Assembly (NCBI GenBank): GCA_016218575.1
Contig: JACRDN010000017.1
Span: 186,001-250,000 of the forward strand
Origin: Elusimicrobiota bacterium
GTDB lineage: Bacteria > Elusimicrobiota > Elusimicrobia > UBA1565 > UBA9628
Direction of reading: 5' to 3'
DNA: 64,000 nucleotides
Within the stretch, counting starts at the first letter, position 1, and each line of letters begins with the position of its first letter. The notes under the pieces were generated by a model. The model ran no database searches. It saw nothing but the letters and a program-made list of their open reading frames with translations, and was not told the origin of the DNA. This document shows, piece after piece, positions 1 to 64,000 of this stretch. The position numbers and the translations under genes were made by a program.

Positions 1-983
1 CGCTCCTGGGATTTACGGGCGCGATCCTTCACACGCTTAATCACGCTCTCTTTAAATCCCTGCTCTTTCTCGGCAGCGGGGCCTTCTATCAAGCTCTGGG
101 CACGCGGAACATCGAGGCCGGAGGCGGGCTGCTTAAGGCGATGCCATGGACCTCGACACTGTCCTTGGTCGCGGCGGCGGCGATCTCAGGCATACCGCCC
201 CTCAACGGTTTCATCAGCGAGTGGCTCGTTTACATGGCGGCGGCCTCGGCCCTGAACATCGGCGGGGCGGGGCTTGCCGCCGCCTCTATCGGGGGGCTGG
301 CCCTCATCGGCGGCTTGGCGCTGGCGTGCTTTACGAAAGCGTATGGGACCCTGTGTTTGGGAGCGCCCAGGACCGATGCCGCGCGAGCGGCGAAAGAGGC
401 CGCCCCGGCGATGATCCTTCCCATGGCGGCGCTTGCCGCGCTCTGCGTCTTCATCGGCCTTTATCCGGCTCCCGCTCTCCGGCTGGCCGCAAGGGCGTCC
501 GCCGTGGTCTGCGGCGTCTCCTTGGAATCGGCCCGCCTCGCGTTGAGCGGCTTTGCCGAAAACGTCCGGCTGATCGGCCTCGTCGGCGCGGGCGTCATCG
601 CCCTCGGCGCCGTCCTGGCGCTCTGGCGGCTTCTGCTCCTCGGAGACCGGGTGACTTCGGGGACGACGTGGGGCTGCGGCTTCACAGCACCCGCGCCGCG
701 CATGCAGTACACGGCCTCCTCTTTCGCCCAGCCGCTCACAAGCGCCTTCGCGCGCGTGCTCGGCGCCCACGCGCGCCACCAAGCCCCGGCGGGCTACTGG
801 CCCGAGCGAGCCGGGTTTTCGACGCACACGGAGGATCGGATTCTGGACGGGCTCTTGACGCCTCTGGGCTCCGCCGCGGTGAGCGCGCTCGCATGGGCCA
901 AGCGTCGTCAGCGCAGCCGCCTGCAATATTACATGCTGGCCGTGGCGCTGTTTCTGCTGGCGCTGCTGGCATGGAAGCTTTAG
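1..983 (+). CDS. NuoL/HyfB-like proton-pumping subunit, 5' end outside window
   Basis: Truncated by the window edge; the reading frame is open from base 3. It encodes the C-terminal half of an antiporter-like membrane subunit of the complex I / group 4 hydrogenase superfamily, thought to translocate ions across the cytoplasmic membrane. The visible start (LLGFTGAILHTLNHALFKSL) and the MPW...GIPPLNGFISEW segment are the conserved loop/helix motifs of NuoL/HyfB proteins, followed by several hydrophobic helices. It is closely similar along its whole visible length to the gene at 1644-3620, including the THTWGCGF-like region TTWGCGFTAPAPRMQYTASS, so the two are paralogues from a duplication. It ends 13 bp before the HTH-PTS regulator gene. 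First gene of the Ehr-type operon in view; true start unknown. Confidence 0.9.
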   Translation, partial: LLGFTGAILHTLNHALFKSLLFLGSGAFYQALGTRNIEAGGGLLKAMPWTSTLSLVAAAAISGIPPLNGFISEWLVYMAAASALNIGGAGLAAASIGGLALIGGLALACFTKAYGTLCLGAPRTDAARAAKEAAPAMILPMAALAALCVFIGLYPAPALRLAARASAVVCGVSLESARLALSGFAENVRLIGLVGAGVIALGAVLALWRLLLLGDRVTSGTTWGCGFTAPAPRMQYTASSFAQPLTSAFARVLGAHARHQAPAGYWPERAGFSTHTEDRILDGLLTPLGSAAVSALAWAKRRQRSRLQYYMLAVALFLLALLAWKL

Positions 984-996
984 CGAAGATAAACCC

Positions 997-1647
997 ATGG
1001 ACATAAGCCTGCGCGACGCCGCCAAGATGCTCAACGTCTCCGAGTCCACGCTTTCAAGATGGATCAACGAGGAATGCCTGCCGGCCTTCATGATCAACGG
1101 CCACTACCGGTTCAACCGCGTTGACCTGCTGGAGTGGGCGAATCATCGCAAGATCCCGGCGGCGGCGCTTTACCGCTTGTCCGAATCCGCGGACGCCCCC
1201 TGCCAACTCGCTTCGTTGCTGGAGGGAAACATCCACTACGACGTTCCAGGCGACGACAAGAAGGCCGTGATCGCGGCGGTGGCGGAGCGTCTGCCTCTGG
1301 CGAGTGTCGGCGACAAGGCCCTGGCGGCGCAGGCGCTTTGGGACCGGGAGGCCAAGGGAGCGACGATCATCGATGGCATCGCCATCCCGCATGCGCGCAG
1401 TCCCCTCGTCTTCCGCGTGGACCGGCCCGCCCTGTCTCTTTGTTTTCTAAAGAAGCCGGTGTCGTTCGAATCGCAGGGCGCCGCCCCGGTTCGGGTCGTC
1501 TGGACTCTGGTGAGCCCCACCGTTCGCGCTCATCTCGCCATCCTCGCCAAGGTCGCCTCCGCCCTGCATGACGCCGAATTTAGGCGCCTGCTCGACAAGC
1601 CCGCTCCCGAGACGGAGCTTCTTGCCTGCGCGAGGCGGATGCCATGA
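997..1647 (+). CDS. HTH (excisionase/MerR-like) protein fused to PTS EIIA domain
   Basis: 216 aa. Residues about 1-55 form a helix-turn-helix of the excisionase/MerR type (LRDAAKMLNVSESTLSRWINEE...RFNRVDLLEW). Residues about 65-210 match the fructose/mannitol PTS EIIA fold; the segment GIAIPHAR carries the histidine that is phosphorylated in EIIA proteins. Likely a DNA-binding regulator whose activity responds to phosphorylation. It lies between two NuoL/HyfB-like paralogues, 13 bp after the first and overlapping the second by 4 bp (ATGA), so it is co-transcribed with them. The position suggests control of the respiratory complex, but neither the DNA target nor the phosphodonor can be seen. 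No other PTS gene is in the window. Confidence 0.85.
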   Translation: MDISLRDAAKMLNVSESTLSRWINEECLPAFMINGHYRFNRVDLLEWANHRKIPAAALYRLSESADAPCQLASLLEGNIHYDVPGDDKKAVIAAVAERLPLASVGDKALAAQALWDREAKGATIIDGIAIPHARSPLVFRVDRPALSLCFLKKPVSFESQGAAPVRVVWTLVSPTVRAHLAILAKVASALHDAEFRRLLDKPAPETELLACARRMP

Positions 1648-3620
1648 CTTTCCTTTTGGCCGCCGTGCTCTCCGTGAGCCTCGCGGCGGTCCTTTCCGGC
1701 TTGTTTTCCCGCTCCGGTGCTTGGGCGCGAGCCATCGTCATCGCGGGCTTGGGGGCGGGGGGGGCCTTCGGCGGATCGCTTGCCTGGACGGTGCTCCATG
1801 GGCGCAAGGTGCCGGAGCTGGCCTGGGCTTGGCCTATTCCGGGAGCGGTGTTCCACCTCGGCGTCGATTCCCTCTCCGCCTGCTTTCTTTTGCTCGTGCT
1901 GATCGTAGGCTGCTGCGCCGGAATCTACGGCGAGGGCTACATCGCGGCCTCGCGCGGGCACGTCCCGGCGGTGCCCGCCCGCTTTTTCTTTCTCGTCCTG
2001 GTGGCCGCTATGGCGCTTTTGGTCGGCGCCCGCAACGCCCTCTTGTTCATGGTCGCCTGGGAGACGATGGCTCTCTCGGCCTTCGGCCTGGTTTCCTGCG
2101 AACACGGCAGACCGGAGGTCCGCAAGGCCGGGTTGCTGTATCTCCTGTGCGCGCACGTGGGCTCGCTTTGCCTGCTGGGCTTGTTCGCGCTCCTGGGACG
2201 CAACGCCGGCTCGCTCGAGTTCGCCGCCTTCGCCACCGCTCCGGCGCTGCCCGCCGCGGAGCGGGCGGCGGTTTTCCTGCTCGCCCTGATCGGCTTTGGC
2301 ATGAAGGCGGGCTTCATGCCGCTGCATGTCTGGCTTCAGGAAGCCCATCCCGCCGCCCCGAGCCACGCCTCCGCCGCCATGTCGGGCGTCATGATCGAGA
2401 TGGGCATCTACGGCCTCTTGCGCCTTCTCATGATCCTGGGGCCCGTTTCGAAGGCCGCTGCGCTCGCGCTCGTAGCGCTCGGATTGATTACGGCGGTGTT
2501 CGGCATCATGTTCGCGATGGCGCAACGCGACCTCAAGCGCCTCCTGGCCTACAGCAGCATCGAGAACATCGGGATCATCCTGGCGGGAGGGGGCCTAGGC
2601 TGCTACGGCTTGGCCGTCGGCAGCCCGGCGCTCGCCTTGCTCGGCTTTTCGGGAGCCATCCTCCACACGCTCAACCACGGGCTGTTCAAGTCGCTTTTAT
2701 TCCTCTCGGCGGGCGCTATCTACCAGGCGGTGGGCACTAGGGACATCGAGGCTTACGGAGGTCTTCAAAAGCGGATGCCCTGGACCTGCGTCCTGACGGC
2801 GATCGGAGCCGCTGCCATCTGCGGCCTGCCGCCGCTCAACGGGTTCATCGGGGAGTGGTTGATCTACAGCTGGCTGTTAAGACCCGATGCCGGGCACGGC
2901 ATGCTCTGGACATCCCTGGCCGCGGCCGCCCTCGCGGCGGTCGGGGCCTTCGCCGTCGTGGCGTTTACCAAGGGCTACGGCTTGACCTGCCTGGGCCAGC
3001 CCCGCTCCGAGGAGGCTCGCCGCGCCCGCGAACCCGCCTGGATCATGCTGGGCCCCATGGCGTTCTTGGCGGCGCTTTGCGTCGGGATCGGCGTATTTCC
3101 GGGCCCGGCGCTGGGAGTCGCGTTTGCGGCGGCCGGAGAGGTCGGTCGGATCGAGCCAGCGCTGCTCTGCGCGGGCCTGGACCAGTGGTCGCGCCTGCTC
3201 GGGGTGGTCGGGCTGATGGGCGCGGGCGTGTGCGCGCTCAGCGCGCTGTTCTGGCTGTTGCGGCGCTCGCTTTTGGCCCGACGCCGGGTCGCTTGCGGGC
3301 CGACGTGGGGCTGCGGCTTCACCGCCCCGACGCCGCGCATGCAATATACGGGTTCGTCCTATCCCGCGCCTCTGGCGAGGGTCTTGGCCGGGCTCCTGGG
3401 CACGCGCGAGGAGGTCCATCCGCCCCTCGGGTACTGGCCGGCCAAGGTTGCCTTCGAAAGCAGCACGCCTGACCCGGCGCTCGAGCGCTGGCTGCCGGTT
3501 TTGGCGGCGCGATTGGTGGACTGGCTGTCGGTGCCGAGGCGGCTTCAGCATGGGCGATTGCAGCTCTATCTCTTGTATGTCTCGGCCTTTCTCGTAGTCA
3601 TTCTCTTATGGAAACTCTAA
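1644..3620 (+). CDS. HyfB/NuoL-like antiporter subunit
   Basis: 658 aa polytopic membrane protein of the NuoL/HyfB/Mrp family. Recognisable motifs are GFGMKAGFMPLHVWLQEAHPAAPSHASA (written here only as the family landmark GMKAGxxPLHxWLxxAHPAAP), the lysine-containing RDLKRLLAYSSIENIG helix and HTLNHGLFKSLLF, all regions implicated in ion translocation in complex I homologues. The C-terminal third ends in a conserved WGCGFTAP...MQYTGSS segment seen also in its paralogue at the window start. Starts at an ATGA overlap with the HTH-PTS gene and overlaps the NuoH-like gene by 13 bp. Part of the Ehr-type complex. Confidence 0.92.
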   Translation: MTFLLAAVLSVSLAAVLSGLFSRSGAWARAIVIAGLGAGGAFGGSLAWTVLHGRKVPELAWAWPIPGAVFHLGVDSLSACFLLLVLIVGCCAGIYGEGYIAASRGHVPAVPARFFFLVLVAAMALLVGARNALLFMVAWETMALSAFGLVSCEHGRPEVRKAGLLYLLCAHVGSLCLLGLFALLGRNAGSLEFAAFATAPALPAAERAAVFLLALIGFGMKAGFMPLHVWLQEAHPAAPSHASAAMSGVMIEMGIYGLLRLLMILGPVSKAAALALVALGLITAVFGIMFAMAQRDLKRLLAYSSIENIGIILAGGGLGCYGLAVGSPALALLGFSGAILHTLNHGLFKSLLFLSAGAIYQAVGTRDIEAYGGLQKRMPWTCVLTAIGAAAICGLPPLNGFIGEWLIYSWLLRPDAGHGMLWTSLAAAALAAVGAFAVVAFTKGYGLTCLGQPRSEEARRAREPAWIMLGPMAFLAALCVGIGVFPGPALGVAFAAAGEVGRIEPALLCAGLDQWSRLLGVVGLMGAGVCALSALFWLLRRSLLARRRVACGPTWGCGFTAPTPRMQYTGSSYPAPLARVLAGLLGTREEVHPPLGYWPAKVAFESSTPDPALERWLPVLAARLVDWLSVPRRLQHGRLQLYLLYVSAFLVVILLWKL

Positions 3621-4507
3621 AGCTCGTCGCGTCTTATCTCACGATCGTGCTGCTGGTGCCGCCAGTCATGCTCGGGATCATCAACAAGACGAAAGCCGCG
3701 GTCGCGGGGCGCAAGGGTCCGCCGGTCTTGCAGCCGCTCCATGACACGATCAAGCTCCTGGGCAAGGGGGCGGTTTATAGCGAAACGACGACCTGGGTGT
3801 TCCGCCTTGGCCCCGTCGTTTCGCTCTCCGCCGCCATCGCGGCGGCTTGTTTGGTTCCGCTGGCCGGCGCCCCGCTGGTCTCCTTCAATGGCGACGCGAT
3901 CCTCTTCGCCTATCTGTTCGCGCTGGGCCGTTTCGTCACGGTGGCTGCGGCCCTGGACACCGGATCGAGCTTCGAGGGCATGGGCGCAAGCCGCGAAGTG
4001 GCCTTCGCCAGCCTCGCCGAGCCGGCGCTGATCCTGGCCTTCGCCAGCCTCGCGTACCGCGCCGGAGAGCTCTCCCTGGCTCGCATGTTCGCGCCCCACG
4101 GCGGCCCCAGCGCCGCGGCGAGCACTCTCCTGGCCCTCGGCAGCCTATTCGTGGTGCTGCTGGCGGAGAACTCCAGAATTCCCATCGACGATCCGAACAC
4201 GCACCTCGAGTTGACGATGATCCACGAGGTCATGGTCTTGGATCACGGCGGGCCGGATTTGGCCTTCATCCTTCATGGCGCGGGGCTTAAGCTCGTGCTG
4301 ATGACGAGCCTGCTCGTGCGCCTGATCCTGCCGGAGATCCCGCTGTTGGGCGCTGCGGGCTCGCTCCTGATCGGTCTGGCCGCCGCGGCGGCGGCGATAG
4401 GCTTGGTGGAATCGAGCATGGCGCGGCTGCGGCTGGTCAGGGTGCCTCAGCTGTTGGTGGCCGCGATCTGCGCCGCGGCGTTCGGGCTCATCTTGACCTT
4501 GAGATAG
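3608..4507 (+). CDS. NuoH/HyfC/HycD-like membrane subunit
   Basis: 299 aa, about eight membrane helices. This is the membrane anchor that connects the hydrophilic arm to the pumping subunits in complex I and group 4 hydrogenases. Family landmarks are the early RKGPPVLQPLHDTIKLLGKG segment, which corresponds to the quinone-site loop of NuoH, the acidic loop GMGASREVAFASLAEPAL and the SRIPIDDPNTHLELTMIHE segment. Length is typical of HycD/HyfC. The start ATG lies within the end of the preceding gene (13 bp overlap) and the next gene begins 4 bp after its stop, so it is clearly operonic. Confidence 0.92.
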   Translation: METLKLVASYLTIVLLVPPVMLGIINKTKAAVAGRKGPPVLQPLHDTIKLLGKGAVYSETTTWVFRLGPVVSLSAAIAAACLVPLAGAPLVSFNGDAILFAYLFALGRFVTVAAALDTGSSFEGMGASREVAFASLAEPALILAFASLAYRAGELSLARMFAPHGGPSAAASTLLALGSLFVVLLAENSRIPIDDPNTHLELTMIHEVMVLDHGGPDLAFILHGAGLKLVLMTSLLVRLILPEIPLLGAAGSLLIGLAAAAAAIGLVESSMARLRLVRVPQLLVAAICAAAFGLILTLR

Positions 4508-4511
4508 CGGC

Positions 4512-5156
4512 ATGGAACAGCTCTCCCAACTCATCCTTGCCTTCATCGTCTTCCTGAGTCTGTACCTGCTGGGCTCCTCCTCTCTGACGGGCTGCATCAA
4601 GATCGTGGCGCTGCAAGGGATGTGCCTGGGGCTCTTGCCCTTGACCATCCACGCGGGAGGGTTCCATCCCCGGGCCCTCCTGCTTGCCTCTGGAATGTTC
4701 ATCCTGAAAGGCATGGTGATTCCGCGCATCTTGATGTACGCGATCCGCGAGGTCAAGATCCGGCGCGAGGTAGGGCCGATGGTGGGGTACACCCCGTCGC
4801 TGCTGCTCGGAGCGGCCCTCATCGGCGTGTCCTTCGTTCTCGCCGAGCGCCTTCCCGTGCCGCCCGGCCTTCGGACGAGCCTTCTGATCCCCGTTTCGCT
4901 CTCCACCGTCATGATGGGAATGTTGATGATGATCAGCCGGATCAAGGCGGTGACCCAGGTCATCGGCTACCTCGTCTTTGAGAACGGCATCTATCTTTTC
5001 GGCCTGGCGATCTCCTACGAGATTCCCTGGCTCATCGAGATGGGAGTCCTGCTCGATGTCTTCGTCGCCGTGTTCGTCATGGGAATCGTCATCAACCACA
5101 TCGCGAGGGCCTTCGATTCCATAAGCACCGAGAAACTGACGAGGCTGAGCGACTAG
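4512..5156 (+). CDS. HyfE-like membrane subunit
   Basis: 214 aa hydrophobic protein with about six predicted membrane segments. It matches HyfE of hydrogenase 4-type complexes in size, order and motifs; HyfE combines a NuoK-like region. The segments LQGMCLGLLPL, GMFILKGMVIPRIL and FENGIYLFGLAI are characteristic. Probably contributes to the membrane arm of the Ehr-type complex. It follows the NuoH-like gene by 4 bp. The 57-bp gap to the next gene holds a potential 18-codon reading frame (5157-5213) that directly abuts both neighbours; I see nothing to support it being a gene. Confidence 0.88.
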   Translation: MEQLSQLILAFIVFLSLYLLGSSSLTGCIKIVALQGMCLGLLPLTIHAGGFHPRALLLASGMFILKGMVIPRILMYAIREVKIRREVGPMVGYTPSLLLGAALIGVSFVLAERLPVPPGLRTSLLIPVSLSTVMMGMLMMISRIKAVTQVIGYLVFENGIYLFGLAISYEIPWLIEMGVLLDVFVAVFVMGIVINHIARAFDSISTEKLTRLSD

Positions 5157-5213
5157 ATGCTGCAGTCAATTCCATTGCCGCATCTGTGCCGAGCCCGGAG
5201 GGTCGAGGCCTAG

Positions 5214-6662
5214 ATGCCGATTTACTTACTCCTTGTAGGCATACCCGTCCTCATCGGTCTGGCGGCGCTTGCCATTAGCAGCGATGAGCGCCGGCCGTGG
5301 ATTCTTCCCTTCGGCTTTACCGTCCACGCCGCGGCCGTCTCCGCCTGCTGGAAGAGCCTTCCGCCGGCCGCCGCCTCCGGCTGGTTCTACATCGACCAGC
5401 TCGACTTGGTGGTCCTGAGCCTGTCGAGCGCGCTGTTCGTCATCTGCTCGATTTACTGCCTGGAGTATTTGCGCCTGCGCAAGGACAGGCATAACCGCCT
5501 CTTCACGGCGTGCCTCTCCTTCATCCTGGCCGCCGTAACGCTGGTGTGCGTGAGCCGCCACATGGGACTCCTCTGGGTGGGGATGGAAGCGGCGACGCTG
5601 GCCGCAGCACCGCTGGTTCATTTCAACCACAACGAGCGATCCCTGGAGGCGACCTGGAAGTACCTCATGATGGGCTCGCTCGGCATCGGACTGGCCCTCC
5701 TCGGGACCTTCTTCCTCGCTCTCTCGGCCCTGCCTTACCAGGGGCCCGGCGACCCGCTCGTCATCGACACGTTGCTCTCCAGGGCCGGGACGCTGTCGGT
5801 GCCGTGGCTTAAGGGGGCGTTTATTTTCCTGTTGGTGGGCTACGGAACGAAAATGGGCCTGGCACCTCTTCATTCTTGGAAGCCGGATACCTATGGCGAG
5901 GCGCCGGGCGTGGCGGGCGTTATACTGGCGGGGGTCGTCACCAGCACGGCGTTTCTCGGGATACTGAGGGCGTTCCAGGTCTGCGCCGCGGCCGGGCTGG
6001 CCGATTTCGCGCGAGATCTGCTCGTTTTGATGGGCCTGCTCTCCATCGCGACGGCGGCCGCGTTCATCATAGGCCAGCGCGATTTTAAGAGGATGCTGGC
6101 TTACTCCAGCGTGGAGCACATGGGCATACTGGCCCTCGGCGTGGGTCTGGGCCCGGCGGGGAGCTCGGCGGCGCTCCTCCACCTCATCAACAATGGCCTC
6201 ACCAAGGGCGTCCTGTTCCTCGCTGCCGGCAACATCCACCGCGCCTTCGGCGGAAAGACCATGGATCACGCGCGCGGCGCGCTGCGCCGCGCGCCGATCT
6301 CCGCGACGCTATTCCTTCTGGGCTTCGTGGCGATCACGGGATCCCCGCCCTTCGCCCCGTTTGTCAGCGAGTTTTCCATATTGCGCGCGGCCGTCAACGG
6401 CGGCCGTCTCGGCGTGGCCATCGGCTTTGTCGCTTTGCTCGCCGTCATCTTCATCGGCATGGCCACGACCGTCCTTTCGGTCGTCTACGGCGTGCCGCCG
6501 GACAAGGAGTCCAAGCAGGCCGCGCGGGGCGATTCCCCGCTGTTGGTGGCGGCCCCCATGGCCTTCATGGCTGGCGTCGTCTTTCTCGGCCTGTGGCTGC
6601 CGGGCTGGCTCACCTCGGTCCTCGGCGACGCCGCGCGGCTTCTCAACGGGAGCCAGCCATGA
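5214..6662 (+). CDS. HyfF/NuoN-like antiporter subunit
   Basis: 482 aa polytopic membrane protein of the NuoL/M/N superfamily, corresponding to HyfF. Conserved features include GYGTKMGLAPLHSWKPDTYGEAP (family landmark GTKMGLAPLHxWxPDxY) and RDFKRMLAYSSVEHMGI, both associated with the ion-translocation path. With the two HyfB-like proteins this gives the complex three antiporter-type subunits. The start ATG is preceded by GGAGGG at about 5198-5203. It overlaps the large-subunit gene by 4 bp (ATGA). Confidence 0.9.
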   Translation: MPIYLLLVGIPVLIGLAALAISSDERRPWILPFGFTVHAAAVSACWKSLPPAAASGWFYIDQLDLVVLSLSSALFVICSIYCLEYLRLRKDRHNRLFTACLSFILAAVTLVCVSRHMGLLWVGMEAATLAAAPLVHFNHNERSLEATWKYLMMGSLGIGLALLGTFFLALSALPYQGPGDPLVIDTLLSRAGTLSVPWLKGAFIFLLVGYGTKMGLAPLHSWKPDTYGEAPGVAGVILAGVVTSTAFLGILRAFQVCAAAGLADFARDLLVLMGLLSIATAAAFIIGQRDFKRMLAYSSVEHMGILALGVGLGPAGSSAALLHLINNGLTKGVLFLAAGNIHRAFGGKTMDHARGALRRAPISATLFLLGFVAITGSPPFAPFVSEFSILRAAVNGGRLGVAIGFVALLAVIFIGMATTVLSVVYGVPPDKESKQAARGDSPLLVAAPMAFMAGVVFLGLWLPGWLTSVLGDAARLLNGSQP

Positions 6663-8134
6663 GCCCGACATCTCGCTTCGCGTCGATCAGGAACGGCGAG
6701 TCGGTCGCCGTCTCGAAGGTTCCGGTCGTGCCCATCGAGGATTTCCGGTCCGGCATCCTCAAGATGGCCGCGGCCAAGCACCGCCTCTGCGCGCTATTTT
6801 GCCAGGCCAATGGCGGGCGCGCGCCCGCCGGCCTGTTCGCGGCGCTGGCCGACGACCTCGGCGGCAAATTGTATCTCGCGGCGTCTGAGCCGGCGGCGAG
6901 CTACCCCTCCCTGACGCCCGACCTGCCCCAGGCGCATCTTTTCGAGCGGGAGATCCACGAAAATTCCGGCGTGGTTCCGGAGGGCCATCCCTGGCTTAAG
7001 CCCGTGCGCCGCGCCTTGCCGGACAAGGTCCCGTTCTTCCAGGAACAGGGGGACGAGGTGCACGAGGTGGCCGTGGGCCCGATCCACGCCGGTATCATCG
7101 AGCCGGGGCATTTCCGGTTCCAGTGCCACGGAGAAACGGTGCACCATCTTGAGATACAGCTTGGCTATCAGCACCGCGGAGCGGAGCGCCTGCTGGGCGA
7201 GGGGCCGGACCGCCGTTCGCTTTCGGTCGCCGAGTCCATCTGCGGCGACACGGCCGTGGCCCACGCCTGGGCGCATTGCATGCTTTGCGAGGCGCTTGCC
7301 GGGACGTCGGTGAGCCTGCGGGCCGAGGCGCTGCGGGCCGTCGCCTTGGAGACAGAGCGGCTTTCCAACCACATCGGGGATCTCGGCGCGATCAGCAACG
7401 ACATCGGCTACCTGCCGGCCACGGCCTATTTCGGCCGCATGCGCGGCGAGTTCCTGAACATGCTGCTGCTGGTGTGCGGAAATCGCTACGGGAAAGGCAT
7501 GCTCAAGCCGGGCGGCGCGATTTTCGACATCCCGGACGGCATGCGGGTCAAGATGCTCGAGACGGTGAGGCGCTCCGTGGCGCAGGTCAAAGAGGTCGCG
7601 GACATGTTCTTCGGCGAGCCCTCCGTCATTTCCCGCCTCGAGGACACGGGAACGGTGTCCAGGAAGGTTTGCGAGGATCTGGGGCTCGTCGGCGTCTGCG
7701 CCCGCGCGGCCGGAGTGGATCGCGACGCGCGGCAGGACCACCCTTTCGGGTTTTTTCGCTTCAGGCACATCCCGGTCATCAAGCTCGACTCTGGCGACGT
7801 CTTTGCCCGAGCGATGGTGCGTTTCCTGGAGGCGCAGAGATCCCTTGAGTTTCTGGGCTCGCTCTTGCAGCATCTTCCGGAGGGAGGCGCTGTAAGTCCG
7901 TGCGGGGCCTTGGCGGGCGGGCGGGTGTCGGTTTCCCTGGTCGAAGGCTGGCGCGGCGAGGTCTGCCACGTGGCCAAGACCCGGGGAGACGGCCGATTCG
8001 AGTGGTACAAGGTCGTCGATCCATCCTTCCATAATTGGATGGGGTTGGCGATGGCCTTGCGCGGGGGGGAAATCTCCGATTTTCCTCTCTGCAACAAGAG
8101 CTTCAATCTCTCCTACGCGGGGCACGACTTGTAG
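6659..8134 (+). CDS. NuoC-NuoD/HycE-like large subunit without complete NiFe ligands (Ehr type)
   Basis: 491 aa. The first ~150 residues resemble the NuoC/30-kDa domain; the rest resembles NuoD or the hydrogenase large subunit. In a NiFe hydrogenase the N-terminal motif is CxxC and the C-terminal motif is DPCxxC. Here the first reads SICGDTA (Cys195 present, second Cys missing) and the C-terminal one reads DPSFHNW (no Cys). A NiFe centre therefore cannot be coordinated normally. This pattern defines energy-converting hydrogenase-related (Ehr) complexes, described first in Geobacter, whose electron donor and acceptor are unknown. Start chosen at the ATGA overlap with the HyfF-like gene. Confidence 0.88.
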   Translation: MSPTSRFASIRNGESVAVSKVPVVPIEDFRSGILKMAAAKHRLCALFCQANGGRAPAGLFAALADDLGGKLYLAASEPAASYPSLTPDLPQAHLFEREIHENSGVVPEGHPWLKPVRRALPDKVPFFQEQGDEVHEVAVGPIHAGIIEPGHFRFQCHGETVHHLEIQLGYQHRGAERLLGEGPDRRSLSVAESICGDTAVAHAWAHCMLCEALAGTSVSLRAEALRAVALETERLSNHIGDLGAISNDIGYLPATAYFGRMRGEFLNMLLLVCGNRYGKGMLKPGGAIFDIPDGMRVKMLETVRRSVAQVKEVADMFFGEPSVISRLEDTGTVSRKVCEDLGLVGVCARAAGVDRDARQDHPFGFFRFRHIPVIKLDSGDVFARAMVRFLEAQRSLEFLGSLLQHLPEGGAVSPCGALAGGRVSVSLVEGWRGEVCHVAKTRGDGRFEWYKVVDPSFHNWMGLAMALRGGEISDFPLCNKSFNLSYAGHDL

Positions 8135-8139
8135 AACCC

Positions 8140-8922
8140 ATGATCGATATCCTCAAGAACCGTCTTAAGCAAGGCTATCGGACGTCGGATTTCCCGGACG
8201 GGGACCCCGGCCTTCCGGAGCGCTTCCGGGGAAGGCCGCTGATCCGCCGGGAGCTCTGCGCCGCGGGTTGCGCGGCCTGCATAGACGCCTGCCCTACGTC
8301 GGCGCTTGAGACGCGCCAAGCCGACGCCAAGGAGGGCGGCCAGAGGGATTTCCTCGCCCTTGATCTGGGCCGCTGCCTTTTCTGCGCCGAGTGCACCGCG
8401 GCCTGCCCGGAGGGGGCCGTCGCTTTCACCAAGGACCATCGCCTGGCGGCCAGCCGCCGGGAGGACTTGCTCGTGACCGGTGACGAGGCGAAGCTGGCCG
8501 ATTCTTTGGGGGCGGAGATGCGGCGGCTCTTCGGGCGTTCGCTGAAGCTTCGGCAGGTCAGCGCCGGCGGCTGCAGCGCCTGCGAGGCGGAGCTGGCCGC
8601 GCTCGGCAACGTCGTCTTCGATCTCGGGCGCTTCGGTATACAGTTCGTGGCCTCGCCCCGCCACGCCGACGGCCTCGTCATCACCGGACCGGTGACCCGC
8701 AACATGAGCCAGGCCCTGCGCATCGCCTACGAGGCAGTTCCGCCTCCGCGCCTGGTGATCGCCGTCGGCGCCTGCGGCATCAGCGGCGGGCCTTTCGTCG
8801 GTTCAGAGGACCATCTCGGAGGGGCGGCCGCGGTGGTGCCGGTGGATCTCTTCATCCCGGGCTGTCCGCCGCATCCGGTGACCATCCTGGACGGGCTTCT
8901 TAGGCTGCTGGGGCGGCTGTGA
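8140..8922 (+). CDS. Ferredoxin domain fused to NuoB/HyfI-like small subunit
   Basis: 260 aa. An N-terminal two-cluster ferredoxin domain (residues about 35-115, CAAGCAACIDACP and CLFCAECTAACP) is fused to a NuoB/hydrogenase-small-subunit domain (about 125-260) that keeps the proximal-cluster cysteines GGCSACE, VGACGIS and PGCPPHP. In Hyf/Hyc systems these are two separate proteins (HyfH/HycF and HyfI/HycG), so this is a fused version. The first ferredoxin motif has three rather than two residues between its first two cysteines. Start ATG at 8140 lies 5 bp after the large-subunit stop. Electron entry subunit of the Ehr-type complex. Confidence 0.9.
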   Translation: MIDILKNRLKQGYRTSDFPDGDPGLPERFRGRPLIRRELCAAGCAACIDACPTSALETRQADAKEGGQRDFLALDLGRCLFCAECTAACPEGAVAFTKDHRLAASRREDLLVTGDEAKLADSLGAEMRRLFGRSLKLRQVSAGGCSACEAELAALGNVVFDLGRFGIQFVASPRHADGLVITGPVTRNMSQALRIAYEAVPPPRLVIAVGACGISGGPFVGSEDHLGGAAAVVPVDLFIPGCPPHPVTILDGLLRLLGRL

Positions 8923-8943
8923 AGGATGCTGGGAGATGCTTGC

Positions 8944-9279
8944 TCAGACTCTGGCCAGATGCGCCAGCACCTCGTTGCTCTCCGCGAGCTTCTTGCGTAG
9001 AATTTCCGCGATCGGCCTCAGGACGCTGAATATTTCGCGATCGCGGACAAAGTAGTAGACCGTCACTTTTTCCTGGCGCGAAGAGAGGATTCCGGCTTGC
9101 CGCAGGATGGCCAGGTGCTTGGAGAGACCCGACTGCTCCACCCCCAGCTCCCTCACCATCTCGCCCACGGAGGATTCCTTGTTCTTCAAGTATTCGATGA
9201 CCTCGAGACGAACGGGGTGGGCCAGGGACTTGAGGAAGTCCGCCTTGATCCTGAAGACCAGCTCTTCATTGTTCGGCAC
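8944..9279 (-). CDS. ArsR-family winged-helix regulator
   Basis: 111 aa, GTG start. Typical ArsR/SmtB winged helix: LAHPVRLEVIEYL, then VGEMVRELGVEQSGLSKHLAILRQAGIL as recognition helix and wing. The alpha-3 metal motif ELCVCDL of arsenic/cadmium sensors is absent, so it is unlikely to be a classical As/Cd sensor. It is transcribed away from the 2-oxoacid oxidoreductase operon, and its own promoter lies inside an inverted repeat in the shared intergenic region, which suggests autorepression and possible control of the divergent operon. Effector unknown. Confidence 0.88.
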   Translation of the reverse strand: MPNNEELVFRIKADFLKSLAHPVRLEVIEYLKNKESSVGEMVRELGVEQSGLSKHLAILRQAGILSSRQEKVTVYYFVRDREIFSVLRPIAEILRKKLAESNEVLAHLARV

Positions 9280-9289
9280 AGTATCTCTA

Positions 9290-9307
9290 CTTGATTATAT
9301 TTTCAAG
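9290..9307 (-). promoter_or_regulatory. Inverted repeat overlapping arsR promoter
   Basis: CTTGA-N8-TCAAG inverted repeat. Its spacer and left arm contain a perfect -10 hexamer on the minus strand (TATAAT, 9299 to 9294), which would start transcription near 9287, 7 nt before the GTG of the ArsR-type gene. A dimeric ArsR-type repressor bound here would block its own promoter. The operon on the other strand starts 65 bp away. Confidence 0.55.
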
Positions 9308-9343
9308 ATAGCATAAAACAGTTCTTGAGTCAACGCGCCTCTC

Positions 9344-9358
9344 TGGCCGCTTCGTTGC
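9344..9358 (+). promoter_or_regulatory. Putative sigma-54 -24/-12 promoter for oxidoreductase operon
   Basis: TGGCCGCTTCGTTGC: GG and GC separated by exactly 10 nt with a TTGC -12 element, matching the sigma-54 consensus TGGCAC-N5-TTGC in its invariant positions. Start site expected about 12 nt downstream (near 9370), only about 2 nt before the ATG at 9372. One of eight such elements in the window. Confidence 0.65.
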
Positions 9359-9371
9359 GCGAGAAATAAGC

Positions 9372-9944
9372 ATGTTTGAGATTCGCTTCCATGGCCGCGG
9401 CGGCCAAGGAACGGTGCTGGCAGCCAAGATCCTGGCCGAGGCGGTCTTGCGCCAAGGGGAGAAGCAGTGCCTGGCCATTCCCGAGTTCGGGGTGGAGCGC
9501 CGCGGGGCTCCCGTCGCCGCCTACGCCCGCCTGAGCGATAAGCCCATCCTCGTGCGCACCCGCATCTACGAGCCGGATGCCTTGGTCGTGCTCGACCCGA
9601 CCTTGTACGCCTCGGACATCCTCAAGGGACTCAAGCCCGGCGGCTTGGTGCTCACCAACGCCGAGAGCGCGTCCCTGCCGCTCCTGGCCGCGCGCGCGCC
9701 TGGGCTGTGCTGGGTGGGGGTGCCGGCCCTGCGCATCGCGCGGGAGCTCAAGCTGGGCTCGGCCGCCAACCCCGTCGTCAACACGGCCATGTGCGGCGCC
9801 GCGGCCGCGGTTTTAAAGCTTTGCGCGCTCGAGCCTCTGCTCTTCTGCGTGCGCGAGGCGGTGCCGGCCAAGGCGGAGGAGAACGCCGAGGCGGCGCGGC
9901 GCGCCTACGATTTCGTCCTGGGGGCGCGGCATGCCTTTTCTTGA
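9372..9944 (+). CDS. 2-oxoacid:ferredoxin oxidoreductase gamma subunit
   Basis: 190 aa. The opening MFEIRFHGRGGQGTVLAAKIL is the signature of the gamma subunit (PorC/VorC/KorC), followed by GVERRGAPVAAYARLSDKPI and NTAMCGAAAAVL. The subunit belongs to the enzyme that oxidatively decarboxylates a 2-oxoacid to an acyl-CoA and reduces ferredoxin in the cytoplasm. First gene of a gamma-delta-alpha-beta operon, the order seen in four-subunit pyruvate and 2-oxoisovalerate enzymes. Substrate cannot be decided from the sequence. It overlaps the delta gene by 14 bp. Reduced ferredoxin could feed the upstream Ehr-type complex, though that link is inference. Confidence 0.92.
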   Translation: MFEIRFHGRGGQGTVLAAKILAEAVLRQGEKQCLAIPEFGVERRGAPVAAYARLSDKPILVRTRIYEPDALVVLDPTLYASDILKGLKPGGLVLTNAESASLPLLAARAPGLCWVGVPALRIARELKLGSAANPVVNTAMCGAAAAVLKLCALEPLLFCVREAVPAKAEENAEAARRAYDFVLGARHAFS

Positions 9945-10212
9945 AGGCGATCCCAAGTCGTTTCCGCGCGTCATCATCTCGGACGGGTCGATGGCCGACA
10001 ACCATACCGGCAACTGGCGCACCATGCGCCCGGTCATCCATGCCGAGTCCTGCACTGGCTGCCAAATCTGCTGGAAGTATTGCCCAGAAGCCTGCGTCCG
10101 GCTGACGGACAAGGTCCCCATTATCGGCATGGACTACTGCAAAGGCTGCGGGATATGCGTCGAGGAGTGCCCAGCCGGCTGCGTCGAGTTCCTGGCCGAG
10201 GCGACGCCATGA
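9931..10212 (+). CDS. 2-oxoacid:ferredoxin oxidoreductase delta subunit (2[4Fe-4S])
   Basis: 93 aa ferredoxin-type subunit (PorD-like). Two complete cluster-binding motifs are visible: CTGCQICWKYCPEAC and CKGCGICVEECPAGC. The N-terminal ~45 residues containing GNWRTMRPVI are the usual PorD lead-in. It carries electrons from the thiamine diphosphate site in alpha/beta to external ferredoxin. Overlaps the gamma gene by 14 bp and the alpha gene by 4 bp (ATGA). Confidence 0.93.
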   Translation: MPFLEGDPKSFPRVIISDGSMADNHTGNWRTMRPVIHAESCTGCQICWKYCPEACVRLTDKVPIIGMDYCKGCGICVEECPAGCVEFLAEATP

Positions 10213-11363
10213 AGAAAGTCCTGATGGGCAACCACGCGGCGGCCGTGGCGGCCAAGCTGGCGCGCGTGCAGGTTGCCGCGGGCTACCCGATAACGCCGCA
10301 GACCCAGGCCTTCGAGCTTCTGGCGGAGATGAAGGCCTCTGGCGAGTTTGCCGGCCAGTTCATCGCCGCCGAGTCCGAGCACTCGGTCATGGCGGCCATC
10401 CTGGGAGCGGCCACGGCCGGAGCGCGGACCTTCACCGCGACCTCCTCCCAAGGCCTGGCGTACATGCACGAGCTTTTGCACTGGGTGGCGGGGGCGCGCC
10501 TTCCCGCGGTCATGATCGACGTGAATCGGGCCCTGGCCGCGCCTTGGAACCTTTGGACGGACCAAACCGATTCCTTATCCCAGCGAGACACGGGCTGGAT
10601 GCAGTTTTACTGCTCGAACAACCAGGAGATCCTCGACACCGTGCTGATGTCCTTCAAGATCGCCGAGCGGGTGATGCTTCCGGCGATGGTGGTGCTCGAC
10701 GGCTTCACCCTCTCGCACAGCTACGAGCCGGTGGACGTTCCGAGCCAGGAGGACGTCGACGCCTTCCTGCCCCCGTTTAACCCCGAGTTCTCTCTCGACC
10801 CGAAGCGGCCCAGGACCTTCGGGGCTCTCGTGGGGCCAAGGGAGTACCTGCGCCTGCGCCGGAGAATGGCCGCGGACATGGCCGAGGCCGAGGACGTCAT
10901 CGAGGAGGTCGGCCAGGAATTCGGCCGCGCCTTCGGCCGCAGCTACGGCCAGCTCGAGACCTATCGGTGCGAGGACGCCGAGACCGTTCTCGTGACCTCC
11001 GGCGCGGTGGGCTCGACCGCCGTGGCCGCGGTGAACGCATTGCGCGAGCGGGGGCTTGCGGCCGGCAACCTGCGCCTGCGGTCATTTAGGCCCTTTCCCG
11101 CCAAGGCCTTGCGCGCCTTTGTCCGCCCGGGCCTGCGCTTGGCCGTGGTGGACCGCAATTACTCGCCGGGAGCGGGGGGGATTTTCGCGCAGGAAATCAA
11201 GGCCGCGCTCCGCCCGGCCTCGGGCATTTGCGTGCGCGGCACCGTGGCGGGGTTGGGCGGGGGCGACATCACCGTGGAACTCCTGCAGGAAGTTTGGCGG
11301 CGCGCGCACGATGCCCCTCTGAGCGCGTCAGAGGCCGAAACCTGGGCGGAGGACTCCAGATGA
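10209..11363 (+). CDS. 2-oxoacid:ferredoxin oxidoreductase alpha subunit
   Basis: 384 aa, the usual length of a separate PorA/VorA subunit. Landmarks are the N-terminal GNHAAAVAAKLARVQVAAGYPITPQTQ region (family landmark AGYPITPQT), ESEHSVMAAILGAATAGARTFTATSSQG and the domain II transketolase C-terminal-like region around residues 255-375. Start ATG at 10209 overlaps the delta stop. Together with the beta subunit it forms the thiamine diphosphate site. Confidence 0.93.
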   Translation: MKKVLMGNHAAAVAAKLARVQVAAGYPITPQTQAFELLAEMKASGEFAGQFIAAESEHSVMAAILGAATAGARTFTATSSQGLAYMHELLHWVAGARLPAVMIDVNRALAAPWNLWTDQTDSLSQRDTGWMQFYCSNNQEILDTVLMSFKIAERVMLPAMVVLDGFTLSHSYEPVDVPSQEDVDAFLPPFNPEFSLDPKRPRTFGALVGPREYLRLRRRMAADMAEAEDVIEEVGQEFGRAFGRSYGQLETYRCEDAETVLVTSGAVGSTAVAAVNALRERGLAAGNLRLRSFRPFPAKALRAFVRPGLRLAVVDRNYSPGAGGIFAQEIKAALRPASGICVRGTVAGLGGGDITVELLQEVWRRAHDAPLSASEAETWAEDSR

Positions 11364-12223
11364 AGACCTCGATCCCGCCCCAGGAGCTGATGCGCTCCGG
11401 GCATCTCGCCTGCCAGGGCTGCGGCGCGACGCTGGCCATGCGCTACGCGCTCAAGGGCCTGGGAGAGAAGACCGTTTTCGTGATTCCGGCCTGCTGTTGG
11501 ACGATCTTGGCCGGTCCGGCGCCTAAAAGCTCCATAGACCTGCCCGTCCTGCACAGCCCCTTCGCCGCGGCCGCGGCCGCGGCCACCGGGGTCAAGGCCG
11601 GGCTTGTCGCCCGCGGCGACCGCGAGACTATGGTCGTGGCCTGGGCCGGCGATGGCGGCACCTTCGACATCGGCCTGCAGGCCCTTTCCGGGGCGGCAGA
11701 GCGCGACGAGAACTTCCTTTACGTCTGCTACGACAACGAGGCCTACATGAACACGGGGGTCCAGCGCAGCGGGGGCACCCCCGAGGGCTCGTGGACGATG
11801 TCGACGCCCGGCGCCCGCGGCAGCCCCCGCCCCAAGAAGGACTTGGACGCGATCGTCTTGGCCCACCACATCCCCTATTTCGCCACGGCCACGCCGGCCT
11901 ATGCCGAGGATATGACGCGCAAGTTCGCCAAGGCGCGGGCCGTCAAGGGCTTCCGCTTCATCCGCGTGCTGTCCCCTTGCCCTCCGGGATGGAAGAGCGA
12001 CCCGAAAGACAGCGTGCGTTTGTCGCGATTGGCGGTTCAAACAGGGTTGTTTCGGCTCTACGAGGTGGAGAACGGTGTTGCCCGCGTCAACGTTCCGGTG
12101 CCCAGGCGCAAGCCGGTGGGAGACTACCTGCGCGCCCAAGGCCGCTTCAAGGGTTTGACGCCGGAGATGGAGCAACGGATGCAGCGGGGCGTGGACGCGC
12201 TTTGGGATGGAGTGGGGAAATGA
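11360..12223 (+). CDS. 2-oxoacid:ferredoxin oxidoreductase beta subunit (ThDP-binding)
   Basis: 287 aa. Contains the GHLACQGCGATLAMRYAL cysteine motif of the PorB cluster site, and the thiamine diphosphate motif beginning WAGDGGTFDIG and continuing to the DNEAYMNTGVQRSGGTP region (GDG-x~30-N pattern). Binds ThDP and a [4Fe-4S] cluster. Overlaps alpha and the following small gene by 4 bp each, so the operon extends at least to 12408. Confidence 0.93.
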   Translation: MKTSIPPQELMRSGHLACQGCGATLAMRYALKGLGEKTVFVIPACCWTILAGPAPKSSIDLPVLHSPFAAAAAAATGVKAGLVARGDRETMVVAWAGDGGTFDIGLQALSGAAERDENFLYVCYDNEAYMNTGVQRSGGTPEGSWTMSTPGARGSPRPKKDLDAIVLAHHIPYFATATPAYAEDMTRKFAKARAVKGFRFIRVLSPCPPGWKSDPKDSVRLSRLAVQTGLFRLYEVENGVARVNVPVPRRKPVGDYLRAQGRFKGLTPEMEQRMQRGVDALWDGVGK

Positions 12224-12408
12224 AAAATAAAGCCAAGACGAGGCGGTGCGTCGAGTGCCGCTATTGCGAGCTGGAGGCCGATAGCCTGGGCAGGACGCGC
12301 AACGTCTGCACGCACCGCCGCAAGCGCGCCCTTCCGGCCAACGTCACCTCCCGCCCTGCCTGCGCCAATTTCAAGCGGCCCCCGCTCGGCGGGCATTGGG
12401 GGCCGTAG
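12220..12408 (+). CDS. Small five-cysteine protein (paralogue of 20305-20475)
   Basis: 62 aa basic protein of unknown function that starts inside the stop of the oxidoreductase beta gene (ATGA). Cysteine spacing is C-x2-C-x2-C-x13-C-x17-C-x2-F. A second protein at 20305-20475 has the same spacing except x16 in the last gap. The pattern suggests a small metal or Fe-S binding domain. I do not recognise the family. Coupling to a ferredoxin-dependent enzyme here and to cytochrome genes in the other copy suggests a redox or assembly role, which is only inference. Confidence 0.7.
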   Translation: MKNKAKTRRCVECRYCELEADSLGRTRNVCTHRRKRALPANVTSRPACANFKRPPLGGHWGP

Positions 12409-12431
12409 GCCGGTTTCTTCTAGGAGGATAG

Positions 12432-12890
12432 ATGGAAAAACAGCAAGACGAGCCCCAGGACCGAGTCTCGGAGTTTTTTGAACGGGATCATAGGGAGATA
12501 GACGCGCTTTTGGCGGATGTCGCCTTCGACTCCGGCCGGGAGGCCGCAGCCAAATTCGCGGAGTTCGACGCGCGGCTCGAGCGCCATATCCGCTGGGAGG
12601 AGAGCATTCTTTTCCCGGCTGTGGCCAGGAACGCTCCGGATTTGGCGATGGGCCCCATTCGGGTCATGAGCATGGAGCATGAGCTGATCCGGGAGGGCAA
12701 GACGGGAGCCCTCGCGGCCCTAAACGCATGCGACGCAAAGCGCGCTCGGCAATTCGTGGAAGCGATGGAGAGAGTCTTGCGCGACCACAACTTCAAAGAG
12801 GAGCAATTCCTCTATCCCGCTTGCGACAATCTGCTGTCCATGGAGGAACGGCGGATCGTGCTCCAGCAGGTCCGGAGCGGGACGGCTTAA
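12432..12890 (+). CDS. Hemerythrin HHE-domain protein
   Basis: 152 aa. The HHE cation-binding fold is seen as ERDHREIDALL (first helix), LERHIRWEESILFP (second), MSMEHELIREGK (third) and RDHNFKEEQFLYPACD (fourth), giving the His/Glu ligands of a di-iron centre. Such proteins bind O2 or respond to NO or iron stress. Located 23 bp downstream of the small Cys-rich gene with a good AGGAGG sequence ahead of its ATG. Ends 54 bp before the OsmC-like start. Confidence 0.9.
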   Translation: MEKQQDEPQDRVSEFFERDHREIDALLADVAFDSGREAAAKFAEFDARLERHIRWEESILFPAVARNAPDLAMGPIRVMSMEHELIREGKTGALAALNACDAKRARQFVEAMERVLRDHNFKEEQFLYPACDNLLSMEERRIVLQQVRSGTA

Positions 12891-12903
12891 TCCCTCGGCC
12901 GAG

Positions 12904-12918
12904 AGGCTTTTTCGTTGC
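12904..12918 (+). promoter_or_regulatory. Putative sigma-54 -24/-12 promoter for OsmC-like gene
   Basis: AGGCTTTTTCGTTGC, GG-N10-GC with TTGC. Expected start near 12930, leaving a ~15-nt leader that contains GGAGGG before the ATG at 12945. This is the only one of the eight elements with a normal leader and Shine-Dalgarno. Confidence 0.5.
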
Positions 12919-12944
12919 GTGAGGCAATCGCGGAGGGCCGCCAT

Positions 12945-13349
12945 ATGGAAATCAAGATCAAGTTTCCCGGAAACAGGCGGGTGTCCGCCGAGGTGAGGGG
13001 CTTTACGGTATCCACGGATCAGCCCCGGGAGGCGGGCGGGGACGCGAGCGCGCCCGGGCCGTTTGACCTATTCCTGGCCTCCATCGGGACCTGCGCGGGG
13101 ATTTTCGCCTTGGGCTTCTGCCAGAAGCGGGGCATCGCCACGGAAGGGCTGGAGCTGGTGGAGACCGCGGACTGGGATGAGGCGGGGCACAGGGTCTGCA
13201 AGGTTTCCCTCGAGATCCTCCTCCCGCCGGGATTCCCGGAAAAATATCGAGAGGGCATCGTCAACGCCGTCAATCTTTGCACGGTGAAGAAGCACATCCT
13301 CGAGCCCCCCATCTTCCAGACTCGGGCCAACCGGCGCCCTCCGGCTTGA
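12945..13349 (+). CDS. OsmC/Ohr-family protein
   Basis: 134 aa counting from the ATG at 12945, which has GGAGGG 8 bp upstream; a TTG at 12915 in the same frame would add ten residues but lies at the promoter element. OsmC-fold features: SAPGPFDLFLASIGTCAGIFALGFCQKRGI with the first peroxidatic-type cysteine in GTC, and NAVNLCTVKKHI with the second cysteine. OsmC/Ohr proteins reduce organic hydroperoxides with these two cysteines. Possibly involved in oxidative or nitrosative defence next to the hemerythrin. Confidence 0.85.
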   Translation: MEIKIKFPGNRRVSAEVRGFTVSTDQPREAGGDASAPGPFDLFLASIGTCAGIFALGFCQKRGIATEGLELVETADWDEAGHRVCKVSLEILLPPGFPEKYREGIVNAVNLCTVKKHILEPPIFQTRANRRPPA

Positions 13350-13375
13350 CATAGCACCCAGCCCTTTTAAAACAG

Positions 13376-13381
13376 TATAAT
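13376..13381 (+). promoter_or_regulatory. -10 element of crcB leader
   Basis: Perfect TATAAT; start site would be near 13388, upstream of the fluoride aptamer. A TTGACA at 13346-13351 is 24 nt away, too far for a normal -35, so the -35 contact is probably weak or elsewhere. Confidence 0.45.
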
Positions 13382-13425
13382 CATTTTTTGGAGCAGCGGA
13401 GGACGGCGGCCTGGCCCCCGCTGCC

Positions 13426-13478
13426 AGGGCGATGGAGTTCGCCCCACAACCGCCCGGAAACGGGCTGATGACTCCTAC
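13426..13478 (+). promoter_or_regulatory. Fluoride riboswitch (crcB motif) aptamer
   Basis: Contains the conserved GGGCGATGGAGTTCGCC hairpin and the downstream CTGATGACTCCTAC segment that form the pseudoknotted fluoride aptamer. A further stem (GCAGCGG at 13393-13399 with CCGCTGC at 13418-13424) precedes it. The aptamer 3' end overlaps the left arm of a terminator hairpin, and the next gene is the fluoride channel crcB, so fluoride binding should prevent termination. Confidence 0.92.
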
Positions 13479-13502
13479 CGAAACGGTAGGGGTCTTTTTT
13501 TT
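13473..13502 (+). terminator. Riboswitch-controlled intrinsic terminator
   Basis: Hairpin CCTACC / GGTAGG with a GAAAC loop followed by a run of eight T bases. Its left arm includes the aptamer's TCCTAC sequence, so aptamer and terminator are mutually exclusive: the expression platform of the fluoride riboswitch. The crcB start codon lies 9 bp beyond. Confidence 0.9.
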
Positions 13503-13511
13503 GAGGTAAGC

Positions 13512-13886
13512 ATGGATAAGGCGATATGTCTCGGCGCGGGCAGCCTGATGGGGGGGATCGCGCGGTATCTTTTGGCGACCGCCGTTCATTCGCACGCCGG
13601 CGCGTCGTTTCCTTACGGCACTCTCGCGGTGAATATCAGCGGCTGTTTCGCGATCGGTCTGTTCGACAGCTGGGCCGGCGCCAAGGGATTGTCGGGGCCG
13701 GCCGGCCGCCTGTTTTTCATGACGGGATTCTGCGGAGCGTACACGACATTCTCCACTTTGATTTTCGAAACCGCGTATCTCGTCAACGACGGTCAGTTGT
13801 TGCGCGCCTTCGCCAACTACGCCGGAAGCGGCGTCCTGGGGTTTGTTTTCTTCCGGCTCGGCTCTTGGCTGGGAGGCGTAGTTTAG
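13512..13886 (+). CDS. crcB: Fluoride channel CrcB/FluC
   Basis: 124 aa membrane protein with four helices. Motifs: GAGSLMGGIARYLL in helix 1, PYGTLAVNISGCFAIGLF with the channel asparagine in helix 2, and TGFCGAYTTFSTLIFE in helix 3, containing the conserved phenylalanine/threonine region. CrcB dimers export fluoride passively across the inner membrane. Directly preceded by a fluoride riboswitch and followed after 24 bp by a DUF190 gene, a common partner of CrcB. Short TTGAGG ribosome-binding sequence before ATG. Confidence 0.95.
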   Translation: MDKAICLGAGSLMGGIARYLLATAVHSHAGASFPYGTLAVNISGCFAIGLFDSWAGAKGLSGPAGRLFFMTGFCGAYTTFSTLIFETAYLVNDGQLLRAFANYAGSGVLGFVFFRLGSWLGGVV

Positions 13887-13910
13887 GGCTCGCAGCCCTT
13901 AGGAGGGACC

Positions 13911-14279
13911 ATGAAACTAGAAGGTGAGCAGAAGCTGCTGCGTGTGTTCATCGGGGAGCAGGACAAGTGGAACCATGCTCCCCTGTACGAGGCGATCGTC
14001 AACGAGGCCCGCCGGCTGGGGATGGCGGGCGCCACCGTGATAAAAGGCTTCCAGGGCTTCGGCTGCAAGGCGCACCTGCATACGGCGAAGCTTCTCGAGC
14101 TTTCCTACGATTTGCCGATCGTCATCGAAATCGTGGACGCGGAGGAGCGCATCAAGAAGCTCCTGCCCAAGCTCGACGAGATGATCTCGGAAGGGCTGGT
14201 CACGGTCGAGAAGGTCCACGTCTGTCTGTACCGGGCCGACGGCTCCAAGGGCCGCACGAAGAAATCTCCGGCGGAGTAA
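13911..14279 (+). CDS. DUF190 (PII-like) protein
   Basis: 122 aa. Recognisable by EGEQKLLRVFIGEQDKWNHAPLYEAIV and ARRLGMAGATVIKGFQGFG, typical DUF190 sequences with a PII-like ferredoxin fold. Proteins of this family are often encoded next to crcB and presumably bind a nucleotide or regulate the channel, but their role is not established. Strong Shine-Dalgarno TTAGGAGGG ahead of ATG. Last gene under the fluoride riboswitch. Confidence 0.88.
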   Translation: MKLEGEQKLLRVFIGEQDKWNHAPLYEAIVNEARRLGMAGATVIKGFQGFGCKAHLHTAKLLELSYDLPIVIEIVDAEERIKKLLPKLDEMISEGLVTVEKVHVCLYRADGSKGRTKKSPAE

Positions 14280-14318
14280 ATAGGGGCCTTATGTCGCAAG
14301 CCCTAACGCCGTCGAGCA

Positions 14319-14358
14319 GTTGTCCACCAAAACTTCGCGGGAAGTTTCTGTGGATAAC
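14319..14358. other. Nested inverted repeat in the 14280-14540 gap
   Basis: GTTGTCCAC (14319-14327) pairs with GTGGATAAC (14350-14358) with one G-T wobble, and AACTTC/GAAGTT (14331-14346) pairs inside. It could be a transcription terminator without a T-run for the crcB-DUF190 unit. TGTGGATAA at 14349-14357 is also a perfect reverse DnaA box, but alone it is not evidence of an origin. The rest of this 261-bp gap holds a short reading frame at 14406 and a promoter element. Confidence 0.4.
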
Positions 14359-14405
14359 TTCGGCTCCTTGAGAGGAACCGCCCCCAAGGGTAACCTTCCC
14401 TCCCC

Positions 14406-14507
14406 ATGGGGAATATCGCGGCCCGTCTGGAGCTGCTGATCTCCGACCGCAAACCCGGCTATCGTCCCGGAGAGAAGATAGCTGGCCGGGTGCGCCTCGT
14501 GGGCTGA
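14406..14507 (+). pseudogene. 33-codon ORF resembling an arrestin-domain start
   Basis: An ATG-initiated 33-residue frame ending at TGA 14505-14507. The stretch LELLISDRKPGYRPGEKIAG looks like the first strands of an arrestin-like/Spo0M-type domain (PGExxxG), but the frame stops right after. Either a remnant of a deleted gene or chance. It ends 6 bp before the hemA promoter element. Confidence 0.25.
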
Positions 14508-14512
14508 TAGCG

Positions 14513-14527
14513 TGGTCGTTACGTTGC
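14513..14527 (+). promoter_or_regulatory. Putative sigma-54 -24/-12 promoter for hemA operon
   Basis: TGGTCGTTACGTTGC, GG-N10-GC with TTGC. Expected start near 14539, two bases before the GTG at 14541. Confidence 0.6.
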
Positions 14528-14540
14528 AAGACAATGGGGC

Positions 14541-15590
14541 GTGCCAAGCCCAGGCGAGACGTTCTTCGAGACAGGTCTAAACCACCTCAGCGCCCCCGTC
14601 GGCTGCCGCGAGCGTCTGGCTTGCGCGCAGTCCCTTCAGCAATCCCTCGCGCGCCTGCGCGCCGAGGCGGAGCTGGCGCAGATGGTGGTCTTGTCCACCT
14701 GCAGCCGCTTCGAGCTCTACGCCTGCTCCGGCAATCCCGCGGCCCCGGACATGGTTTCAGCCTGGTTTGAGCAAAGAGGCGGGCGGGAGGCGGACCCCTT
14801 CATTTCCAAGCGCGCCGGAGAGGAGGCCCTGCTTCATTTATTCCGCGTCGCGGCGGGGCTTGAGTCCTGGATCCTGGGGGAGAGCGAGATCCTGGCGCAA
14901 GTCAAGAAGGCCTACCATGAGGCGGCCTCGACCGGCCGGACCGGGCCCGAGATCAACCGCATTTTCCAGAGCGCGATCGCCGCCGGCAAGGAGGTTCGGA
15001 CCCGGACCGCGATCCAGAATGGAATCCGGTCCATAGGAGGGGCCGTGGCCCTCCTGGCGGGAAGGATTTTCGGCCCGGAGCGGAGCGGACAGGCGGTGGT
15101 GTTCGGGGCTGGAGAAGCCGCCGAGGCGGCGATTCGGCATCTGGCCGCCAAGAATTTCAGCCGGATCGCGGTCGCCAACCGGACGCTGGGCAAGGCCGAG
15201 GAGCTGGCCCTGCGCTTCTCGGGCCGCGCTGTCGCCTTCGAGGCGGGGCTCGAGATGCTGGCCGAGGCCGATGTCGCGGTGTTCTCGACCTCCTGCCCCA
15301 GCCCTTTCGTGGAGCCTTCGTGGCTCAAGCTTAAGCTGGCCCGGCGCAAGAAGCCTCTTTTCCTCATCGATCTAGGCTTGCCCCGCAACGTAAATCCCGA
15401 ATGTGCTAGGCTTTCAGGCGTCTACCTATACGATCTGGACGACTTGAGGGGGGTGGTCGCAAAAAGCATGGAGCGAAAGGAGGACAGCGCCAAACAGGCT
15501 CAAGTCATCGTCGAGGGCGCGGCGGCCAAATGCCTGGAGCAGTTTGCCAAGGCGCGGGCCCTGCGCGCCCGCGAAGAGGTGGTGTCATGA
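14541..15590 (+). CDS. hemA: Glutamyl-tRNA reductase
   Basis: 349 aa, GTG start. Reduces glutamyl-tRNA to glutamate-1-semialdehyde with NADPH, the first step of C5 heme synthesis. The catalytic cysteine motif STCSRFELYA is present (Cys54), as are LFRVAAGLESWILGESEILAQVK and the NADP-binding VFGAGEAAEAAIRHL. It is shorter than the ~420 aa of many HemA proteins, with a reduced C-terminal dimerisation domain. It opens a run of cytochrome genes and overlaps the next gene by 4 bp, consistent with heme demand for the cytochromes. No hemL, hemB or hemC is in the window. Confidence 0.93.
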   Translation: MPSPGETFFETGLNHLSAPVGCRERLACAQSLQQSLARLRAEAELAQMVVLSTCSRFELYACSGNPAAPDMVSAWFEQRGGREADPFISKRAGEEALLHLFRVAAGLESWILGESEILAQVKKAYHEAASTGRTGPEINRIFQSAIAAGKEVRTRTAIQNGIRSIGGAVALLAGRIFGPERSGQAVVFGAGEAAEAAIRHLAAKNFSRIAVANRTLGKAEELALRFSGRAVAFEAGLEMLAEADVAVFSTSCPSPFVEPSWLKLKLARRKKPLFLIDLGLPRNVNPECARLSGVYLYDLDDLRGVVAKSMERKEDSAKQAQVIVEGAAAKCLEQFAKARALRAREEVVS

Positions 15591-16093
15591 ATCCAATTCG
15601 AGCCGGGTTTGTCGTTCTGGCCGTCGCGGTCCTGGCGGAGGCCGCGTTCTCCCCCGAGCAGCTTAAGGCCAAGTATTACTACGACCTCGGGCCGGGTCAA
15701 GTGGACGTGTCCTCCTATCCCGAGGCCCAGAGAGCCAATTACGCGGTCTTCTCCAAGACCTGCTCCCAGTGCCACACCTTGGCCCGGCCCATCAACTCGC
15801 CGATAAAGTATCGGCGGGACTGGAACCGCTACGTCGAGCGCATGCATGCCAGATCCAGCGGCGCGGGCAAGCCTTTCGCGCGGGAGGATACCAAGGCCAT
15901 CGTTGATTTCCTTTCGTACGATTCCCGCGTCCGCAAGATCGGAAGGCGGGCCGAGTTCGAGGAGAGATCGGCCTTCCTCAAGAAGCTATTTGAGGAGGTC
16001 CTCGCCGCCCGGCGCAAGGCTGAGGAGGAATCCAACCTGAAAAAGGCTCGGCCCTATTTCGATCCGGCGTCGGTGACGCCGCGGGAACAATGA
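15587..16093 (+). CDS. Exported monoheme cytochrome c (paralogue of 31187-31771)
   Basis: 168 aa with an N-terminal signal peptide (to about residue 20) and one CSQCH heme site. The sequence around it, DVSSYPEAQRANY...CSQCHTLARPIN, is almost repeated in the protein encoded just before nosZ (31187-31771), so the two form a small paralogous family. C-terminal half is charged and helical, without a second heme. Likely a periplasmic electron carrier. Overlaps hemA by 4 bp and the Crp gene by 4 bp. Confidence 0.85.
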   Translation: MNPIRAGFVVLAVAVLAEAAFSPEQLKAKYYYDLGPGQVDVSSYPEAQRANYAVFSKTCSQCHTLARPINSPIKYRRDWNRYVERMHARSSGAGKPFAREDTKAIVDFLSYDSRVRKIGRRAEFEERSAFLKKLFEEVLAARRKAEEESNLKKARPYFDPASVTPREQ

Positions 16094-16911
16094 AGAAGCC
16101 CAATGGGCAGTGCGGCTCGGCCCCGCTCTGCAAGCTGCGGGGCTGGCTCGAAGGCCAGGGCCTGCCCGGCCCGGTCGCGGGGAGGATTGCCTCGAACTGG
16201 CGGTCCAACCGCTATGTCCGCGGCAACATCCTCTTTTACCAGGACAACAATCCCCTGGCGCTTTTCTTCATCTGCTCGGGCCGCGTCAAGCTCGTGCGCA
16301 CGGACAAGGCCGGGCATTCGCAGATCATACGCATCATACGCGGGCCGGGCCTAGCCGGAGAGCGCGCCTTGGTCTGCGGGCAGCCTTACGCCGCGACGGC
16401 GGAGGTCATGGAGGAGTCCCACGCGTGCTTCATAGACTCCGGGCGCTTCACCCAGCTTTGGCAGGCCTATCCGGATCTGGCGCGGTTTATCGCCCGGACT
16501 TTGGCCGGCCGCTTGGGGGAGTCCGAGGACTTCGTGAGCAACCTCTCCGGTTCGACCGTGCGCGAAAGGCTGGCCAAGGCCTTGGCCCTGCAAGCGCAAG
16601 CCCAGGGCGACTCCCTGGCGACTTTCATGCTGACCGAGTCCCGGCAGGAGCTGGCCGAGCTCCTGGGAACCTCCCCGGAGGTCGTGAGCAGGACCTTGGC
16701 GGAGCTGGCGCGCAAGAGGATGATCTCCCTTCAAGGGCGGCGCGTGCGGGTTCTTGACGAGGCCCGCCTGAGGGCGGCCGCCAGGCTTACCCCAAGGCTG
16801 GATGACTTAAATCAAATTCCAGGCTGCCGGACGTCATCGCGGCTTTTCTCCGTGATTGCCAAAATGAACGAGAAGCTAAAAGGAGAATCAGATGACCATC
16901 CACCCCGCTAG
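16090..16911 (+). CDS. Crp/Fnr-family transcriptional regulator
   Basis: 273 aa. N-terminal cyclic-nucleotide-binding-type beta roll (about 25-150: YVRGNILFYQDNNPLALFFICSGRVKL) and a C-terminal HTH (about 190-235: LTESRQELAELLGTSPEVVSRTLAELARKRMI). No Fnr-like cysteine cluster is evident apart from two N-terminal cysteines (C8, C14). The protein has an unusual ~35-residue tail after the HTH that overlaps the next gene by 20 bp. Embedded in the cytochrome operon, so probably a redox, NO or CO-type sensor for respiratory genes. Confidence 0.88.
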   Translation: MKKPNGQCGSAPLCKLRGWLEGQGLPGPVAGRIASNWRSNRYVRGNILFYQDNNPLALFFICSGRVKLVRTDKAGHSQIIRIIRGPGLAGERALVCGQPYAATAEVMEESHACFIDSGRFTQLWQAYPDLARFIARTLAGRLGESEDFVSNLSGSTVRERLAKALALQAQAQGDSLATFMLTESRQELAELLGTSPEVVSRTLAELARKRMISLQGRRVRVLDEARLRAAARLTPRLDDLNQIPGCRTSSRLFSVIAKMNEKLKGESDDHPPR

Positions 16912-17863
16912 ACGTCTCTTGCACAACCTTCGCCGGTTGACGTTCCTGGCGGTCATAGGATCGGCTTGGGCCATCGTCGCGTGGGCCCAGCAGCCGGAAA
17001 CGGCGAGCCCGGCCCCTGCCGCGGCGCCCGCCGAGACAGAGAAAGTCTCGGCGCCGGCATTCGTCGGCGCGGCGACCTGCCTGTCCTGCCACGCCGACCG
17101 CGAGAATTTCAAGGAGAACATTCATGCCAAGGCCTGGCCCAAGGCCAAGGGCATTGAATTCGAGAAATCCTGCGAGACCTGCCATGGTCCCGGCGGGGCC
17201 CACGCGGCCGGGGACGTCGCCGCTATTTTCAACCCGGCCAAGGCGGCGGGCGCCAAGGCCTCTGCCGCCTGTCTTTCCTGCCATGCGGGCGATAAGCAAA
17301 GGCTGTTTTGGTCCAACAGCGCCCATGACCGCAAGGGCTCGGACTGCCTGAGCTGTCACAAGATGCACGGCTCGCACGACAGGCTCCTAAAGAAGGAGAC
17401 GGAGTTGGAGACTTGCGCTTCCTGCCACCGCGACGTAAACGCGGCCCTGCACAAGCGTTCCAAGCACCCTCTAAGGGACTCCTCGATGCCGGACGGCCAG
17501 GGCAAGATGGCCTGCTCCTCGTGCCACAATCCCCACGGCTCCCAGAGCGAGAAGCTCATCGCCGGCAAGTCGGTCAACGACAAGTGCTTCGAGTGCCACG
17601 CCGAGAAAAAGGCGCCCATGCTCTGGGAACACGGACCGGTCAAGGAGGACTGCCTCATCTGCCACACTCCCCACGGCTCTTCCAATAACAAGCTCTTGGT
17701 CACGAAGGTGCCCCGGCTTTGCCAGCAATGCCACATGCAGGGCCGCCACCAGTCGGGAACCTTGGCCGGAAACTCTGTCTATGCCGTGGGCCGCTCCTGC
17801 TTGAACTGCCATTCCATGGTCCACGGATCCAACCACCCTTCGGGCGCCGTTCTGCAAAGGTAA
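16892..17863 (+). CDS. Decaheme c-type cytochrome (MtrA/DmsE-like)
   Basis: 323 aa with an N-terminal signal segment and ten CxxCH heme-binding sites between about residues 66 and 310 (CLSCH, CETCH, CLSCH, CLSCH, CASCH, CSSCH, CFECH, CLICH, CQQCH, CLNCH). The size and ten-heme count match MtrA/DmsE/PioA periplasmic cytochromes, which sit inside an outer-membrane barrel and carry electrons across the outer membrane. The next gene encodes such a barrel, which supports this assignment. AGGAG Shine-Dalgarno precedes the ATG. No outer-surface cytochrome gene follows. Confidence 0.92.
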   Translation: MTIHPARRLLHNLRRLTFLAVIGSAWAIVAWAQQPETASPAPAAAPAETEKVSAPAFVGAATCLSCHADRENFKENIHAKAWPKAKGIEFEKSCETCHGPGGAHAAGDVAAIFNPAKAAGAKASAACLSCHAGDKQRLFWSNSAHDRKGSDCLSCHKMHGSHDRLLKKETELETCASCHRDVNAALHKRSKHPLRDSSMPDGQGKMACSSCHNPHGSQSEKLIAGKSVNDKCFECHAEKKAPMLWEHGPVKEDCLICHTPHGSSNNKLLVTKVPRLCQQCHMQGRHQSGTLAGNSVYAVGRSCLNCHSMVHGSNHPSGAVLQR

Positions 17864-17874
17864 AAGGAGAACCT

Positions 17875-20292
17875 ATGAGAATCAGAAAAGCCGTCCAAGC
17901 GGGACTTCTCGCGGTGCTCGTTCCCGGCGCGCAGGCCGGGATGATTGACTTCGCGGGCGGCAAGACGGCGGCCGGGTTGGACCTGGGCGGGCGCAGGGTC
18001 AGCGTGCTGGGCTCCAAGGAGAAGTTCCAGGAGTACCGAGACATGCGCGACGGCTTTCTCGTCAACGACTTGCGGCTCAAGGCCGAGGCGGCAGATAGCC
18101 CCTTCTTCCTCGACTTCAAGGCCCGCAACGCCACTCGGGCCGACGAGAATTACCGGATCGAGGTCGGCAGCTACGGAGGCTTCAAGGCGGAGGCTTCCTT
18201 CGACAGAACCCTCCATAATTTTAGCCAAGGCACCTTCATCTTGAGCGGGGCTGGAACTGGCAATCTCCCAATCGCGAATCAAATCCAAGCAGGGGCCCAG
18301 GCCTCGGAGCAAACTCGGGCCGAGCGCGGCGGGGTGCCGACCACGGATACGACGGGAGAGGATATCCAGCAGCAGGCAATCATTCGCAGCGTTCTCTCGG
18401 CCACGGATCCGACCTCTTTTAGGCTGGACCGCGAAAAGGGAACATTGGGCCTGGAATTCAAGCCTTCGCGGGACGGCAAGGCCTGGGTCAAGGTCACCGA
18501 CGAGAGGCGCCGGGGCCTGCGCCAGATCGGCGCGGGCACCTACGAGCGCTACGCCCAGGGCGCGGCGGGGCTGGCGCACACCGAGGACCAGTTCTTCGTC
18601 TCGGGCATGGAGCTGGCCGATCCCATCAGCTATCAAACCACGGCCATAAACGCCGGGGCCGGGGTCTACAAGAAGGCCTGGTCCGCGGACCTCGAGTACA
18701 CCTTCACAAAATTCGAGGACAACACGGCCTCCTTAATATGGGCCAATCCCTTCCGGAACACCGACGCTACCGCGACCAACAACGCGGACGTGGCCAACAA
18801 CAACGCCTACAACCGCGGGCGCTTTACGAGAGGGCAGATGTCCCTGGCCCCATCGAGCCAATCCCATGAAGTGGCGGCCTCCGGTTCGTTGGAGCTTCCC
18901 ATGAAGAGCCGCTTAAGCGCGAGCGCGGGTTTGGGGCTGACCACCCAAAATACGAGCTTGCTGCCGTACACGCTCAACTCGGCCATGGCCGGGGTGGGAG
19001 GCGCGCCGGCCAATATTACCGATCCCTCCATTCTGCCGGCTTCCCGTTTCAACGGGGACGTGCGCACCCTCACTGGGAGCTTGGCGCTCACGAGCAAACC
19101 CAGCGAGCGCCTTGGCACTTCCATTAGGTATCATTACTACGATTATGCCAATCGCTCGGATCAGGTGCTTTTCCCTGGTTACGCGGCTTTCGGCGAGTCC
19201 TATTGGAGAACAGTGAGAAACGACAAGAACCAGCCCGTCTACAACGACGTGGGCTCCTATACCCGTCACAGTAGCGAGCTCGGCGCGGACTACGAGGTTA
19301 CCCAGCCCCTGTCGGTCAGTGCCGAGACCTTTTGGGACCGATGGGATTACCGGGGCATGCGCCTTGACAGCACAGATGAGTTGGGCGCCGGAGCGGGCCT
19401 GGCCTATCATGCGGGCAACTCGTCGCGCTGGCATGCCGGGTACCGCCTCTCTCGGCGCACGGTGACGGGCTACACGACTGGCAATACGCCCGTGAACCCG
19501 GAGGCCGTGGGCCTGAGCAACTACAATTGGGCCGATCGCAAGCGCCAGAAAGCCAACCTCGGGGTGGCCGTAACCCCCAGCGACACGTTCTCTTTCGGCT
19601 TGGACGGCCAATTCCAGAACGACGACCTCGGAGCCGGAGACCGCTTCGGCCTAAAGAATCAGCGGTCCATCATAGCCAGCCTCGACGCCAGCTACGAGCC
19701 CTCGGAGAGGATGACCGTGTCCTTGGACTACAGTCGGGAGCTGCGCAACAGCCGCATGCAGAACGCGGCCAAGGACGACGCCTTCAACGTCGCGGCCAGC
19801 GCCTTGGATGACGCTTTCCAGGGAGACAACTTCAACCCCTTCAATTACTGGAACACGGAGATCGCCGAGACGGTGGACACCGTGGGGCTGGAGCTCGCCT
19901 TGAAACCCGCCGAGAAATGGGATTGCGGGGTCGGCTACTCGTTCTCCTACAGCCAGATGGAGTTCGACAATACCAATCCCAACGCCGATATGGTCGTGGG
20001 AGCGGGATACGGCAACGGGGCCAAGCTTCTTAACGGGGTCGCCAAGGCCTGGCCGGCCGTGGTCAGCCGCCTGCATGAGGCGCGTTTGAGAGCTTCCTAC
20101 CAGATTCTTAAGGATATGCGCGTGGGGATGAATTACCTCTTCGAGAACTACATGCTCAACGACTTCGCAAACACCGGGGCCTATCTTGCGGGTTCCACGC
20201 CGGAGAACAGCACCCGCTATGTCTGGGCCGGCGCCACCCAGTTCAACTACACGGCGCATGCCTTGGGCGCCTACTTGGCATGGAAGTTTTAG
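17875..20292 (+). CDS. MtrB/PioB-type outer-membrane beta-barrel
   Basis: 805 aa. Signal peptide up to about residue 22, then many alternating amphipathic strands rich in aromatic residues (for example GTSIRYHYYDYANRSDQ, WHAGYRLSRRTVTGY), ending in ...AYLAWKF, with the terminal phenylalanine typical of outer-membrane proteins. Length and repeat style fit the MtrB/PioB decaheme-associated porin family. The N-terminal CxxC seen in Shewanella MtrB is absent. Paired with the decaheme cytochrome 11 bp upstream, it should form a porin-cytochrome conduit. Implies a diderm cell envelope. Confidence 0.88.
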   Translation: MRIRKAVQAGLLAVLVPGAQAGMIDFAGGKTAAGLDLGGRRVSVLGSKEKFQEYRDMRDGFLVNDLRLKAEAADSPFFLDFKARNATRADENYRIEVGSYGGFKAEASFDRTLHNFSQGTFILSGAGTGNLPIANQIQAGAQASEQTRAERGGVPTTDTTGEDIQQQAIIRSVLSATDPTSFRLDREKGTLGLEFKPSRDGKAWVKVTDERRRGLRQIGAGTYERYAQGAAGLAHTEDQFFVSGMELADPISYQTTAINAGAGVYKKAWSADLEYTFTKFEDNTASLIWANPFRNTDATATNNADVANNNAYNRGRFTRGQMSLAPSSQSHEVAASGSLELPMKSRLSASAGLGLTTQNTSLLPYTLNSAMAGVGGAPANITDPSILPASRFNGDVRTLTGSLALTSKPSERLGTSIRYHYYDYANRSDQVLFPGYAAFGESYWRTVRNDKNQPVYNDVGSYTRHSSELGADYEVTQPLSVSAETFWDRWDYRGMRLDSTDELGAGAGLAYHAGNSSRWHAGYRLSRRTVTGYTTGNTPVNPEAVGLSNYNWADRKRQKANLGVAVTPSDTFSFGLDGQFQNDDLGAGDRFGLKNQRSIIASLDASYEPSERMTVSLDYSRELRNSRMQNAAKDDAFNVAASALDDAFQGDNFNPFNYWNTEIAETVDTVGLELALKPAEKWDCGVGYSFSYSQMEFDNTNPNADMVVGAGYGNGAKLLNGVAKAWPAVVSRLHEARLRASYQILKDMRVGMNYLFENYMLNDFANTGAYLAGSTPENSTRYVWAGATQFNYTAHALGAYLAWKF

Positions 20293-20304
20293 GAGAAGCC
20301 CGGC

Positions 20305-20475
20305 ATGATGTTTCCGAGCTGCCTCGACTGCTCGTGGTGCGCACTGCGGGCCGGAAGCTACGGGAGCGTCGGCTACTGGTGCCGCGTCACCCGCAAGGGA
20401 GTCTTGTCGGCGCTGGTCGGGCGTCAGTCGTGCCCGCGCTTCGCGCGGTTGGGGCGCAAGTCAACGGATAATTAG
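20305..20475 (+). CDS. Small five-cysteine protein (paralogue of 12220-12408)
   Basis: 56 aa (start ATG at 20305; a second ATG follows immediately). Cysteine spacing C-x2-C-x2-C-x13-C-x16-C-x2-F matches the small protein at 12220-12408. Lies between the MtrB-like gene and a cytochrome c gene with short gaps (12 and 9 bp), so it is part of that transcription unit. Unknown function; probably a metal-binding or redox-linked domain. Its stop codon sits in the AGGAGG that serves the next gene. Confidence 0.65.
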   Translation: MMFPSCLDCSWCALRAGSYGSVGYWCRVTRKGVLSALVGRQSCPRFARLGRKSTDN

Positions 20476-20484
20476 GAGGCAACA

Positions 20485-20808
20485 ATGAAAAGCATCCTCT
20501 TCATGGCTTTGATATCGGGCGCGTACGCGGCGGACCCGGCCCCCGCGGCCAAGGGCCCGGACGCGGTCAAGCTCTACGCCGCCAAGTGCGCCGGCTGCCA
20601 CGGCAAGGACGCCAAGGGGAGTAAGATGTTCAAGCTGGACCTGGTCGCGTCCGCCGCGGGAAAATCGGAGACGGATCTCTCCAAGGCGATCGCCGAGGGC
20701 AAGAATAAAATGCCGGCCTTCAAGGGCAAACTCAAGGACGCGGAGATAGGCGCGCTCGCTTCTTATGTGCGCTCCTTGTCTCCCGTCCCTGCTCCCAAGG
20801 CGCAGTAG
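20485..20808 (+). CDS. Small cytochrome c (class I, c553/c6-like)
   Basis: 107 aa. Signal peptide ending near AYA (residue 15), one CAGCH heme motif at about residues 35-39 and the distal methionine in KNKMPAF, followed by ALASYVRSLS, the usual C-terminal helix of class I cytochromes. Periplasmic electron carrier, probably between the bc-type complex encoded next and terminal reductases such as NosZ. Shine-Dalgarno AGGAGG 6 bp ahead. Confidence 0.92.
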   Translation: MKSILFMALISGAYAADPAPAAKGPDAVKLYAAKCAGCHGKDAKGSKMFKLDLVASAAGKSETDLSKAIAEGKNKMPAFKGKLKDAEIGALASYVRSLSPVPAPKAQ

Positions 20809-20812
20809 GCTT

Positions 20813-21334
20813 ATGGAAAATGAGGGGTGTCCCTGCGCGGGGCGGGACGGCGGACCCAAGATGACCCGGCAGGGCTTCCTGGCCCTGGCCGCGACGGGCC
20901 TGGCGGCCGCGATCGGGGCGGTCTTGAGCGCGAGCGGCCTTACGTACTTCATTTCCCCCGCTTTCGGCAAGGACGAGGAGAACTGGATTGACCTTGGCCC
21001 CGCCTCGGATATCAAGCCTGGGACTCCGGTCAAGGTGGACTACGTGGAGCGCCGCCGGGACGCCTGGGTGGTCAATGAGAAGCGCTCCTCCGCCTGGATC
21101 GCGACCGCGGACGGCAAGGAGTTCACAGCCTTCGACCCTCGCTGCACTCACCTCGGGTGCCCCTACCGCTGGGACCAGGCCAGGGGGCAGTTCCTTTGCC
21201 CCTGCCACGACGCGGTCTTTTCCGGAGAGGGGGCCGTGGTTTCCGGCCCGCCGCCGCGGCCCTTGGACCGCTATTCCGTTAAAATCGCCGGAGGCAGGCT
21301 CTTGATCCAGCCGCAGCCGCAGAAGGGGGCTTGA
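20813..21334 (+). CDS. Rieske [2Fe-2S] protein of bc-type complex
   Basis: 173 aa. One N-terminal membrane helix (LALAATGLAAAIGAVLSASG) anchors it; the soluble domain has both Rieske motifs, CTHLGC and CPCHDAVF, giving two Cys and two His ligands, and the GPPPRPLDRY proline loop. Takes electrons from quinol in the cytochrome b complex. Begins 4 bp after the cytochrome c gene and overlaps the cytochrome b gene. Confidence 0.95.
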   Translation: MENEGCPCAGRDGGPKMTRQGFLALAATGLAAAIGAVLSASGLTYFISPAFGKDEENWIDLGPASDIKPGTPVKVDYVERRRDAWVVNEKRSSAWIATADGKEFTAFDPRCTHLGCPYRWDQARGQFLCPCHDAVFSGEGAVVSGPPPRPLDRYSVKIAGGRLLIQPQPQKGA

Positions 21335-22029
21335 TGAACCAAGCGTTTTGCCGGGTCGCGCGATGGGTGGCCGAACGGACGGGCTTGGACCAAGTCTGGG
21401 AGGCGTTGTTTGCGCGCAAGATCCCCGAGGCCTCGGGGATCGCGGCTTGGCTTTACACGCTGGGAAGCGCCTCCATGTTCGTCTTCTCGGTCCAGGCGTT
21501 GACGGGGGCGCTTCTGGCCATGAACTACGTTCCCTCGCCGGATCACGCCTATGACTCAGTGAAATTCATCAGCGAGCGGGTGCTCTTGGGGAGCTTCATC
21601 CGGGGACTGCATCACTGGGGGGCAAGCTTCATGGTCGTCCTCGTCGTCCTTCATTTGCTGAGAGTCTATTTCATGGGGGCCTACAAATACCCGCGCGAGG
21701 GCACCTGGATGGTCGGGGTCGCTCTTCTGCTCATCGTCATCGGCCTTGGCTTTACGGGCTACCTCCTGCCCTGGGACCAGAAGGCCTATTGGGCCACGGC
21801 GGTGGGGACCAATATCGCCGGGCAGACCCCGGTCCTGGGGCCTTATGTCGCGAAGATCCTCAAGGGCGGCAGCGAAATGGGGGCCGCGACCATGACCCGC
21901 TTCTACGCCCTGCACGTCCTGGTGCTGCCGGCCTTGGCCCTGGGCCTCATCGCGGTTCACCTGTTTTTGGTGGTCTGGCACGGCATCTCGGAGCCGCCCA
22001 GCCGGAAGGATGACGGGGGGCGGCCATGA
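21334..22029 (+). CDS. Cytochrome b6-type subunit
   Basis: 231 aa. N-terminal four-helix half of cytochrome b with the two heme-ligand histidine pairs: RGLHHWGASFMVVLVVLHLL (first pair) and FYALHVLVLPALALGLIAVHLF (second). GYLLPWDQKAYWA is the conserved Qo-site lead. Split cytochrome b (b6 plus subunit IV) like cytochrome b6f and many Gram-positive and deep-branching bc complexes. Start chosen at ATG 21334, overlapping the Rieske stop by one base; TTG 21331 is also possible. Confidence 0.94.
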   Translation: MNQAFCRVARWVAERTGLDQVWEALFARKIPEASGIAAWLYTLGSASMFVFSVQALTGALLAMNYVPSPDHAYDSVKFISERVLLGSFIRGLHHWGASFMVVLVVLHLLRVYFMGAYKYPREGTWMVGVALLLIVIGLGFTGYLLPWDQKAYWATAVGTNIAGQTPVLGPYVAKILKGGSEMGAATMTRFYALHVLVLPALALGLIAVHLFLVVWHGISEPPSRKDDGGRP

Positions 22030-22982
22030 GCGAGTGGCACGAGGAGTACAAGCGGCGCTACAAGCTCGCCAAGGAAAACGGCAAGTCCTTCTTCCCGCAC
22101 GCGGTGTTCAAGGACGCGGTCGTTTCCTTTGCCATCCTCTGCGCCCTGTCGTATCTGGCCATAAAGCACGGGGCGGTTCTCGAGGATTTGGCCAATCCCA
22201 CGGACGCCACTTACAATCCCAGGCCGGAGTGGTATTTTCTCTTCCTCTTCCAGGCCTTGAAGGCTTTCCCGGGCAGACTAGAGCCGGTGGCCGCGGTGGT
22301 GCTGCCGGGACTAGGCGTGGGGCTCCTTCTCCTCCTGCCCTTCCTGGATCGGGGCCCAGAGCGCCATCCCCTGCGCCGGCCTTTCTGGACCGCCTTGGGC
22401 CTGGGGGGCCTTGGCGGCGTGGCCTTGCTCACCTACGCGGGCTACACGAGCCCTATGCTCAACCCCATCGTGGAAAGCGATCCTCTGGCCTCCCGCGGCC
22501 AGCGCCTGTACCAGAGCCTCAACTGCGCTTATTGCCACCAGATATCCGGCAAGGGAGGCGACGTCGGGCCGGCCTTGGATGCGGCGGGGTCCGATCATCC
22601 CGAGGATTGGCTTAAAAAGCATTTCCGCGCCCCCCGCTCCGTGTCTCCGGGCTCGGTGATGCCGAAACTCAACCTGCTTGACGAGGAGATCGATGAGCTC
22701 ACGGCCTACGTCAAATCCCTGGGGGCCGGGGCCCCCTTCACCGCGGAGGCGCCCAAGCTCTTCGCCGAGAATTGCGCGGCCTGCCACAAGATCGGCAAGA
22801 ACGGCGGCGAGGCGGCTCCGGACCTATCCTTCATCGGGTCCGCGCGGGACAAGGCTTACATCAAGAGATACATCGTTGATCCCGGCCAAGTCAACCCCCA
22901 GTCCGCGATGCCTGGCTTCAAAGGTCAGATGACCGACGTCCAGATCGACGATTTGGCGCGTTATCTTTCCAGCCTGCGCTAA
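22026..22982 (+). CDS. Cytochrome b subunit IV fused to two cytochrome c domains
   Basis: 318 aa. N-terminal ~145 residues are subunit IV-like: three membrane helices and the Qo motif PRPEWYFLFLFQ. The C-terminal ~165 residues contain two heme c domains with CAYCH and CAACH and methionine ligands in GSVMPKL and SAMPGF. The fusion supplies the electron-accepting cytochrome c1 function on the same chain. ATGA overlap with cytochrome b6. It completes a three-gene quinol:cytochrome c complex. Confidence 0.93.
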   Translation: MSEWHEEYKRRYKLAKENGKSFFPHAVFKDAVVSFAILCALSYLAIKHGAVLEDLANPTDATYNPRPEWYFLFLFQALKAFPGRLEPVAAVVLPGLGVGLLLLLPFLDRGPERHPLRRPFWTALGLGGLGGVALLTYAGYTSPMLNPIVESDPLASRGQRLYQSLNCAYCHQISGKGGDVGPALDAAGSDHPEDWLKKHFRAPRSVSPGSVMPKLNLLDEEIDELTAYVKSLGAGAPFTAEAPKLFAENCAACHKIGKNGGEAAPDLSFIGSARDKAYIKRYIVDPGQVNPQSAMPGFKGQMTDVQIDDLARYLSSLR

Positions 22983-22992
22983 GGCCCAAGCC

Positions 22993-23007
22993 TGGCTGAA
23001 TCGTTGC
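22993..23007 (+). promoter_or_regulatory. Putative sigma-54 -24/-12 promoter for cytochrome-maturation operon
   Basis: TGGCTGAATCGTTGC, GG-N10-GC. Expected start near 23019, six bases before the ATG at 23025. Confidence 0.65.
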
Positions 23008-23024
23008 AACATAAATAGGAAAGC

Positions 23025-23561
23025 ATGGAACGCCTTATCCTGATCCTGATCATCTTAGCCGGCCTCGCGTGCTCGGGGAAAGACCAGATAGCGGTGTACG
23101 ACGCTCCCAAGGAGGCGGGGGAGGCCGCCCTTCCCGATCCCTCCGAGCCCGCGCCGAGCTGGAAAGTGCCGGAGGGCTGGAAGCAGAAGCCGTCCTTGGG
23201 GCTGCGCCTGGCGAGTTTTTCCATTCCCCACCCCGCGGGTGAGGCGGAACTCTCGATCGTGGTTCTATCCGGGGAGGCCGGGGGGGAGCTCGCCAACGTC
23301 AATCGCTGGCGCGGCCAGATGGGCTTGGCCCCCTTAAGCGCCGAAGAGCTTCCCAAAAGCTCCCGGCGCTTTTCCTGCCCGGCGGGAGAGGTCCTCATCG
23401 CCGAGATTTCGAGTCCCACCCAGGGGCGGCTGGCCGCGGCCCGCCTGTACGCCGGCGGTCGCTCCTGGTTCTTCAAGTTGTCGGGGCCCGAGGCCTCCGT
23501 GGCCGCGGCCCTGCCCGCCTTCGAGGCCTTTCTGGGGAGCCTTCGCCTTGGCGGCGCGTAA
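23025..23561 (+). CDS. Predicted lipoprotein of unknown function
   Basis: 178 aa. Lipobox LAGLACS places the lipidated cysteine at about residue 16. The mature part has a segment VPEGWKQKPSLGLRLASFSIP...AELSIVVLSGEAGGELANVNRWRGQ (family unknown to me, shown as landmarks VPEGW and NRWRGQ), similar in style to periplasmic proteins found with cytochrome maturation genes. First gene of an operon with resB- and ccsA-like genes; its end overlaps the ResB start by 14 bp. Confidence 0.8.
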   Translation: MERLILILIILAGLACSGKDQIAVYDAPKEAGEAALPDPSEPAPSWKVPEGWKQKPSLGLRLASFSIPHPAGEAELSIVVLSGEAGGELANVNRWRGQMGLAPLSAEELPKSSRRFSCPAGEVLIAEISSPTQGRLAAARLYAGGRSWFFKLSGPEASVAAALPAFEAFLGSLRLGGA

Positions 23562-24564
23562 GGCGTTCCAGGGGCTGGCCTCCCTCCAGCTCGCCATCGC
23601 CTGCCTGGCCATTCTCATGGGCCTGGTGACGGCCTGCACCTTGGCGCAGGCCAGTATGGGAGTCCACCCGGCCGTGGAAAGGTATATCCGCAGCTGGTTT
23701 ATTTATTGGAGGGGCGTTCCCGTGGCTCCGGGAGGAGCCACGGCGGGCTTGTTGCTCCTGGCCAATCTTCTCGCGGCTCAGTTCCAGCGCCTCGAGCTTT
23801 CCTGGCGCAAGGGCGGGCTTTGGCTCGTGCATTCGGGCCTGGTCTTCTTGTTCTTGGGGGAATTCGTCTCCGGGGCTTTCCAGGAAGAATCGCAAATGAC
23901 CTTGGTCCGGGGCCGGCCGCAGAGTTACAGCCAAAGTCCGCGCGAGGTCGAGCTGGCCTTGACCGACGTCACGGAGAAAGGCCGCGACAGGGTGTACGCC
24001 ATTGGCGAGGGTCTGCTGCGCGCGGGGAGCCTGGTCAGCGACGCCCGCCTGCCTTTCCAGGCGGCGATCAAAAAAATCGAGAGGCGCCGCTCTCCCGGCG
24101 CCGCGGAGGGTGAACTCGATGAGGTCTCGGCCGAGGTAGAGCTTTTGGACCAAGGCAAGCCCATCGGTTCCTGGCGGCTCGACGCACACCACTCCCAGAC
24201 GGAGGTTTTCTCGGCGCAAGGACGGCAGTTCACTCTGTCCCTGAGGCCGCGGCGGGTCTACCTGCCTTTCACCATGACCTTGGAGAAATTCGTGCATGAG
24301 GTTTATCCCGGCACCGACATTCCCAAGGGCTTCTCGAGCTTGGTCAGGCTCGAGGATCCCGGTGCCCGGGAAAGCCGGAACGCCGTCATTTCCATGAATA
24401 ATCCCCTGCGCCGGGGCGGGCGTTCCTTCTATCAAGCCAGCTACCTGGACGACTCGACCTCGATTCTCCAGGTGGTCTCCAATCCCGGGCGCTCGCTGCC
24501 TTACGTCTCCTGCGTCCTGGTCTGCGCCGGGCTCTTGCTTCACTTCCTGAGGCGGATTCTATGA
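23548..24564 (+). CDS. ResB/Ccs1-like cytochrome c maturation protein
   Basis: 338 aa, TTG start. Three N-terminal membrane helices (LASLQLAIACLAILMGLVTA; a second at about 65-85; FLFLGEFV at about 95-110) then a large periplasmic domain, ending with a helix near residues 310-335 (SLPYVSCVLVCAGLLLHF). This is the ResB architecture of the System II cytochrome c biogenesis complex, which delivers heme to apocytochromes in the periplasm. Works with the CcsA-like protein encoded next (4-bp overlap). Needed for the many cytochromes here. Confidence 0.85.
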   Translation: MAARKAFQGLASLQLAIACLAILMGLVTACTLAQASMGVHPAVERYIRSWFIYWRGVPVAPGGATAGLLLLANLLAAQFQRLELSWRKGGLWLVHSGLVFLFLGEFVSGAFQEESQMTLVRGRPQSYSQSPREVELALTDVTEKGRDRVYAIGEGLLRAGSLVSDARLPFQAAIKKIERRRSPGAAEGELDEVSAEVELLDQGKPIGSWRLDAHHSQTEVFSAQGRQFTLSLRPRRVYLPFTMTLEKFVHEVYPGTDIPKGFSSLVRLEDPGARESRNAVISMNNPLRRGGRSFYQASYLDDSTSILQVVSNPGRSLPYVSCVLVCAGLLLHFLRRIL

Positions 24565-26360
24565 GACGGATTTGGCGGCGGGTCCTGCCCCTGGGCTTGG
24601 GAGCCGCGGCCCTGTGGCCAGCCGGCCCCGGCGGTCCCGGAGGCTTCGACCTCAAACGTTTCGCGGAGCTCCCCGTCCTTCATGCCGGAAGGGTCAAGCC
24701 CCTCGACACCGTGGCCCGCTCCAGCCTCCTCATGATCAAGGGCGGCCAGACCCTCTCCCTCGATGGGCAGCGCGCGAGCGCCACGCGATGGCTCCTGGAA
24801 GCGGCGGCGAGGCCGGAGTCGGCCGACGCGCAGAAGATATTCCGGGTGGATGACCCGGAGCTCTTGGGGCTTATGGGCAAGCCCCAGGGCGGGCCGCGCT
24901 ACCATTCCTTCATAGCTCTCGAGGGGTCTTTTGGCGAGATCTCGGCCCAGGCCGAGAGAGCCGAGAGCCGCCCGGCTTCCGGCCGAAGCCGGTTCCAGGC
25001 GGCGGTGATGAATTTGTCTGAAAGGCTCAAGCTTTACCAAAGCCTCAAGAACACTTTGCGTCCCGAGGACGCGGGAGATTGGCCGGCCGAGATAGCCCGC
25101 TACCGTCTGGCGGCCCCAGCCGCGGCCGCGGCCATCGGCGCCCATATGCGCGGCAAGGCCTTCAAGCGCTCGGATCTGGCCGGGCTCGGGGAATTCTTCG
25201 AGCGCTGTCGCCGCTTGACGCAGGCCGGGGCGTTCCGGCCTCTGCCCCCCTCCGCGGGCTCTCCCGACTGGAGCGATTCCGGAAGCGCGTTTATTCGGGA
25301 GCTCACCGGGGACGCACCCCATCCGGGAGCCGACGCTTATGCCGTCATGCTTGAAGCTTACCGCGCCGGCGACGCTGCCGCCTTCAACCGGGTCTTGGGC
25401 CGCTACCGCGCTTGGCTGGAGGCCGAGCATTACCGGGAGTCCCGCGCGGCCCGCTACGAGGCTTGGTTTAACCGCGCGGAGCCTTTCTACCGGGGGATGA
25501 TCCTGTATTTGGCCGTGTTTCTCCTGGTTTTGGCTTCCTTCATTTTTCGCCCGGAGGCCCTGCGCCTAACGTCGGAGGACCTCCTGTGGCTGGCCTTCGC
25601 CGTGCATTCGGCGGGGCTGGCGTTCCGGATCCTTTTGCAGGGACGGCCTCCGGTGACCAATCTCTATTCCTCCGCCGTGTTCGTGGGTTGGGGAGCCGCG
25701 GCCATGGGGCTCTGTCTCGAGAGGATGTACCGCAACGGCCTTGGCGCGCTCGTGGCCTCGGCCATGGGATTCTCGACCTTGATCATAGCCCACCACCTGG
25801 CCGGCCAAGGAGACACCATCGAGATGATGCGCGCCGTGCTCGACTCAAACTTCTGGCTCGCCACCCACGTGGTGACCATCACGATCGGCTACAGCGCGAT
25901 GTTTTTGGCCTCTGCCTTGGCCCACGTTTTCCTCTTCCGGCGCTGGATGAGAAAGGGCTCCGAGGACGAGGCCCAGGCTCAGCTGGCGTCCATGGTTTAC
26001 GGTACGGTTTGCGCGGGACTCTTCTTCAGCTTCCTGGGCACCGTGCTCGGGGGCATCTGGGCCGACCAGTCCTGGGGCCGCTTCTGGGGTTGGGACCCCA
26101 AGGAGAACGGGGCCCTCTTGATCGTTCTTTGGAGCGCCATCCTGCTCCACGCCCGCTGGGGGGGCTATATCCGCCGCACGGGTGTCAGCGTCATGGCCGT
26201 GTTCGGGGGTGTTGTCACGAGCCTTTCCTGGTTCGGCGTCAACATGCTCGGGGTGGGACTGCACTCCTACGGGTTCATGGAGTCGGCGGTGTTTTGGCTG
26301 GCGGGATTCGCGGGCCTCGAGTTGGGAGTCATGGCTCTGGCCTGGCGCCGGGCCGCCTGA
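24561..26360 (+). CDS. CcsA/CcmF-like heme handling protein with long N-terminal domain
   Basis: 599 aa. The C-terminal ~290 residues are polytopic and contain the tryptophan-rich heme motif WGRFWGWDPKENGALLIVLW and conserved histidines (for example HHLAGQGD, LHARWGG), features of CcsA/CcsB System II heme exporters/synthetases. The first ~300 residues, starting with a signal-like helix, resemble the soluble domain usually found in fused CcsBA proteins. The pairing with ResB upstream shows System II maturation. Overlaps both neighbours by 4 and 1 bp. Confidence 0.88.
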   Translation: MRRIWRRVLPLGLGAAALWPAGPGGPGGFDLKRFAELPVLHAGRVKPLDTVARSSLLMIKGGQTLSLDGQRASATRWLLEAAARPESADAQKIFRVDDPELLGLMGKPQGGPRYHSFIALEGSFGEISAQAERAESRPASGRSRFQAAVMNLSERLKLYQSLKNTLRPEDAGDWPAEIARYRLAAPAAAAAIGAHMRGKAFKRSDLAGLGEFFERCRRLTQAGAFRPLPPSAGSPDWSDSGSAFIRELTGDAPHPGADAYAVMLEAYRAGDAAAFNRVLGRYRAWLEAEHYRESRAARYEAWFNRAEPFYRGMILYLAVFLLVLASFIFRPEALRLTSEDLLWLAFAVHSAGLAFRILLQGRPPVTNLYSSAVFVGWGAAAMGLCLERMYRNGLGALVASAMGFSTLIIAHHLAGQGDTIEMMRAVLDSNFWLATHVVTITIGYSAMFLASALAHVFLFRRWMRKGSEDEAQAQLASMVYGTVCAGLFFSFLGTVLGGIWADQSWGRFWGWDPKENGALLIVLWSAILLHARWGGYIRRTGVSVMAVFGGVVTSLSWFGVNMLGVGLHSYGFMESAVFWLAGFAGLELGVMALAWRRAA

Positions 26361-27733
26361 TGTCACGGGTCGCGGCGGTGGTCGGGGGCGGGATCGCCGG
26401 GCTTTCGGCGGCGTACCGCCTCCAAGAGCGCTCCCGCGCCCTCGAGGTCGTCTTGCTCGAGGCCGGCGGCCGCCTGGGCGGCAAGATTCTTACCGAGAAG
26501 GCCGAGGGTCTCGCGATCGAGGCGGGCCCTGACTCCTTCATCACGGCCAAGCCCCAGGCCTTGGAGCTCGTCCGCGAGCTCGGTTTGGAGCGCCGGCTTC
26601 TGCCCTCGAGCCGAGACCAGAGCACGGTCTACGTCTATGTCCGGGGAAAGCTCCGCCCCCTGCCGGAGGGCCTGATGCTTATGGCGCCCTCCCGGATACT
26701 GCCCTTCCTTGGCTCGGACCTTCTGACCTGGGGCGGCAAGCTGCGCGTGGGCCTCGATTTTCTGCTGCCGCGCGGACCCGAGGGGGACGTCTCGTTGGGG
26801 GCGTTCGCGCGCCGGCGCTTCGGCGGGGAGGCCCTGCGCGTCATCGTCGAGCCGGTCATGGCCGGCATCTACGCGGCCGACGTCGAGGAACTGAGCCTCA
26901 AGAGCTCGTTTCCGCAGTTCGCGGCGCTGGAGAAGCAATACCGGAGCGTGATCCGGGGCCTGCGGCGGCGCGCGCCGGCCGCCCCGGCGCCCTCGGGGCT
27001 CACGATGTTCACGACCTTGGCCGGAGGCCTTTCCGAGCTTACCGAGGCCCTGGCCCGGCGCCTCAAGCCCGGGTCGGTTCGGCTCGGCTCCGGGGTCGTC
27101 CGCATCGAGCCGCGGGGGGGGCGCTACCGCCTGGGGCTTTCTGGCGGCGGTTTCCTCGACGCCGACGCGGTCATCGCCACGACGGCATCATGGCAGACGG
27201 CCAAGCTCGTCAGGGGCTTTGATCCTGGCTTGGCCGAGGTTTTGGAGGAGATACCCTTCGCCTCCACCGCGACCGTGACCTTGGCTTACGAAGCCCAATC
27301 CCTGGACATTCCCAGCGGTTTCGGCTTCGTGGTGGCCCGGGGGGAAGCTCAAGCCGTGGCCGCAGCCACGTTCTCGTCAGCTAAATTCCCGGGCCGGGCT
27401 CCGGCGGGGACGACCCTCATCCGGTGTTTTTTGGGCGGAGCCGGGCGGGAGGGGCCGCTGAGGGGCTCGGACGAGGAGCTCGCGATCAAAGTTCGGCAAG
27501 ACCTGGGGAGAATCCTGGGACTCGGAACCGAGCCGATTTTAACCCGCGTCTACCGCTGGACGCGGGGCAATCCGCAGTACACCGTGGGGCACGAGGAGCG
27601 CTTAAAGCGGATCGCCGGGCATTTGGAGCGCCATCCCGGCCTGGCGCTGGCCGGGGCCTCCTATCGCGGGATCGGCATCCCCGACTGCATCGCCAGCGCC
27701 TACGCCGCCGCCGAGCTCGTGCTGGACGAATAG
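26360..27733 (+). CDS. hemY: Protoporphyrinogen/coproporphyrinogen oxidase (HemY/HemG family)
   Basis: 457 aa FAD-dependent oxidase. N-terminal dinucleotide-binding motif VVGGGIAGLSAAYRLQE, FAD motif EAGGRLGGKI and substrate region GPDSFITAKP; the C-terminal end ASYRGIGIPDCIASAYAAAE is highly conserved in this family. Converts protoporphyrinogen IX or coproporphyrinogen III to the porphyrin in heme synthesis. Its last 132 bp overlap the tail of the convergent heme A synthase gene. The start is the TGATG overlap with ccsA. Confidence 0.92.
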   Translation: MSRVAAVVGGGIAGLSAAYRLQERSRALEVVLLEAGGRLGGKILTEKAEGLAIEAGPDSFITAKPQALELVRELGLERRLLPSSRDQSTVYVYVRGKLRPLPEGLMLMAPSRILPFLGSDLLTWGGKLRVGLDFLLPRGPEGDVSLGAFARRRFGGEALRVIVEPVMAGIYAADVEELSLKSSFPQFAALEKQYRSVIRGLRRRAPAAPAPSGLTMFTTLAGGLSELTEALARRLKPGSVRLGSGVVRIEPRGGRYRLGLSGGGFLDADAVIATTASWQTAKLVRGFDPGLAEVLEEIPFASTATVTLAYEAQSLDIPSGFGFVVARGEAQAVAAATFSSAKFPGRAPAGTTLIRCFLGGAGREGPLRGSDEELAIKVRQDLGRILGLGTEPILTRVYRWTRGNPQYTVGHEERLKRIAGHLERHPGLALAGASYRGIGIPDCIASAYAAAELVLDE

Positions 27734-28705
27734 GGCCGCTGTTAGGAGGATCAGGGCTCCCGCCTGGTGTGCTGCGCCCAGGGCCGTCGGCACCTTGAGG
27801 ATAAGGGTCGCCGCGCCGAGCCCCAACTGCAGGGCCGTCGCCCCCAGAAGGCACAGCAAGCCGAGCCGAGCCCGCCTCGAGCGGCCTACGGCCAAGCCTC
27901 GGAGGCAGAAGGCCGTAAGCGTCGCCCCGGTCAGGCCTGCCAGGAGGCGGTGGTCGAATTGGACGGTCACCACGTTCTCGAAGAGGTTAAGGACGAACGG
28001 CTCCAGAGAGTTCATGGCTGGGGGAATCCAATAGCCGGCCATGCGCGGAAAGGTGTTGAAGACGAACCCGGCCTTGAGTCCCGCCACCAGCCCGCCCGAC
28101 GCGATGGTGAAGAGGACCATCAGCGTGATGGCGGCTCCGGCAAACCTGGTCTTCCGGGGGATTATATTTTCGCGCGGAAAAAGAAGATCCAGGGCCGTCC
28201 AAAGCATGGCTGAGTAGAGCAGGCACGCGGTCAAGAGATGGGCCGTGAGGCGGTATTGGCTCACCCGCGGCTCGGCCGCGAGCCCGCTTTTGACCATGAA
28301 CCAGCCGAGCGCTCCCTGGGCGGCCCAAAGAAGCGCCAAGGCGGCGAGCCTCGCCGCCAGGCCTGGCGTGAGCCGCCGCCGGATCAGGAGATAGATCAAG
28401 GGTAGGGCGAAAACCAGACCGGCCAGGCGCGCCAGGAGGCGGTGGGCGTACTCCATCCAGAAAATGGACTTGAAGGACTTCAAGTCCATTCCAGCGTTAA
28501 CCTCCAGATACTCCGGCGTTTTTTTATAGGAGGTAAACGCATCCTCCCATTGGGCGGAGTTCAACGGGGGCAACGCGCCCATGACCGGTTTCCACTCCAC
28601 GATGGACAGCCCCGAGTGGGTGAGGCGCGTGACACCTCCTTGGACGAGGATGGCGAAGACCAAGGCGCAGCAGGCCAGAAGCCAGGCGGCTATTTTCTTG
28701 TTCAT
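27602..28705 (-). CDS. ctaA: Heme A synthase (CtaA/Cox15)
   Basis: 367 aa with about eight membrane helices. Histidine ligands are in EYAHRLLARLAG, RLTAHLLTA, FDHRLLAGLTG and ALGAAHQAGAL, the four conserved sites of CtaA. Converts heme O to heme A for aa3/ba3 oxidases. No oxidase genes are in the window, so a heme A oxidase is implied elsewhere. The C-terminal ~44 residues (after QHELGGGV) run antisense through the conserved end of HemY and look like read-through beyond a normal CtaA terminus. Confidence 0.9.
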   Translation of the reverse strand: MNKKIAAWLLACCALVFAILVQGGVTRLTHSGLSIVEWKPVMGALPPLNSAQWEDAFTSYKKTPEYLEVNAGMDLKSFKSIFWMEYAHRLLARLAGLVFALPLIYLLIRRRLTPGLAARLAALALLWAAQGALGWFMVKSGLAAEPRVSQYRLTAHLLTACLLYSAMLWTALDLLFPRENIIPRKTRFAGAAITLMVLFTIASGGLVAGLKAGFVFNTFPRMAGYWIPPAMNSLEPFVLNLFENVVTVQFDHRLLAGLTGATLTAFCLRGLAVGRSRRARLGLLCLLGATALQLGLGAATLILKVPTALGAAHQAGALILLTAALFVQHELGGGVGAGDAVGDADPAIGGPGQRQAGMALQMPGDPL

Positions 28706-28720
28706 GGCCCTGTTATAGAC

Positions 28721-28735
28721 GCAACGATGCGGCCT
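28721..28735 (-). promoter_or_regulatory. Putative sigma-54 -24/-12 promoter for ctaA
   Basis: Read on the minus strand: AGGCCGCATCGTTGC, GG-N10-GC. Occupies the 29-bp gap between cbiX and ctaA; expected start near 28709, 4 nt before the ctaA ATG at 28705. Confidence 0.6.
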
Positions 28736-29250
28736 TAAAGCGGCTGGATTTCGGATTGGGCGCGGCGCACCTCGCCGCCCAGCATGCGCGCCACGGCCCC
28801 GAGGTCGAAGGGCCAGGCGTAGCGGATTCTCGCCCGAGGGTGCAGACTTTTAAGCCTCCTCAAAATCGCGGGGATCTCATGCTCGCTGTGGGAGCCGCCG
28901 CGGGTGTACATGGTCGAGATGACGGTGATTTCCGCAATGCCTTCCGACAGGGCCTGGGCGAAGGCCTCCGCGAGGCTGGGCCGGCAGAACTCGTTGTAGG
29001 CCGCCCACAGGCGCCAGCCGGGAAGCTCGGCTGCGAGGCGCTCCAAGACGGCCTCGAGGCCCGCTTTGTAGGGATCGTTCTCGGGCGTGCGCGGCCAAGA
29101 GCGGATCCGGGCGTCGAGCTCCCGGAATCTCGCGGAGGGCGCGGCCTTGGATCTGGCTTCCTCGCGTTTGAGCTCGCTCACGAGCTCGGGGGGAAAATCC
29201 GCCGGGATCCCGCCGTGGCCGACCAAGATGACTGCCTGAGGGCTGCTCAT
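28735..29250 (-). CDS. CbiX/SirB-type sirohydrochlorin chelatase family
   Basis: 171 aa single-domain CbiX-like protein. N-terminal metal-binding motif ILVGHGG (active histidine) and MYTRGGSHSEHEIP match the chelatase family that inserts Co or Fe into sirohydrochlorin. Located upstream of ctaA and near hemY on the other strand. With no hemH in view it might act in heme or siroheme formation; this is inference and the metal and substrate are undetermined. Its -10 box gives a nearly leaderless start. Confidence 0.8.
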   Translation of the reverse strand: MSSPQAVILVGHGGIPADFPPELVSELKREEARSKAAPSARFRELDARIRSWPRTPENDPYKAGLEAVLERLAAELPGWRLWAAYNEFCRPSLAEAFAQALSEGIAEITVISTMYTRGGSHSEHEIPAILRRLKSLHPRARIRYAWPFDLGAVARMLGGEVRRAQSEIQPL

Positions 29251-29258
29251 TACGAGTC

Positions 29259-29264
29259 ATTATA
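29259..29264 (-). promoter_or_regulatory. -10 element of cbiX-like gene
   Basis: Perfect TATAAT on the minus strand; start expected near 29252, two bases before the ATG at 29250. No good -35 at 17 bp. Confidence 0.5.
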
Positions 29265-29302
29265 GGAAATCGTCCGCTCTTGAGGGATTTTTCTCCGCGT
29301 TT

Positions 29303-29317
29303 TGGCAGTAGCGTTGC
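29303..29317 (+). promoter_or_regulatory. Putative sigma-54 -24/-12 promoter for HCO-I-like gene
   Basis: TGGCAGTAGCGTTGC, GG-N10-GC. Expected start near 29329, five bases before the ATG at 29334. Confidence 0.65.
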
Positions 29318-29333
29318 GGTTGGACAGTAGTCC

Positions 29334-30668
29334 ATGCATCCCATCGACGACGCCGCCCAGAAGCTGCGCGCCGCCCCGAGCGCTCGCGCCGAGGCGCGGC
29401 CTCCGGGCCCGCCGCGCTGGCTGGTCCTGGGGCACTTCGCCTTCGCGGCCGCGGCCTTCTGGGTCTTCTCGGCGGGCTTTTTCCTCGGGGCTCCGAGAAT
29501 GGTCGGGCTCGACTTCGACGCCCGCTGGGTCCTGGGCTTGGTCCACGCCTTGACCTTGGGCTGGATCGCGATGATTTTGCTGGGGTCCTTGCTCCAGATG
29601 GCCTCCTCCCACGGTGGAACCGCGCTTTACCGCCCGGGCTTGGCTACGGCGGCCTGGGTTCTTCTGGGCGGGGGAGCATGCGCCTTTACGGGGCTTCTCT
29701 GGGCGGGTTCGGACCGGTATTGGCTGGGTGCTGCGGCGGCCGCGGCGGGGATACTGCTTTACCTCATCGTCCTCGGCCGGACCATGGCGCGCGCCACCCG
29801 CCGCGACGTGACCTTTTGGCACTTCGCCAACGCTTTAGCCTACCTGGGTCTGCTGGCGGGGGCGGGGTTGGCCTTGGCTTATGACAAGCAGCGCGGCGTT
29901 CTCCTTCCCAACCCCGACGGAGCCCTCGTGGCCCATGTCCACCTGGCCTTGGTGGGCTGGGTGTCTTTGTCCATCGCCGGGGCCTCGTACCGGCTGGTTC
30001 CGGCCGTCGCCGCATACCGCTCCCACTCGATCTGGCCAAGCCGGGTGATGCTCGTTTTGATCAACCTCGGTCTCCTGGGCCTGGCCGCGGACGGCGTCTT
30101 GGGCCGCCTCTCTTGGCAGCCGTTGTGGGCGGTTCTGCTTTGCGCCGCATATGCGCTGTACGCCTGGCAGGCCTTGCGCGGCCCCCAGCCTCCAGTGAGC
30201 CCCTCTGCCGTTCTTACTTACGTGGCCCTGGCGGGGGGCGGGCTCTGGGCTGGGCTCGGCCTGTCTCTCTCGTTCGGGTATCTTTTCCCGGAGACCGGAA
30301 GGGCCGCCTACGTGTTCGCCGCGGCGGTGGGCTGGATCACGCCCCATATCCTGGCTCAGCTTCACAAGATCCTCCCTTTCCTCGTTTGGCTCATATTGTC
30401 CGGGAAGATCCCCCAGGAGAGCCTCCCGGCCTGGGATGAGCTGGGCTGCCCCAAGGCGGCCTGGCTCCAGGCCATTCTCCTCGCGGCCGCGGTCGCGGTC
30501 GGGACTGTCGGGTTCTTGCGCGACAGCGCCTGGCTGCTGCGCTCGTGCGGGGGGCTTCTTTTGGGCTGCGCCACGGCCTATCTGGCCTGGCTCGTCAAGA
30601 TCTTCTCTTATCTCGTCCCTCATTTGAGGAGCTTGCGGGAGGGCGGGGCTTGCCCTTTGGCGCGCTGA
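29334..30668 (+). CDS. Multi-spanning protein related to heme-copper oxidase subunit I
   Basis: 444 aa with about twelve membrane segments. The segments GLVHALTLGWIAMI, VAHVHLALVGWVSLSIAGASYRLVP and ITPHILAQLHKILPFLVWL carry conserved histidines in positions typical of the subunit I/NnrS-like superfamily, but the full set of ligands for a heme-copper centre is not evident. Proteins of this kind are often found with nos and NO-related genes. It could be a quinol/NO-related or heme-binding protein. It precedes the Rrf2-nos region and has a sigma-54-type promoter of its own. Confidence 0.7.
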   Translation: MHPIDDAAQKLRAAPSARAEARPPGPPRWLVLGHFAFAAAAFWVFSAGFFLGAPRMVGLDFDARWVLGLVHALTLGWIAMILLGSLLQMASSHGGTALYRPGLATAAWVLLGGGACAFTGLLWAGSDRYWLGAAAAAAGILLYLIVLGRTMARATRRDVTFWHFANALAYLGLLAGAGLALAYDKQRGVLLPNPDGALVAHVHLALVGWVSLSIAGASYRLVPAVAAYRSHSIWPSRVMLVLINLGLLGLAADGVLGRLSWQPLWAVLLCAAYALYAWQALRGPQPPVSPSAVLTYVALAGGGLWAGLGLSLSFGYLFPETGRAAYVFAAAVGWITPHILAQLHKILPFLVWLILSGKIPQESLPAWDELGCPKAAWLQAILLAAAVAVGTVGFLRDSAWLLRSCGGLLLGCATAYLAWLVKIFSYLVPHLRSLREGGACPLAR

Positions 30669-30669
30669 G

Positions 30670-30684
30670 TGGCTATTTTGTTGC
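30670..30684 (+). promoter_or_regulatory. Putative sigma-54 -24/-12 promoter for rrf2-nos operon
   Basis: TGGCTATTTTGTTGC, GG-N10-GC. Expected start near 30696, 4 nt before the ATG at 30700; the alternative ATG at 30688 would then lie upstream of transcription. Confidence 0.65.
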
Positions 30685-30699
30685 TACATGGTTAAATAT

Positions 30700-31164
30700 A
30701 TGTTTAAGGCCAATTCCGGAAAAAATGCCGTGGAATTGCGGTTCTTGTTCCTGAGCCCGGCCTCTCGCCAGGCTCTCCTGGGGATGCGGGCCGTGGCTTT
30801 GGGTCGCGGCCCCAGCCGCTACCAACTGGTCCGGGAGGCCGCCGGCAGGGCCGGCCTTCCCGGAAATGCCTTGGCCAAGATATTCCAGAGGCTGGCCCGA
30901 CACCGGCTGCTGCTATCGCAGAGAGGGCCGGGGGGGGGCTATGCATTGGCACGCCCCGCCCGCGAGATTTTTCTGACGGAAATATTGCGAGCCGTGCAGG
31001 ACGTGGTGCCGGGAGGCAGGCATTGCCTGCTCGGCAACCGGCTGTGCGGCGAGGACGGCTTCTGCCTGATTCACAACGTCATCATCAAGGCGGATCAGTT
31101 GGTGCTGGACGCATTCAGCAGCCTGACGCTCTCGGATTTGGCCAAGAGCGGCGGGTGGCGGTAA
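30700..31164 (+). CDS. Rrf2-family (NsrR-like) Fe-S regulator
   Basis: 154 aa from ATG 30700, chosen because the promoter element predicts a start just before it. Winged-helix region about 20-90 (GLPGNALAKIFQRLARHRLLLSQRGPGGGYALARP) and three cysteines at C109, C116 and C122 (spacing x6, x5) in the usual Fe-S position of IscR/NsrR. Probably senses NO or redox state through a [4Fe-4S] or [2Fe-2S] cluster. First gene of the nos transcription unit, 22 bp before a cytochrome c gene. Confidence 0.85.
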   Translation: MFKANSGKNAVELRFLFLSPASRQALLGMRAVALGRGPSRYQLVREAAGRAGLPGNALAKIFQRLARHRLLLSQRGPGGGYALARPAREIFLTEILRAVQDVVPGGRHCLLGNRLCGEDGFCLIHNVIIKADQLVLDAFSSLTLSDLAKSGGWR

Positions 31165-31186
31165 GTGGCGGTAAACGGAGGAGAGC

Positions 31187-31771
31187 ATGAGCATTCGCGT
31201 ATATGACGGAGCCATAAAAAGCGCTAAAGCGGCGGGACTGGCGGTTTTGGGCCTGGCTGCGGCGGTGGGGCTGGGCTTGGCCCAGACCGGGCAAGCCCCG
31301 ACCTCGGCCACCAAGGATTCGAGCCTGTATCCCAACGACTTCGGACCGGCCGAGATAGACGTGTCCTCCTATCCCAAGGAGCAGCGCCAGGGCTACCGGG
31401 ACATGGTCTTCAAATGCGCCGCTTGCCACACCCCGGCCCGGCCCATCAACGCGCAATTCCTGGAGCTTACGGAGGAGGAGGAGCGCAAGGCCAAGAAGGA
31501 GGATCCCGAGCTGTTCAAGGACGAGAAGCTCGTGAAGGTCGAGGAAAAGCTATGGTCGCGCTACATTAAGCGCATGATGGCCAAGCCAGGCTGCCCGGTG
31601 AGCGCCAAGGACGGCAGCGCCAAACGTATCTACGACTTCCTCGTGTATGACTCCAAGTTCCGCAAGATGGGGGAGAACGGCAAGGCCTTCCGCAAGATGC
31701 GGTCGGGGCTCCTCGACGACTTCAAGAAGAAGCACAAGGACGTCTACGACAAGCTGTACGTGGAGAAATAG
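31187..31771 (+). CDS. Exported monoheme cytochrome c (nos cluster; paralogue of 15587-16093)
   Basis: 194 aa. Signal sequence up to about residue 32, one heme site CAACH near residue 80 within IDVSSYPKEQRQGY...CAACHTPARPIN. This block is shared with the cytochrome at 15587-16093; here the region after the heme carries an additional acidic/lysine-rich stretch (ELTEEEERKAKKEDPELFKD). Likely periplasmic electron donor to NosZ or to its maturation. Shine-Dalgarno GGAGGAG ahead of ATG and only 9 bp to nosZ. Confidence 0.85.
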   Translation: MSIRVYDGAIKSAKAAGLAVLGLAAAVGLGLAQTGQAPTSATKDSSLYPNDFGPAEIDVSSYPKEQRQGYRDMVFKCAACHTPARPINAQFLELTEEEERKAKKEDPELFKDEKLVKVEEKLWSRYIKRMMAKPGCPVSAKDGSAKRIYDFLVYDSKFRKMGENGKAFRKMRSGLLDDFKKKHKDVYDKLYVEK

Positions 31772-31780
31772 GAGAATCCA

Positions 31781-33775
31781 ATGAACAAGATATTAAAAAC
31801 CGCGGGCCTGGCCCTGGCCGCCGTAGCCGCCGCTTTGGCGGCGGGAGAGCTCGGGGGAAAGAATCTCCTCGCGCAATTGGGCGGAGGGATGGGGCCGGCC
31901 CTGGAGGGCATCATCAAGACGCGGGAGCTCTCCCCGGACGACGTCGAGGCCGCGCTCAAGACCTACGTCCCGCCGGGGTCCTACGACGAATTCCTGCTCT
32001 TCGCCTCTGGCGGGCAGGCCGGCAACGTGGAGGTCCTGGGAGTGCCTTCCATGCGCCTCATCAAAAACATCCCCGTCTTCTCGCCTGACTCCTGGCAGGG
32101 CTACGGGGTCGGCGACGACGAAAGCCGCCGGCTCTTCGGCCAAGGCAAGGCCGCGGGCATGGTGCAGACTTGGGGAGATGTCCATCACCCGGCCCTGAGC
32201 CTGACCGACGGCTCCTATGACGGGCAATTCCTCTTCGCCAACGACAAGGCCAACGGCCGCATCGGAGTGGTGGACCTGCGCGACTTCCGGGTCAAGCAAA
32301 TCGTCAAGAACCCGCTCACCGCGACCAACCACTGCGGCGCCAAGCTGACCGAGAACACGGAGTATTACGTCGAGGGGGCGCAATTCGGCACGCCCCTTCC
32401 CTTCACCCAGTACGCGCCCCTGGAGCGCTACAAGGAGGACTACCGGGGCCTGGTGACCTTCTGGCCCTTCAACCGGGCCGAGGGGCGGCTGGAGCAGGCC
32501 AAGAGCTTCACCATAGAGCTGCCTCCTTATTACCAGGACCTGGGCGGCATGGGCAAGAGGGCGAGCCACGGCTGGGTGTTCATCAACACCTACAACTCAG
32601 AGCTGGCCACCCCCGATGCCTTGAAGGGCAAGCCTCCCATGGAGGTGGCCGCCTCCCAGCGGGAGATGGACTACCTGCATATCCTGCACTGGAAGCGCGC
32701 CGAGGAGCTTTTGGCCAAGGGCGAGCTCAAATACAAGATGATCGCGGGCATGAAGGTGGTCCCGATCGAGGAAGCCGTGGCCAAGAAGATATTGTTCCAG
32801 GCCGCCGAGCCCAAGAGCCCCCACGGCTCTGACGTGACCCCGGACGGGCGCTTCATCGTCGTGAGCGGAAAGCTCGACCCCCACGTCACGGTATTCAGCT
32901 TCGATAAGATCATGAAGGCGATCGCGGCCGGGAAATTCGAGGCCAAGGACCCCTACGGCATTCCCGTCCTTCCCTTCAAGGACGTGGTCGAGACCCAGGT
33001 CGAGGTGGGCCTGGGGCCGCTCCACACGGAGTACGACGACAAGGGCTACGCCTACACTTCGATGTTCCTCGACTCTGCGATCAACAAATGGTCGCTCGAC
33101 AAGCCGGCGGGAGGGGAAAAGCCGTGGTCCATGGTCCAGTCCCTACCGGTCCATTACAATACCGGCCACCTCGTGGTCGCGGGCGGAGACACGGTCAAGC
33201 CCTTCGGCAGATACCTGGTGAGCCTCAACAAGTGGTCCTTGGATCGGGCCCTGCCGGTCGGGCCCCTGCACCCCCAGAACCTCCAGCTCATCGACATCAG
33301 CGGACCGCAGATGAAGCTCTTGAGCGACACCCCGGTGGTGGGAGAGCCCCACTACGCGGTGATGGCCCCGGCCAAGCTCTTCAAGCCCTGGAAGGTCTAT
33401 CCGGAGGTGGGCTACAGCGCGCTGACGCGCAAGGTGAGCCCCACCCGTACCGAGCCGGGCAAGGAGCGCGTGGTCAGGAGCGGCAAGGACGTCCATGTCT
33501 TCATGACGGCCATACGCAGCCGCTTCATCCCGGACCGCGTGGACCTGCGTCAGGGCGACCGCGTCCACCTGCACGTCACCAACGTCGAGAGGGCCGAGGA
33601 CGCCACCCATGGCTTCGCCCTGTCGGCTCACAACATCAACCTCTCCATGGATCCCGGCGCCACGGTGGACGTGAACTTCACGGCTGACCGGGCTGGGGTG
33701 TTCCCGTTCTACTGCAGCGAGTTCTGCTCGGCGCTGCACATGGAGATGATGGGGTATCTCACGGTCAAGAAATGA
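31781..33775 (+). CDS. nosZ: Nitrous oxide reductase, clade II (Sec-exported)
   Basis: 664 aa. Reduces N2O to N2 in the periplasm with CuA and CuZ centres. N-terminal signal peptide has no twin-arginine motif ([21 protein letters not shown]), the mark of clade II NosZ. CuZ-side motif DVHHPALS and the propeller repeats fill most of the protein; the C-terminal cupredoxin CuA site is FPFYCSEFCSALHMEMMGYL with preceding histidine in DATHGFALSAHNI. Length is typical. ATGA overlap with the next gene. The presence of nosZ without nir or nor in the window suggests N2O respiration, possibly from external N2O. Confidence 0.97.
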   Translation: MNKILKTAGLALAAVAAALAAGELGGKNLLAQLGGGMGPALEGIIKTRELSPDDVEAALKTYVPPGSYDEFLLFASGGQAGNVEVLGVPSMRLIKNIPVFSPDSWQGYGVGDDESRRLFGQGKAAGMVQTWGDVHHPALSLTDGSYDGQFLFANDKANGRIGVVDLRDFRVKQIVKNPLTATNHCGAKLTENTEYYVEGAQFGTPLPFTQYAPLERYKEDYRGLVTFWPFNRAEGRLEQAKSFTIELPPYYQDLGGMGKRASHGWVFINTYNSELATPDALKGKPPMEVAASQREMDYLHILHWKRAEELLAKGELKYKMIAGMKVVPIEEAVAKKILFQAAEPKSPHGSDVTPDGRFIVVSGKLDPHVTVFSFDKIMKAIAAGKFEAKDPYGIPVLPFKDVVETQVEVGLGPLHTEYDDKGYAYTSMFLDSAINKWSLDKPAGGEKPWSMVQSLPVHYNTGHLVVAGGDTVKPFGRYLVSLNKWSLDRALPVGPLHPQNLQLIDISGPQMKLLSDTPVVGEPHYAVMAPAKLFKPWKVYPEVGYSALTRKVSPTRTEPGKERVVRSGKDVHVFMTAIRSRFIPDRVDLRQGDRVHLHVTNVERAEDATHGFALSAHNINLSMDPGATVDVNFTADRAGVFPFYCSEFCSALHMEMMGYLTVKK

Positions 33776-34359
33776 CGAATCTAAACGCGGTCCAGAGCCT
33801 TCCAAATTCCCAGCGCCGCCTCTCGGCGGCGCTGGGCTGGGCCGCGGCGTCTCTCCTCTTTGCTTCCCTCTTCCTGCCCTATTGGCAGGCCCGGCTCTAC
33901 GCGCCGCAGTACCGCGGGGGCCTCACCGCCCGGATGCACCTGCACAAGCTCACCGGAGACGTGGCTGAGATAGACGAGCTCAACCATTACATCGGCATGA
34001 GAAAGCTGGGGGACCTGGCCGCGGTCGAGAGGGCCGCAGCTATCCCCGCGGTGCTCGCCTTGGCGCTCTTGTGCGGGCTAGCGTTTTCTTGGGGAGGCAA
34101 GGGTTGGAGGAGGCTTGCCTGCGCCTCGGCCGCGGCGTTCCCCGTCGCTTTCGTGGCGGACATGGCTTGGTGGATGCGCTGGGCCTGCTCGCACCTCGAT
34201 CCCACCGCGCCCCTCAAACTCAAGCCCTTCACGATTCCCTTCCTCGGGGCGGGCCAGGTGGCGCAGTTTAGAAGCGAGCTGCAGCCCCTGGTCGGCTTCT
34301 ATCTGGCCGCGGCTGCCGTGGTCCTGGTCTTGGAGGCCTCTTGGCTGTCGCGCGATTAG
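33772..34359 (+). CDS. Integral membrane protein of nos cluster
   Basis: 195 aa with about four membrane helices (for example ALGWAAASLLFASLFLPYW and GFYLAAAAVVLVLEASWL). Landmark HLHKLTGDVAEIDELNHYIGM between helices 1 and 2 contains conserved histidines and is typical of a small membrane protein found between nosZ and nosD in clade II clusters; its role in electron transfer or maturation is not established. Starts with ATGA at the nosZ stop and its end overlaps the NosD-NosF gene by 19 bp. Confidence 0.75.
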   Translation: MTNLNAVQSLPNSQRRLSAALGWAAASLLFASLFLPYWQARLYAPQYRGGLTARMHLHKLTGDVAEIDELNHYIGMRKLGDLAAVERAAAIPAVLALALLCGLAFSWGGKGWRRLACASAAAFPVAFVADMAWWMRWACSHLDPTAPLKLKPFTIPFLGAGQVAQFRSELQPLVGFYLAAAAVVLVLEASWLSRD

Positions 34360-36389
34360 CCCGGCTTCTGGCTCTGGCGGGAGCCCTCTCCGGGCCCGCT
34401 TGGGGCTCCGAGCTCCAAGACCTCATAGACCAGGCCGAGCCGGGCTCGGTGGTGGAGCTGGCTCCCGGAGTCCACCGTGGGCCGGTCGCGATCGGCAAGC
34501 CTCTCACTTTGCGCGGCGGGGGCAGGGCCGCGGTTTTAGGCGGCGGACGGGGAACGGTCGTCACGATCACGGCGCCGGGGGTCTCTATCGATGGCTTGCG
34601 CATCGAGGGCTCCGGGGAGAGCCTGCTGACCGAGGACGCCGGGGTCCGAGTCGAGGCGGCCTCGGCCGCGATCCGCGGTTGCGTGCTCGAGGATGTGCTC
34701 TTTGGGGTGTTTCTGGTCCACGCTCCCGGGGCTCTCATCGAGGGCAACCGCCTCCGAGGCAAAAGCCTCGACATCGGACGCCGGGGGGACCTCATCCGCA
34801 GCTGGAACAGCGACCGGGTGATCGCCAGGGGGAATATTCTGGAAGGCGGGCGCGATTTCGTGCTGTGGTTCTCGACCGGGTCGCGGGTCGAGGGCAACGT
34901 CATAACGGGGGGGCGCTACGGCCTGCATTTCATGTACACCAACGGCGCCAGCGTTGCCGGCAACCGCTTCACCGGAAATTCCGTGGGCCTCTACCTCATG
35001 TATTCCCAGCGCGTCGCCATCCGCGGCAACCGCTTCGAGCGCCACCGCGGCCCGAGCGGAGCGGGCCTGGGGCTCAAGGAAAGCGACTGGGTTTCCGTCG
35101 AGGAAAACGACTTCGCCGGAAACCGCCAGGGCATCTACATCGACGGTTCTCCGACGGTGGCCGAGCGGGGCAACGTCTTTAGCCGCAACCTCTTGTCGCG
35201 CAACGACATCGGCATTTCCATGCTTCCCGGCATCAGCGGCAACCTCTTCTACGACAACGCCTTCGACGACAATATCCAGCAGGTCTCAAAACGCGGCGGC
35301 GGCCAGATCGCGGGCAACGAGTGGCGGCGCGGCGGCCGCGGCAATTACTGGAGCGATTACGCCGGCTACGGGCTTTCCGGCTCCGAGGTGGGGCGCCTGG
35401 CCTACCGCGCCGAGAGCGCCTGGCAGAGCCTGACGGACCGCCGGCCCCTGGCCCGTTTCTTCTTGTTCACGCCGGCCGCCCAGGCGGTGGACGCCGCCAG
35501 CCGCGCCTTTCCCGTCTTCCGGCCCAAGGCCGTTCTGGTGGACGAGAGCCCGCTTTTGCGCCCGCCCATGGATTTGCGCCGCGCCTCCGATCCGATCGAG
35601 GCCGCATGGGGCCTGCCCTTGGGGCTGGCCTCGCTCTCGGGGCTTCTCTTGGGGTTGCCGGCGCTCCTGCGGACTCGTTCTAAAACTCGGGGCAAGAGCT
35701 CTCCTAGAGGCGTTCCTGTCGAGATCAAGGGGCTGTCCAAATCTTTCGGGAAGCGGGACGTCCTTAAAGGGGTGGACTTGAGCCTCTCTCCCGGAGAGAC
35801 GGTGGTGTTGTGGGGAGCCAACGGGACCGGCAAGAGCACCTTGATCAAATGCCTTCTCGGGCTCCATGATTACAAGGGCGAGATACGGATTTTCGGCAGG
35901 GACGCCCGGTCGGAGGGGCACCTGGCCCGCGCCGATCTGGGCTATGTCGCTCAGGAGTTCGCCGGCTACGACTGGACGGTGGGCCAGGCCATGGCCTTCG
36001 TGGCGCGGCTGCGCCAGCTCGAGCCTGCGCGGATCGAGCCGAGCCTGGAGGCTTGCGGACTGCGAGGAGAGGGCGGCAAGAGAGTCTGCGACCTCTCCGG
36101 GGGCATGAAGCAGAAGCTGGCCCTGGCCATGGCCCTCTTGGCCAATCCTCCGCTTCTCGTTCTTGATGAGCCTTGTTCTAACTTGGACGCGGCCAGCCGC
36201 GGGGATCTCCTCGGCATTTTGCGCGGCCTCAAGGGCCGCTCGATTATCATGACCACGCACCGTCTCTCGGAGGTCAAGGCCTTGGCCGACCGCGTTCTTT
36301 GTCTGGAGGAGGGGTCGGCCCCCAGGGCCCTGGGCCGGGAAGACTTCCTGATGTCGGCCTCGGAGTTCGGGGCCGAGGCGGCGGTATGA
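34341..36389 (+). CDS. nosDF: NosD-NosF fusion: periplasmic beta-helix plus ABC ATPase
   Basis: 682 aa, TTG start with signal peptide. Residues about 25-400 are the NosD right-handed beta-helix (repeats such as VEGNVITGGRYGLHFMYTN; landmark GNYWSDYAGY). A hydrophobic stretch follows at about 415-440, then an ABC ATPase (about 455-682) with Walker A GANGTGKST near residue 493, signature LSGGMKQK and Walker B LLVLDEP. These are normally two proteins, NosD (periplasm) and NosF (cytoplasm), for Cu/S delivery to NosZ. The open frame is continuous across the junction, so the fusion is in the sequence; the hydrophobic linker would span the membrane. Confidence 0.92.
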   Translation: MAVARLARLLALAGALSGPAWGSELQDLIDQAEPGSVVELAPGVHRGPVAIGKPLTLRGGGRAAVLGGGRGTVVTITAPGVSIDGLRIEGSGESLLTEDAGVRVEAASAAIRGCVLEDVLFGVFLVHAPGALIEGNRLRGKSLDIGRRGDLIRSWNSDRVIARGNILEGGRDFVLWFSTGSRVEGNVITGGRYGLHFMYTNGASVAGNRFTGNSVGLYLMYSQRVAIRGNRFERHRGPSGAGLGLKESDWVSVEENDFAGNRQGIYIDGSPTVAERGNVFSRNLLSRNDIGISMLPGISGNLFYDNAFDDNIQQVSKRGGGQIAGNEWRRGGRGNYWSDYAGYGLSGSEVGRLAYRAESAWQSLTDRRPLARFFLFTPAAQAVDAASRAFPVFRPKAVLVDESPLLRPPMDLRRASDPIEAAWGLPLGLASLSGLLLGLPALLRTRSKTRGKSSPRGVPVEIKGLSKSFGKRDVLKGVDLSLSPGETVVLWGANGTGKSTLIKCLLGLHDYKGEIRIFGRDARSEGHLARADLGYVAQEFAGYDWTVGQAMAFVARLRQLEPARIEPSLEACGLRGEGGKRVCDLSGGMKQKLALAMALLANPPLLVLDEPCSNLDAASRGDLLGILRGLKGRSIIMTTHRLSEVKALADRVLCLEEGSAPRALGREDFLMSASEFGAEAAV

Positions 36390-37228
36390 GCCCTGCGACC
36401 GAGGCGTTGGTGGGCAAGGAGTTCGCGCAGGCCACGCGCAGCCGGTGGCTGGCGGGCTTTGTCGCCGCCTTCCTGGGGCTGGGGGTAGCACTCATGGCCG
36501 CTGGCGCCTGGGGCTCGGCTTTCGGAGGCGCGGCGGGCTTCGGGCGGACCACCGCGGCCCTCATCAATCTCATCCTTCTCATCGTGCCGCTCATGGGGCT
36601 TTTGGCCGGGGCCTTGTCCCTCTCGGGAGAGCGGGAGCGGCGCACCCTCGAGTTTCTCCTCGCCCTGCCGGTGCGCCCGGAGGAGGTGTTCTGGGCCAAG
36701 TTCATCGGCGGGGCCTGGGCCTTGTGGGCCGCCTTGGCCATGGCCTTCTCGGCCCTGGGAGCCGTCCTCGCCCTCTCCGGAGGCCTGGCCCATGCCGGGG
36801 CCTACGCCTCGTGCTTTGCGGCCACTCTCCTTTTGGCGGCGGTGTCTTTGGCCATGGGCCTGGCCGTTTCCGCGGCCTGCGCGCGCACGGCGGCGGCGGC
36901 CGGCTGCGCGCTCTTGGCGTGGCTGGCCTTGGTCCTGGGGGGGGACTTGGGTCTTTTGGGCACGAGCTTGGCCGTCCGCCTTCCCCCGGGCGCTCTCCTC
37001 GCCTCGGCCTGGCTCAATCCCATGAGCCTGTTTCGATTGCTCGCGGTGGACTCGGCCGCCGCGGGCCTTGACGTCCTGGGCCCGGCCGGGCATTGCGCGC
37101 AGGACGCGCTGGGCTCTTGGCTGCGCCCCCTGGCGTTCGCGGGTTTGGGAGCCTGGCTTGCGGCCGGGCTCTGGGCCGCCCGCGCGATTTTCTGCCGCAG
37201 ACCCCTGGAAGGGGCTTTAAGGGATTAA
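36386..37228 (+). CDS. nosY: NosY ABC membrane permease
   Basis: 280 aa, about six membrane helices. Start at ATG 36386, overlapping the nosDF stop (ATGA). The segment LSLSGERERRTLEFLLALPVRPEEVFWAKFIG (landmark GERERRTLEFLLALPV) is characteristic of NosY/ABC-2 permeases. Forms the transporter with NosF to move a sulfur or copper species for CuZ assembly. Followed by nosL after 1 bp. Confidence 0.92.
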   Translation: MSPATEALVGKEFAQATRSRWLAGFVAAFLGLGVALMAAGAWGSAFGGAAGFGRTTAALINLILLIVPLMGLLAGALSLSGERERRTLEFLLALPVRPEEVFWAKFIGGAWALWAALAMAFSALGAVLALSGGLAHAGAYASCFAATLLLAAVSLAMGLAVSAACARTAAAAGCALLAWLALVLGGDLGLLGTSLAVRLPPGALLASAWLNPMSLFRLLAVDSAAAGLDVLGPAGHCAQDALGSWLRPLAFAGLGAWLAAGLWAARAIFCRRPLEGALRD

Positions 37229-37229
37229 C

Positions 37230-37664
37230 ATGAATACGCAAACCGAGAGAGGTTTTGGCCTCTTATCCGCGGCTCTCGGTGCCGCGTTGTTGCTGGCCGG
37301 CTGCTCCAAGCAGAAGCCGGGGGATGTTCCCCGTCTGCGTTTGGGGGCCGACGCCTGCGCGCGCTGCGGCATGATCGTGAGCGAGGAGCGCTTCGCGGCG
37401 GGCTACGTGGACTCGTCCGGGCGCTCGGTGATATACGACGACCTGGGCGAGTTCCTGGCCGAGGCCGAGAAGCGCCCTGAGATCAAGGCCGCCGCCTTCT
37501 TCCACGACGCGGAGTCCGGGCGCTGGATCGCGGCCCGCGGGGCGGTCGTGATCCGGGTGGAGGACTACCCTACGCCCATGGGCTCTGGCTACGCGGCCTT
37601 CTCCGACCGGGCCGCGGCCGAGCGCTTCCTGGCGGGGTTCAAGGCCTCGCGGCGGCGGCAGTAG
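37230..37664 (+). CDS. nosL: NosL copper chaperone lipoprotein
   Basis: 144 aa. Lipobox LLLAGCS puts the lipid anchor at about Cys25; the Cu(I)-binding motif CARCGMIVSEERFAAGY follows near residue 46, and PTPMGSGYAAF is the conserved C-terminal landmark. Delivers copper to NosZ at the outer face of the inner membrane. Last nos gene; its end overlaps the convergent lyase gene by 26 bp. Confidence 0.94.
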   Translation: MNTQTERGFGLLSAALGAALLLAGCSKQKPGDVPRLRLGADACARCGMIVSEERFAAGYVDSSGRSVIYDDLGEFLAEAEKRPEIKAAAFFHDAESGRWIAARGAVVIRVEDYPTPMGSGYAAFSDRAAAERFLAGFKASRRRQ

Positions 37665-39039
37665 TAACCGGATCGAACCGGGCCTGGAAGAACCTCAGGT
37701 ATTTGGGCTCGTGCGTCATTTTTAGCCCGGGGATGCCCTGCCTTGCCTGAAAGGCCGATTGAATGCCGCGGGCGACGTAATCGAGGTGGCTTTGGGTGTA
37801 GACCCGCCGCGGAAGGGTCAGGCGCACCAGCTCGAGCTCTGGCCGCCGTTCCTTGCCGGTCCTAGGGTCCCTCCCGGCCGAGACCATGCCTCGTTCCATG
37901 GAACGCACGCCGCATTCGGCGTAGATCGCGGCCGCTAGGGCTTGGGCCGGGTATTCCTCCTGAGGCAGGTGGGGAAGGAATTTCCGCGCGTCGATGAACA
38001 CCGCGTGCCCGCCCGCGGGATGGATCAGTGGAATGCCCATGTCCTTGAGGCAATGCCAAAGGTAATCCACCTGGCTCACCCGATGGGCGATCCATTCGTC
38101 TCTTTCAACCGACTCCCTGACGCCCTGGGCCACGGCCTCCAGGTCCCTTCCCGCCAGTCCTCCGTAGGTGTGAAGCCCCTCGTAGACTACGCAGAGATTC
38201 TTGGCCTCCTCGTGCAGGCTCTCGTCGTTCATCGCCAGGAACCCGCCGATGTTGGCGTAAGCGTCCTTCTTGGCGCTCATGGTGCAGGCATCCGACAGCG
38301 CGCACATCTTGAGGAGGATTTCCTTGACCGGCGTTGACTCGTAGCCGGGCTCGCGGCGCTGGATGAAATAGGCGTTCTCCACGGCTCGGCTGGCGTCGAG
38401 GACCAGACGGATGCCCTTGGTTCGGCAGAAGGCCGAGACGAGCCGGAGATTTTCCATGGAGACGGGCTGGCCTCCGGCCATATTGACCGGGGTCCCGACC
38501 GTGACGTAGGCGATCTTGCCGGCTCCGACCTTTCTCGCCAGGGTCTCGAGCTTGTCCAGATCCACGTTGCCCTTGAACGGATGCTCGCTTTCCGGGTCGT
38601 AGGCCTGGCCCACGATGACGTCCACGAAGGCGCCGCCGGCCAGCTCCTGGTGCAGTCGGGTCGTCGTGAAGTACATGTTGCCGGGGACGCATTGGCCGGG
38701 CTTGATGAGGAGGCGGCTCAGGATATGCTCGGCACCCCTCCCCTGGTGGGTCGGCACCATGTGCTTGTAGCCGTAGACCTCCCGCACGGCCTTCTCGAGG
38801 CGATAATAGCTGCGGCTTCCGGCGTAGGCCTCGTCGGCGGCCATCATCCAGGCCCACTGCGCGTCGCTCATGGCGTTGGTGCCCGAGTCCGTCAAGAGGT
38901 CTATGTAGACGTCCTGGCTGCGCAGGAGGAAGGTGTTGTAGCCGGCCTGGCGGATGGCCCTCTCCCGGGCGGGGCGCGGGATGAGGCTCACCGCCTCGAT
39001 GACCTTGGCTTTATACGGTTCCGGCAGTATTTCGTTCAT
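37639..39039 (-). CDS. Tyrosine phenol-lyase-like PLP enzyme (tryptophanase family)
   Basis: 466 aa beta-eliminating lyase. PLP lysine is K257 in SAKKDAYANIGGFLAMND. Residues favour tyrosine phenol-lyase over tryptophanase: GTNAMSDAQW, PGNMYFTTTRLHQE, NIGGFL, GVRSMERGMVSAGRD (with the arginine of the phenol-lyase specificity site) and LRFFQARFD. It would convert L-tyrosine to phenol, pyruvate and ammonia. Third gene of a minus-strand unit after the TrxR-like and rSAM-isochorismatase genes, overlapping the latter by 29 bp. Tryptophan or another aromatic substrate remains possible. Confidence 0.85.
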   Translation of the reverse strand: MNEILPEPYKAKVIEAVSLIPRPARERAIRQAGYNTFLLRSQDVYIDLLTDSGTNAMSDAQWAWMMAADEAYAGSRSYYRLEKAVREVYGYKHMVPTHQGRGAEHILSRLLIKPGQCVPGNMYFTTTRLHQELAGGAFVDVIVGQAYDPESEHPFKGNVDLDKLETLARKVGAGKIAYVTVGTPVNMAGGQPVSMENLRLVSAFCRTKGIRLVLDASRAVENAYFIQRREPGYESTPVKEILLKMCALSDACTMSAKKDAYANIGGFLAMNDESLHEEAKNLCVVYEGLHTYGGLAGRDLEAVAQGVRESVERDEWIAHRVSQVDYLWHCLKDMGIPLIHPAGGHAVFIDARKFLPHLPQEEYPAQALAAAIYAECGVRSMERGMVSAGRDPRTGKERRPELELVRLTLPRRVYTQSHLDYVARGIQSAFQARQGIPGLKMTHEPKYLRFFQARFDPVTTAAAARP

Positions 39040-40639
39040 GGTCGCTCCTGATCGCCGCCGTGATCTGCGCGGCGCTGAGCACGGTCGAGAAGCCGTGGGC
39101 GAGATTTTTCAGCGCCGCCAGGTGCAGCTCCTCGGCGCGCGCCGCGGTGGCGTCGAGGACGACGAAGGTCTTGAAGCCCCGGTCGAAGGCGTCCCGGATC
39201 GTGGATTCGACGCACAGGTTGGTCGCCACGCCGCAAACCGCGAGCTCCTCGACTCCGTCCCGGGACAAAATCCGGCCCAGGGAACGGTTGGTGAAGGCGC
39301 TGTAGCGGCACTTGCGCAGGACCCGGCTCTTGCCCGGCTCGAGCGCGGGGGAAATCCGGGCCTCCGGGGTGCCGTCGAGGCAGACGCTGCGCCACCACTG
39401 CGGCATGAGCCCTCCGTCCTTGGCCGGATCGCGGTGGGCGTGGCGGGTGAAGTAGACTGGGCGGCCCGCGCCCCGGAAGGCTTGGACCAGGGCCCGGACG
39501 TTGCCGAGAATGGCCCTGGCCGGCGGCAGGAAGGAGGGGCTCCGAGGGTCGAGGAAGAGCTCCTGCATGTCCATCACGAGGAGACCCGCCTTCCCGGGCT
39601 TAAGCTCGAAGGAGCGCCTGAGGCAATGCGCGATCCGGGCCGCCCAGTCGCGGGACTTGGCGTTCAGGTTCTCGGGCCCGACGTAGGACTCCTCGAGCCT
39701 CTTGAGGCTTGCGAGCATCGTCGCCGCCCTGCCTTTGAGCGCCGCGGACCACAGCTGGCCGCAGGAGGTTTGGGCCGAGATCTCCTCGGGAAGGCTTGGG
39801 CTTATGATCACGTCGAAGCCCAGGGCCTCGAGCTCCCCGGCGTCGGCCTTGATCCCGTCCGGGGCCTCTCCCCAGAGATGGGCGGCTCCGCGGCGGGCCG
39901 CGGCCTCGGTGGGGTTGACCGGCGTGATCTTGACCAGGAATTTGGCGGGAGAGAAGACCTCGTCGATGCGCCGCGGGTCGAGCCTTTCGCCCTTGGCCAG
40001 GGCGAAATTGAGCGTGATCTTCCGGTCTCCGCCGGCGACGAACCTCTGGCCATAGAGGGAAACCTCCTCCAAGCTCCATTTCTTGATGGGGACGATGATT
40101 TTCCTTCTCTCCTCATCCGTCGAGTGGAGGGAAAACTGGAGTTGGAAGCGGCCGCCGGGGTAGAGGCTGTTTTTGAGCGCCAGGAGCTCCTCGAAAAAAC
40201 GTTCGACCGAGGGGCTTTTGGGCGCGACGGTGGACAGGCTGGGAAGTATTCCGTCGTAGGGGAATTCCCGAGCCAGCATCTCTAGAGCCTTCAAGACATC
40301 AGGGTTGAGGGCGGGTTCGCCCATCCGCGCGAAATGGATCTTGACCTTGGGGTGGCGCCGGACGTCGAGCCCGGGGTTCTCGCGCACCACATGCCGGATT
40401 TGACCCAGGATCTGGGCGGCGGAGAGGTTTCCCCGGTAGCCCATGGCTCCGGCGTCGCACATGCGGCAGCCCACCGGGCAGCCGAACTGAGTCGAGACCA
40501 TCATCACCCATTTCTCGTTTTTGGGCACGCCCGGCTCCAAGGTGTCCACGAACTCCGCGAGCTTCTCCGGATCAGGCCCGAGCTGGGCCAAGTACAGCGA
40601 GGCCAAGGGGGGGAGGGCGAGGCTGTCGACGATTCTCAT
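39011..40639 (-). CDS. Radical SAM domain fused to isochorismatase-like hydrolase
   Basis: 542 aa. N-terminal ~340 residues are a radical SAM domain with CPVGCRMC (Cys54, Cys58, Cys61), related to the RlmN-like group by local sequence (KIHFARMGEPALNPDVLKAL). C-terminal ~190 residues are a cysteine-hydrolase/isochorismatase domain: LLVMDMQELF (Asp), RKCRYSAF (Lys) and GVATNLCVEST (catalytic Cys). I know of no characterised enzyme with this domain pair. Overlaps the TrxR-like gene by 4 bp (ATGA) and the lyase by 29 bp. Could modify then hydrolyse or oxidise a small aromatic or amide molecule, which is speculative. Confidence 0.85.
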   Translation of the reverse strand: MRIVDSLALPPLASLYLAQLGPDPEKLAEFVDTLEPGVPKNEKWVMMVSTQFGCPVGCRMCDAGAMGYRGNLSAAQILGQIRHVVRENPGLDVRRHPKVKIHFARMGEPALNPDVLKALEMLAREFPYDGILPSLSTVAPKSPSVERFFEELLALKNSLYPGGRFQLQFSLHSTDEERRKIIVPIKKWSLEEVSLYGQRFVAGGDRKITLNFALAKGERLDPRRIDEVFSPAKFLVKITPVNPTEAAARRGAAHLWGEAPDGIKADAGELEALGFDVIISPSLPEEISAQTSCGQLWSAALKGRAATMLASLKRLEESYVGPENLNAKSRDWAARIAHCLRRSFELKPGKAGLLVMDMQELFLDPRSPSFLPPARAILGNVRALVQAFRGAGRPVYFTRHAHRDPAKDGGLMPQWWRSVCLDGTPEARISPALEPGKSRVLRKCRYSAFTNRSLGRILSRDGVEELAVCGVATNLCVESTIRDAFDRGFKTFVVLDATAARAEELHLAALKNLAHGFSTVLSAAQITAAIRSDHERNTAGTV

Positions 40640-41520
40640 GAGGCCATGAGGAACCGCTCGCTTTCCATGGCGGCACGGAGCCCGTCTCCCGCGGCCACGG
40701 CCACCTGCCTAAAGCCCCCCCGGCAATCCCCGGCCGAGAAAAAGCCCGCGGGCGGCGAGCGCCAGCGCCCCAAGGCGGGGCCGGGCTCCTTGCCGACCAA
40801 AATGAAGAGGCCGCGGGCCTCGATGGCGGATTTTTTCCCCGTGTCCAAGCGTTCGACCTCTACGGCTTCGATGAAGTCATTCCTCCGGTCCGGGGCGCAG
40901 CGCACCCCTTTGACTATGGTTCGGAACAATATTTCGACCTTCGGGCAGGCCGCGAGCCTTTCCCGCAGGATCTTGACGGCCTTCAGGCGCTCGCCCCGGA
41001 CGATGAGGCGCACCTTGCGCGCCTCGGCGGCCAGGAGCAGGGCCTGGTGGACCGCCGCGTCCCCGCTTCCGGCTATCGCAACGATCTGGCCCGAAAAGCG
41101 GGCGGTTAGGCCGAAGGCGCAGTGATGGATTCCACGGCCGAGGAGCTTTGCCTCCCCGGGAAGTCCCAATGGCTTGAAGCGCGATCCCTCGCAGGCGATG
41201 ACGCTGCGCGCCAGGCAAGTCCCCGCGCCGGCGTCCACGCGGAACAGGCCGCCCGCGCGCGCCACCTCGGTTACGGCTTGGCGTACGGCTTTAAGCCCCC
41301 ATCGCCGGCCCTGGAGGATGAAGCGGTCCATCAAAATTCGGCCGGATATTCCCGCGGGAAAGCCCGGATAATTCTCGATCCTCTGGATGAACCGGGCTTG
41401 CCCCCCGAGAGAGTCCTTTTCAAGGAGGAGAACCCGCCAGCCGGCCCTGGAGAGATAAGCTCCGGCGGAAAGCCCGGCCGGGCCGCCTCCCACGATCACG
41501 ACATCCCAACGGCCGTCCAT
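40636..41520 (-). CDS. Thioredoxin-reductase-like flavoprotein without redox CxxC
   Basis: 294 aa. FAD motif VIVGGGPAGLSAGAYLS near residues 8-24 and NADPH-type motif IAGSGDAAVHQALLL about 150. Where TrxB has the CAxC disulfide this protein reads HHCAFGL, with one cysteine only, so it is not a normal thioredoxin reductase. Likely an NAD(P)H- or ferredoxin-linked flavoprotein that supplies electrons to its partner rSAM enzyme, an inference from the ATGA overlap. The ATG at 41520 follows within 2 nt of the start predicted by the bidirectional promoter. Confidence 0.85.
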   Translation of the reverse strand: MDGRWDVVIVGGGPAGLSAGAYLSRAGWRVLLLEKDSLGGQARFIQRIENYPGFPAGISGRILMDRFILQGRRWGLKAVRQAVTEVARAGGLFRVDAGAGTCLARSVIACEGSRFKPLGLPGEAKLLGRGIHHCAFGLTARFSGQIVAIAGSGDAAVHQALLLAAEARKVRLIVRGERLKAVKILRERLAACPKVEILFRTIVKGVRCAPDRRNDFIEAVEVERLDTGKKSAIEARGLFILVGKEPGPALGRWRSPPAGFFSAGDCRGGFRQVAVAAGDGLRAAMESERFLMAS

Positions 41521-41528
41521 GACCAGGC

Positions 41529-41605
41529 ATCATAGCGCGGGACGGGGCTCTCCTCTATGACCGCGGTCATAGACAGGAGGAGGGGGCGAGGCTATTCTAT
41601 GCGCG
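41529..41605. promoter_or_regulatory. Bidirectional promoter with Crp-type palindrome at -41.5 on both sides
   Basis: CTATGACCGCGGTCATAG (41555-41572) is a perfect 18-bp palindrome of the form TATGA-N6-TCATA. Plus-strand -10 TATTCT at 41593-41598 and minus-strand -10 TATGAT at 41534-41529 are each centred 32 bp from the palindrome centre (41563.5). With +1 at 41605 and 41522 the site is at -41.5 for both promoters, the class II activator position of Crp/Fnr proteins. The minus gene would start 2 nt before its ATG; the plus gene has a 12-nt leader with GGAGG. Confidence 0.8.
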
Positions 41606-41616
41606 GAGGGCATGCC

Positions 41617-42330
41617 ATGAAATGGGGGCTCGCCGGTCTATTGGGCTTGTTGGGCGCCTCGGAGCTGGGATCGGAGTCGGTCACTCTGACCACCTACTAT
41701 CCGGCGCCTTCCGGGGTTTACGCGCAGATGATAACGACCAACAACACTTTCCTGGCCCGCGACGGCGGGAGCGTGGGCGTCGGGACCGCGAGCCCGGCCC
41801 AAAAGCTGGACGTGAGCGGGGCCATCAGGATGAACCAGGCCGGCGTCGGAGCGCTCCTTTCTGGCGCGGCTTCCGGAAATTTCGGCGGCAAGGAAGTGAT
41901 ACTGAGCGTCAACAGCGGCGCCGGCGGCGCCGGGGATGAGATATGGATCGGGCCTAACACGGGCGGGATGATCGGGCACATACAGCTCAACGCCGCCGAC
42001 ATCTGGCTCAACAACCCCGCGAACCTCGGCTACGCCCGGCTCAACAACGGGCATCTCTACATGAATACCGCCAACACCGCCTGCACGGCTTACACGATAT
42101 CCGGCGACGTGTGGACGAGCTTGTGCCCGGCCAACACCTACGCTACTTGGACTCCCGGGGTCTGGGTGGAGGGCTACTCCTACCAGAACCGGGGAGGCAC
42201 GGTGCTGGCCGACTACGGCACGGGCACCACCAACCAGGTGTGGGGGCTTAACACGGCCAACGGCCAGGCCTCCTGGATGACCCTCAAGAAGGACGACTCC
42301 ACCGCGATGGTCTACTGCTGTTCCAAATGA
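41617..42330 (+). CDS. Secreted/surface protein with YPAPSGVY and VGVGT motifs
   Basis: 237 aa. Signal peptide to about residue 22 (LAGLLGLLGASELGS), then TTYYPAPSGVYAQM and GSVGVGTASPAQKLDVSGAIRMN, a pattern seen in fibre-like or pseudopilin-associated exported proteins of some uncultured phyla, followed by Asn/Gly-rich strands and six cysteines. Start ATG 41617 fits the promoter (GGAGG 7 bp ahead) better than upstream in-frame ATGs at 41599. First gene under the Crp-type promoter; function unknown, possibly a matrix or filament partner of the His-Xaa-Ser peptide. Confidence 0.7.
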   Translation: MKWGLAGLLGLLGASELGSESVTLTTYYPAPSGVYAQMITTNNTFLARDGGSVGVGTASPAQKLDVSGAIRMNQAGVGALLSGAASGNFGGKEVILSVNSGAGGAGDEIWIGPNTGGMIGHIQLNAADIWLNNPANLGYARLNNGHLYMNTANTACTAYTISGDVWTSLCPANTYATWTPGVWVEGYSYQNRGGTVLADYGTGTTNQVWGLNTANGQASWMTLKKDDSTAMVYCCSK

Positions 42331-43241
42331 AAGCGGCGGCCGGCGTCCTGGCTTTCCTGCTGGCGGCCGGGCTTTGCTCGGCGGCCGAGCCGGCCAAGCC
42401 GCAAGACCTGAAATTCGAGGAGGTTCTCTCCGAGCTCGGGGCGCGCTGCGCCTCCCCCGGCTTTGACGCCCCCGCCCTCTTCGAGGACGCCGGCCTGCGC
42501 CCATTCCTGGCCCAGGCCTTGGACCAAAAGGCTATCCAGGAATTCGAGAGCCTCTTCGCCTGCGAGGCGCGCCTTTCCGGCGGCTCCAAGCCCTGCGAAA
42601 GATTGGCGGGCCCGGGCTGGGAGCGCTCTTACGCGGCGTGCCGTCGGGAGTTCGCGCATGCCGCTTTGGTCCGGGACCCGCGCGGCCCGGGCGCTCAAGC
42701 CCTATGCCTTGAGTATCTGACATTCTCCGGCGCCCCTATCGCCGCCGCCGATCGTCCGGCGGCGTGCCGGGCCTACTTGGAGGCGCTCCCGGGCAAGGAC
42801 TTCCAGAAGTTCTGCCGGGAGCTGGTCTCCAAGGAAATCCTGCCTCCGGCAGCACGGGCCGACTGCGTCGCCGCCAACAGCCGGGCGGCTGCCTCATCTT
42901 TCGCCAAGACCGCCGCATGCGGGCCTCTCCAGAGGCGGGCCTCCGCCTCCCTTTGCGCCCGCTACAAGGCCGAGCTCGGCAAGACCCGGGTCAAGCGCGA
43001 GGCCGACCTCACGCGACGGGTCTCCGGCGAGACCCCGCAGGAGCTGGCCAAGCGGGCCGCCAGCCGAGAGGCCGTTCAGAAAATGGAGAAGTTCGAGACC
43101 GCGCGGTCCGAAAAATCCTCGACGCAGAAGCAGGGCTGGGTCAAAAAGGAAGCCGGGCGCAGGCGCTTTAAGAGCGGCCAGCCCATGAAGGGCACGCGAG
43201 ATCTGCGCGAGATGCTCGAGCGCGTCAAGGAGGTCCGGTGA
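42327..43241 (+). CDS. Exported Cys-containing protein of unknown function
   Basis: 304 aa. Signal peptide MKAAAGVLAFLLAAGLCSAAE; mature part has repeated cysteines in a spaced pattern (CASPGF, CEARLSGGSKPCERL, YAACRREF, CLEYL, CRAYL, CREL, CVAANS, ACGPLQ, CARY), at least ten, and a basic Lys/Arg C-terminus. No domain recognised. ATGA overlap with the gene before and GTGA overlap with the HxsD-like gene, so it belongs to the same operon. Might be a partner or substrate of the maturation system. Confidence 0.75.
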   Translation: MKAAAGVLAFLLAAGLCSAAEPAKPQDLKFEEVLSELGARCASPGFDAPALFEDAGLRPFLAQALDQKAIQEFESLFACEARLSGGSKPCERLAGPGWERSYAACRREFAHAALVRDPRGPGAQALCLEYLTFSGAPIAAADRPAACRAYLEALPGKDFQKFCRELVSKEILPPAARADCVAANSRAAASSFAKTAACGPLQRRASASLCARYKAELGKTRVKREADLTRRVSGETPQELAKRAASREAVQKMEKFETARSEKSSTQKQGWVKKEAGRRRFKSGQPMKGTRDLREMLERVKEVR

Positions 43242-43708
43242 GTCAAGAGCAATCCCAGGAAGTCGAGTTTCCGGTCGATTGCGGCCTTTATCCCCCGGAG
43301 GCCGTCCAGGCGGCCGCGTACCGGTTCACGGACAGGGCCTACGTCAGGATTTCCCGCCCAAAAAAGGGGGAGCTTCTGGTGAAAATCAAGGCCAAGGACG
43401 GGAGCCTCGGCGAGCGCGCGAAATTGTCGGACGAATTTTGGAACGAGCTCCTGCACCAGGCCCTGAGGCAGAAAATCTCGAGCCGCAACCGCAAGCTCCG
43501 GGAGCTTATCGTGACCAAGGCTCTGATTTCGGCCCGGGAGGCGCTTGCGCCGGAGCGCCCGGAGGAGCCCTGCGCGGGCCTGGACCAGGACCTCGAGAGG
43601 GAGATAGAGGCCCTGGTCAGGGAGATCGAGAAATCCGAACCGGGAAGCGATCCCCTCGGGGTATCCGTGGCCTGGGAGCAGAAGTACGGCGCAGAACCCC
43701 GGCCATGA
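43238..43708 (+). CDS. hxsD: HxsD-like protein of His-Xaa-Ser maturation system
   Basis: 156 aa, GTG start. The region FWNELLHQALRQKISSRNRKLRELIVTKAL has the pattern F-NELLxxxLRxxI-(S/T)-xLREL of HxsD proteins, which accompany the rSAM maturases HxsB and HxsC. N-terminal FPVDCGLYPPEAVQAAAYRFTDRAYVRI resembles the HxsD opening. Placed between an exported protein and the HxsB-like rSAM enzyme with GTGA and ATGA overlaps. The function of HxsD is not known. Symbol by homology. Confidence 0.75.
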   Translation: MSQEQSQEVEFPVDCGLYPPEAVQAAAYRFTDRAYVRISRPKKGELLVKIKAKDGSLGERAKLSDEFWNELLHQALRQKISSRNRKLRELIVTKALISAREALAPERPEEPCAGLDQDLEREIEALVREIEKSEPGSDPLGVSVAWEQKYGAEPRP

Positions 43709-45162
43709 GGCCGGGCGAGGAACTCCTGCGCGGATTTTCCGGGGAGTCCGCGGGCCTGGTGCGCTTCCGGCAGGTGGGGCCGCGGTACCTCCTGACCAAT
43801 GAGTTCGGCCGCCACGTCTTCCTTGAGGCCGCGGAGTTCTCTGGCTTCATGGGGGGGCGGCTCGACAAGGAGTCCGCTCTCTACGAGCGTCTCTGCGCCG
43901 AGGGCTTCGTCCGGGACCGCATGGATTTTGCGGCCCTGGCGCAAAGGTGGCGCAAGCGCCATAGTTTTCTCTGGCAGGGGCCGGGCCTTCACATCGTGGT
44001 CGTGACCTTGCGCTGCAATCATCGCTGTCTGTACTGTCAGGCGAGCTCCGTGGGCATGAAGGAGGCGGGGACGGACATGAGCCTCGAAACGGCCCGCATG
44101 GCGGTGGACCGCATTTTCGAGAGTCCCAACCCGGCCCTGACGATCGAATTTCAGGGCGGGGAGCCTCTGGCCAATTGGCCGGCCGTGGAATTCATAACGA
44201 ACTACGCCCGGCAAAAGAACGAGGCGGCCGGAAAAAAGCTCTGGATCAACCTGGTCTCCAACCTCAGCCTCATGGACGAGGCCAAACTCGATTTCCTGCT
44301 CGCCAACGGCGTCACCTTCTGCACCTCCTTGGACGGCCCGGCCGACCTCCATGACCGCAACCGGCCCTACGCGGGGGGTGCCAGCCACGCCGAGGCCGTG
44401 CGCTGGTTCAAGGAGATCCAGCGGCGCACGGCCCGCCAGACCTTCGGTATCGACGCCCTTCTGACCACCACGCGCTTCTCCTTGGGCCGGGCCAAGGACA
44501 TCGTGGACGAATACGTGCGTCTGGGGGCGCGCAGCGTGTACCTGCGTCCCTTGAATCCGTACGGCCTGGCCAAGGCGACTTGGGAGAAAATCGGCTATTC
44601 CGTCGAGGAGTTTCTCCGATTTTACAAGGAGGCCCTGGACTACATACTTGAAATAAATTCCCGCCAGGTCTTCTTCGAACAGTGGAGCCGGCTGTTCCTG
44701 GCCAAGATACTCACCGACGAGGATCCCAATTTTCTGGACCTGCGCTCCCCATGCGGAGCCGGGATCGGGCAGATCGCCTACAATTACGACGGCAGGATCT
44801 ACACCTGCGACGAGGGGCGCATGCTCAGCCGCATGGGAGACGAGAGCTTCCAGATCGGGACTTTGGCGGGGCAGTCTTACGCCGACACGGTTTCCCATCC
44901 CGTGGTCAAGGCCCTGTCCGTGGCCTCTTGCCTTGAGAACAACCCCGACTGCGACCGCTGCGCCTACAAGCCCTACTGCGGGCTCTGCCCGATCCAATGC
45001 TACGCCGAGCAGGGGGATATCGTGGGGCGCATGCCCTTGAACGCGCGCTGCCGTCTTCACCAGGGGATATTGGACCTGCTCTTCGACAAGCTGGACGATC
45101 CCCGATGCCGGAAGACATTCGAGCTTTGGCTGCGCAAGCCAGAGATCCTGTACCAGCGCTAA
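43705..45162 (+). CDS. hxsB: HxsB-like radical SAM maturase
   Basis: 485 aa. rSAM cluster motif LRCNHRCLYCQAS (Cys104, Cys108, Cys111) preceded by an ~100-residue N-terminal domain, GGEPLANW as SAM-binding motif, and a C-terminal Cys-rich SPASM-like part (CGAGIGQIAYNYDGRIYTC, NPDCDRCAYKPYCGLCPIQC). Length, the 'RCNHRC-YCQAS' landmark and the neighbouring HxsD-like and Ser-His-Xaa peptide support HxsB, the proposed maturase of His-Xaa-Ser repeat peptides. ATG at 43705 overlaps the HxsD stop. The reaction is unknown. Confidence 0.85.
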   Translation: MRPGEELLRGFSGESAGLVRFRQVGPRYLLTNEFGRHVFLEAAEFSGFMGGRLDKESALYERLCAEGFVRDRMDFAALAQRWRKRHSFLWQGPGLHIVVVTLRCNHRCLYCQASSVGMKEAGTDMSLETARMAVDRIFESPNPALTIEFQGGEPLANWPAVEFITNYARQKNEAAGKKLWINLVSNLSLMDEAKLDFLLANGVTFCTSLDGPADLHDRNRPYAGGASHAEAVRWFKEIQRRTARQTFGIDALLTTTRFSLGRAKDIVDEYVRLGARSVYLRPLNPYGLAKATWEKIGYSVEEFLRFYKEALDYILEINSRQVFFEQWSRLFLAKILTDEDPNFLDLRSPCGAGIGQIAYNYDGRIYTCDEGRMLSRMGDESFQIGTLAGQSYADTVSHPVVKALSVASCLENNPDCDRCAYKPYCGLCPIQCYAEQGDIVGRMPLNARCRLHQGILDLLFDKLDDPRCRKTFELWLRKPEILYQR

Positions 45163-45183
45163 GACCCCTAAGCCGGAGGAACC

Positions 45184-45618
45184 GTGAACAATAAGAAGCT
45201 GATCCCAACCATCAAGAAGGACATCACCAGGTTCCTGACGAGCGAGGAAGGCAAGATGCTCAAAAAAGACGTGGTCAAGGCGGCCGCGGTGCTCGGCATC
45301 ATCGGCGCGGCCCTGATGAAGACCGATGACCTTCTGGCCCAATCCGCGCACACCAACGCCCTGCACAACTCGGGCTCGGGCACTTCCCACGTCAGCCACA
45401 GCTCTCATGCAAGCCACGCTTCCCACGGCTCCCACGGTTCTCATGGATCCCATGGCTCGCACGGCTCCCATGGCTCGCACGGGTCGCACGGCTCCCATGG
45501 CTCGCACGGCTCCCATGGCTCGCACGGCTCCCATGGCTCGCACGGGTCGCACGGATCCCATGGCTCCCACGCCAGCCACGGCTCGCACGGCAGTCACAGC
45601 CGGGGCGGCTGGTGCTAA
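45184..45618 (+). CDS. hxsA: HxsA-like His-Xaa-Ser repeat precursor peptide
   Basis: 144 aa, GTG start with GGAGG. Residues 1-67 form a leader with KKDITRFLTSEEGKMLKKD and a hydrophobic AAAVLGIIGAALM stretch; residues 68-139 are 24 consecutive Ser-His-Xaa triplets, 18 of them Ser-His-Gly, then RGGWC at the C-terminus. Leader plus repeat core and position next to hxsD/hxsB-like genes match the HxsA precursor class. Products of this system have not been described in detail. The core offers 24 His and 24 Ser as modification sites or metal ligands, plus a terminal Trp-Cys. Confidence 0.85.
   Translation: MNNKKLIPTIKKDITRFLTSEEGKMLKKDVVKAAAVLGIIGAALMKTDDLLAQSAHTNALHNSGSGTSHVSHSSHASHASHGSHGSHGSHGSHGSHGSHGSHGSHGSHGSHGSHGSHGSHGSHGSHGSHASHGSHGSHSRGGWC
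45385..45600 (+). repeat. 9-bp-unit tandem repeat coding Ser-His-Xaa x24
   Basis: 216 bp, 24 units of 9 bp. Ser uses five codons (TCC, TCG, TCT, AGC, AGT) and His both codons, so selection acts on the peptide. The most recent expansion is an 18-bp unit TCCCATGGCTCGCACGGC, found exactly three times (units 8-9, 13-14 and 15-16 of 24) and with one change twice more. Confidence 0.95.
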
Positions 45619-45622
45619 TGTG

Positions 45623-46687
45623 ATGCGACCCCTAACGGGGCGCACGCTCCTCTGCGTTTTCCAGCTGACCAGGCGGTGCCAGCTCAAGTGCGCCTACTGC
45701 TACTGCGCCAAGGGCGCGGGCCAGATGAGCCCCGGGACCGCCGCGCGCGCCGTGGAGTTCCTAGCCGGCCTTAAACCCCGCTATGACCATATCACGATCG
45801 GGTTCATGGGCGGCGAGCCCTTGATGGCCTGGGAGGCCTTGAAGAGGGTGGTAGGCCTGGCGCAAAAGAGGGGCCTCGACGCGTTTTGCGTGGCCACCAA
45901 CGCGCGCCTCCTCGATCCGGAGAGGATGCGCTTTCTGGCGGAGAACAACGTCTCTCCCCAACTGAGCCTCCACGGGATCTTCGACGCGGCGCGGTCGGGG
46001 TTTTGCTCCGTTTCCTGGAGGAAGACGGAGCGGCTCCTGTTGTCCTGCGGCGGCTGGGCCCGCCGAATCGCGGCGGCAAACCCCAACCCCTTCCGCGTGC
46101 GCCTGACGGTGACTCCCGAGGGGCTTGAGCTGCTGTCCGCCGCGGTCGAGCGCGTGGCGGGCCTCCTGGCCGGGATGCCGGTTTACCTGACCGTGATGCC
46201 GGCCATGCCCGGGGCGGGCTTTCTCGCGGCCGACCGCCGCGCGCGGCTCCTTCCGGAGTTGAGGCGCCAGATGCGGCTCATCGCGGAACTCCACGAGCGC
46301 CGGGCACGAGAGGGTGATCCCTTGGTCCTCACCATCAACGAATGCTTCAACCTCGACGAGTGGAGCGGCTTCGCCTCAGCCCGGGGCTTGGAGGAGGCCG
46401 CCTCCTGCGGGGCGGGCTCAAGGGTCATGGCCGTGGCCGAGGACGGAGGGCTTTACCCCTGCTATCTGCCGGCCGCCGCCGGGATGGAGCGCTTCAAGGG
46501 CGGCGATGTTTGGCGGGGCCTTGTCCGGCCCGAGGCCTTCCGGTGTTTTCGCGGTCCGGGGCCGAACCGGGGATTTTCCTGCCTGCACTGGAACCGCCTG
46601 GAGACGGGCCGGCCGGAGGAGCCCGCTCTCCTTTATAGAGCCTTCTACCTCAGTTGGCGGGAGCAGGCGCTTCGGATGCGCTCATGA
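45623..46687 (+). CDS. Radical SAM protein (HxsC position)
   Basis: 354 aa from ATG 45623 (GTG 45620 also possible), 4 bp after the precursor. rSAM motif TRRCQLKCAYCYC (Cys19, Cys23, Cys26), GGEPLMAWEAL, and C-terminal cysteines in SCGAGSRVMA, LYPCYLP, FRCFRGPG and FSCLHWN that may bind auxiliary Fe-S clusters. Occupies the place of HxsC in His-Xaa-Ser systems, but assignment to HxsC is by context only. Overlaps the next rSAM gene by 4 bp. Confidence 0.8.
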   Translation: MRPLTGRTLLCVFQLTRRCQLKCAYCYCAKGAGQMSPGTAARAVEFLAGLKPRYDHITIGFMGGEPLMAWEALKRVVGLAQKRGLDAFCVATNARLLDPERMRFLAENNVSPQLSLHGIFDAARSGFCSVSWRKTERLLLSCGGWARRIAAANPNPFRVRLTVTPEGLELLSAAVERVAGLLAGMPVYLTVMPAMPGAGFLAADRRARLLPELRRQMRLIAELHERRAREGDPLVLTINECFNLDEWSGFASARGLEEAASCGAGSRVMAVAEDGGLYPCYLPAAAGMERFKGGDVWRGLVRPEAFRCFRGPGPNRGFSCLHWNRLETGRPEEPALLYRAFYLSWREQALRMRS

Positions 46688-47616
46688 GGCGCCTGAGAAT
46701 CGCCGTCGGGTCGCGGTGCAATATGCGCTGCTCCTATTGCCTGGCCCAAAAGGAGCCCGCGCAAAGGCTCAAGGGGGAAAAGGCCCTGCGGGTTTTGTCC
46801 GCCTTCATGCGCTTGCCCGGCCGCGGGAAATCCGTGGAGGTTTATGGGGGAGAGCCCACCCTTGAGCTGCCGCTTTTGCGCTCCCTCTTCGGCGAGGCCC
46901 GGCGTTTGGAGCGCGTCCTAGGAAAGAAACTGGGCCTGTCCTTGGCGACCAACGGGCTCTGCTTGGGACGCGAGGCCCTCGAGATTATCGCGCGGCACCG
47001 GGTCCGCCTCTGCGTGAGCGTGGACGGAGCCTCCCATGACCGTTTCCGGCGTCTGCCGGGAGGGGGAGGGACCTTGGCCCGGATCGAGCGCGGGCTTGAG
47101 GAGGCTTTCCGGCTCCTGCCCCGCTCCGGCATGACCGCGCTGCAGGCGGTCCACCCCGGCAACGTGGACGGCCTCCTCGAGAATTTCAAGTTCGTGCTGG
47201 GGCTGGGCTTTGAGAACGTCAACTTCGAGATGATCCAGGGCCAGCCCTGGGGGGAGGGCGAGCTTGCCTGCTTCGAGGCCGGGATGCGGCGGGTGGGAGA
47301 GTTCCTAGTCGAGGGGATCCGTCGCGGCCGCCCCGCGTACTTGGAAACGCTTAACGCGGCCTTGGGCGAGCTCCTGGGCCGAGACTCCAGGCCAGACCCC
47401 ATCGAGCTCTATCCCTCTGGTCGGTTGGGTTTGACCCCGTACGTTCTCCTGGGCCGTGCCGCCTCCGGGCGCGAATCGGCCTGCGAGGTCCGGGTCTTGG
47501 AGGCGCGCCAGAGGCTGTCGCGCCGCCTGGCTCGGCAATTGGCGCAAATGGCGGCCAGGGACCCCGCCTTCGCCCGCTACGCGGCCCAGGCCTCCTGGAG
47601 AGGAAGGGCTCCATGA
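46684..47616 (+). CDS. Radical SAM protein, no obvious SPASM domain
   Basis: 310 aa. Very early cluster motif SRCNMRCSYC (Cys12, Cys16, Cys19), VYGGEPTLELPLL as SAM motif, and DGASHDRFR further on. The C-terminal half has one cysteine near ESACEVRV and no CxxC cluster, so it seems to have only the SAM cluster. Substrate unknown. ATGA overlaps at both ends. Confidence 0.82.
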   Translation: MRRLRIAVGSRCNMRCSYCLAQKEPAQRLKGEKALRVLSAFMRLPGRGKSVEVYGGEPTLELPLLRSLFGEARRLERVLGKKLGLSLATNGLCLGREALEIIARHRVRLCVSVDGASHDRFRRLPGGGGTLARIERGLEEAFRLLPRSGMTALQAVHPGNVDGLLENFKFVLGLGFENVNFEMIQGQPWGEGELACFEAGMRRVGEFLVEGIRRGRPAYLETLNAALGELLGRDSRPDPIELYPSGRLGLTPYVLLGRAASGRESACEVRVLEARQRLSRRLARQLAQMAARDPAFARYAAQASWRGRAP

Positions 47617-48731
47617 GCCCAGACGCCCCGGGTGCCGAAGAAAGGCACTGGCTAAGGCTCACCACAGTCTGCAACCAAAGATGCCTTTTTTGCCTCGACC
47701 GCGACGCCCAGGACGGGGGCTTCGTGGAATGGGAGGCCCTGCGCCGGGAAATGTCCGAGGCCCGCTCGCGGGGGCTCAAGCGCGTCGTCCTGAGCGGAGG
47801 GGAGCCCACCATTCATCCCCGCTTCCTGGAGGCCGTGGGGGCGGCCCGCGAGCTTGGGTTCGAGAGGATACAGGTCATCACCAACGGCCGAAGGTTCTGC
47901 TATCCAGACTTTTTAAGAAAGGCGCAAAGTCTGGGTTTAAGCGAGGCGACCTTCTCTTTGCACGGCCATACCCGGGAGCTGCACGAGCGCCTCACGCGCA
48001 CCCCGGGCTCCTTCCTGCAGGCCTTGGCCGGGCTCGGCAACGCCCTGTCCTTGCCGGGTATGATCGTGAGCGTGGACGTCGTGATCACCAAGCTCAACCT
48101 GGGAGCCTTGCGGGAAATCCTGGATTTCTACCTGGGCTTGGGCGCGCGGGAATTCGACCTCCTGCGCCTGACGCCGACCGGAGACGCTTGGCGGCATTGG
48201 GGCGAGCTCTACTGCGACTTTTCCGACCCCGAGAACCTGGCCAGCCTGCGCCGAGCTCTCGAGCTTTCGCGCCGTCCCGGGGTTCGGATCTGGACCAACC
48301 GCCTGGCCCCGGAATTCCTAGAGGGCTACGAGGACTTGATCCAGCCGCCGGAGAAGCTCTTGGACGAGCTTCGGGGACGCTACTCGGTCTTTCGCCGGTT
48401 CCTCGCCGGGCTTGCGGAGCCGGAATGCGCCGGACCCCAGTGCCGGCACTGTGCCTTGGAGGGCCTTTGCTCTGATCTCAAGCTCTTGCGGCGCTGCGGC
48501 CGGCTCGAGGCGAGGCCGGGGCCCCTGTGCCGGGGGTCCTCGGACTCGCCTCGGGAGCCCTTCCTGTTCAGCGCCGGGGTGGATATTTTCGACTTCGGCC
48601 GCTTCTACATCGAGGCCCGGCATTTCGCCAAGGGGGCGGCGTGCGGGTCCTGCTCCCTCCAGGGAGCCTGCGACGGTATTCTCGTCGACGATCTGCGCCG
48701 TCTGGGGTTTGCCGGCCTCAGGCCTTGCTAA
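47613..48731 (+). CDS. Radical SAM protein with auxiliary cysteine clusters
   Basis: 372 aa. VCNQRCLFC at Cys20/24/27, LSGGEPTIHPRFLEAV, ITNGRRFCYPDF. Similar over ~180 residues to the rSAM protein at 55848-56759 (shared NGRxFCYxxF, SLHG, TPGSFLQxxAG/SPGSFLQTVAG, VITKxN), so these two are paralogues. C-terminal Cys-rich tail (CAGPQCRHCALEGLC; ACGSCSLQGAC) suggests further clusters. Confidence 0.83.
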   Translation: MSPDAPGAEERHWLRLTTVCNQRCLFCLDRDAQDGGFVEWEALRREMSEARSRGLKRVVLSGGEPTIHPRFLEAVGAARELGFERIQVITNGRRFCYPDFLRKAQSLGLSEATFSLHGHTRELHERLTRTPGSFLQALAGLGNALSLPGMIVSVDVVITKLNLGALREILDFYLGLGAREFDLLRLTPTGDAWRHWGELYCDFSDPENLASLRRALELSRRPGVRIWTNRLAPEFLEGYEDLIQPPEKLLDELRGRYSVFRRFLAGLAEPECAGPQCRHCALEGLCSDLKLLRRCGRLEARPGPLCRGSSDSPREPFLFSAGVDIFDFGRFYIEARHFAKGAACGSCSLQGACDGILVDDLRRLGFAGLRPC

Positions 48732-48740
48732 GGCCCTAAC

Positions 48741-49676
48741 ATGGCAGAGCTCGCCTACCTCCAGATTTCCCGGGTCTGCAACCAGAAGTGCCGTTTCTGC
48801 TCCAACCCCTCCAACGGCCGCCTGATCGGTTGGGAGGAGGCGCGCGCCTGGATAGACCGCTTCGCCCAAGAAGGCTGGGCCGGGGTCATTTTGACGGGGG
48901 GCGAGCCCACTTTGTTTCCGGAGCTCGCGCGCCTGGTGGCTTACGCCCGGGGCCGGGGCCTGGCGACGAGGCTCATCACCAACGGCCAGAGGACCGCGGA
49001 TAGGGTCTATCTCGAATCCTTGGCCGGGGCGGGGCTCACGCACATGCATGTGTCCATCCATTCCCATGAGGAGCCGGTCCAGGCCTTCCTGACCCAGAAT
49101 CAGGCTTGCTTGGGCCGCATCCGCGGCACCTTGGACAACGCCGGGGCCTTGGGCCTGAGGGTGGACATCAATACGGTCATCAACAAGAAGAACGCGGCCG
49201 GCCTCGACGCCTTGGTCGAGTGGCTTCTGCGCTCCTATCCCTTCCTCGGGCATTTCGTCTGGAACAATCTTGATCCCCTGATGGGCGGCCCGGCCGCCGG
49301 CGAGCTCGTCGCCCGCCTGCGCGACTTCGAGCTCTCTTTGCACCGGGCCATGGAATTTCTCGACCGCGCCGGGCGCACCTTTCGGGTCGAGAGGGTGCCC
49401 CTCTGCTTCATGTCGGAGTTTCCCCACCGCTCCACGGAGACCAGAAAGATCGTCAAGAGGGAGAAGCGCAGCATCTATTTCCTGGACGAAAAGGGCCTGC
49501 ACGCCCAGGGCCAGGCGGCCTGGCGCTACGGCAAGGGCCCGCTCTGCGCTTCCTGCCGGGCCGCGCCGGTCTGCGCCGGGCTCTACCAGATGGACAGGCT
49601 CTGCTCCTCAGCCGAGCTTTGCCCCATCTTCACGAGCCCGGAATCCGTCGCGCAAAGGGTCCTCCAGGATGGCTGA
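48741..49676 (+). CDS. Radical SAM protein with C-terminal SPASM-like cysteines
   Basis: 311 aa. SRVCNQKCRFC (Cys13, Cys17, Cys20), LTGGEPTLFPELARLV and ITNGQRTADR. Short C-terminal Cys group PLCASCRAAPVC, LCSSAELCP. Begins 9 bp after the preceding gene and overlaps the next by 8 bp. Substrate unknown. Confidence 0.82.
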   Translation: MAELAYLQISRVCNQKCRFCSNPSNGRLIGWEEARAWIDRFAQEGWAGVILTGGEPTLFPELARLVAYARGRGLATRLITNGQRTADRVYLESLAGAGLTHMHVSIHSHEEPVQAFLTQNQACLGRIRGTLDNAGALGLRVDINTVINKKNAAGLDALVEWLLRSYPFLGHFVWNNLDPLMGGPAAGELVARLRDFELSLHRAMEFLDRAGRTFRVERVPLCFMSEFPHRSTETRKIVKREKRSIYFLDEKGLHAQGQAAWRYGKGPLCASCRAAPVCAGLYQMDRLCSSAELCPIFTSPESVAQRVLQDG

Positions 49677-50649
49677 CGAGGTCAAGTCCGTGGAGATCAA
49701 CCTGGGGCATCTCTGCAATAACCGCTGCGCCTTCTGCATGAGCGGGCGGGACAGGGATCTCAAGGGGCCCTGGGCCGAGGCGGAGCGGGTGGTGGCAGAG
49801 CTGGAGCTCTTCCGCAAGCAAGGCTGCGACTCCGTGGGCTTTTTGGGGGGCGAGCCCACGGCCTACCCGCGCCTGGAGGAGTGCGTCCGCGCTGCGCGCC
49901 GCCTGGGATATCGGCGCGTGGCCATTTGCAGCAACGGCACGCGCCTGGCCGACGCCGCGTTCTGCCGCAGGCTTGCGCAGGCGGGCCTTACCCGCGCCAC
50001 CCTCTCGGTGCACAGCCGCCGGGCCCAGATCGAGGACGAGCGCATCACCAAGGTGCCCGGCAACCTCGCCCGGAAGATCGCGGCCGTCGAGAACCTGGCC
50101 GGCCTTAGGCGCGAGGGGCTGCTCCCCGACGGCCTGGCCTTGAATCCCGTGCTCTGCCGGCCGAACCTGGAGGACATGGAGGGCTACGTCGCCTTCTTTT
50201 CCCGAAAGGGGGTGCGCGACATCCGCTTCAACTACATCTGGCCGGAGGGCGAGGCCAAGGGGGACCCTGCCTGGGTTCCCCGATTGAGCGAGGCGGCGCC
50301 GAGGCTGGCCCGGCTTATCCTCCTCAATGAGGCGCGCTGGGGCCTGCACCTGAGCTTCGGGGGCGTGCCGAGGTGCGTCCTGGGCCTCTCCGGCCTGTCC
50401 CCGCGCCTGGCCCGCGGCCTGGCCGGGAAATACTTGGACGAGGGCGCTCGCGACGAGCCCAACGCGGTGAGCCTTCCCGAAAGGGGAGCCGCGGCCCTGG
50501 AGAGGTTCATTTGGCAGGAGAATAAGCGCGACCGCCTGAAGGCCAAGGGCCCCCGCTGCGGCTCGTGCCGGCATTTCAGCGCCTGCGAGGGGGTGTGGAG
50601 GACTTACGCCGAGCTTTATGGATTCGATGAACTGGCTCCGATGGAGTGA
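49669..50649 (+). CDS. Radical SAM protein
   Basis: 326 aa. LGHLCNNRCAFCMSG (Cys16, Cys20, Cys23), FLGGEPTAYPRLEECV and SNGTRLADA. C-terminal CGSCRHFSACEGVW and Tyr/Phe-rich end resemble the tail of 55848-56759 (CADCAYERRCEGPW). Overlaps neighbours by 8 and 32 bp. Substrate unknown. Confidence 0.82.
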   Translation: MADEVKSVEINLGHLCNNRCAFCMSGRDRDLKGPWAEAERVVAELELFRKQGCDSVGFLGGEPTAYPRLEECVRAARRLGYRRVAICSNGTRLADAAFCRRLAQAGLTRATLSVHSRRAQIEDERITKVPGNLARKIAAVENLAGLRREGLLPDGLALNPVLCRPNLEDMEGYVAFFSRKGVRDIRFNYIWPEGEAKGDPAWVPRLSEAAPRLARLILLNEARWGLHLSFGGVPRCVLGLSGLSPRLARGLAGKYLDEGARDEPNAVSLPERGAAALERFIWQENKRDRLKAKGPRCGSCRHFSACEGVWRTYAELYGFDELAPME

Positions 50650-51775
50650 GCCGCCCACGCAGATGGACATCGCCACCAGCGAGGCCTGCAACATGGCCTG
50701 CGACTACTGCTTCGTCAACAAGACCGATCCGCGCGCCATGGACCTGGAGACTTTGCGCCGGGGCGTGGAGCGCTTCGGCGCGCTCCCCTGGAGCCAGGGC
50801 ACCGTCACCTTCACCACGAGCGAGCCGCTTCTTAGGCCCGCGCGCTTTCGAGCCGGGCTCGACTTTCTGTACTCCTGGATGGAGAGCCGCGGTCGGGAGC
50901 TTCGGATCGTGGCCACCACCAACGGGCTCAATCTCGGCCCGGGCCTGAGGGACTATTTGGAAGGCTTGGACGGGCGGTTCCAGCTCAACGTGAGCCTCGA
51001 TGGAACCAGGGCCTCGCACGACGCCCACCGCCGCCTGCGCTCCGCGGGTGCCAGCTTCGACCGGGCTTGGGGGAACTTCTCGGCCCTCAATAGGAAGGAC
51101 CGGGTCCGGGTGATCCTGACCGTAGCGCCCGACCAAGCCGCTCGGCTCAACGAGAACATGGCCTTCATCAGGGGCGCGGGATTTTCGCGGGTGGACGTAT
51201 TTCCCCAAATGCTCGCCTTTTGGAACCCGCGGGGCTTGGAGGAATTGGAGCGGGAGCTCGAGCGGTTGGTGGAGGAGGCCAACCGTCCGGGGGCGGCCCT
51301 GGAGTTGAGGCTTCTCAACCGACTGTGGGGGCCCTCCCATTACGCCAAGGTCCTCCTGGGCGCCGACGGCCGCTTCTACCTCTTCGAGTGGGTTCTGACC
51401 TGGCCCTATTCCCGGCGAGGGGTCTTCGCGGTGGGCGACGTCCGGACGGGCCTGGACCTGCGCCGAAGGGCCGCGCTTTTTGGCGTCTGGATGGCGCGCC
51501 TCGAGGCCGCGGGGGGCGGGCGCTGCCGCTCCTGCCCCCGCCTGCGCCTCTGCGGGTTTCCCTTGCCCCTCTATCTTTGGTGCCTCAACCGCGGCGCGGA
51601 CTTTCCGGCCTACCTCGCCAATTTTTGCCGCATCGCCGAGCTCTTCGCGCGCCAGGCCGCGCGCATCGAGCCGGAGCGGCGCAACGATCTCGATGCCGGG
51701 AAGCTGCAGCAAGGCCCTAAGGGCCTAATCACGGACGCAAATAGATCGTCAGCGTCCCGTCGAGCTCGAGGCTGA
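50618..51775 (+). CDS. Radical SAM protein with altered SAM motif, SPASM-like end
   Basis: 385 aa. SEACNMACDYC (Cys24, Cys28, Cys31). Where the others have GGEP, this one has TTSEPLL; the glutamate is kept but the glycines that contact SAM are replaced, which might alter function. C-terminal CRSCPRLRLCGFPL and a methionine-poor end. The last 47 bp overlap the convergent gene at 51729. Start ATG 50618; ATG 50627 is an alternative. Confidence 0.8.
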   Translation: MDSMNWLRWSEPPTQMDIATSEACNMACDYCFVNKTDPRAMDLETLRRGVERFGALPWSQGTVTFTTSEPLLRPARFRAGLDFLYSWMESRGRELRIVATTNGLNLGPGLRDYLEGLDGRFQLNVSLDGTRASHDAHRRLRSAGASFDRAWGNFSALNRKDRVRVILTVAPDQAARLNENMAFIRGAGFSRVDVFPQMLAFWNPRGLEELERELERLVEEANRPGAALELRLLNRLWGPSHYAKVLLGADGRFYLFEWVLTWPYSRRGVFAVGDVRTGLDLRRRAALFGVWMARLEAAGGGRCRSCPRLRLCGFPLPLYLWCLNRGADFPAYLANFCRIAELFARQAARIEPERRNDLDAGKLQQGPKGLITDANRSSASRRARG

Positions 51776-52628
51776 CCAGGCTCAGGCGCGCGGGGCAAAG
51801 AGCCAGGCGCCGGGCGATCATTTCCGGGTCGGCCGGGCAGGAGGCGGCCCGGGCGGCCGAGGCCAGGGCCCGGGAGAATTCCGGACGTCCGCAGCGCAGC
51901 TCCTCCAGGAATTCGACGAAGAGCTTCTCGCCGAGGAGGCGGCCCTCGGCGCTCCAGCGCTCGCTGAAGAAGAGAAAATGGCGGGTTTTCCCGAGCAAGC
52001 GGGAAACTTCCGCTTCGAGGGCTTGGAGGGCTTGGCTCGGGCGGGCCTTTCTTGCGCAGAGGTAATAGAACTTGTAGCGGGTGGACTCCGGCGCCACGTC
52101 GAAGCCGAGGTTGAGCATGTCCTCCTGGATTCTGGCCGGGGGTGCCAGTCCCAGGGCGTCAAGGCTCCGGGCGATGAGGGAGGGAAAGTCGTAGGGCCAG
52201 AAGCTCGCCCGCCCCGAGGAGTCCACTCCCCCGAAAATCAGCCAGAAGCCGGGAAGGATTCGGCCTTGGGTGAAATCGGCCCCAAAGTAGAGGTCCATGG
52301 GAGTCCGGGAAAAGCCCGAGAGGGCCGCGAGGGCCTCTCGGCAGGGGGGAGCTGTTTTGAGACGAGCCAGCGCCGCCTCGAAGACTCGCAGGCGCTTGCC
52401 AAACAACCCCTCTCCGCGGCAGGAGTAAACCTCCGCGTCCATGTTGAGAAACCGGACCGCCGGGGAGATATCTCTTGCCGCGGTCTTGAGGGAAAACTCG
52501 AACTGGGTCCGGCCCAGGGGATCGAGGAAGGCCAGGTCCCGCAGGAGGCTTTTGGCCAGGGTCCGGTCTTGCGGCGCGGCCCGGATGGCGTCGAGATAGG
52601 CCCCAAACGCGGCTTCAGGGGCGGTCAA
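51729..52628 (-). CDS. Uncharacterised protein A of a paralogous pair
   Basis: 299 aa, no signal or membrane helix. Shares with 53682-54560 a set of motifs in the same order: DxLGRTxxxFSxK, PAxRxxN-x-xAExYS-xRG, LDLYFG/LDLFVS, GFWLxFGGxD, TRYKFYYL/LSFKLYTL, LGEKLFVEFLE/VGKKLYLEFLG and a final GxLTxYLxP. Not recognised as a known family; soluble, probably binds a small molecule or peptide. Flanks the rSAM gene at 52625-53725 with the other copy on the far side. ATGA overlap. Confidence 0.65.
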   Translation of the reverse strand: MTAPEAAFGAYLDAIRAAPQDRTLAKSLLRDLAFLDPLGRTQFEFSLKTAARDISPAVRFLNMDAEVYSCRGEGLFGKRLRVFEAALARLKTAPPCREALAALSGFSRTPMDLYFGADFTQGRILPGFWLIFGGVDSSGRASFWPYDFPSLIARSLDALGLAPPARIQEDMLNLGFDVAPESTRYKFYYLCARKARPSQALQALEAEVSRLLGKTRHFLFFSERWSAEGRLLGEKLFVEFLEELRCGRPEFSRALASAARAASCPADPEMIARRLALCPARLSLVSLELDGTLTIYLRP

Positions 52629-53725
52629 AACAGAGCCTCCTCGCTTTGCACGGCCTTGAGATAGGCGCTGAAGTCCGGGTCTTGCGCCGCGGCCTTGCGG
52701 CCGACGAGTTCCGCTAGGGTGAGGGTGAGGCCCTCCAGGGCTCGGTGGACGAGCCCCGCTCCCGGGTCCGAGGCGCAGCCCTTCAGGTAATTTGCGAGGC
52801 AGGCTCGGCAGGAGGGATCCGCGGCGCTATAGGAGCAATTTTGGTAGGCCCTGAGTCTTCGATCTTTGAGGTTTCCCACCACGTAGCGGCGGCTCTCTGG
52901 GGCGTTCCGGGCGGAATGCGAGAACAGCATGTCGCCGTCGGGGTAGACGGACAGGTCGGCCCAAAAGGGGCAGCAGCCCCGGCGGGAGCGTGTGAGGCGC
53001 CCGCGGGCCAGCTCCCAATTGAGGGGATTGAAATACACGAAGTCACGGCTTCGGACGCGGGCGAGGAGGTCCAAGGCGAACAGGCGCGCCTCTCCCAGGA
53101 AGGCCTTGACGCGGGCCGGGTTCCAGACAGAGCCGCCGACGATGACCTCGAAGTTGAAGTACCTGGCTCCCAGGCTCGACAGGTGGCGGTAATTTTCCAT
53201 GAGCTGGGAGGCGGTTTCCGGGAGCAGGCACAGGGAAACGCCCACTTTCTCGGGCCCCAGCCTCTTGAGGGCGGCCTCGAGCCCGCGGCGGGCGTGCCAA
53301 TAGGAGCCTCCGCCGCCCTTGAAATAGCGGGCGCGGTCGTGGGCTTCCGGCGCGCCCGCCATGCTGATCCCGAGGCGAGTGCCGGTCCCGGCCAGGACCT
53401 CCAAGGTTCGCGCGTTGACGAGGAGCCCGTTGGTGATGGCCGAGAGGGTCAGGCGCTTGCCCATGAGGCGGGCTTGGCGCCGCGCGTAGCCGGCCGCGAA
53501 CTCGAGCAAAGACCAATGCAGGAGCGGCTCGCCCCCGAAAAAACAAAGGAGCTTGTCTTGGCCCGGGCTCCGAAGGAGGCAGTCTATCCCGCGTTGGGCC
53601 AGAGCCCAGGGCATGTCCCGGCCGGTGTCGGGCACGAAACAATAGGGGCAGGCCAGCTGGCAGCGCGTGGTGAGCAGGAGCTTAATCTTTCCGATGTCCT
53701 TGGTTTGTAATCCCGCCAGGGGCAT
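52625..53725 (-). CDS. SPASM-type radical SAM protein
   Basis: 366 aa. TTRCQLACPYCFVP (Cys22, Cys26, Cys29) and FFGGEPLLHWSLLE; C-terminal Cys group (GCCPFW, NCSYSAADPSCRACLANYLKGC) fits a SPASM domain with extra clusters, as in RiPP and peptide maturases. Lies between the two members of an uncharacterised paralogous pair, in the same minus-strand unit. Reads away from the rSAM genes to the left. Confidence 0.84.
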   Translation of the reverse strand: MPLAGLQTKDIGKIKLLLTTRCQLACPYCFVPDTGRDMPWALAQRGIDCLLRSPGQDKLLCFFGGEPLLHWSLLEFAAGYARRQARLMGKRLTLSAITNGLLVNARTLEVLAGTGTRLGISMAGAPEAHDRARYFKGGGGSYWHARRGLEAALKRLGPEKVGVSLCLLPETASQLMENYRHLSSLGARYFNFEVIVGGSVWNPARVKAFLGEARLFALDLLARVRSRDFVYFNPLNWELARGRLTRSRRGCCPFWADLSVYPDGDMLFSHSARNAPESRRYVVGNLKDRRLRAYQNCSYSAADPSCRACLANYLKGCASDPGAGLVHRALEGLTLTLAELVGRKAAAQDPDFSAYLKAVQSEEALF

Positions 53726-54560
53726 GGAAGGGCTCCAGGTAGACCGTCAAAAGGCCTCCGGGCTCGAAGCCCAAGGTCTTGGGCCGGGCCGAGCAGCGCT
53801 CGAGAACCAGGCGGGCCCGGGCCGCGGCGCGGCGGTAGAGCGGGATGCGGCAGGCCGCCTCCAGGGCCTCCCTCGCCCCTTTCCCGGAAGCCGGGCCGAG
53901 GAATTCGAGGTAAAGCTTCTTGCCCACCAGCCTGCCGTCGCGGTAGGTCCGGCTCTGGAAGGAAAAATGATCCTTCCAGACCGATTTCAGGGTGTAGAGC
54001 TTGAAGCTGAGCCCCGTCTTTCCCGCGTCGATGCCGAGGTGCATGAGCCCGCGGGCGGGCAAGGCCGGGCAGTGTTCCCCGAGGGCCTCCAGGCAGCGGC
54101 GCACGACGCGCCTGGCGAGGAGGGCGGGCTTGAGTCGGACCGCGCCGTCCTCGTCGATCCCTCCAAAGGAAAGGCAGAGGCCGAAATCGGAGCCTTGGGC
54201 GGAGCTTTCCAGGCTCACGAAGAGGTCCAGGCCTTCCTCGGCCGCCTCGGCCGCGGCGCGGCAGACCGGCCGCATCCTGGCGGGCCAGGGGAGGGTTTTT
54301 TTCCACTGCTCGAGCCTGGCCTCCAGGGCGGAGAGTCCTCTGGCCGAGTAGGAGTCGGCCTCGACGTTCCAATAGCGGAACGCGGGCAAGGGGCCGTGGG
54401 GGCCGCATTTGAAGGAAAGCCAGTGCCGCGTGCGGCCTAGGCGGTCGAGAGCCAAAGCGGTCTTGATGAAGCGCAGGCCGGTCTCCCGCGGGCGCGGGGA
54501 GAGCTCCAAGGCGCGGGCCAGGCTGGCCGCGGTTTTCATCAAAGGCGAGGACGGATTCAT
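53682..54560 (-). CDS. Uncharacterised protein B of a paralogous pair
   Basis: 292 aa, first gene of the minus-strand three-gene unit and paralogue of 51729-52628 (see the shared motifs LDRLGRTRHWLSFK, YWNVEADSYSARGL, GSDFGLCLSFGGIDEDG, GKKLYLEFLG, GGLLTVYLEP). No membrane helix or known domain. The -10 box at 54575-54570 predicts a start near 54563, 2 nt before its ATG. 44-bp overlap with the rSAM gene downstream. Confidence 0.65.
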   Translation of the reverse strand: MNPSSPLMKTAASLARALELSPRPRETGLRFIKTALALDRLGRTRHWLSFKCGPHGPLPAFRYWNVEADSYSARGLSALEARLEQWKKTLPWPARMRPVCRAAAEAAEEGLDLFVSLESSAQGSDFGLCLSFGGIDEDGAVRLKPALLARRVVRRCLEALGEHCPALPARGLMHLGIDAGKTGLSFKLYTLKSVWKDHFSFQSRTYRDGRLVGKKLYLEFLGPASGKGAREALEAACRIPLYRRAAARARLVLERCSARPKTLGFEPGGLLTVYLEPFHAPGGITNQGHRKD

Positions 54561-54569
54561 GGCCCGGCT

Positions 54570-54646
54570 ACTCTACAGAGTTCAGCGCCCGGGTTTTATG
54601 ATTTGCGTCATAGACAACCCCGGCCGCGACGGCTATGCTGGGGCCG
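54570..54646. promoter_or_regulatory. Second bidirectional promoter with TATGA-N6-TCATA site
   Basis: TATGATTTGCGTCATA (54597-54612) is centred at 54604.5. Plus-strand -10 TATGCT at 54634-54639 and minus-strand -10 TAGAGT at 54575-54570 are both centred 32 bp from it, the same geometry as the 41.5-kb site. Start sites at 54646 (ATG at 54649) and 54563 (ATG at 54560) put the site at -41.5 on both strands and give 2-3 nt leaders. Confidence 0.75.
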
Positions 54647-54648
54647 TC

Positions 54649-55851
54649 ATGCTGGTTCCTTTTCTTTGCTTGGCGGGCCTGATCTGGCTCGGCTTGGCCA
54701 TCTCTTACGAAGACTGGCTGCGCAAAAAAATCCGTAACCAGGCCTTGGCCTATGGGTTTTGGGGCTGCCTGTTCGGGCTAAGCTATCTCATCGTCAATAC
54801 CTACTTCGGGTATCGGGGCTGGCGCTGGCGGGAGCTCGGCGAATTCTACCTTCCCTGGCCGTATTACTCGAAAATGGCCGGGCACATGGCGCTGAGTCTG
54901 GCCTCGGCCTACGCTCTCTGGAGCCTGAACATCTGGCCCGCGGGGGACGCCAAATTGTTCACGCTCTACGCCTTCTTCCTTCCGCTCATCGACCCCAACC
55001 TCCCGGGCTTTCCTCGCCTGCTGTTTCTCGTGATGCTGATAAATATATTTGTTCCCGCGGGGGCCTTTTTCGTCCTTGAGACAGCGGCCAGGGGGGCCGC
55101 GGTCCTGCCCAGACTGGGGCAATCTCCGTGGCGCCGTCAGGCCCACGCTTGGTTCGATTGCGCTTGGGTGCGCTTGCGCGACGCTCTTCCGTTTTGGAGC
55201 CGATATCTGGCCTTGGGGGTCAACCTCCTGGCCTTGTTCCTGGGGCTGAGGCTTTTGGAAGCGCGATGCCATTCGATGGCCTTGGGGCCTTTAGGGCATA
55301 TCGCGGTCTATTTGGCGATGGCGATGCTTTGGGGCCGCTTAAGCGCGCTTTTGAGCGGCCCTCGGGCGGGTGCCGCGGCTTTGGCGGCGGTCTCGGCCTG
55401 GTGCTGTTGGCTGTGGCTGGGGCGCGGCTGGGACGCTTGGGCCGCCGTGAGCTCGGCCGCGGCGATGGTATTTAATTTCGGCCTTTTTCTCACGGCGGCC
55501 CGCATGTTTTTCACCCGCGTGCTGGAACGCTTAAGCCTGCGCCGGCTGGACCCGGCTCAACTCGCCCCGGGGGCCGTGCTGTCCCGCCAGACCTGGGAGG
55601 ATCTCGGCAAGGAGAGGGAGCTCTCCCAGGCCCTGGAGAGGCGCTACTCGGACGGACTTTCCCACGATGAAGCCCTGGTCCTGCGGAAATGGCTGGACGC
55701 CAGGGGCGACGGAGCGCGGGCCGGTGGATATTCGGTTTACGAGACCATCCCGTTCGCGGTTTGGATATTCATGGGGGCGATACTATGCTTGGGCCTGCCC
55801 GGGACCGTGGTTTCCTGGTCCATTTCCCACGCTCGGGGTTGGACGCCGTGA
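54649..55851 (+). CDS. A24 prepilin-peptidase-like membrane aspartic protease
   Basis: 400 aa, about eight membrane helices. The first Asp is in YEDWLRKKIRN (Asp22), matching the D-x6-N pattern of the A24 prepilin peptidases, and the second in PAGDAKLF (Asp100), matching GxGDxK. Start ATG 54649 is used because the promoter geometry places transcription 3 nt upstream; in-frame starts at 54559 would lie inside the divergent promoter. C-terminal ~130 residues (RLDPAQLAPGAVLSRQTWEDLG...SVYETIPF) resemble the cytoplasmic end of archaeal-type peptidases. No pilin gene accompanies it, so it may cleave a leader of another exported substrate. Confidence 0.72.
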   Translation: MLVPFLCLAGLIWLGLAISYEDWLRKKIRNQALAYGFWGCLFGLSYLIVNTYFGYRGWRWRELGEFYLPWPYYSKMAGHMALSLASAYALWSLNIWPAGDAKLFTLYAFFLPLIDPNLPGFPRLLFLVMLINIFVPAGAFFVLETAARGAAVLPRLGQSPWRRQAHAWFDCAWVRLRDALPFWSRYLALGVNLLALFLGLRLLEARCHSMALGPLGHIAVYLAMAMLWGRLSALLSGPRAGAAALAAVSAWCCWLWLGRGWDAWAAVSSAAAMVFNFGLFLTAARMFFTRVLERLSLRRLDPAQLAPGAVLSRQTWEDLGKERELSQALERRYSDGLSHDEALVLRKWLDARGDGARAGGYSVYETIPFAVWIFMGAILCLGLPGTVVSWSISHARGWTP

Positions 55852-56759
55852 CCGAGCGCGCGGACCTCAAGGTCGGGTTTCGCTGCAACAACTTCTGCAA
55901 GTTCTGCGTCCAGGGCGATAAGAGGGAAATCCTTCCCGCCAAGACTCGGGAGGAGCTTCTGGCTTGCCTGGAGGAGGGGCGCCGGGCGCAAGCCAGGGGC
56001 GTGGTGGTGACCGGGGGGGAGCCCACCTTGCACCCCCATATTCTCGAGATCGTGCGGGCCGCCAGGGATCAAGGATACGAAACGATCCAAATCCAGAGCA
56101 ATGGCCGCACCTTCTGCTACGAGAAGTTCTGCGTTTCCCTCATCGAGGCCGGGGCCACGGAATTTTCCCCTTCCCTGCACGGCTCCCGGCCGGAGATCCA
56201 CGATTTTTTGACCGGGTCGCCCGGAAGCTTCCTCCAGACCGTGGCCGGAATCCGCAATTTGAAGAGACTCGGCCAGAAGGTCCTGGCCAACACCGTGATC
56301 ACCAAGCCCAACTATCGGGATCTTCCCGACATCGCGCGGCTCCTCGTGAGCTTGGGAGCAGACCAATTCCAATTCGCCTTCATCCACGTGTCGGGGCGGG
56401 CCGCCAAAAACCAGGATTGGCTGGTCCCGCGCAAAGCCGTGGTCGAGCCATGGGTCAAGAGGGGCCTCGACATCGGCATTCAGGCCGGCAAGGTGGTCAT
56501 GACCGAGGCCATTCCCTTCTGCCTGATGCGGGGCTACGAGGAGCACGTGGCCGAAAGCGTCATCCCGGACACCATGATCTTCGACGCCGCCGGGGTGGTG
56601 CCCGATTACACCGCAAGCCGCCGCCGGGAGGGCAAGGCCAAGGGCCCCGTCTGCGCTGATTGCGCCTACGAGCGCCGCTGCGAGGGGCCGTGGCGGGAAT
56701 ACCCCGAGGCCTTCGGCTGGGAGGAGTTCGCTCCGGCCGCCTGCGGGGCGGCGTCGTGA
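55848..56759 (+). CDS. Radical SAM protein (paralogue of 47613-48731)
   Basis: 303 aa, GTG start overlapping the A24 gene (GTGA). GFRCNNFCKFC (Cys13, Cys17, Cys20), VTGGEPTLHPHILEIV, SNGRTFCYEKF and VITKPNYRDLPD. Tail CADCAYERRCEGPWREYPEAFGW (landmark CxxCxYxxxCEGPW) is shared with 49669-50649. No closely characterised relative recognised. Confidence 0.82.
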   Translation: MTERADLKVGFRCNNFCKFCVQGDKREILPAKTREELLACLEEGRRAQARGVVVTGGEPTLHPHILEIVRAARDQGYETIQIQSNGRTFCYEKFCVSLIEAGATEFSPSLHGSRPEIHDFLTGSPGSFLQTVAGIRNLKRLGQKVLANTVITKPNYRDLPDIARLLVSLGADQFQFAFIHVSGRAAKNQDWLVPRKAVVEPWVKRGLDIGIQAGKVVMTEAIPFCLMRGYEEHVAESVIPDTMIFDAAGVVPDYTASRRREGKAKGPVCADCAYERRCEGPWREYPEAFGWEEFAPAACGAAS

Positions 56760-57469
56760 GCCGACTGATCCTGGTCCCCTGGCACATCGGCGACGCGGCC
56801 GACCTGTCGCTCAATGTCTTGCGCGTGTCCAAGCGCCTGCGCGTTTTTCTGGCCGAGGAGCCCGAGGTGACGCGGGGGCAGCTTGAGAGCCTGTTCGGCA
56901 TTCGCTGCCGGGACAAGGAATTCCTCCCCATCCCCGAGTCCTGCGATCAGGAATTCCTCGACCGCGTCCTGCGCCTGCTTGAAAGCGAGGACGTGGGAAT
57001 GTGCGCCTCGGGCGGGGTGCCCTGCTTCATGGATCCGGGGGCGTGGCTGGTGCGGGAGGTCCGGGCCAGGGGAGGCTGCGTGGTGGCGCTGGCCGGGGCC
57101 TCCAGCCTTTCCACGCTCCTATCCGTGAGCGGGATCGAATGGGGCAGTCAGTTCCCGGCGGGGTCCTTCATATTTTTTTCACCGCGCCTTGAAAGCTTCA
57201 GCTATTTTATTAAAGTCATCCGCAGGGAGAGGGAGCCCATCGTGGTTTTCGCCCAGGTCGAGCACGTGGCCGAGTGCTTGCGCCTCGTATTCGAATCCCT
57301 CGGGGCCAGGCCTGTGAGCCTATTTTTCGATCTGGCCACGGTCCCGCGCGGCAAATTCCCCTACGCCAACGAGGTTCTGACCAGGGACTGCGGGCAGTGG
57401 CTCAAGGACTTGGCCAGCTTCGACTGGGAGCGGGTCGGCAACCTGGCGTTGCTTATCCACTCCGCTTAG
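56756..57469 (+). CDS. Tetrapyrrole-methylase-fold (RsmI-like) methyltransferase homologue
   Basis: 237 aa, GTG start overlapping the rSAM gene. The pattern MCASGGVPCFMDPGAWLVREVRARG followed by GASSLSTLLSVSG is the class III SAM-methyltransferase fold of RsmI and CbiF-type enzymes, with Gly-rich loop 'SGGVPC'. It may act on a product of the rSAM proteins. Not a confident 16S rRNA methylase, because the HAGTPL-like motif of RsmI is replaced. Last gene of the rSAM operon; 30 bp gap to the Crp gene. Confidence 0.72.
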   Translation: MSRLILVPWHIGDAADLSLNVLRVSKRLRVFLAEEPEVTRGQLESLFGIRCRDKEFLPIPESCDQEFLDRVLRLLESEDVGMCASGGVPCFMDPGAWLVREVRARGGCVVALAGASSLSTLLSVSGIEWGSQFPAGSFIFFSPRLESFSYFIKVIRREREPIVVFAQVEHVAECLRLVFESLGARPVSLFFDLATVPRGKFPYANEVLTRDCGQWLKDLASFDWERVGNLALLIHSA

Positions 57470-57484
57470 CGGCTATTTCGTTGC
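57470..57484 (+). promoter_or_regulatory. Putative sigma-54 -24/-12 promoter for crp-like gene
   Basis: CGGCTATTTCGTTGC, GG-N10-GC. Overlaps the end region of the methyltransferase gene by position of its stop (57467-57469). Expected start near 57496, 4 nt before ATG 57500. Confidence 0.6.
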
Positions 57485-57499
57485 GACAGGAATGCGGCC

Positions 57500-58192
57500 A
57501 TGGTGGAAAGCGAATCGCCCCAGATTGCCCGCCTTTTGTCCGAAATGCCCCTTTTCCAAGGGCTCCCCGCCGAGCAAAGGGAATCCCTGGCCAGGAATCT
57601 GCAGGTTCGGCGCTTCCGGAGCCAGGAAATCGTGTACTGCGAGAAGGACCCGGCCGAAAGTTCCTGGGTCGTCCTCTCCGGGAGGGCGCGCATCCTTTCC
57701 TACATCTGCGGCGCCCGGCTCATGCAGATGGAAGCCTTGGAAAGGGGGCAGGTCTTCGGACTCTTGTGCCGCTTGGGGGCAGACAAGCAGCGCTACCCCT
57801 GCACGGCGATCGCCGACGGGCCGCTTTGCGCCCTGCGCCTGCCCGACGCGGTCTTCGACCGCCTCTACGAGCGCTATGACAGCGTCTCCCGCGAGGCCTG
57901 CCGCCTCTGCGCCAAGCGCCTGGGCTCCTTCCGCCGGTTGGTGCCCTTCGAACGGGAGGGCGTGCTCTTCCGGGTGGCCGAGATACTCCTCTCCCTTTAC
58001 CGCAAGCACGGAGCCCGGATACCCGCGACCCGGCACGGCATCGCCGAGCAGACCGGGGCGGCCCTAGAGACCGTTTTCCGGGCCCTGGCGCATTTCCGCC
58101 GCCGAGGCTGGCTCGAGACCGAGCGCGGAGTGATCCGCCTCAAGGCCCCGCAGGCCCTGTCCCAGTATCTGCGCCAGAGGGAGCGCGGTTAG
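57500..58192 (+). CDS. Crp-family regulator at the end of the rSAM cluster
   Basis: 230 aa. N-terminal cNMP-binding-type domain about 15-135 (LPAEQRESLARNLQVRRFRSQEIVYCEKD), C-terminal winged helix (IPATRHGIAEQTGAALETVFRALAHFRRRGWL). Seven or more cysteines in the first 150 residues (YCEKD, YICGARL, LLCRL, YPCTAI, LCAL, ACRLCAK) could bind a cluster or redox signal. Best candidate for the protein that binds the two TATGA-N6-TCATA sites at 41.56 and 54.60 kb, because it is encoded at the same locus. It has a sigma-54-type promoter. Confidence 0.85.
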   Translation: MVESESPQIARLLSEMPLFQGLPAEQRESLARNLQVRRFRSQEIVYCEKDPAESSWVVLSGRARILSYICGARLMQMEALERGQVFGLLCRLGADKQRYPCTAIADGPLCALRLPDAVFDRLYERYDSVSREACRLCAKRLGSFRRLVPFEREGVLFRVAEILLSLYRKHGARIPATRHGIAEQTGAALETVFRALAHFRRRGWLETERGVIRLKAPQALSQYLRQRERG

Positions 58193-58196
58193 GCCC

Positions 58197-60524
58197 TTAG
58201 CGAATCTCGATGAAGGTGAACTGCTCTAGCGGCTCTCGCGAGAGCGACCAGGGAAGAAAACCCATGGCGCTCGAGTAGTACCCGCCCTCCCCGCTCCAGC
58301 CGCTCATGTGGCGCAGGGGGATGGGGGACTGGACCACGGCTTGGCTGACCAGCGCCTCGATTTTTCGGGAGGGAGGCAGGACGTTGCTGTTCACCTTGGG
58401 CATGACCACCACGTCGCCCGGGCGCGCCGCGTTCCAGCCTCCCAAAGTCCGGTCGAGCTGGCGCGCCCCGGCCCTGCCGAGGTACTCCTGCAGGCCCCAG
58501 TGGCCGCCGTACCAGACGCGGCGGTCCCGCGCTATGTAGCGGTCGGAAACGAAGGCGGCGGCGCGCCTCTGCGCCAGGGCGTACTCGACGTCCACCGCGA
58601 TCACGAGCGCTGTCAGGCCCGCCGCCGCGGCAAGCCCCGTCCGGCCGAGCGCGGGCAGGAGCTCGGGGCGCTCGGCCTCGAGCCTTTCCCAGAGCCAAAA
58701 GACCAGGGGGGGCAGCAGGAAGAGCACGAAGCGGGCCAGAACCGACCAATAGGCCGCCTGGAGCGATCCCGCCGAGGCGGCCCAGGAAAGCCATAGAGCC
58801 GAGCCAGCCGTGCGCCGGCCCTTGAGAAGGGTCCAGGCGCCGAGCATGGTCCCCCAGGCGAGGAAAAAGCCGGTGAGCCGGTCCACGGGGCGCACCAATG
58901 GGGCGATGTCCATCCAAGGCGAGAACAAGGTCGCGCAGGCCGCCCCGCTCAAGAGCGCGGCGCGGCGGGAGGGCCTCAGGAAAAATCCCCAGGCCGCCGT
59001 GACCACGCCGAGTCCCCCCGTGAAAGCGAGAAGGGCCCGGGCCTTGTGGCCGGGGCCGGCCCAGGGCACTTCGGTGGACTGGGAGGTGAGGGACCATACG
59101 GCGCGCAGGGCCGAGCCGTGGTTTAGGAAGTCCCAGGCTTGGTAGAGGCCGACTCCGGAGAGGGCCAAGACCGCCCAGGCCGCGATCCGGGTCCAGCGCA
59201 CGCCGCGCAAGAGGCAAAAGCCCGCCGCCGCAGGCACGAGGAAAACCGCATTGTACTTGCTGAGGATGGCGAGCCCCGCCAAGGCCGAGGAAAACCAAAA
59301 GGCGCTTGATCTCTCCTCCTCCACCCCGACGGCCAGGAGCCAGAGCGAGGGCAAAGCGAAGCTCGCCATGAGCCCTTCGGCCATGGCATGGCCCAGGTTC
59401 AAGGACCAGGCCGGGCCGCAGAGCACGATCAAGGTCGGCCAGAGGGGATTCTTGAGGTAGCGGCAGGCCAGGGCCAGGAGCGCCCAGGCCGAGGCGAGCA
59501 AAGCCGGGAAGAACAAGGCGCGGGTGAGCCATTCCCCGCCCCCCGATATTTTGAGAGCCCCCGCCAAGGCATAGCCCAGGAGGGGCGGATTGTTGTGGAG
59601 GCGCGCCATGGGCACGGAGGCCCCGTACCAGTTGAAGGAGAAATCCAGGGGATGGAGGGGGTCCTTCAAGATATGCCGCGCGATGGCAAGATAGAAGGGC
59701 TCGTCCATGTGCCAGGGCTCGGCCCACAGAAATAACATCGGCAGGAGCATGGCCGCCGCCACTACAAAGAGCTCCAACTTAGAAGGAAGGCGTCCAGCCG
59801 GGGATTCCTCTGGCCCCGCGGAAAGCCCGGCGAGCCTGACCAGGAACTTGGGCAGCTCTATCCAAAGATTGAGCTTGGACCGGCCGAATTTGCGGTCTGA
59901 GAAGCGCACCGGGAGCTCCGCCACCCGGTAGCCCGAGCCCGCCACCTTCAATATCATCTCGAGAAGCAGGGAATTGCTGTTCTCCCGGGTTTGGACGGCG
60001 CGCCATACCGCGCGGCGTATGGCGCGGAAATTGGCGGAGTAATCGCTCAGGGCCAGGCCCGTCAGGCGCTTTACCACGGCGTTGCCGAGGCGGCTCACCC
60101 AATACTTGGCCTCGATCCGCAGATTGGGCCTCTCGTAGCCGCCGCCCGCGCCGTGGCGGCAGCCCAGGACGAGGTCCGCGCCGGAGTCTATGGCCGTCAG
60201 AAGCCGCGGGATGTCCTTAGGATCGAAGGAGAGGTCCGCATCCATGGAGAGGATCACGTCGTTTGCGGCCCGGTCGTAGCCCCAGCGCAGGGCCGCGCCG
60301 ATGCCCTCGCGGGAGGGCTTTGAAAGGAGCCGTGCCTCCGGAATGCTCCGGGAAAGCTCGGCCACGGCCAGCGCCGTGCCATCCGGGGAATTATCATCCA
60401 CGACCAGTATCTCGTGCCGCCTGCCGGCCAGGACCTCGTGGACGGCCCGTATCAGGGCCTCGATGTTCTCGCGCTCGTTGAAGGTCGGAATGACCACCGA
60501 GACGCTGGAAGGCTGGCTCGTCAC
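58197..60524 (-). CDS. GT2 glycosyltransferase fused to PMT/ArnT-like GT39 membrane domain
   Basis: 775 aa, GTG start. N-terminal ~235 residues are a GT2 dolichyl-phosphate-mannose-synthase-like domain: VVIPTFNERENIEALI, VVDDNSPDGT, DADLSFDP. About 255-775 is a polytopic PMT-2-type glycosyltransferase with the acidic loop EPWHMDEPFY near the first periplasmic turn. Such fusions make a polyprenyl-phosphate sugar and transfer it to lipid or protein. Separate from the rSAM cluster, with convergent end 4 bp from crp. Minus-strand promoter gives a leaderless start. Confidence 0.88.
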   Translation of the reverse strand: MTSQPSSVSVVIPTFNERENIEALIRAVHEVLAGRRHEILVVDDNSPDGTALAVAELSRSIPEARLLSKPSREGIGAALRWGYDRAANDVILSMDADLSFDPKDIPRLLTAIDSGADLVLGCRHGAGGGYERPNLRIEAKYWVSRLGNAVVKRLTGLALSDYSANFRAIRRAVWRAVQTRENSNSLLLEMILKVAGSGYRVAELPVRFSDRKFGRSKLNLWIELPKFLVRLAGLSAGPEESPAGRLPSKLELFVVAAAMLLPMLFLWAEPWHMDEPFYLAIARHILKDPLHPLDFSFNWYGASVPMARLHNNPPLLGYALAGALKISGGGEWLTRALFFPALLASAWALLALACRYLKNPLWPTLIVLCGPAWSLNLGHAMAEGLMASFALPSLWLLAVGVEEERSSAFWFSSALAGLAILSKYNAVFLVPAAAGFCLLRGVRWTRIAAWAVLALSGVGLYQAWDFLNHGSALRAVWSLTSQSTEVPWAGPGHKARALLAFTGGLGVVTAAWGFFLRPSRRAALLSGAACATLFSPWMDIAPLVRPVDRLTGFFLAWGTMLGAWTLLKGRRTAGSALWLSWAASAGSLQAAYWSVLARFVLFLLPPLVFWLWERLEAERPELLPALGRTGLAAAAGLTALVIAVDVEYALAQRRAAAFVSDRYIARDRRVWYGGHWGLQEYLGRAGARQLDRTLGGWNAARPGDVVVMPKVNSNVLPPSRKIEALVSQAVVQSPIPLRHMSGWSGEGGYYSSAMGFLPWSLSREPLEQFTFIEIR

Positions 60525-60530
60525 GGGGCG

Positions 60531-60559
60531 ATTCTACCAGTTGTGGCGCCCACAGCCAA
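60531..60559 (-). promoter_or_regulatory. Sigma-70 promoter of fused glycosyltransferase
   Basis: Minus strand: TTGGCT (60559-60554), 17-bp spacer, TAGAAT (60536-60531). Start expected at 60524, the first base of the GTG start codon, so the mRNA would be leaderless. Confidence 0.6.
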
Positions 60560-60596
60560 GCGCCGGTCCTGTAGGGCTTATTTGGTACAATTGTTT

Positions 60597-60701
60597 ATGT
60601 TTTCAGCTCTTACAGCGGTTTTAATTGTCCCTGGCTTTGCCTCCGCTGGCGTGCCACCAAGAATGCTGCGCCGGGAGACCATCGTCAAAAGGAAGTCCTG
60701 A
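60597..60701 (+). CDS. Possible small exported peptide
   Basis: 34 codons. MFSALTAVLIVPGFASAG looks like a signal peptide, followed by a basic tail (PPRMLRRETIVKRKS). A TACAAT -10 at 60586-60591 would start transcription about at the ATG, the same leaderless style as elsewhere. No homologue recognised, and the gap of 195 bp between the glycosyltransferase and CPBP gene would otherwise be empty. Could be chance. Confidence 0.3.
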   Translation: MFSALTAVLIVPGFASAGVPPRMLRRETIVKRKS

Positions 60702-60719
60702 CTGCTAAGAGCCATACTA

Positions 60720-61337
60720 TTGGACCCGCAACTTATTCGCAGTCTTGACGTTTCTATAACCAGCGCGGGCCTCTGGCTTGGAATCGGCATTGCCTATGTC
60801 CTGGTTGTCAGGGTTTGGTGGAAAGTGCCATTCGCCGAGGCTGTTCGCCGTGCTGGCATTGCGTGGGGGAACAGACGCGACTGGGCCTTCGCGGCCGCGT
60901 TTCTGCTCCCGTGGCTTGCCTTCGTGTGGGCGTCCTATCGCTGGATGCCGGTGACGGCCGCCGACACGACGTCTCCTTATCGCCCGTTTCTGGGCAAAGG
61001 TGTTTCAGTCGGCGTCATCCTGGCCGCCCTCACTTACGGGATTGTCGCCGCGGGCTTTGGAGAGGAGTTATTTTTTCGCGGGCTCATCGCGGGTGCTCTT
61101 GGGCGAAGGATGGCGCTTTGGAAAGCGAACCTCGTTCAGACGTTCGTCTTTCTGGCGCCCCACCTGCTGATTCTGCTGATAAAGCCAGCGGCTGCGCCTA
61201 TCCTCATTGGGGTGGCGGCTCTGGCGGCAACGGCAGGATGGCTTCGCCTTCGGTCCGGTTCGATCGGGCCCGGGCTGATGCTTCATGGGCTTGGAAACAC
61301 GTTCGTCGCCATGCTGGCGGCGGCCAGTTCGCAGTAG
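60720..61337 (+). CDS. CPBP-family intramembrane metalloprotease
   Basis: 205 aa, TTG start (no ATG in a suitable place). Motifs GEELFFRG (EExxxR), FLAPHLL and HGLGNTF fit the CPBP/Abi family: Glu-Glu-x3-Arg, Phe-x3-His and His-x3-Asn/Asp. Around six membrane helices. Such proteins process prenylated or peptide substrates or protect from bacteriocin-like peptides. The region has slightly lower GC content and looser packing than its neighbours. Not linked to the rSAM cluster by operon structure. Confidence 0.82.
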   Translation: MDPQLIRSLDVSITSAGLWLGIGIAYVLVVRVWWKVPFAEAVRRAGIAWGNRRDWAFAAAFLLPWLAFVWASYRWMPVTAADTTSPYRPFLGKGVSVGVILAALTYGIVAAGFGEELFFRGLIAGALGRRMALWKANLVQTFVFLAPHLLILLIKPAAAPILIGVAALAATAGWLRLRSGSIGPGLMLHGLGNTFVAMLAAASSQ

Positions 61338-61410
61338 TGAAGTGATTCTCATGCCGATAGCCGGTGGGGCGCCTTCGGCGAGTAGACGCGTCTTTTAAAC
61401 GCCCATTTTG

Positions 61411-63327
61411 ATGACCTCCCTGTATTCGGCGGTGCACCCGTTTCTTCCCATGAACCGCCGCGAGATGCAAGCCCGCGGCTGGGACCAGGTGGACGTGGTG
61501 TTCGTGACCGGCGACGCCTACATAGACCATTACTCCTTCGCCATGGCCATTTTAGGAAGGGTCCTGGAGGACCAGGGCTTTCGCGTGGGCATCCTGAGCC
61601 AGCCCGACTGGCGCTCCTGCGCGCCCTGGCGGGAGTTCGGCCGGCCGCGCCTCTTCTTCGCGGTCTCGGCCGGGAACATGGACTCCATGATCAACCATTA
61701 CACGGCCAACAAGAAGGTCCGCAACGACGACGCCTATTCTCCGGGGGGCCGCATCCGCCTGCGCCCGGACCGGGCCACCATCCCGTACTGCCAAAGGGCG
61801 CGGGAGGCCTTCCCGGGCGTGCCCGTGGTGGCGGGGGGCGTGGAGGCGAGCTTGAGGCGCTTGGCCCATTACGACTATTGGAGCGACGCGGTGAAGCCCT
61901 CGATTTTGCTCGATTCCAAGGCCGATCTCCTGGCCTACGGGATGGGCGAGGAGAATATCCTCGCCATCGCCCGGGGCCTGGCGGCGGGAAAAACCTTGAA
62001 GGAAATGCGCGGCCTGCGCGGGATCGCCTACGCGTTGGGCGCGAGCGAAACCCCGCCCCGGGACGGTGCCGTCAATCTGCCTTCCTTCGCCGAGGTCCGC
62101 GGCGACAAGGACAAGTTCCTCCAGGCGACCCGCTTGATCCACAGGGAGACGAGCCCCTTCAACGCCAAGACTATCGTCCAGTACCACGACAAGCGGGCCG
62201 TGGTCCAGACCCCTCCCCAGCTTCCGGCGAGCCAGGAGCGCATGGACTACTACTACGGCCTGCCCTTCACGCGTCGGCCGCACCCCTCCTATCGCGAGCC
62301 CATCCCGGCCTACGAGATGATCAAGGACTCGGTCACTATCATGCGCGGCTGCTTCGGGGGCTGCACATTCTGCTCCATCACCGCCCACCAGGGCCGCACC
62401 ATCCAGTCCCGCTCCCAAGAGAGCGTGCTGGGCGAGCTCAAGGCCATGGGCCGGGACCCGGAGTTCAAGGGTGTGGTCTCCGACATCGGGGGGCCGACGG
62501 CCAACATGTACCAGATGCGCTGCGCCAAGCCCGAGGTGGAGAGGATATGCAGGCGCCTTTCCTGTGTGAGCCCCGTGATTTGCAAGTGCCTGGGCACCGA
62601 CCACGGGCCGCTCACCGAGCTCATGAAAAAATCCCGCGAGGTGGAAGGGGTGGACAAGGTCTTGGTCGCAAGCGGCATCCGCATGGACCTGGCCCGGCTT
62701 TCGCCGGAGTACATGGGGGAGCTTGCCCGGCACCACGTGGGTGGACGCTTGAAGGTCGCGCCCGAGCACGTGGATCCCACAGTTCTTGCCGCCATGAAAA
62801 AGCCCGCCTACGACACCTTCGAGGACTTCGCGGCCAAGTTCAAGGAGGAGAACCGCAAGGCGGGCAAGAAGCAATTCCTGGTCCCCTATTTCATCGCCAG
62901 CCACCCGGGCTCGGATCTTAAGGCCATGATCGCCTTGGCGGTTTTCCTGAAGAGAAACGGCTACAAGCCCGACCAGGTGCAGGACTTCATCCCCGCCCCC
63001 TTCGATGTCGCCACGGCCATGTATTACACTGGCAAGGACCCGGAGACCGGGGCGGCCCTTCCCATCGCCCGGGGCCTGCGCGACCGCAGGCTCCAGCGCG
63101 CCCTCCTGCAGTTCTTCAAGCCCGAGAATTACTTCGAGGTGAGGGAGGCCTTGCTCAAGGCCGGGAGGCGGGACTTGATCGGCCCCGGCTGCGATTGCCT
63201 CATCCCCGGGCGGCCCCCGGCCGCGGCACTCCTAGAGAGGCGCCGCCGCGCGCAGAAGGAGGTCGGCGAGCACGTCCACCGCATCCCGTCGGCCGGCTAC
63301 CGCCCCAAGCGGCCTTCGGCGCGTTAA
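61411..63327 (+). CDS. ygiQ: YgiQ-family radical SAM protein
   Basis: 638 aa. N-terminal YgiQ domain ([31 protein letters not shown]) and a radical SAM core with [16 protein letters not shown] (Cys-x3-Cys-x2-Cys) and the [14 protein letters not shown] motif, ending in a Lys/Arg-rich tail. UPF0313 family of unknown function found in many bacteria. Start at ATG 61411; TTG 61408 in frame. Overlaps the convergent PilB-like gene by 4 bp. Not part of the Hxs-like cluster. Confidence 0.92.
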
Positions 63328-64000
63328 GCCGGCAGCTTGTCGGCCTCGGAGTCCTCGCAGACCTCCAGGACGTCCTCCAAGGTGGTGACGCCGCGGACGA
63401 CTTTCTCGAGGCCGTCCTGAAGTACCGTTTTCATTCCCGTCTTGAGGGCCGATTCGTGGACCTCGGGGGAGGTGGCCTTCATGATAATTTGGCGCCGGAT
63501 CTCCTCGTTGGCGACCAGGAGCTCCGAGATTACGGTGCGGCCCCTGAACCCCGTGAAAAAGCAGTGGCGGCAGCCCTTGCCGCGGGAGACCTTGGCCTCT
63601 CCGAGGTCGCCTGGGAGGTGCCTGGCCAGGAAGGCCAGGGCCTCGGGGCTGGGCGGGGCTGACTCCTTGCACTCCTGGCAAATGGTCCTGACCAGGCGCT
63701 GGCTCATGGCGCAGCGCAGGCTGCTCGCGATGAGGTAAGGCTCGGCTCCCATCTCCATGAGCCGCACCACCGCCCCCGCGGCGTTGTTGGTGTGCAAGGT
63801 GGCAAATACCAGGTGCCCCGTCAAGGCCGCGCGGATCGCGATCTCGGTGGTCTCCAGATCCCGGACCTCGCCCACCAGGATCACGTCCGGGTCCTGCCTC
63901 AGGATCGAGCGCAGGACCTTGGCGAAGTTGAGGTCTATGTCCGGGTTGACCTGGATTTGGGTCAGTCCCTCGATCTGGTACTCCACCGGGTCCTCGACCG
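63324..64000 (-). CDS. GspE/PilB-type secretion or pilus ATPase, N-terminus outside window
   Basis: C-terminal ~225 residues of a type II secretion/type IV pilus assembly ATPase; the frame runs off the window end through VEDPVEYQI. Walker B-type and Asp boxes: [24 protein letters not shown] and the His box [12 protein letters not shown]. Tetracysteine zinc motif is CQECKESA... with [12 protein letters not shown] (C-x2-C ... C-x2-C). A system that could use type IV pilins, relevant because of the A24-like peptidase at 54.6 kb, but the two loci are 8 kb apart. Confidence 0.92.

Follow-up and report, generated by a model that had tools for sequence, protein, structure and literature searches.

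A perfect 20-bp palindrome, TCTATGACCGCGGTCATAGA (41554–41573, centre 41563.5), lies between two divergent operons in the 64,000-nucleotide stretch of Elusimicrobiota DNA analysed here (the window), and it very probably serves as operator to P0003, a Crp/Fnr-family regulator encoded 16 kb away (57500–58192, plus strand), which would act from it as a class II activator in both directions. A single P0003 dimer at 41563.5 would stand at –41.5 for polymerase on either side, activating an operon for a TrxR-like protein, a radical SAM-isochorismatase fusion and a lyase on one side and an operon for a secreted YPAP protein and Hxs (His-Xaa-Ser) components on the other. From a second operator, centred at 54604.5, P0003 would likewise activate the operon leading into its own gene together with a divergent radical SAM unit, so that the island from 37.6 to 58.2 kb would form one autoregulated regulon. 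A single dimer may be unable to serve two polymerases at once. Two-sided activation of the TrxR and Hxs units had been proposed in the first-pass annotation, and that interpretation is supported overall and can be regarded as a strong prediction from comparative evidence.

The two palindromes and the units they face

Site 1 carries the TGA-N6-TCA core of Crp/Fnr operators, and a pattern search of the whole genome found it to be the sole exact copy of the palindrome. The first-pass annotation had recognized a perfect palindrome but made it too short, overlooking the outermost T-A pair; CTATGACCGCGGTCATAG occupies 41555–41572, inside the full 20 bp. The –10 hexamers of the plus promoter (TATTCT, 41593–41598) and of the minus promoter (TATGAT, 41529–41534, read from 41534 to 41529) both span +30 to +35 from the centre of the site, and their own centres are, as had been claimed, each 32 bp from 41563.5. 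The position of –41.5 proposed for both sides holds if transcription starts 7 nt past each –10. The plus promoter also has a –35-like TAGACA (41570–41575), separated from the –10 by a 17-bp spacer, and is the sole promoter detected in a plain sigma-70 scan of 41000–42200. Of the starts suggested at about 41522 and 41605, the latter falls on a G, but the minus-strand base at 41522 is a T, and the minus start is therefore more likely at G41523/G41524 or at the A of the ATG at 41520. As this ATG lies just 8 nt past the –10, the minus mRNA would be leaderless or nearly so, and a plus start at G41605 would place the Shine-Dalgarno sequence GGAGG (41605–41609, for the ATG at 41617) at the extreme 5′ end of the transcript. 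A terminator or hairpin reading of the palindrome was ruled out, there being no terminator-like site there.

A palindrome by itself is unremarkable here, since the window (66% GC) contains three of at least 20 bp where ∼0.17 would be expected. The exact motif TATGACN4GTCATA has an expectation of 0.025 per genome, and finding TANNNT at a single set offset by chance has p = 0.005, site 1 matching on both arms. When all 23 contigs of the genome (2.82 Mb) were searched for the half-sites with a –10 at equal distance, just two places fit at up to 2 mismatches, both within the window, and reversed-motif controls gave zero matches; the same genome searched for a –42.5 variant returned weak, chance-like matches only. 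The first of these places is site 1 and the second, site 2, is TATGATTTGCGTCATA (54597–54612, centre 54604.5), which is the site 1 motif with one mismatch. Its –10 elements, TATGCT on the plus strand (54634–54639) and TAGAGT on the minus strand (54570–54575), again span +30 to +35, with ATGs 9 nt on at 54649 and 54560, respectively, and a –35-like TAGACA of the plus promoter (54611–54616) overlaps the site. TANNNT thus stands at +30 on all four arms of the two sites, and the annotated picture of one palindrome between two promoters is right for site 1, which is two-sided, but not in its singularity, as site 2 shares the geometry.

The minus unit of site 1 begins with a TrxR-like pyridine nucleotide-disulphide oxidoreductase (40636–41520) and continues with a radical SAM (RlmN/Cfr-like) protein fused to an isochorismatase domain (39011–40639) and a tyrosine phenol-lyase/tryptophanase-like beta-eliminating lyase (37639–39039; TIGR02618, 708 bits, slightly below the cut-off of 721). 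Across many genomes of the class, the TrxR-like gene has as a conserved neighbour a fusion of this radical SAM (RlmN/Cfr-like) and isochorismatase-type hydrolase kind. The plus operon opens with the secreted YPAP protein (41617–42330), homologues of which occur in three other genomes (G010, G011 and G021), followed by a secreted protein without a family assignment (42327–43241) that overlaps both neighbours, HxsD (43238–43708; TIGR03976), the HxsB radical SAM maturase (43705–45162, start read from sequence; TIGR03978) and the His-Xaa-Ser repeat protein HxsA4 (45184–45618, HGS repeats; NF038313), and it ends in a row of six overlapping or nearly overlapping radical SAM genes (45623–51775), some of them HxsC/HxsC4-like. 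HxsA4, HxsB and HxsD all exceed their NCBIfam cut-offs, and the several HxsC/HxsC4-like radical SAM genes of the island are every one below theirs.

Site 2 faces, on the minus strand, a unit of P0017, the radical SAM protein P0019 and P0020 (51729–54560) and, on the plus strand, the operon leading to the regulator, which encodes an A24-like peptidase (below its Pfam cut-off), an HxsC4-like radical SAM protein and a tetrapyrrole-methylase-fold protein (54649–57469), the last of these genes ending 30 bp before that of P0003. Directly before the regulator, CGGCTATTTCGTTGC (57470–57484) resembles a sigma-54 promoter (TGGCN7TTGC with one mismatch); the exact TGGCN7TTGC precedes four orthologues in genus g8, and the genome of the window has a Sigma54_DBD match.

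Conservation of the site and its spacing

The comparison covered about 30 related genomes. Across 56 genomes of the order TATGACN4GTCATA is present in 21 copies and its reversed control in none, and the copies cluster on contigs that carry a P0003 orthologue (G011, G015 and G020). Within the phylum the exact site occurs in 35 of 295 genomes and a close P0003 orthologue in 29 of 295, a count that is weaker alone because the reversed control too occurs in a number of genomes there. A scan of 507 kb, mostly around P0003 orthologues, for TATGAYN4RTCATA at 10 or more of 12 matches returned 40 sites, against 3 for the reversed control, and some 15 genomes have a site 15–110 bp past the stop codon of the regulator. 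What is kept in relatives is the half-sites alone, as the exact 16-mer, CCGCGG centre included, showed no conservation among them. Of 54 arms, 18 have TANNNT at +30 from the centre and 10 have it at +31 (28/54 together), with 0–2 arms at each other offset, and the class II geometry claimed for site 1 thus recurs in orthologue neighbourhoods, with the –10 scarcely found elsewhere.

A spacing fixed to one base is a requirement of contact between an activator and polymerase, and is not something a repressor would need. It is unlikely, then, that the palindrome is a repressor operator at which a dimer occupying both –35 regions silences promoters that would otherwise fire from TAGACA and the –10, although the fair –35-like TAGACA with its 17-bp spacer does overlap the site at both plus promoters, and a YPAP/TrxR divergent pair in G021, which has neither palindrome nor P0003 orthologue, looks unregulated. 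Repression gives no reason for the –10 to lie exclusively at +30/+31, and the minus-strand –35 elements are poor (TAGAGG and TAAAAC), matching what activator-dependent promoters would show. In addition, –41.5 is the activating position in E. coli FNR, whose site falls at –41.5 ± 4 in 19 of 23 activated promoters (PMC3688515).

The genes near the sites in relatives bear on the proposed activation of both units by P0003. The coupling to the Hxs operon is supported by sites with the same –10 offset in two other genera, one before a YPAP/HxsB operon (G011) and one in the gap that separates the regulator from a divergent hxsA4 (G055). In G055 (L161:9870–9980) the palindrome is very near the regulator ATG, which would suit auto-repression there and activation of hxsA4 opposite. 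The coupling to the TrxR unit fared less evenly. Regulator, TrxR and rSAM-isochorismatase form a gene run in G039, G040 and G051, TrxR, rSAM-isochorismatase, lyase and regulator adjoin in G002, and the same genes fall within 15 kb in G035, a linkage that supports both sides belonging together, but outside the genome of the window no site was found directly before TrxR, including in relatives where TrxR stands apart from any divergent pair, the closest being ∼530 bp away (G002), and the upstream regions of 14 TrxR orthologues held no conserved palindrome directly before the gene. Other genes downstream of relatives' sites, as named from sequence, are DUF488-type, cytochrome, hemerythrin-type and stress-protein genes; upon checking, DUF488 was confirmed and the hemerythrin match was below its cut-off. 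G259 has a third two-sided site (L169:16879), with TAGTGT and TAGACT both at +30, flanked by an Hsp20-like gene and one that diverges from it.

The regulator P0003

P0003 belongs to the Crp/Fnr family, with matches above the cut-offs to PF00027 (6.9e-12) and PF13545 (2e-12), and is built of an N-terminal cNMP-binding-like beta-roll and a C-terminal HTH_Crp domain. It retains the CRP base contacts E181 and R185 as E190 and R194, which together recognize the GA of TGA, and has L189 in place of R180; the R is found in all orthologues and the E in all but one. The presence of the site follows the residue at the R180 position. Where this is L, V, I or T the site is found at 20 of 20 orthologue loci, counting one (G006) where it matches at merely 9/12 yet has its –10 at +30, and where it is P or Q the site is found at 0 of 8 (Fisher 3e-7, uncorrected for kinship). 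The covariation may reflect few events, because 7 of the 8 site-less loci come from one genus; a search for the site at the orthologue loci of genus g8 did not find it. Two of the genomes with site-less loci (G039 and G051) do carry exact copies of the motif in other places, none of them with a –10 at the set distance. The 57500 protein had been named as the predicted binder, and both the clustering of the motif round its orthologues in many genomes and the tracking of the recognition helix favour that assignment, as does G021, where a divergent YPAP/TrxR pair goes with the absence of both P0003 orthologue and palindrome.

The genome encodes four HTH_Crp_2 proteins, P0003 and three Crp/Fnr paralogues, and the family core is common to them, which leaves some room for a real site bound by another paralogue, for instance the one at 16090–16911 beside cytochrome/nos genes. 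We judge this very unlikely, as the sites in other genomes gather round P0003 orthologues, both sites of the genome itself lie within the P0003 island, and site presence goes with the P0003 helix. That a chance palindrome without regulatory role fell in a short divergent spacer is exceedingly improbable despite the three long palindromes of the window, given the low expectation for the exact motif, the equally spaced two-sided site 13 kb away, and a motif and spacing conserved in other genera, the cross-genome spacing profile making chance very unlikely. The 16090–16911 regulator has a different recognition helix, SPEVVSR, and is near cytochrome genes.

With P0003 as the predicted binder, it probably responds to redox, oxygen or NO, since it lacks the residues that contact cAMP and has four conserved cysteines around the pocket. 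The CRP contacts E72, R82 and S83 correspond to L88, Y99 and P100 in P0003, no P0003 orthologue has E/R at CRP positions 72/82, and control by cAMP was rejected on the strength of these pocket residues. An FNR-type N-terminal 4Fe-4S cysteine cluster is missing as well, P0003 having no cysteine before residue 47. Cysteines C90, C101, C134 and C137, conserved in 27, 28, 22 and 26 of 28 orthologues, align with CRP G74, A84, S117 and M120, close to the ligand pocket; that they hold a cluster would be no more than a guess. A wider proposal, plausible but on balance somewhat doubtful, is that P0003 founds a Crp/Fnr subfamily whose nucleotide pocket has turned into a four-cysteine (Fe-S or thiol) sensor, and that one –41.5 dimer per divergent pair switches a peptide-modification island, with two polymerases sharing or competing for it. 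Modelling P0003 with AlphaFold from one sequence gave a poor structure (pLDDT 48), which was left out of the analysis.

Likeness to known systems

The layout is of a known kind, as a single Crp-family dimer at divergent promoters is known for both CRP and Cmr. E. coli CRP reportedly activates both of two divergent promoters from a single target (El-Robh & Busby 2002, Biochem J 368:835; cited in PMC5499769), and the case proposed here resembles it in having one Crp-family dimer, one target and activation both ways; it differs in that P0003 is of a subfamily without the cAMP pocket and would have another operator, and in that two such sites occur here in one natural island. Cmr of Mycobacterium tuberculosis binds one site in the region separating its own gene from a divergent one and activates the latter, is independent of cAMP and controlled via cysteines, and represses one of its own promoters (PMC5499769). 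P0003 is likewise a Crp/Fnr protein for which we propose cAMP-independent divergent activation from a single site, but Cmr has a TGTCAGCGTGCTGACA-like operator, its cysteines are Cys36 and Cys131, and it has no radical SAM targets (PMC5499769). With FNR/FixK/DNR class II promoters the sites share the TGA-N6-TCA core, the centre at –41.5 and the E..R recognition helix, along with the cytochrome, hemerythrin, DUF488 and stress-protein genes that follow them in relatives. In contrast to that group, the P0003 half-site is TATGAY and not TTGAT, and the four cysteines lie elsewhere than in the N-terminal cluster of FNR.

By its HxsA4, HxsB and HxsD the plus operon resembles the Hxs radical SAM peptide-modification system, and unlike known Hxs systems it has an expanded HxsC4-like set and shares its promoter region with the TrxR/rSAM-isochorismatase/lyase unit. 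To our knowledge P0003 and its predicted sites are the first testable regulator and operator for an Hxs radical SAM system; new to us are the subfamily of the regulator, the operator it would bind and the tie to Hxs. The TrxR/rSAM-isochorismatase/lyase unit is predicted to act together with the Hxs units, and redox, oxygen and NO are the conditions to look under. A natural and conserved two-sided class II layout also makes a case for studying one activator shared by two polymerases.

A clade II nitrous oxide reductase cluster (31187–37664) is also present in the window, comprising cytochrome-like, NosZ (TIGR04246, above its cut-off), NosD-like, ABC permease and NosL genes, and a TATGAY site accompanies orthologues of the 31187 protein in G015 and G020.
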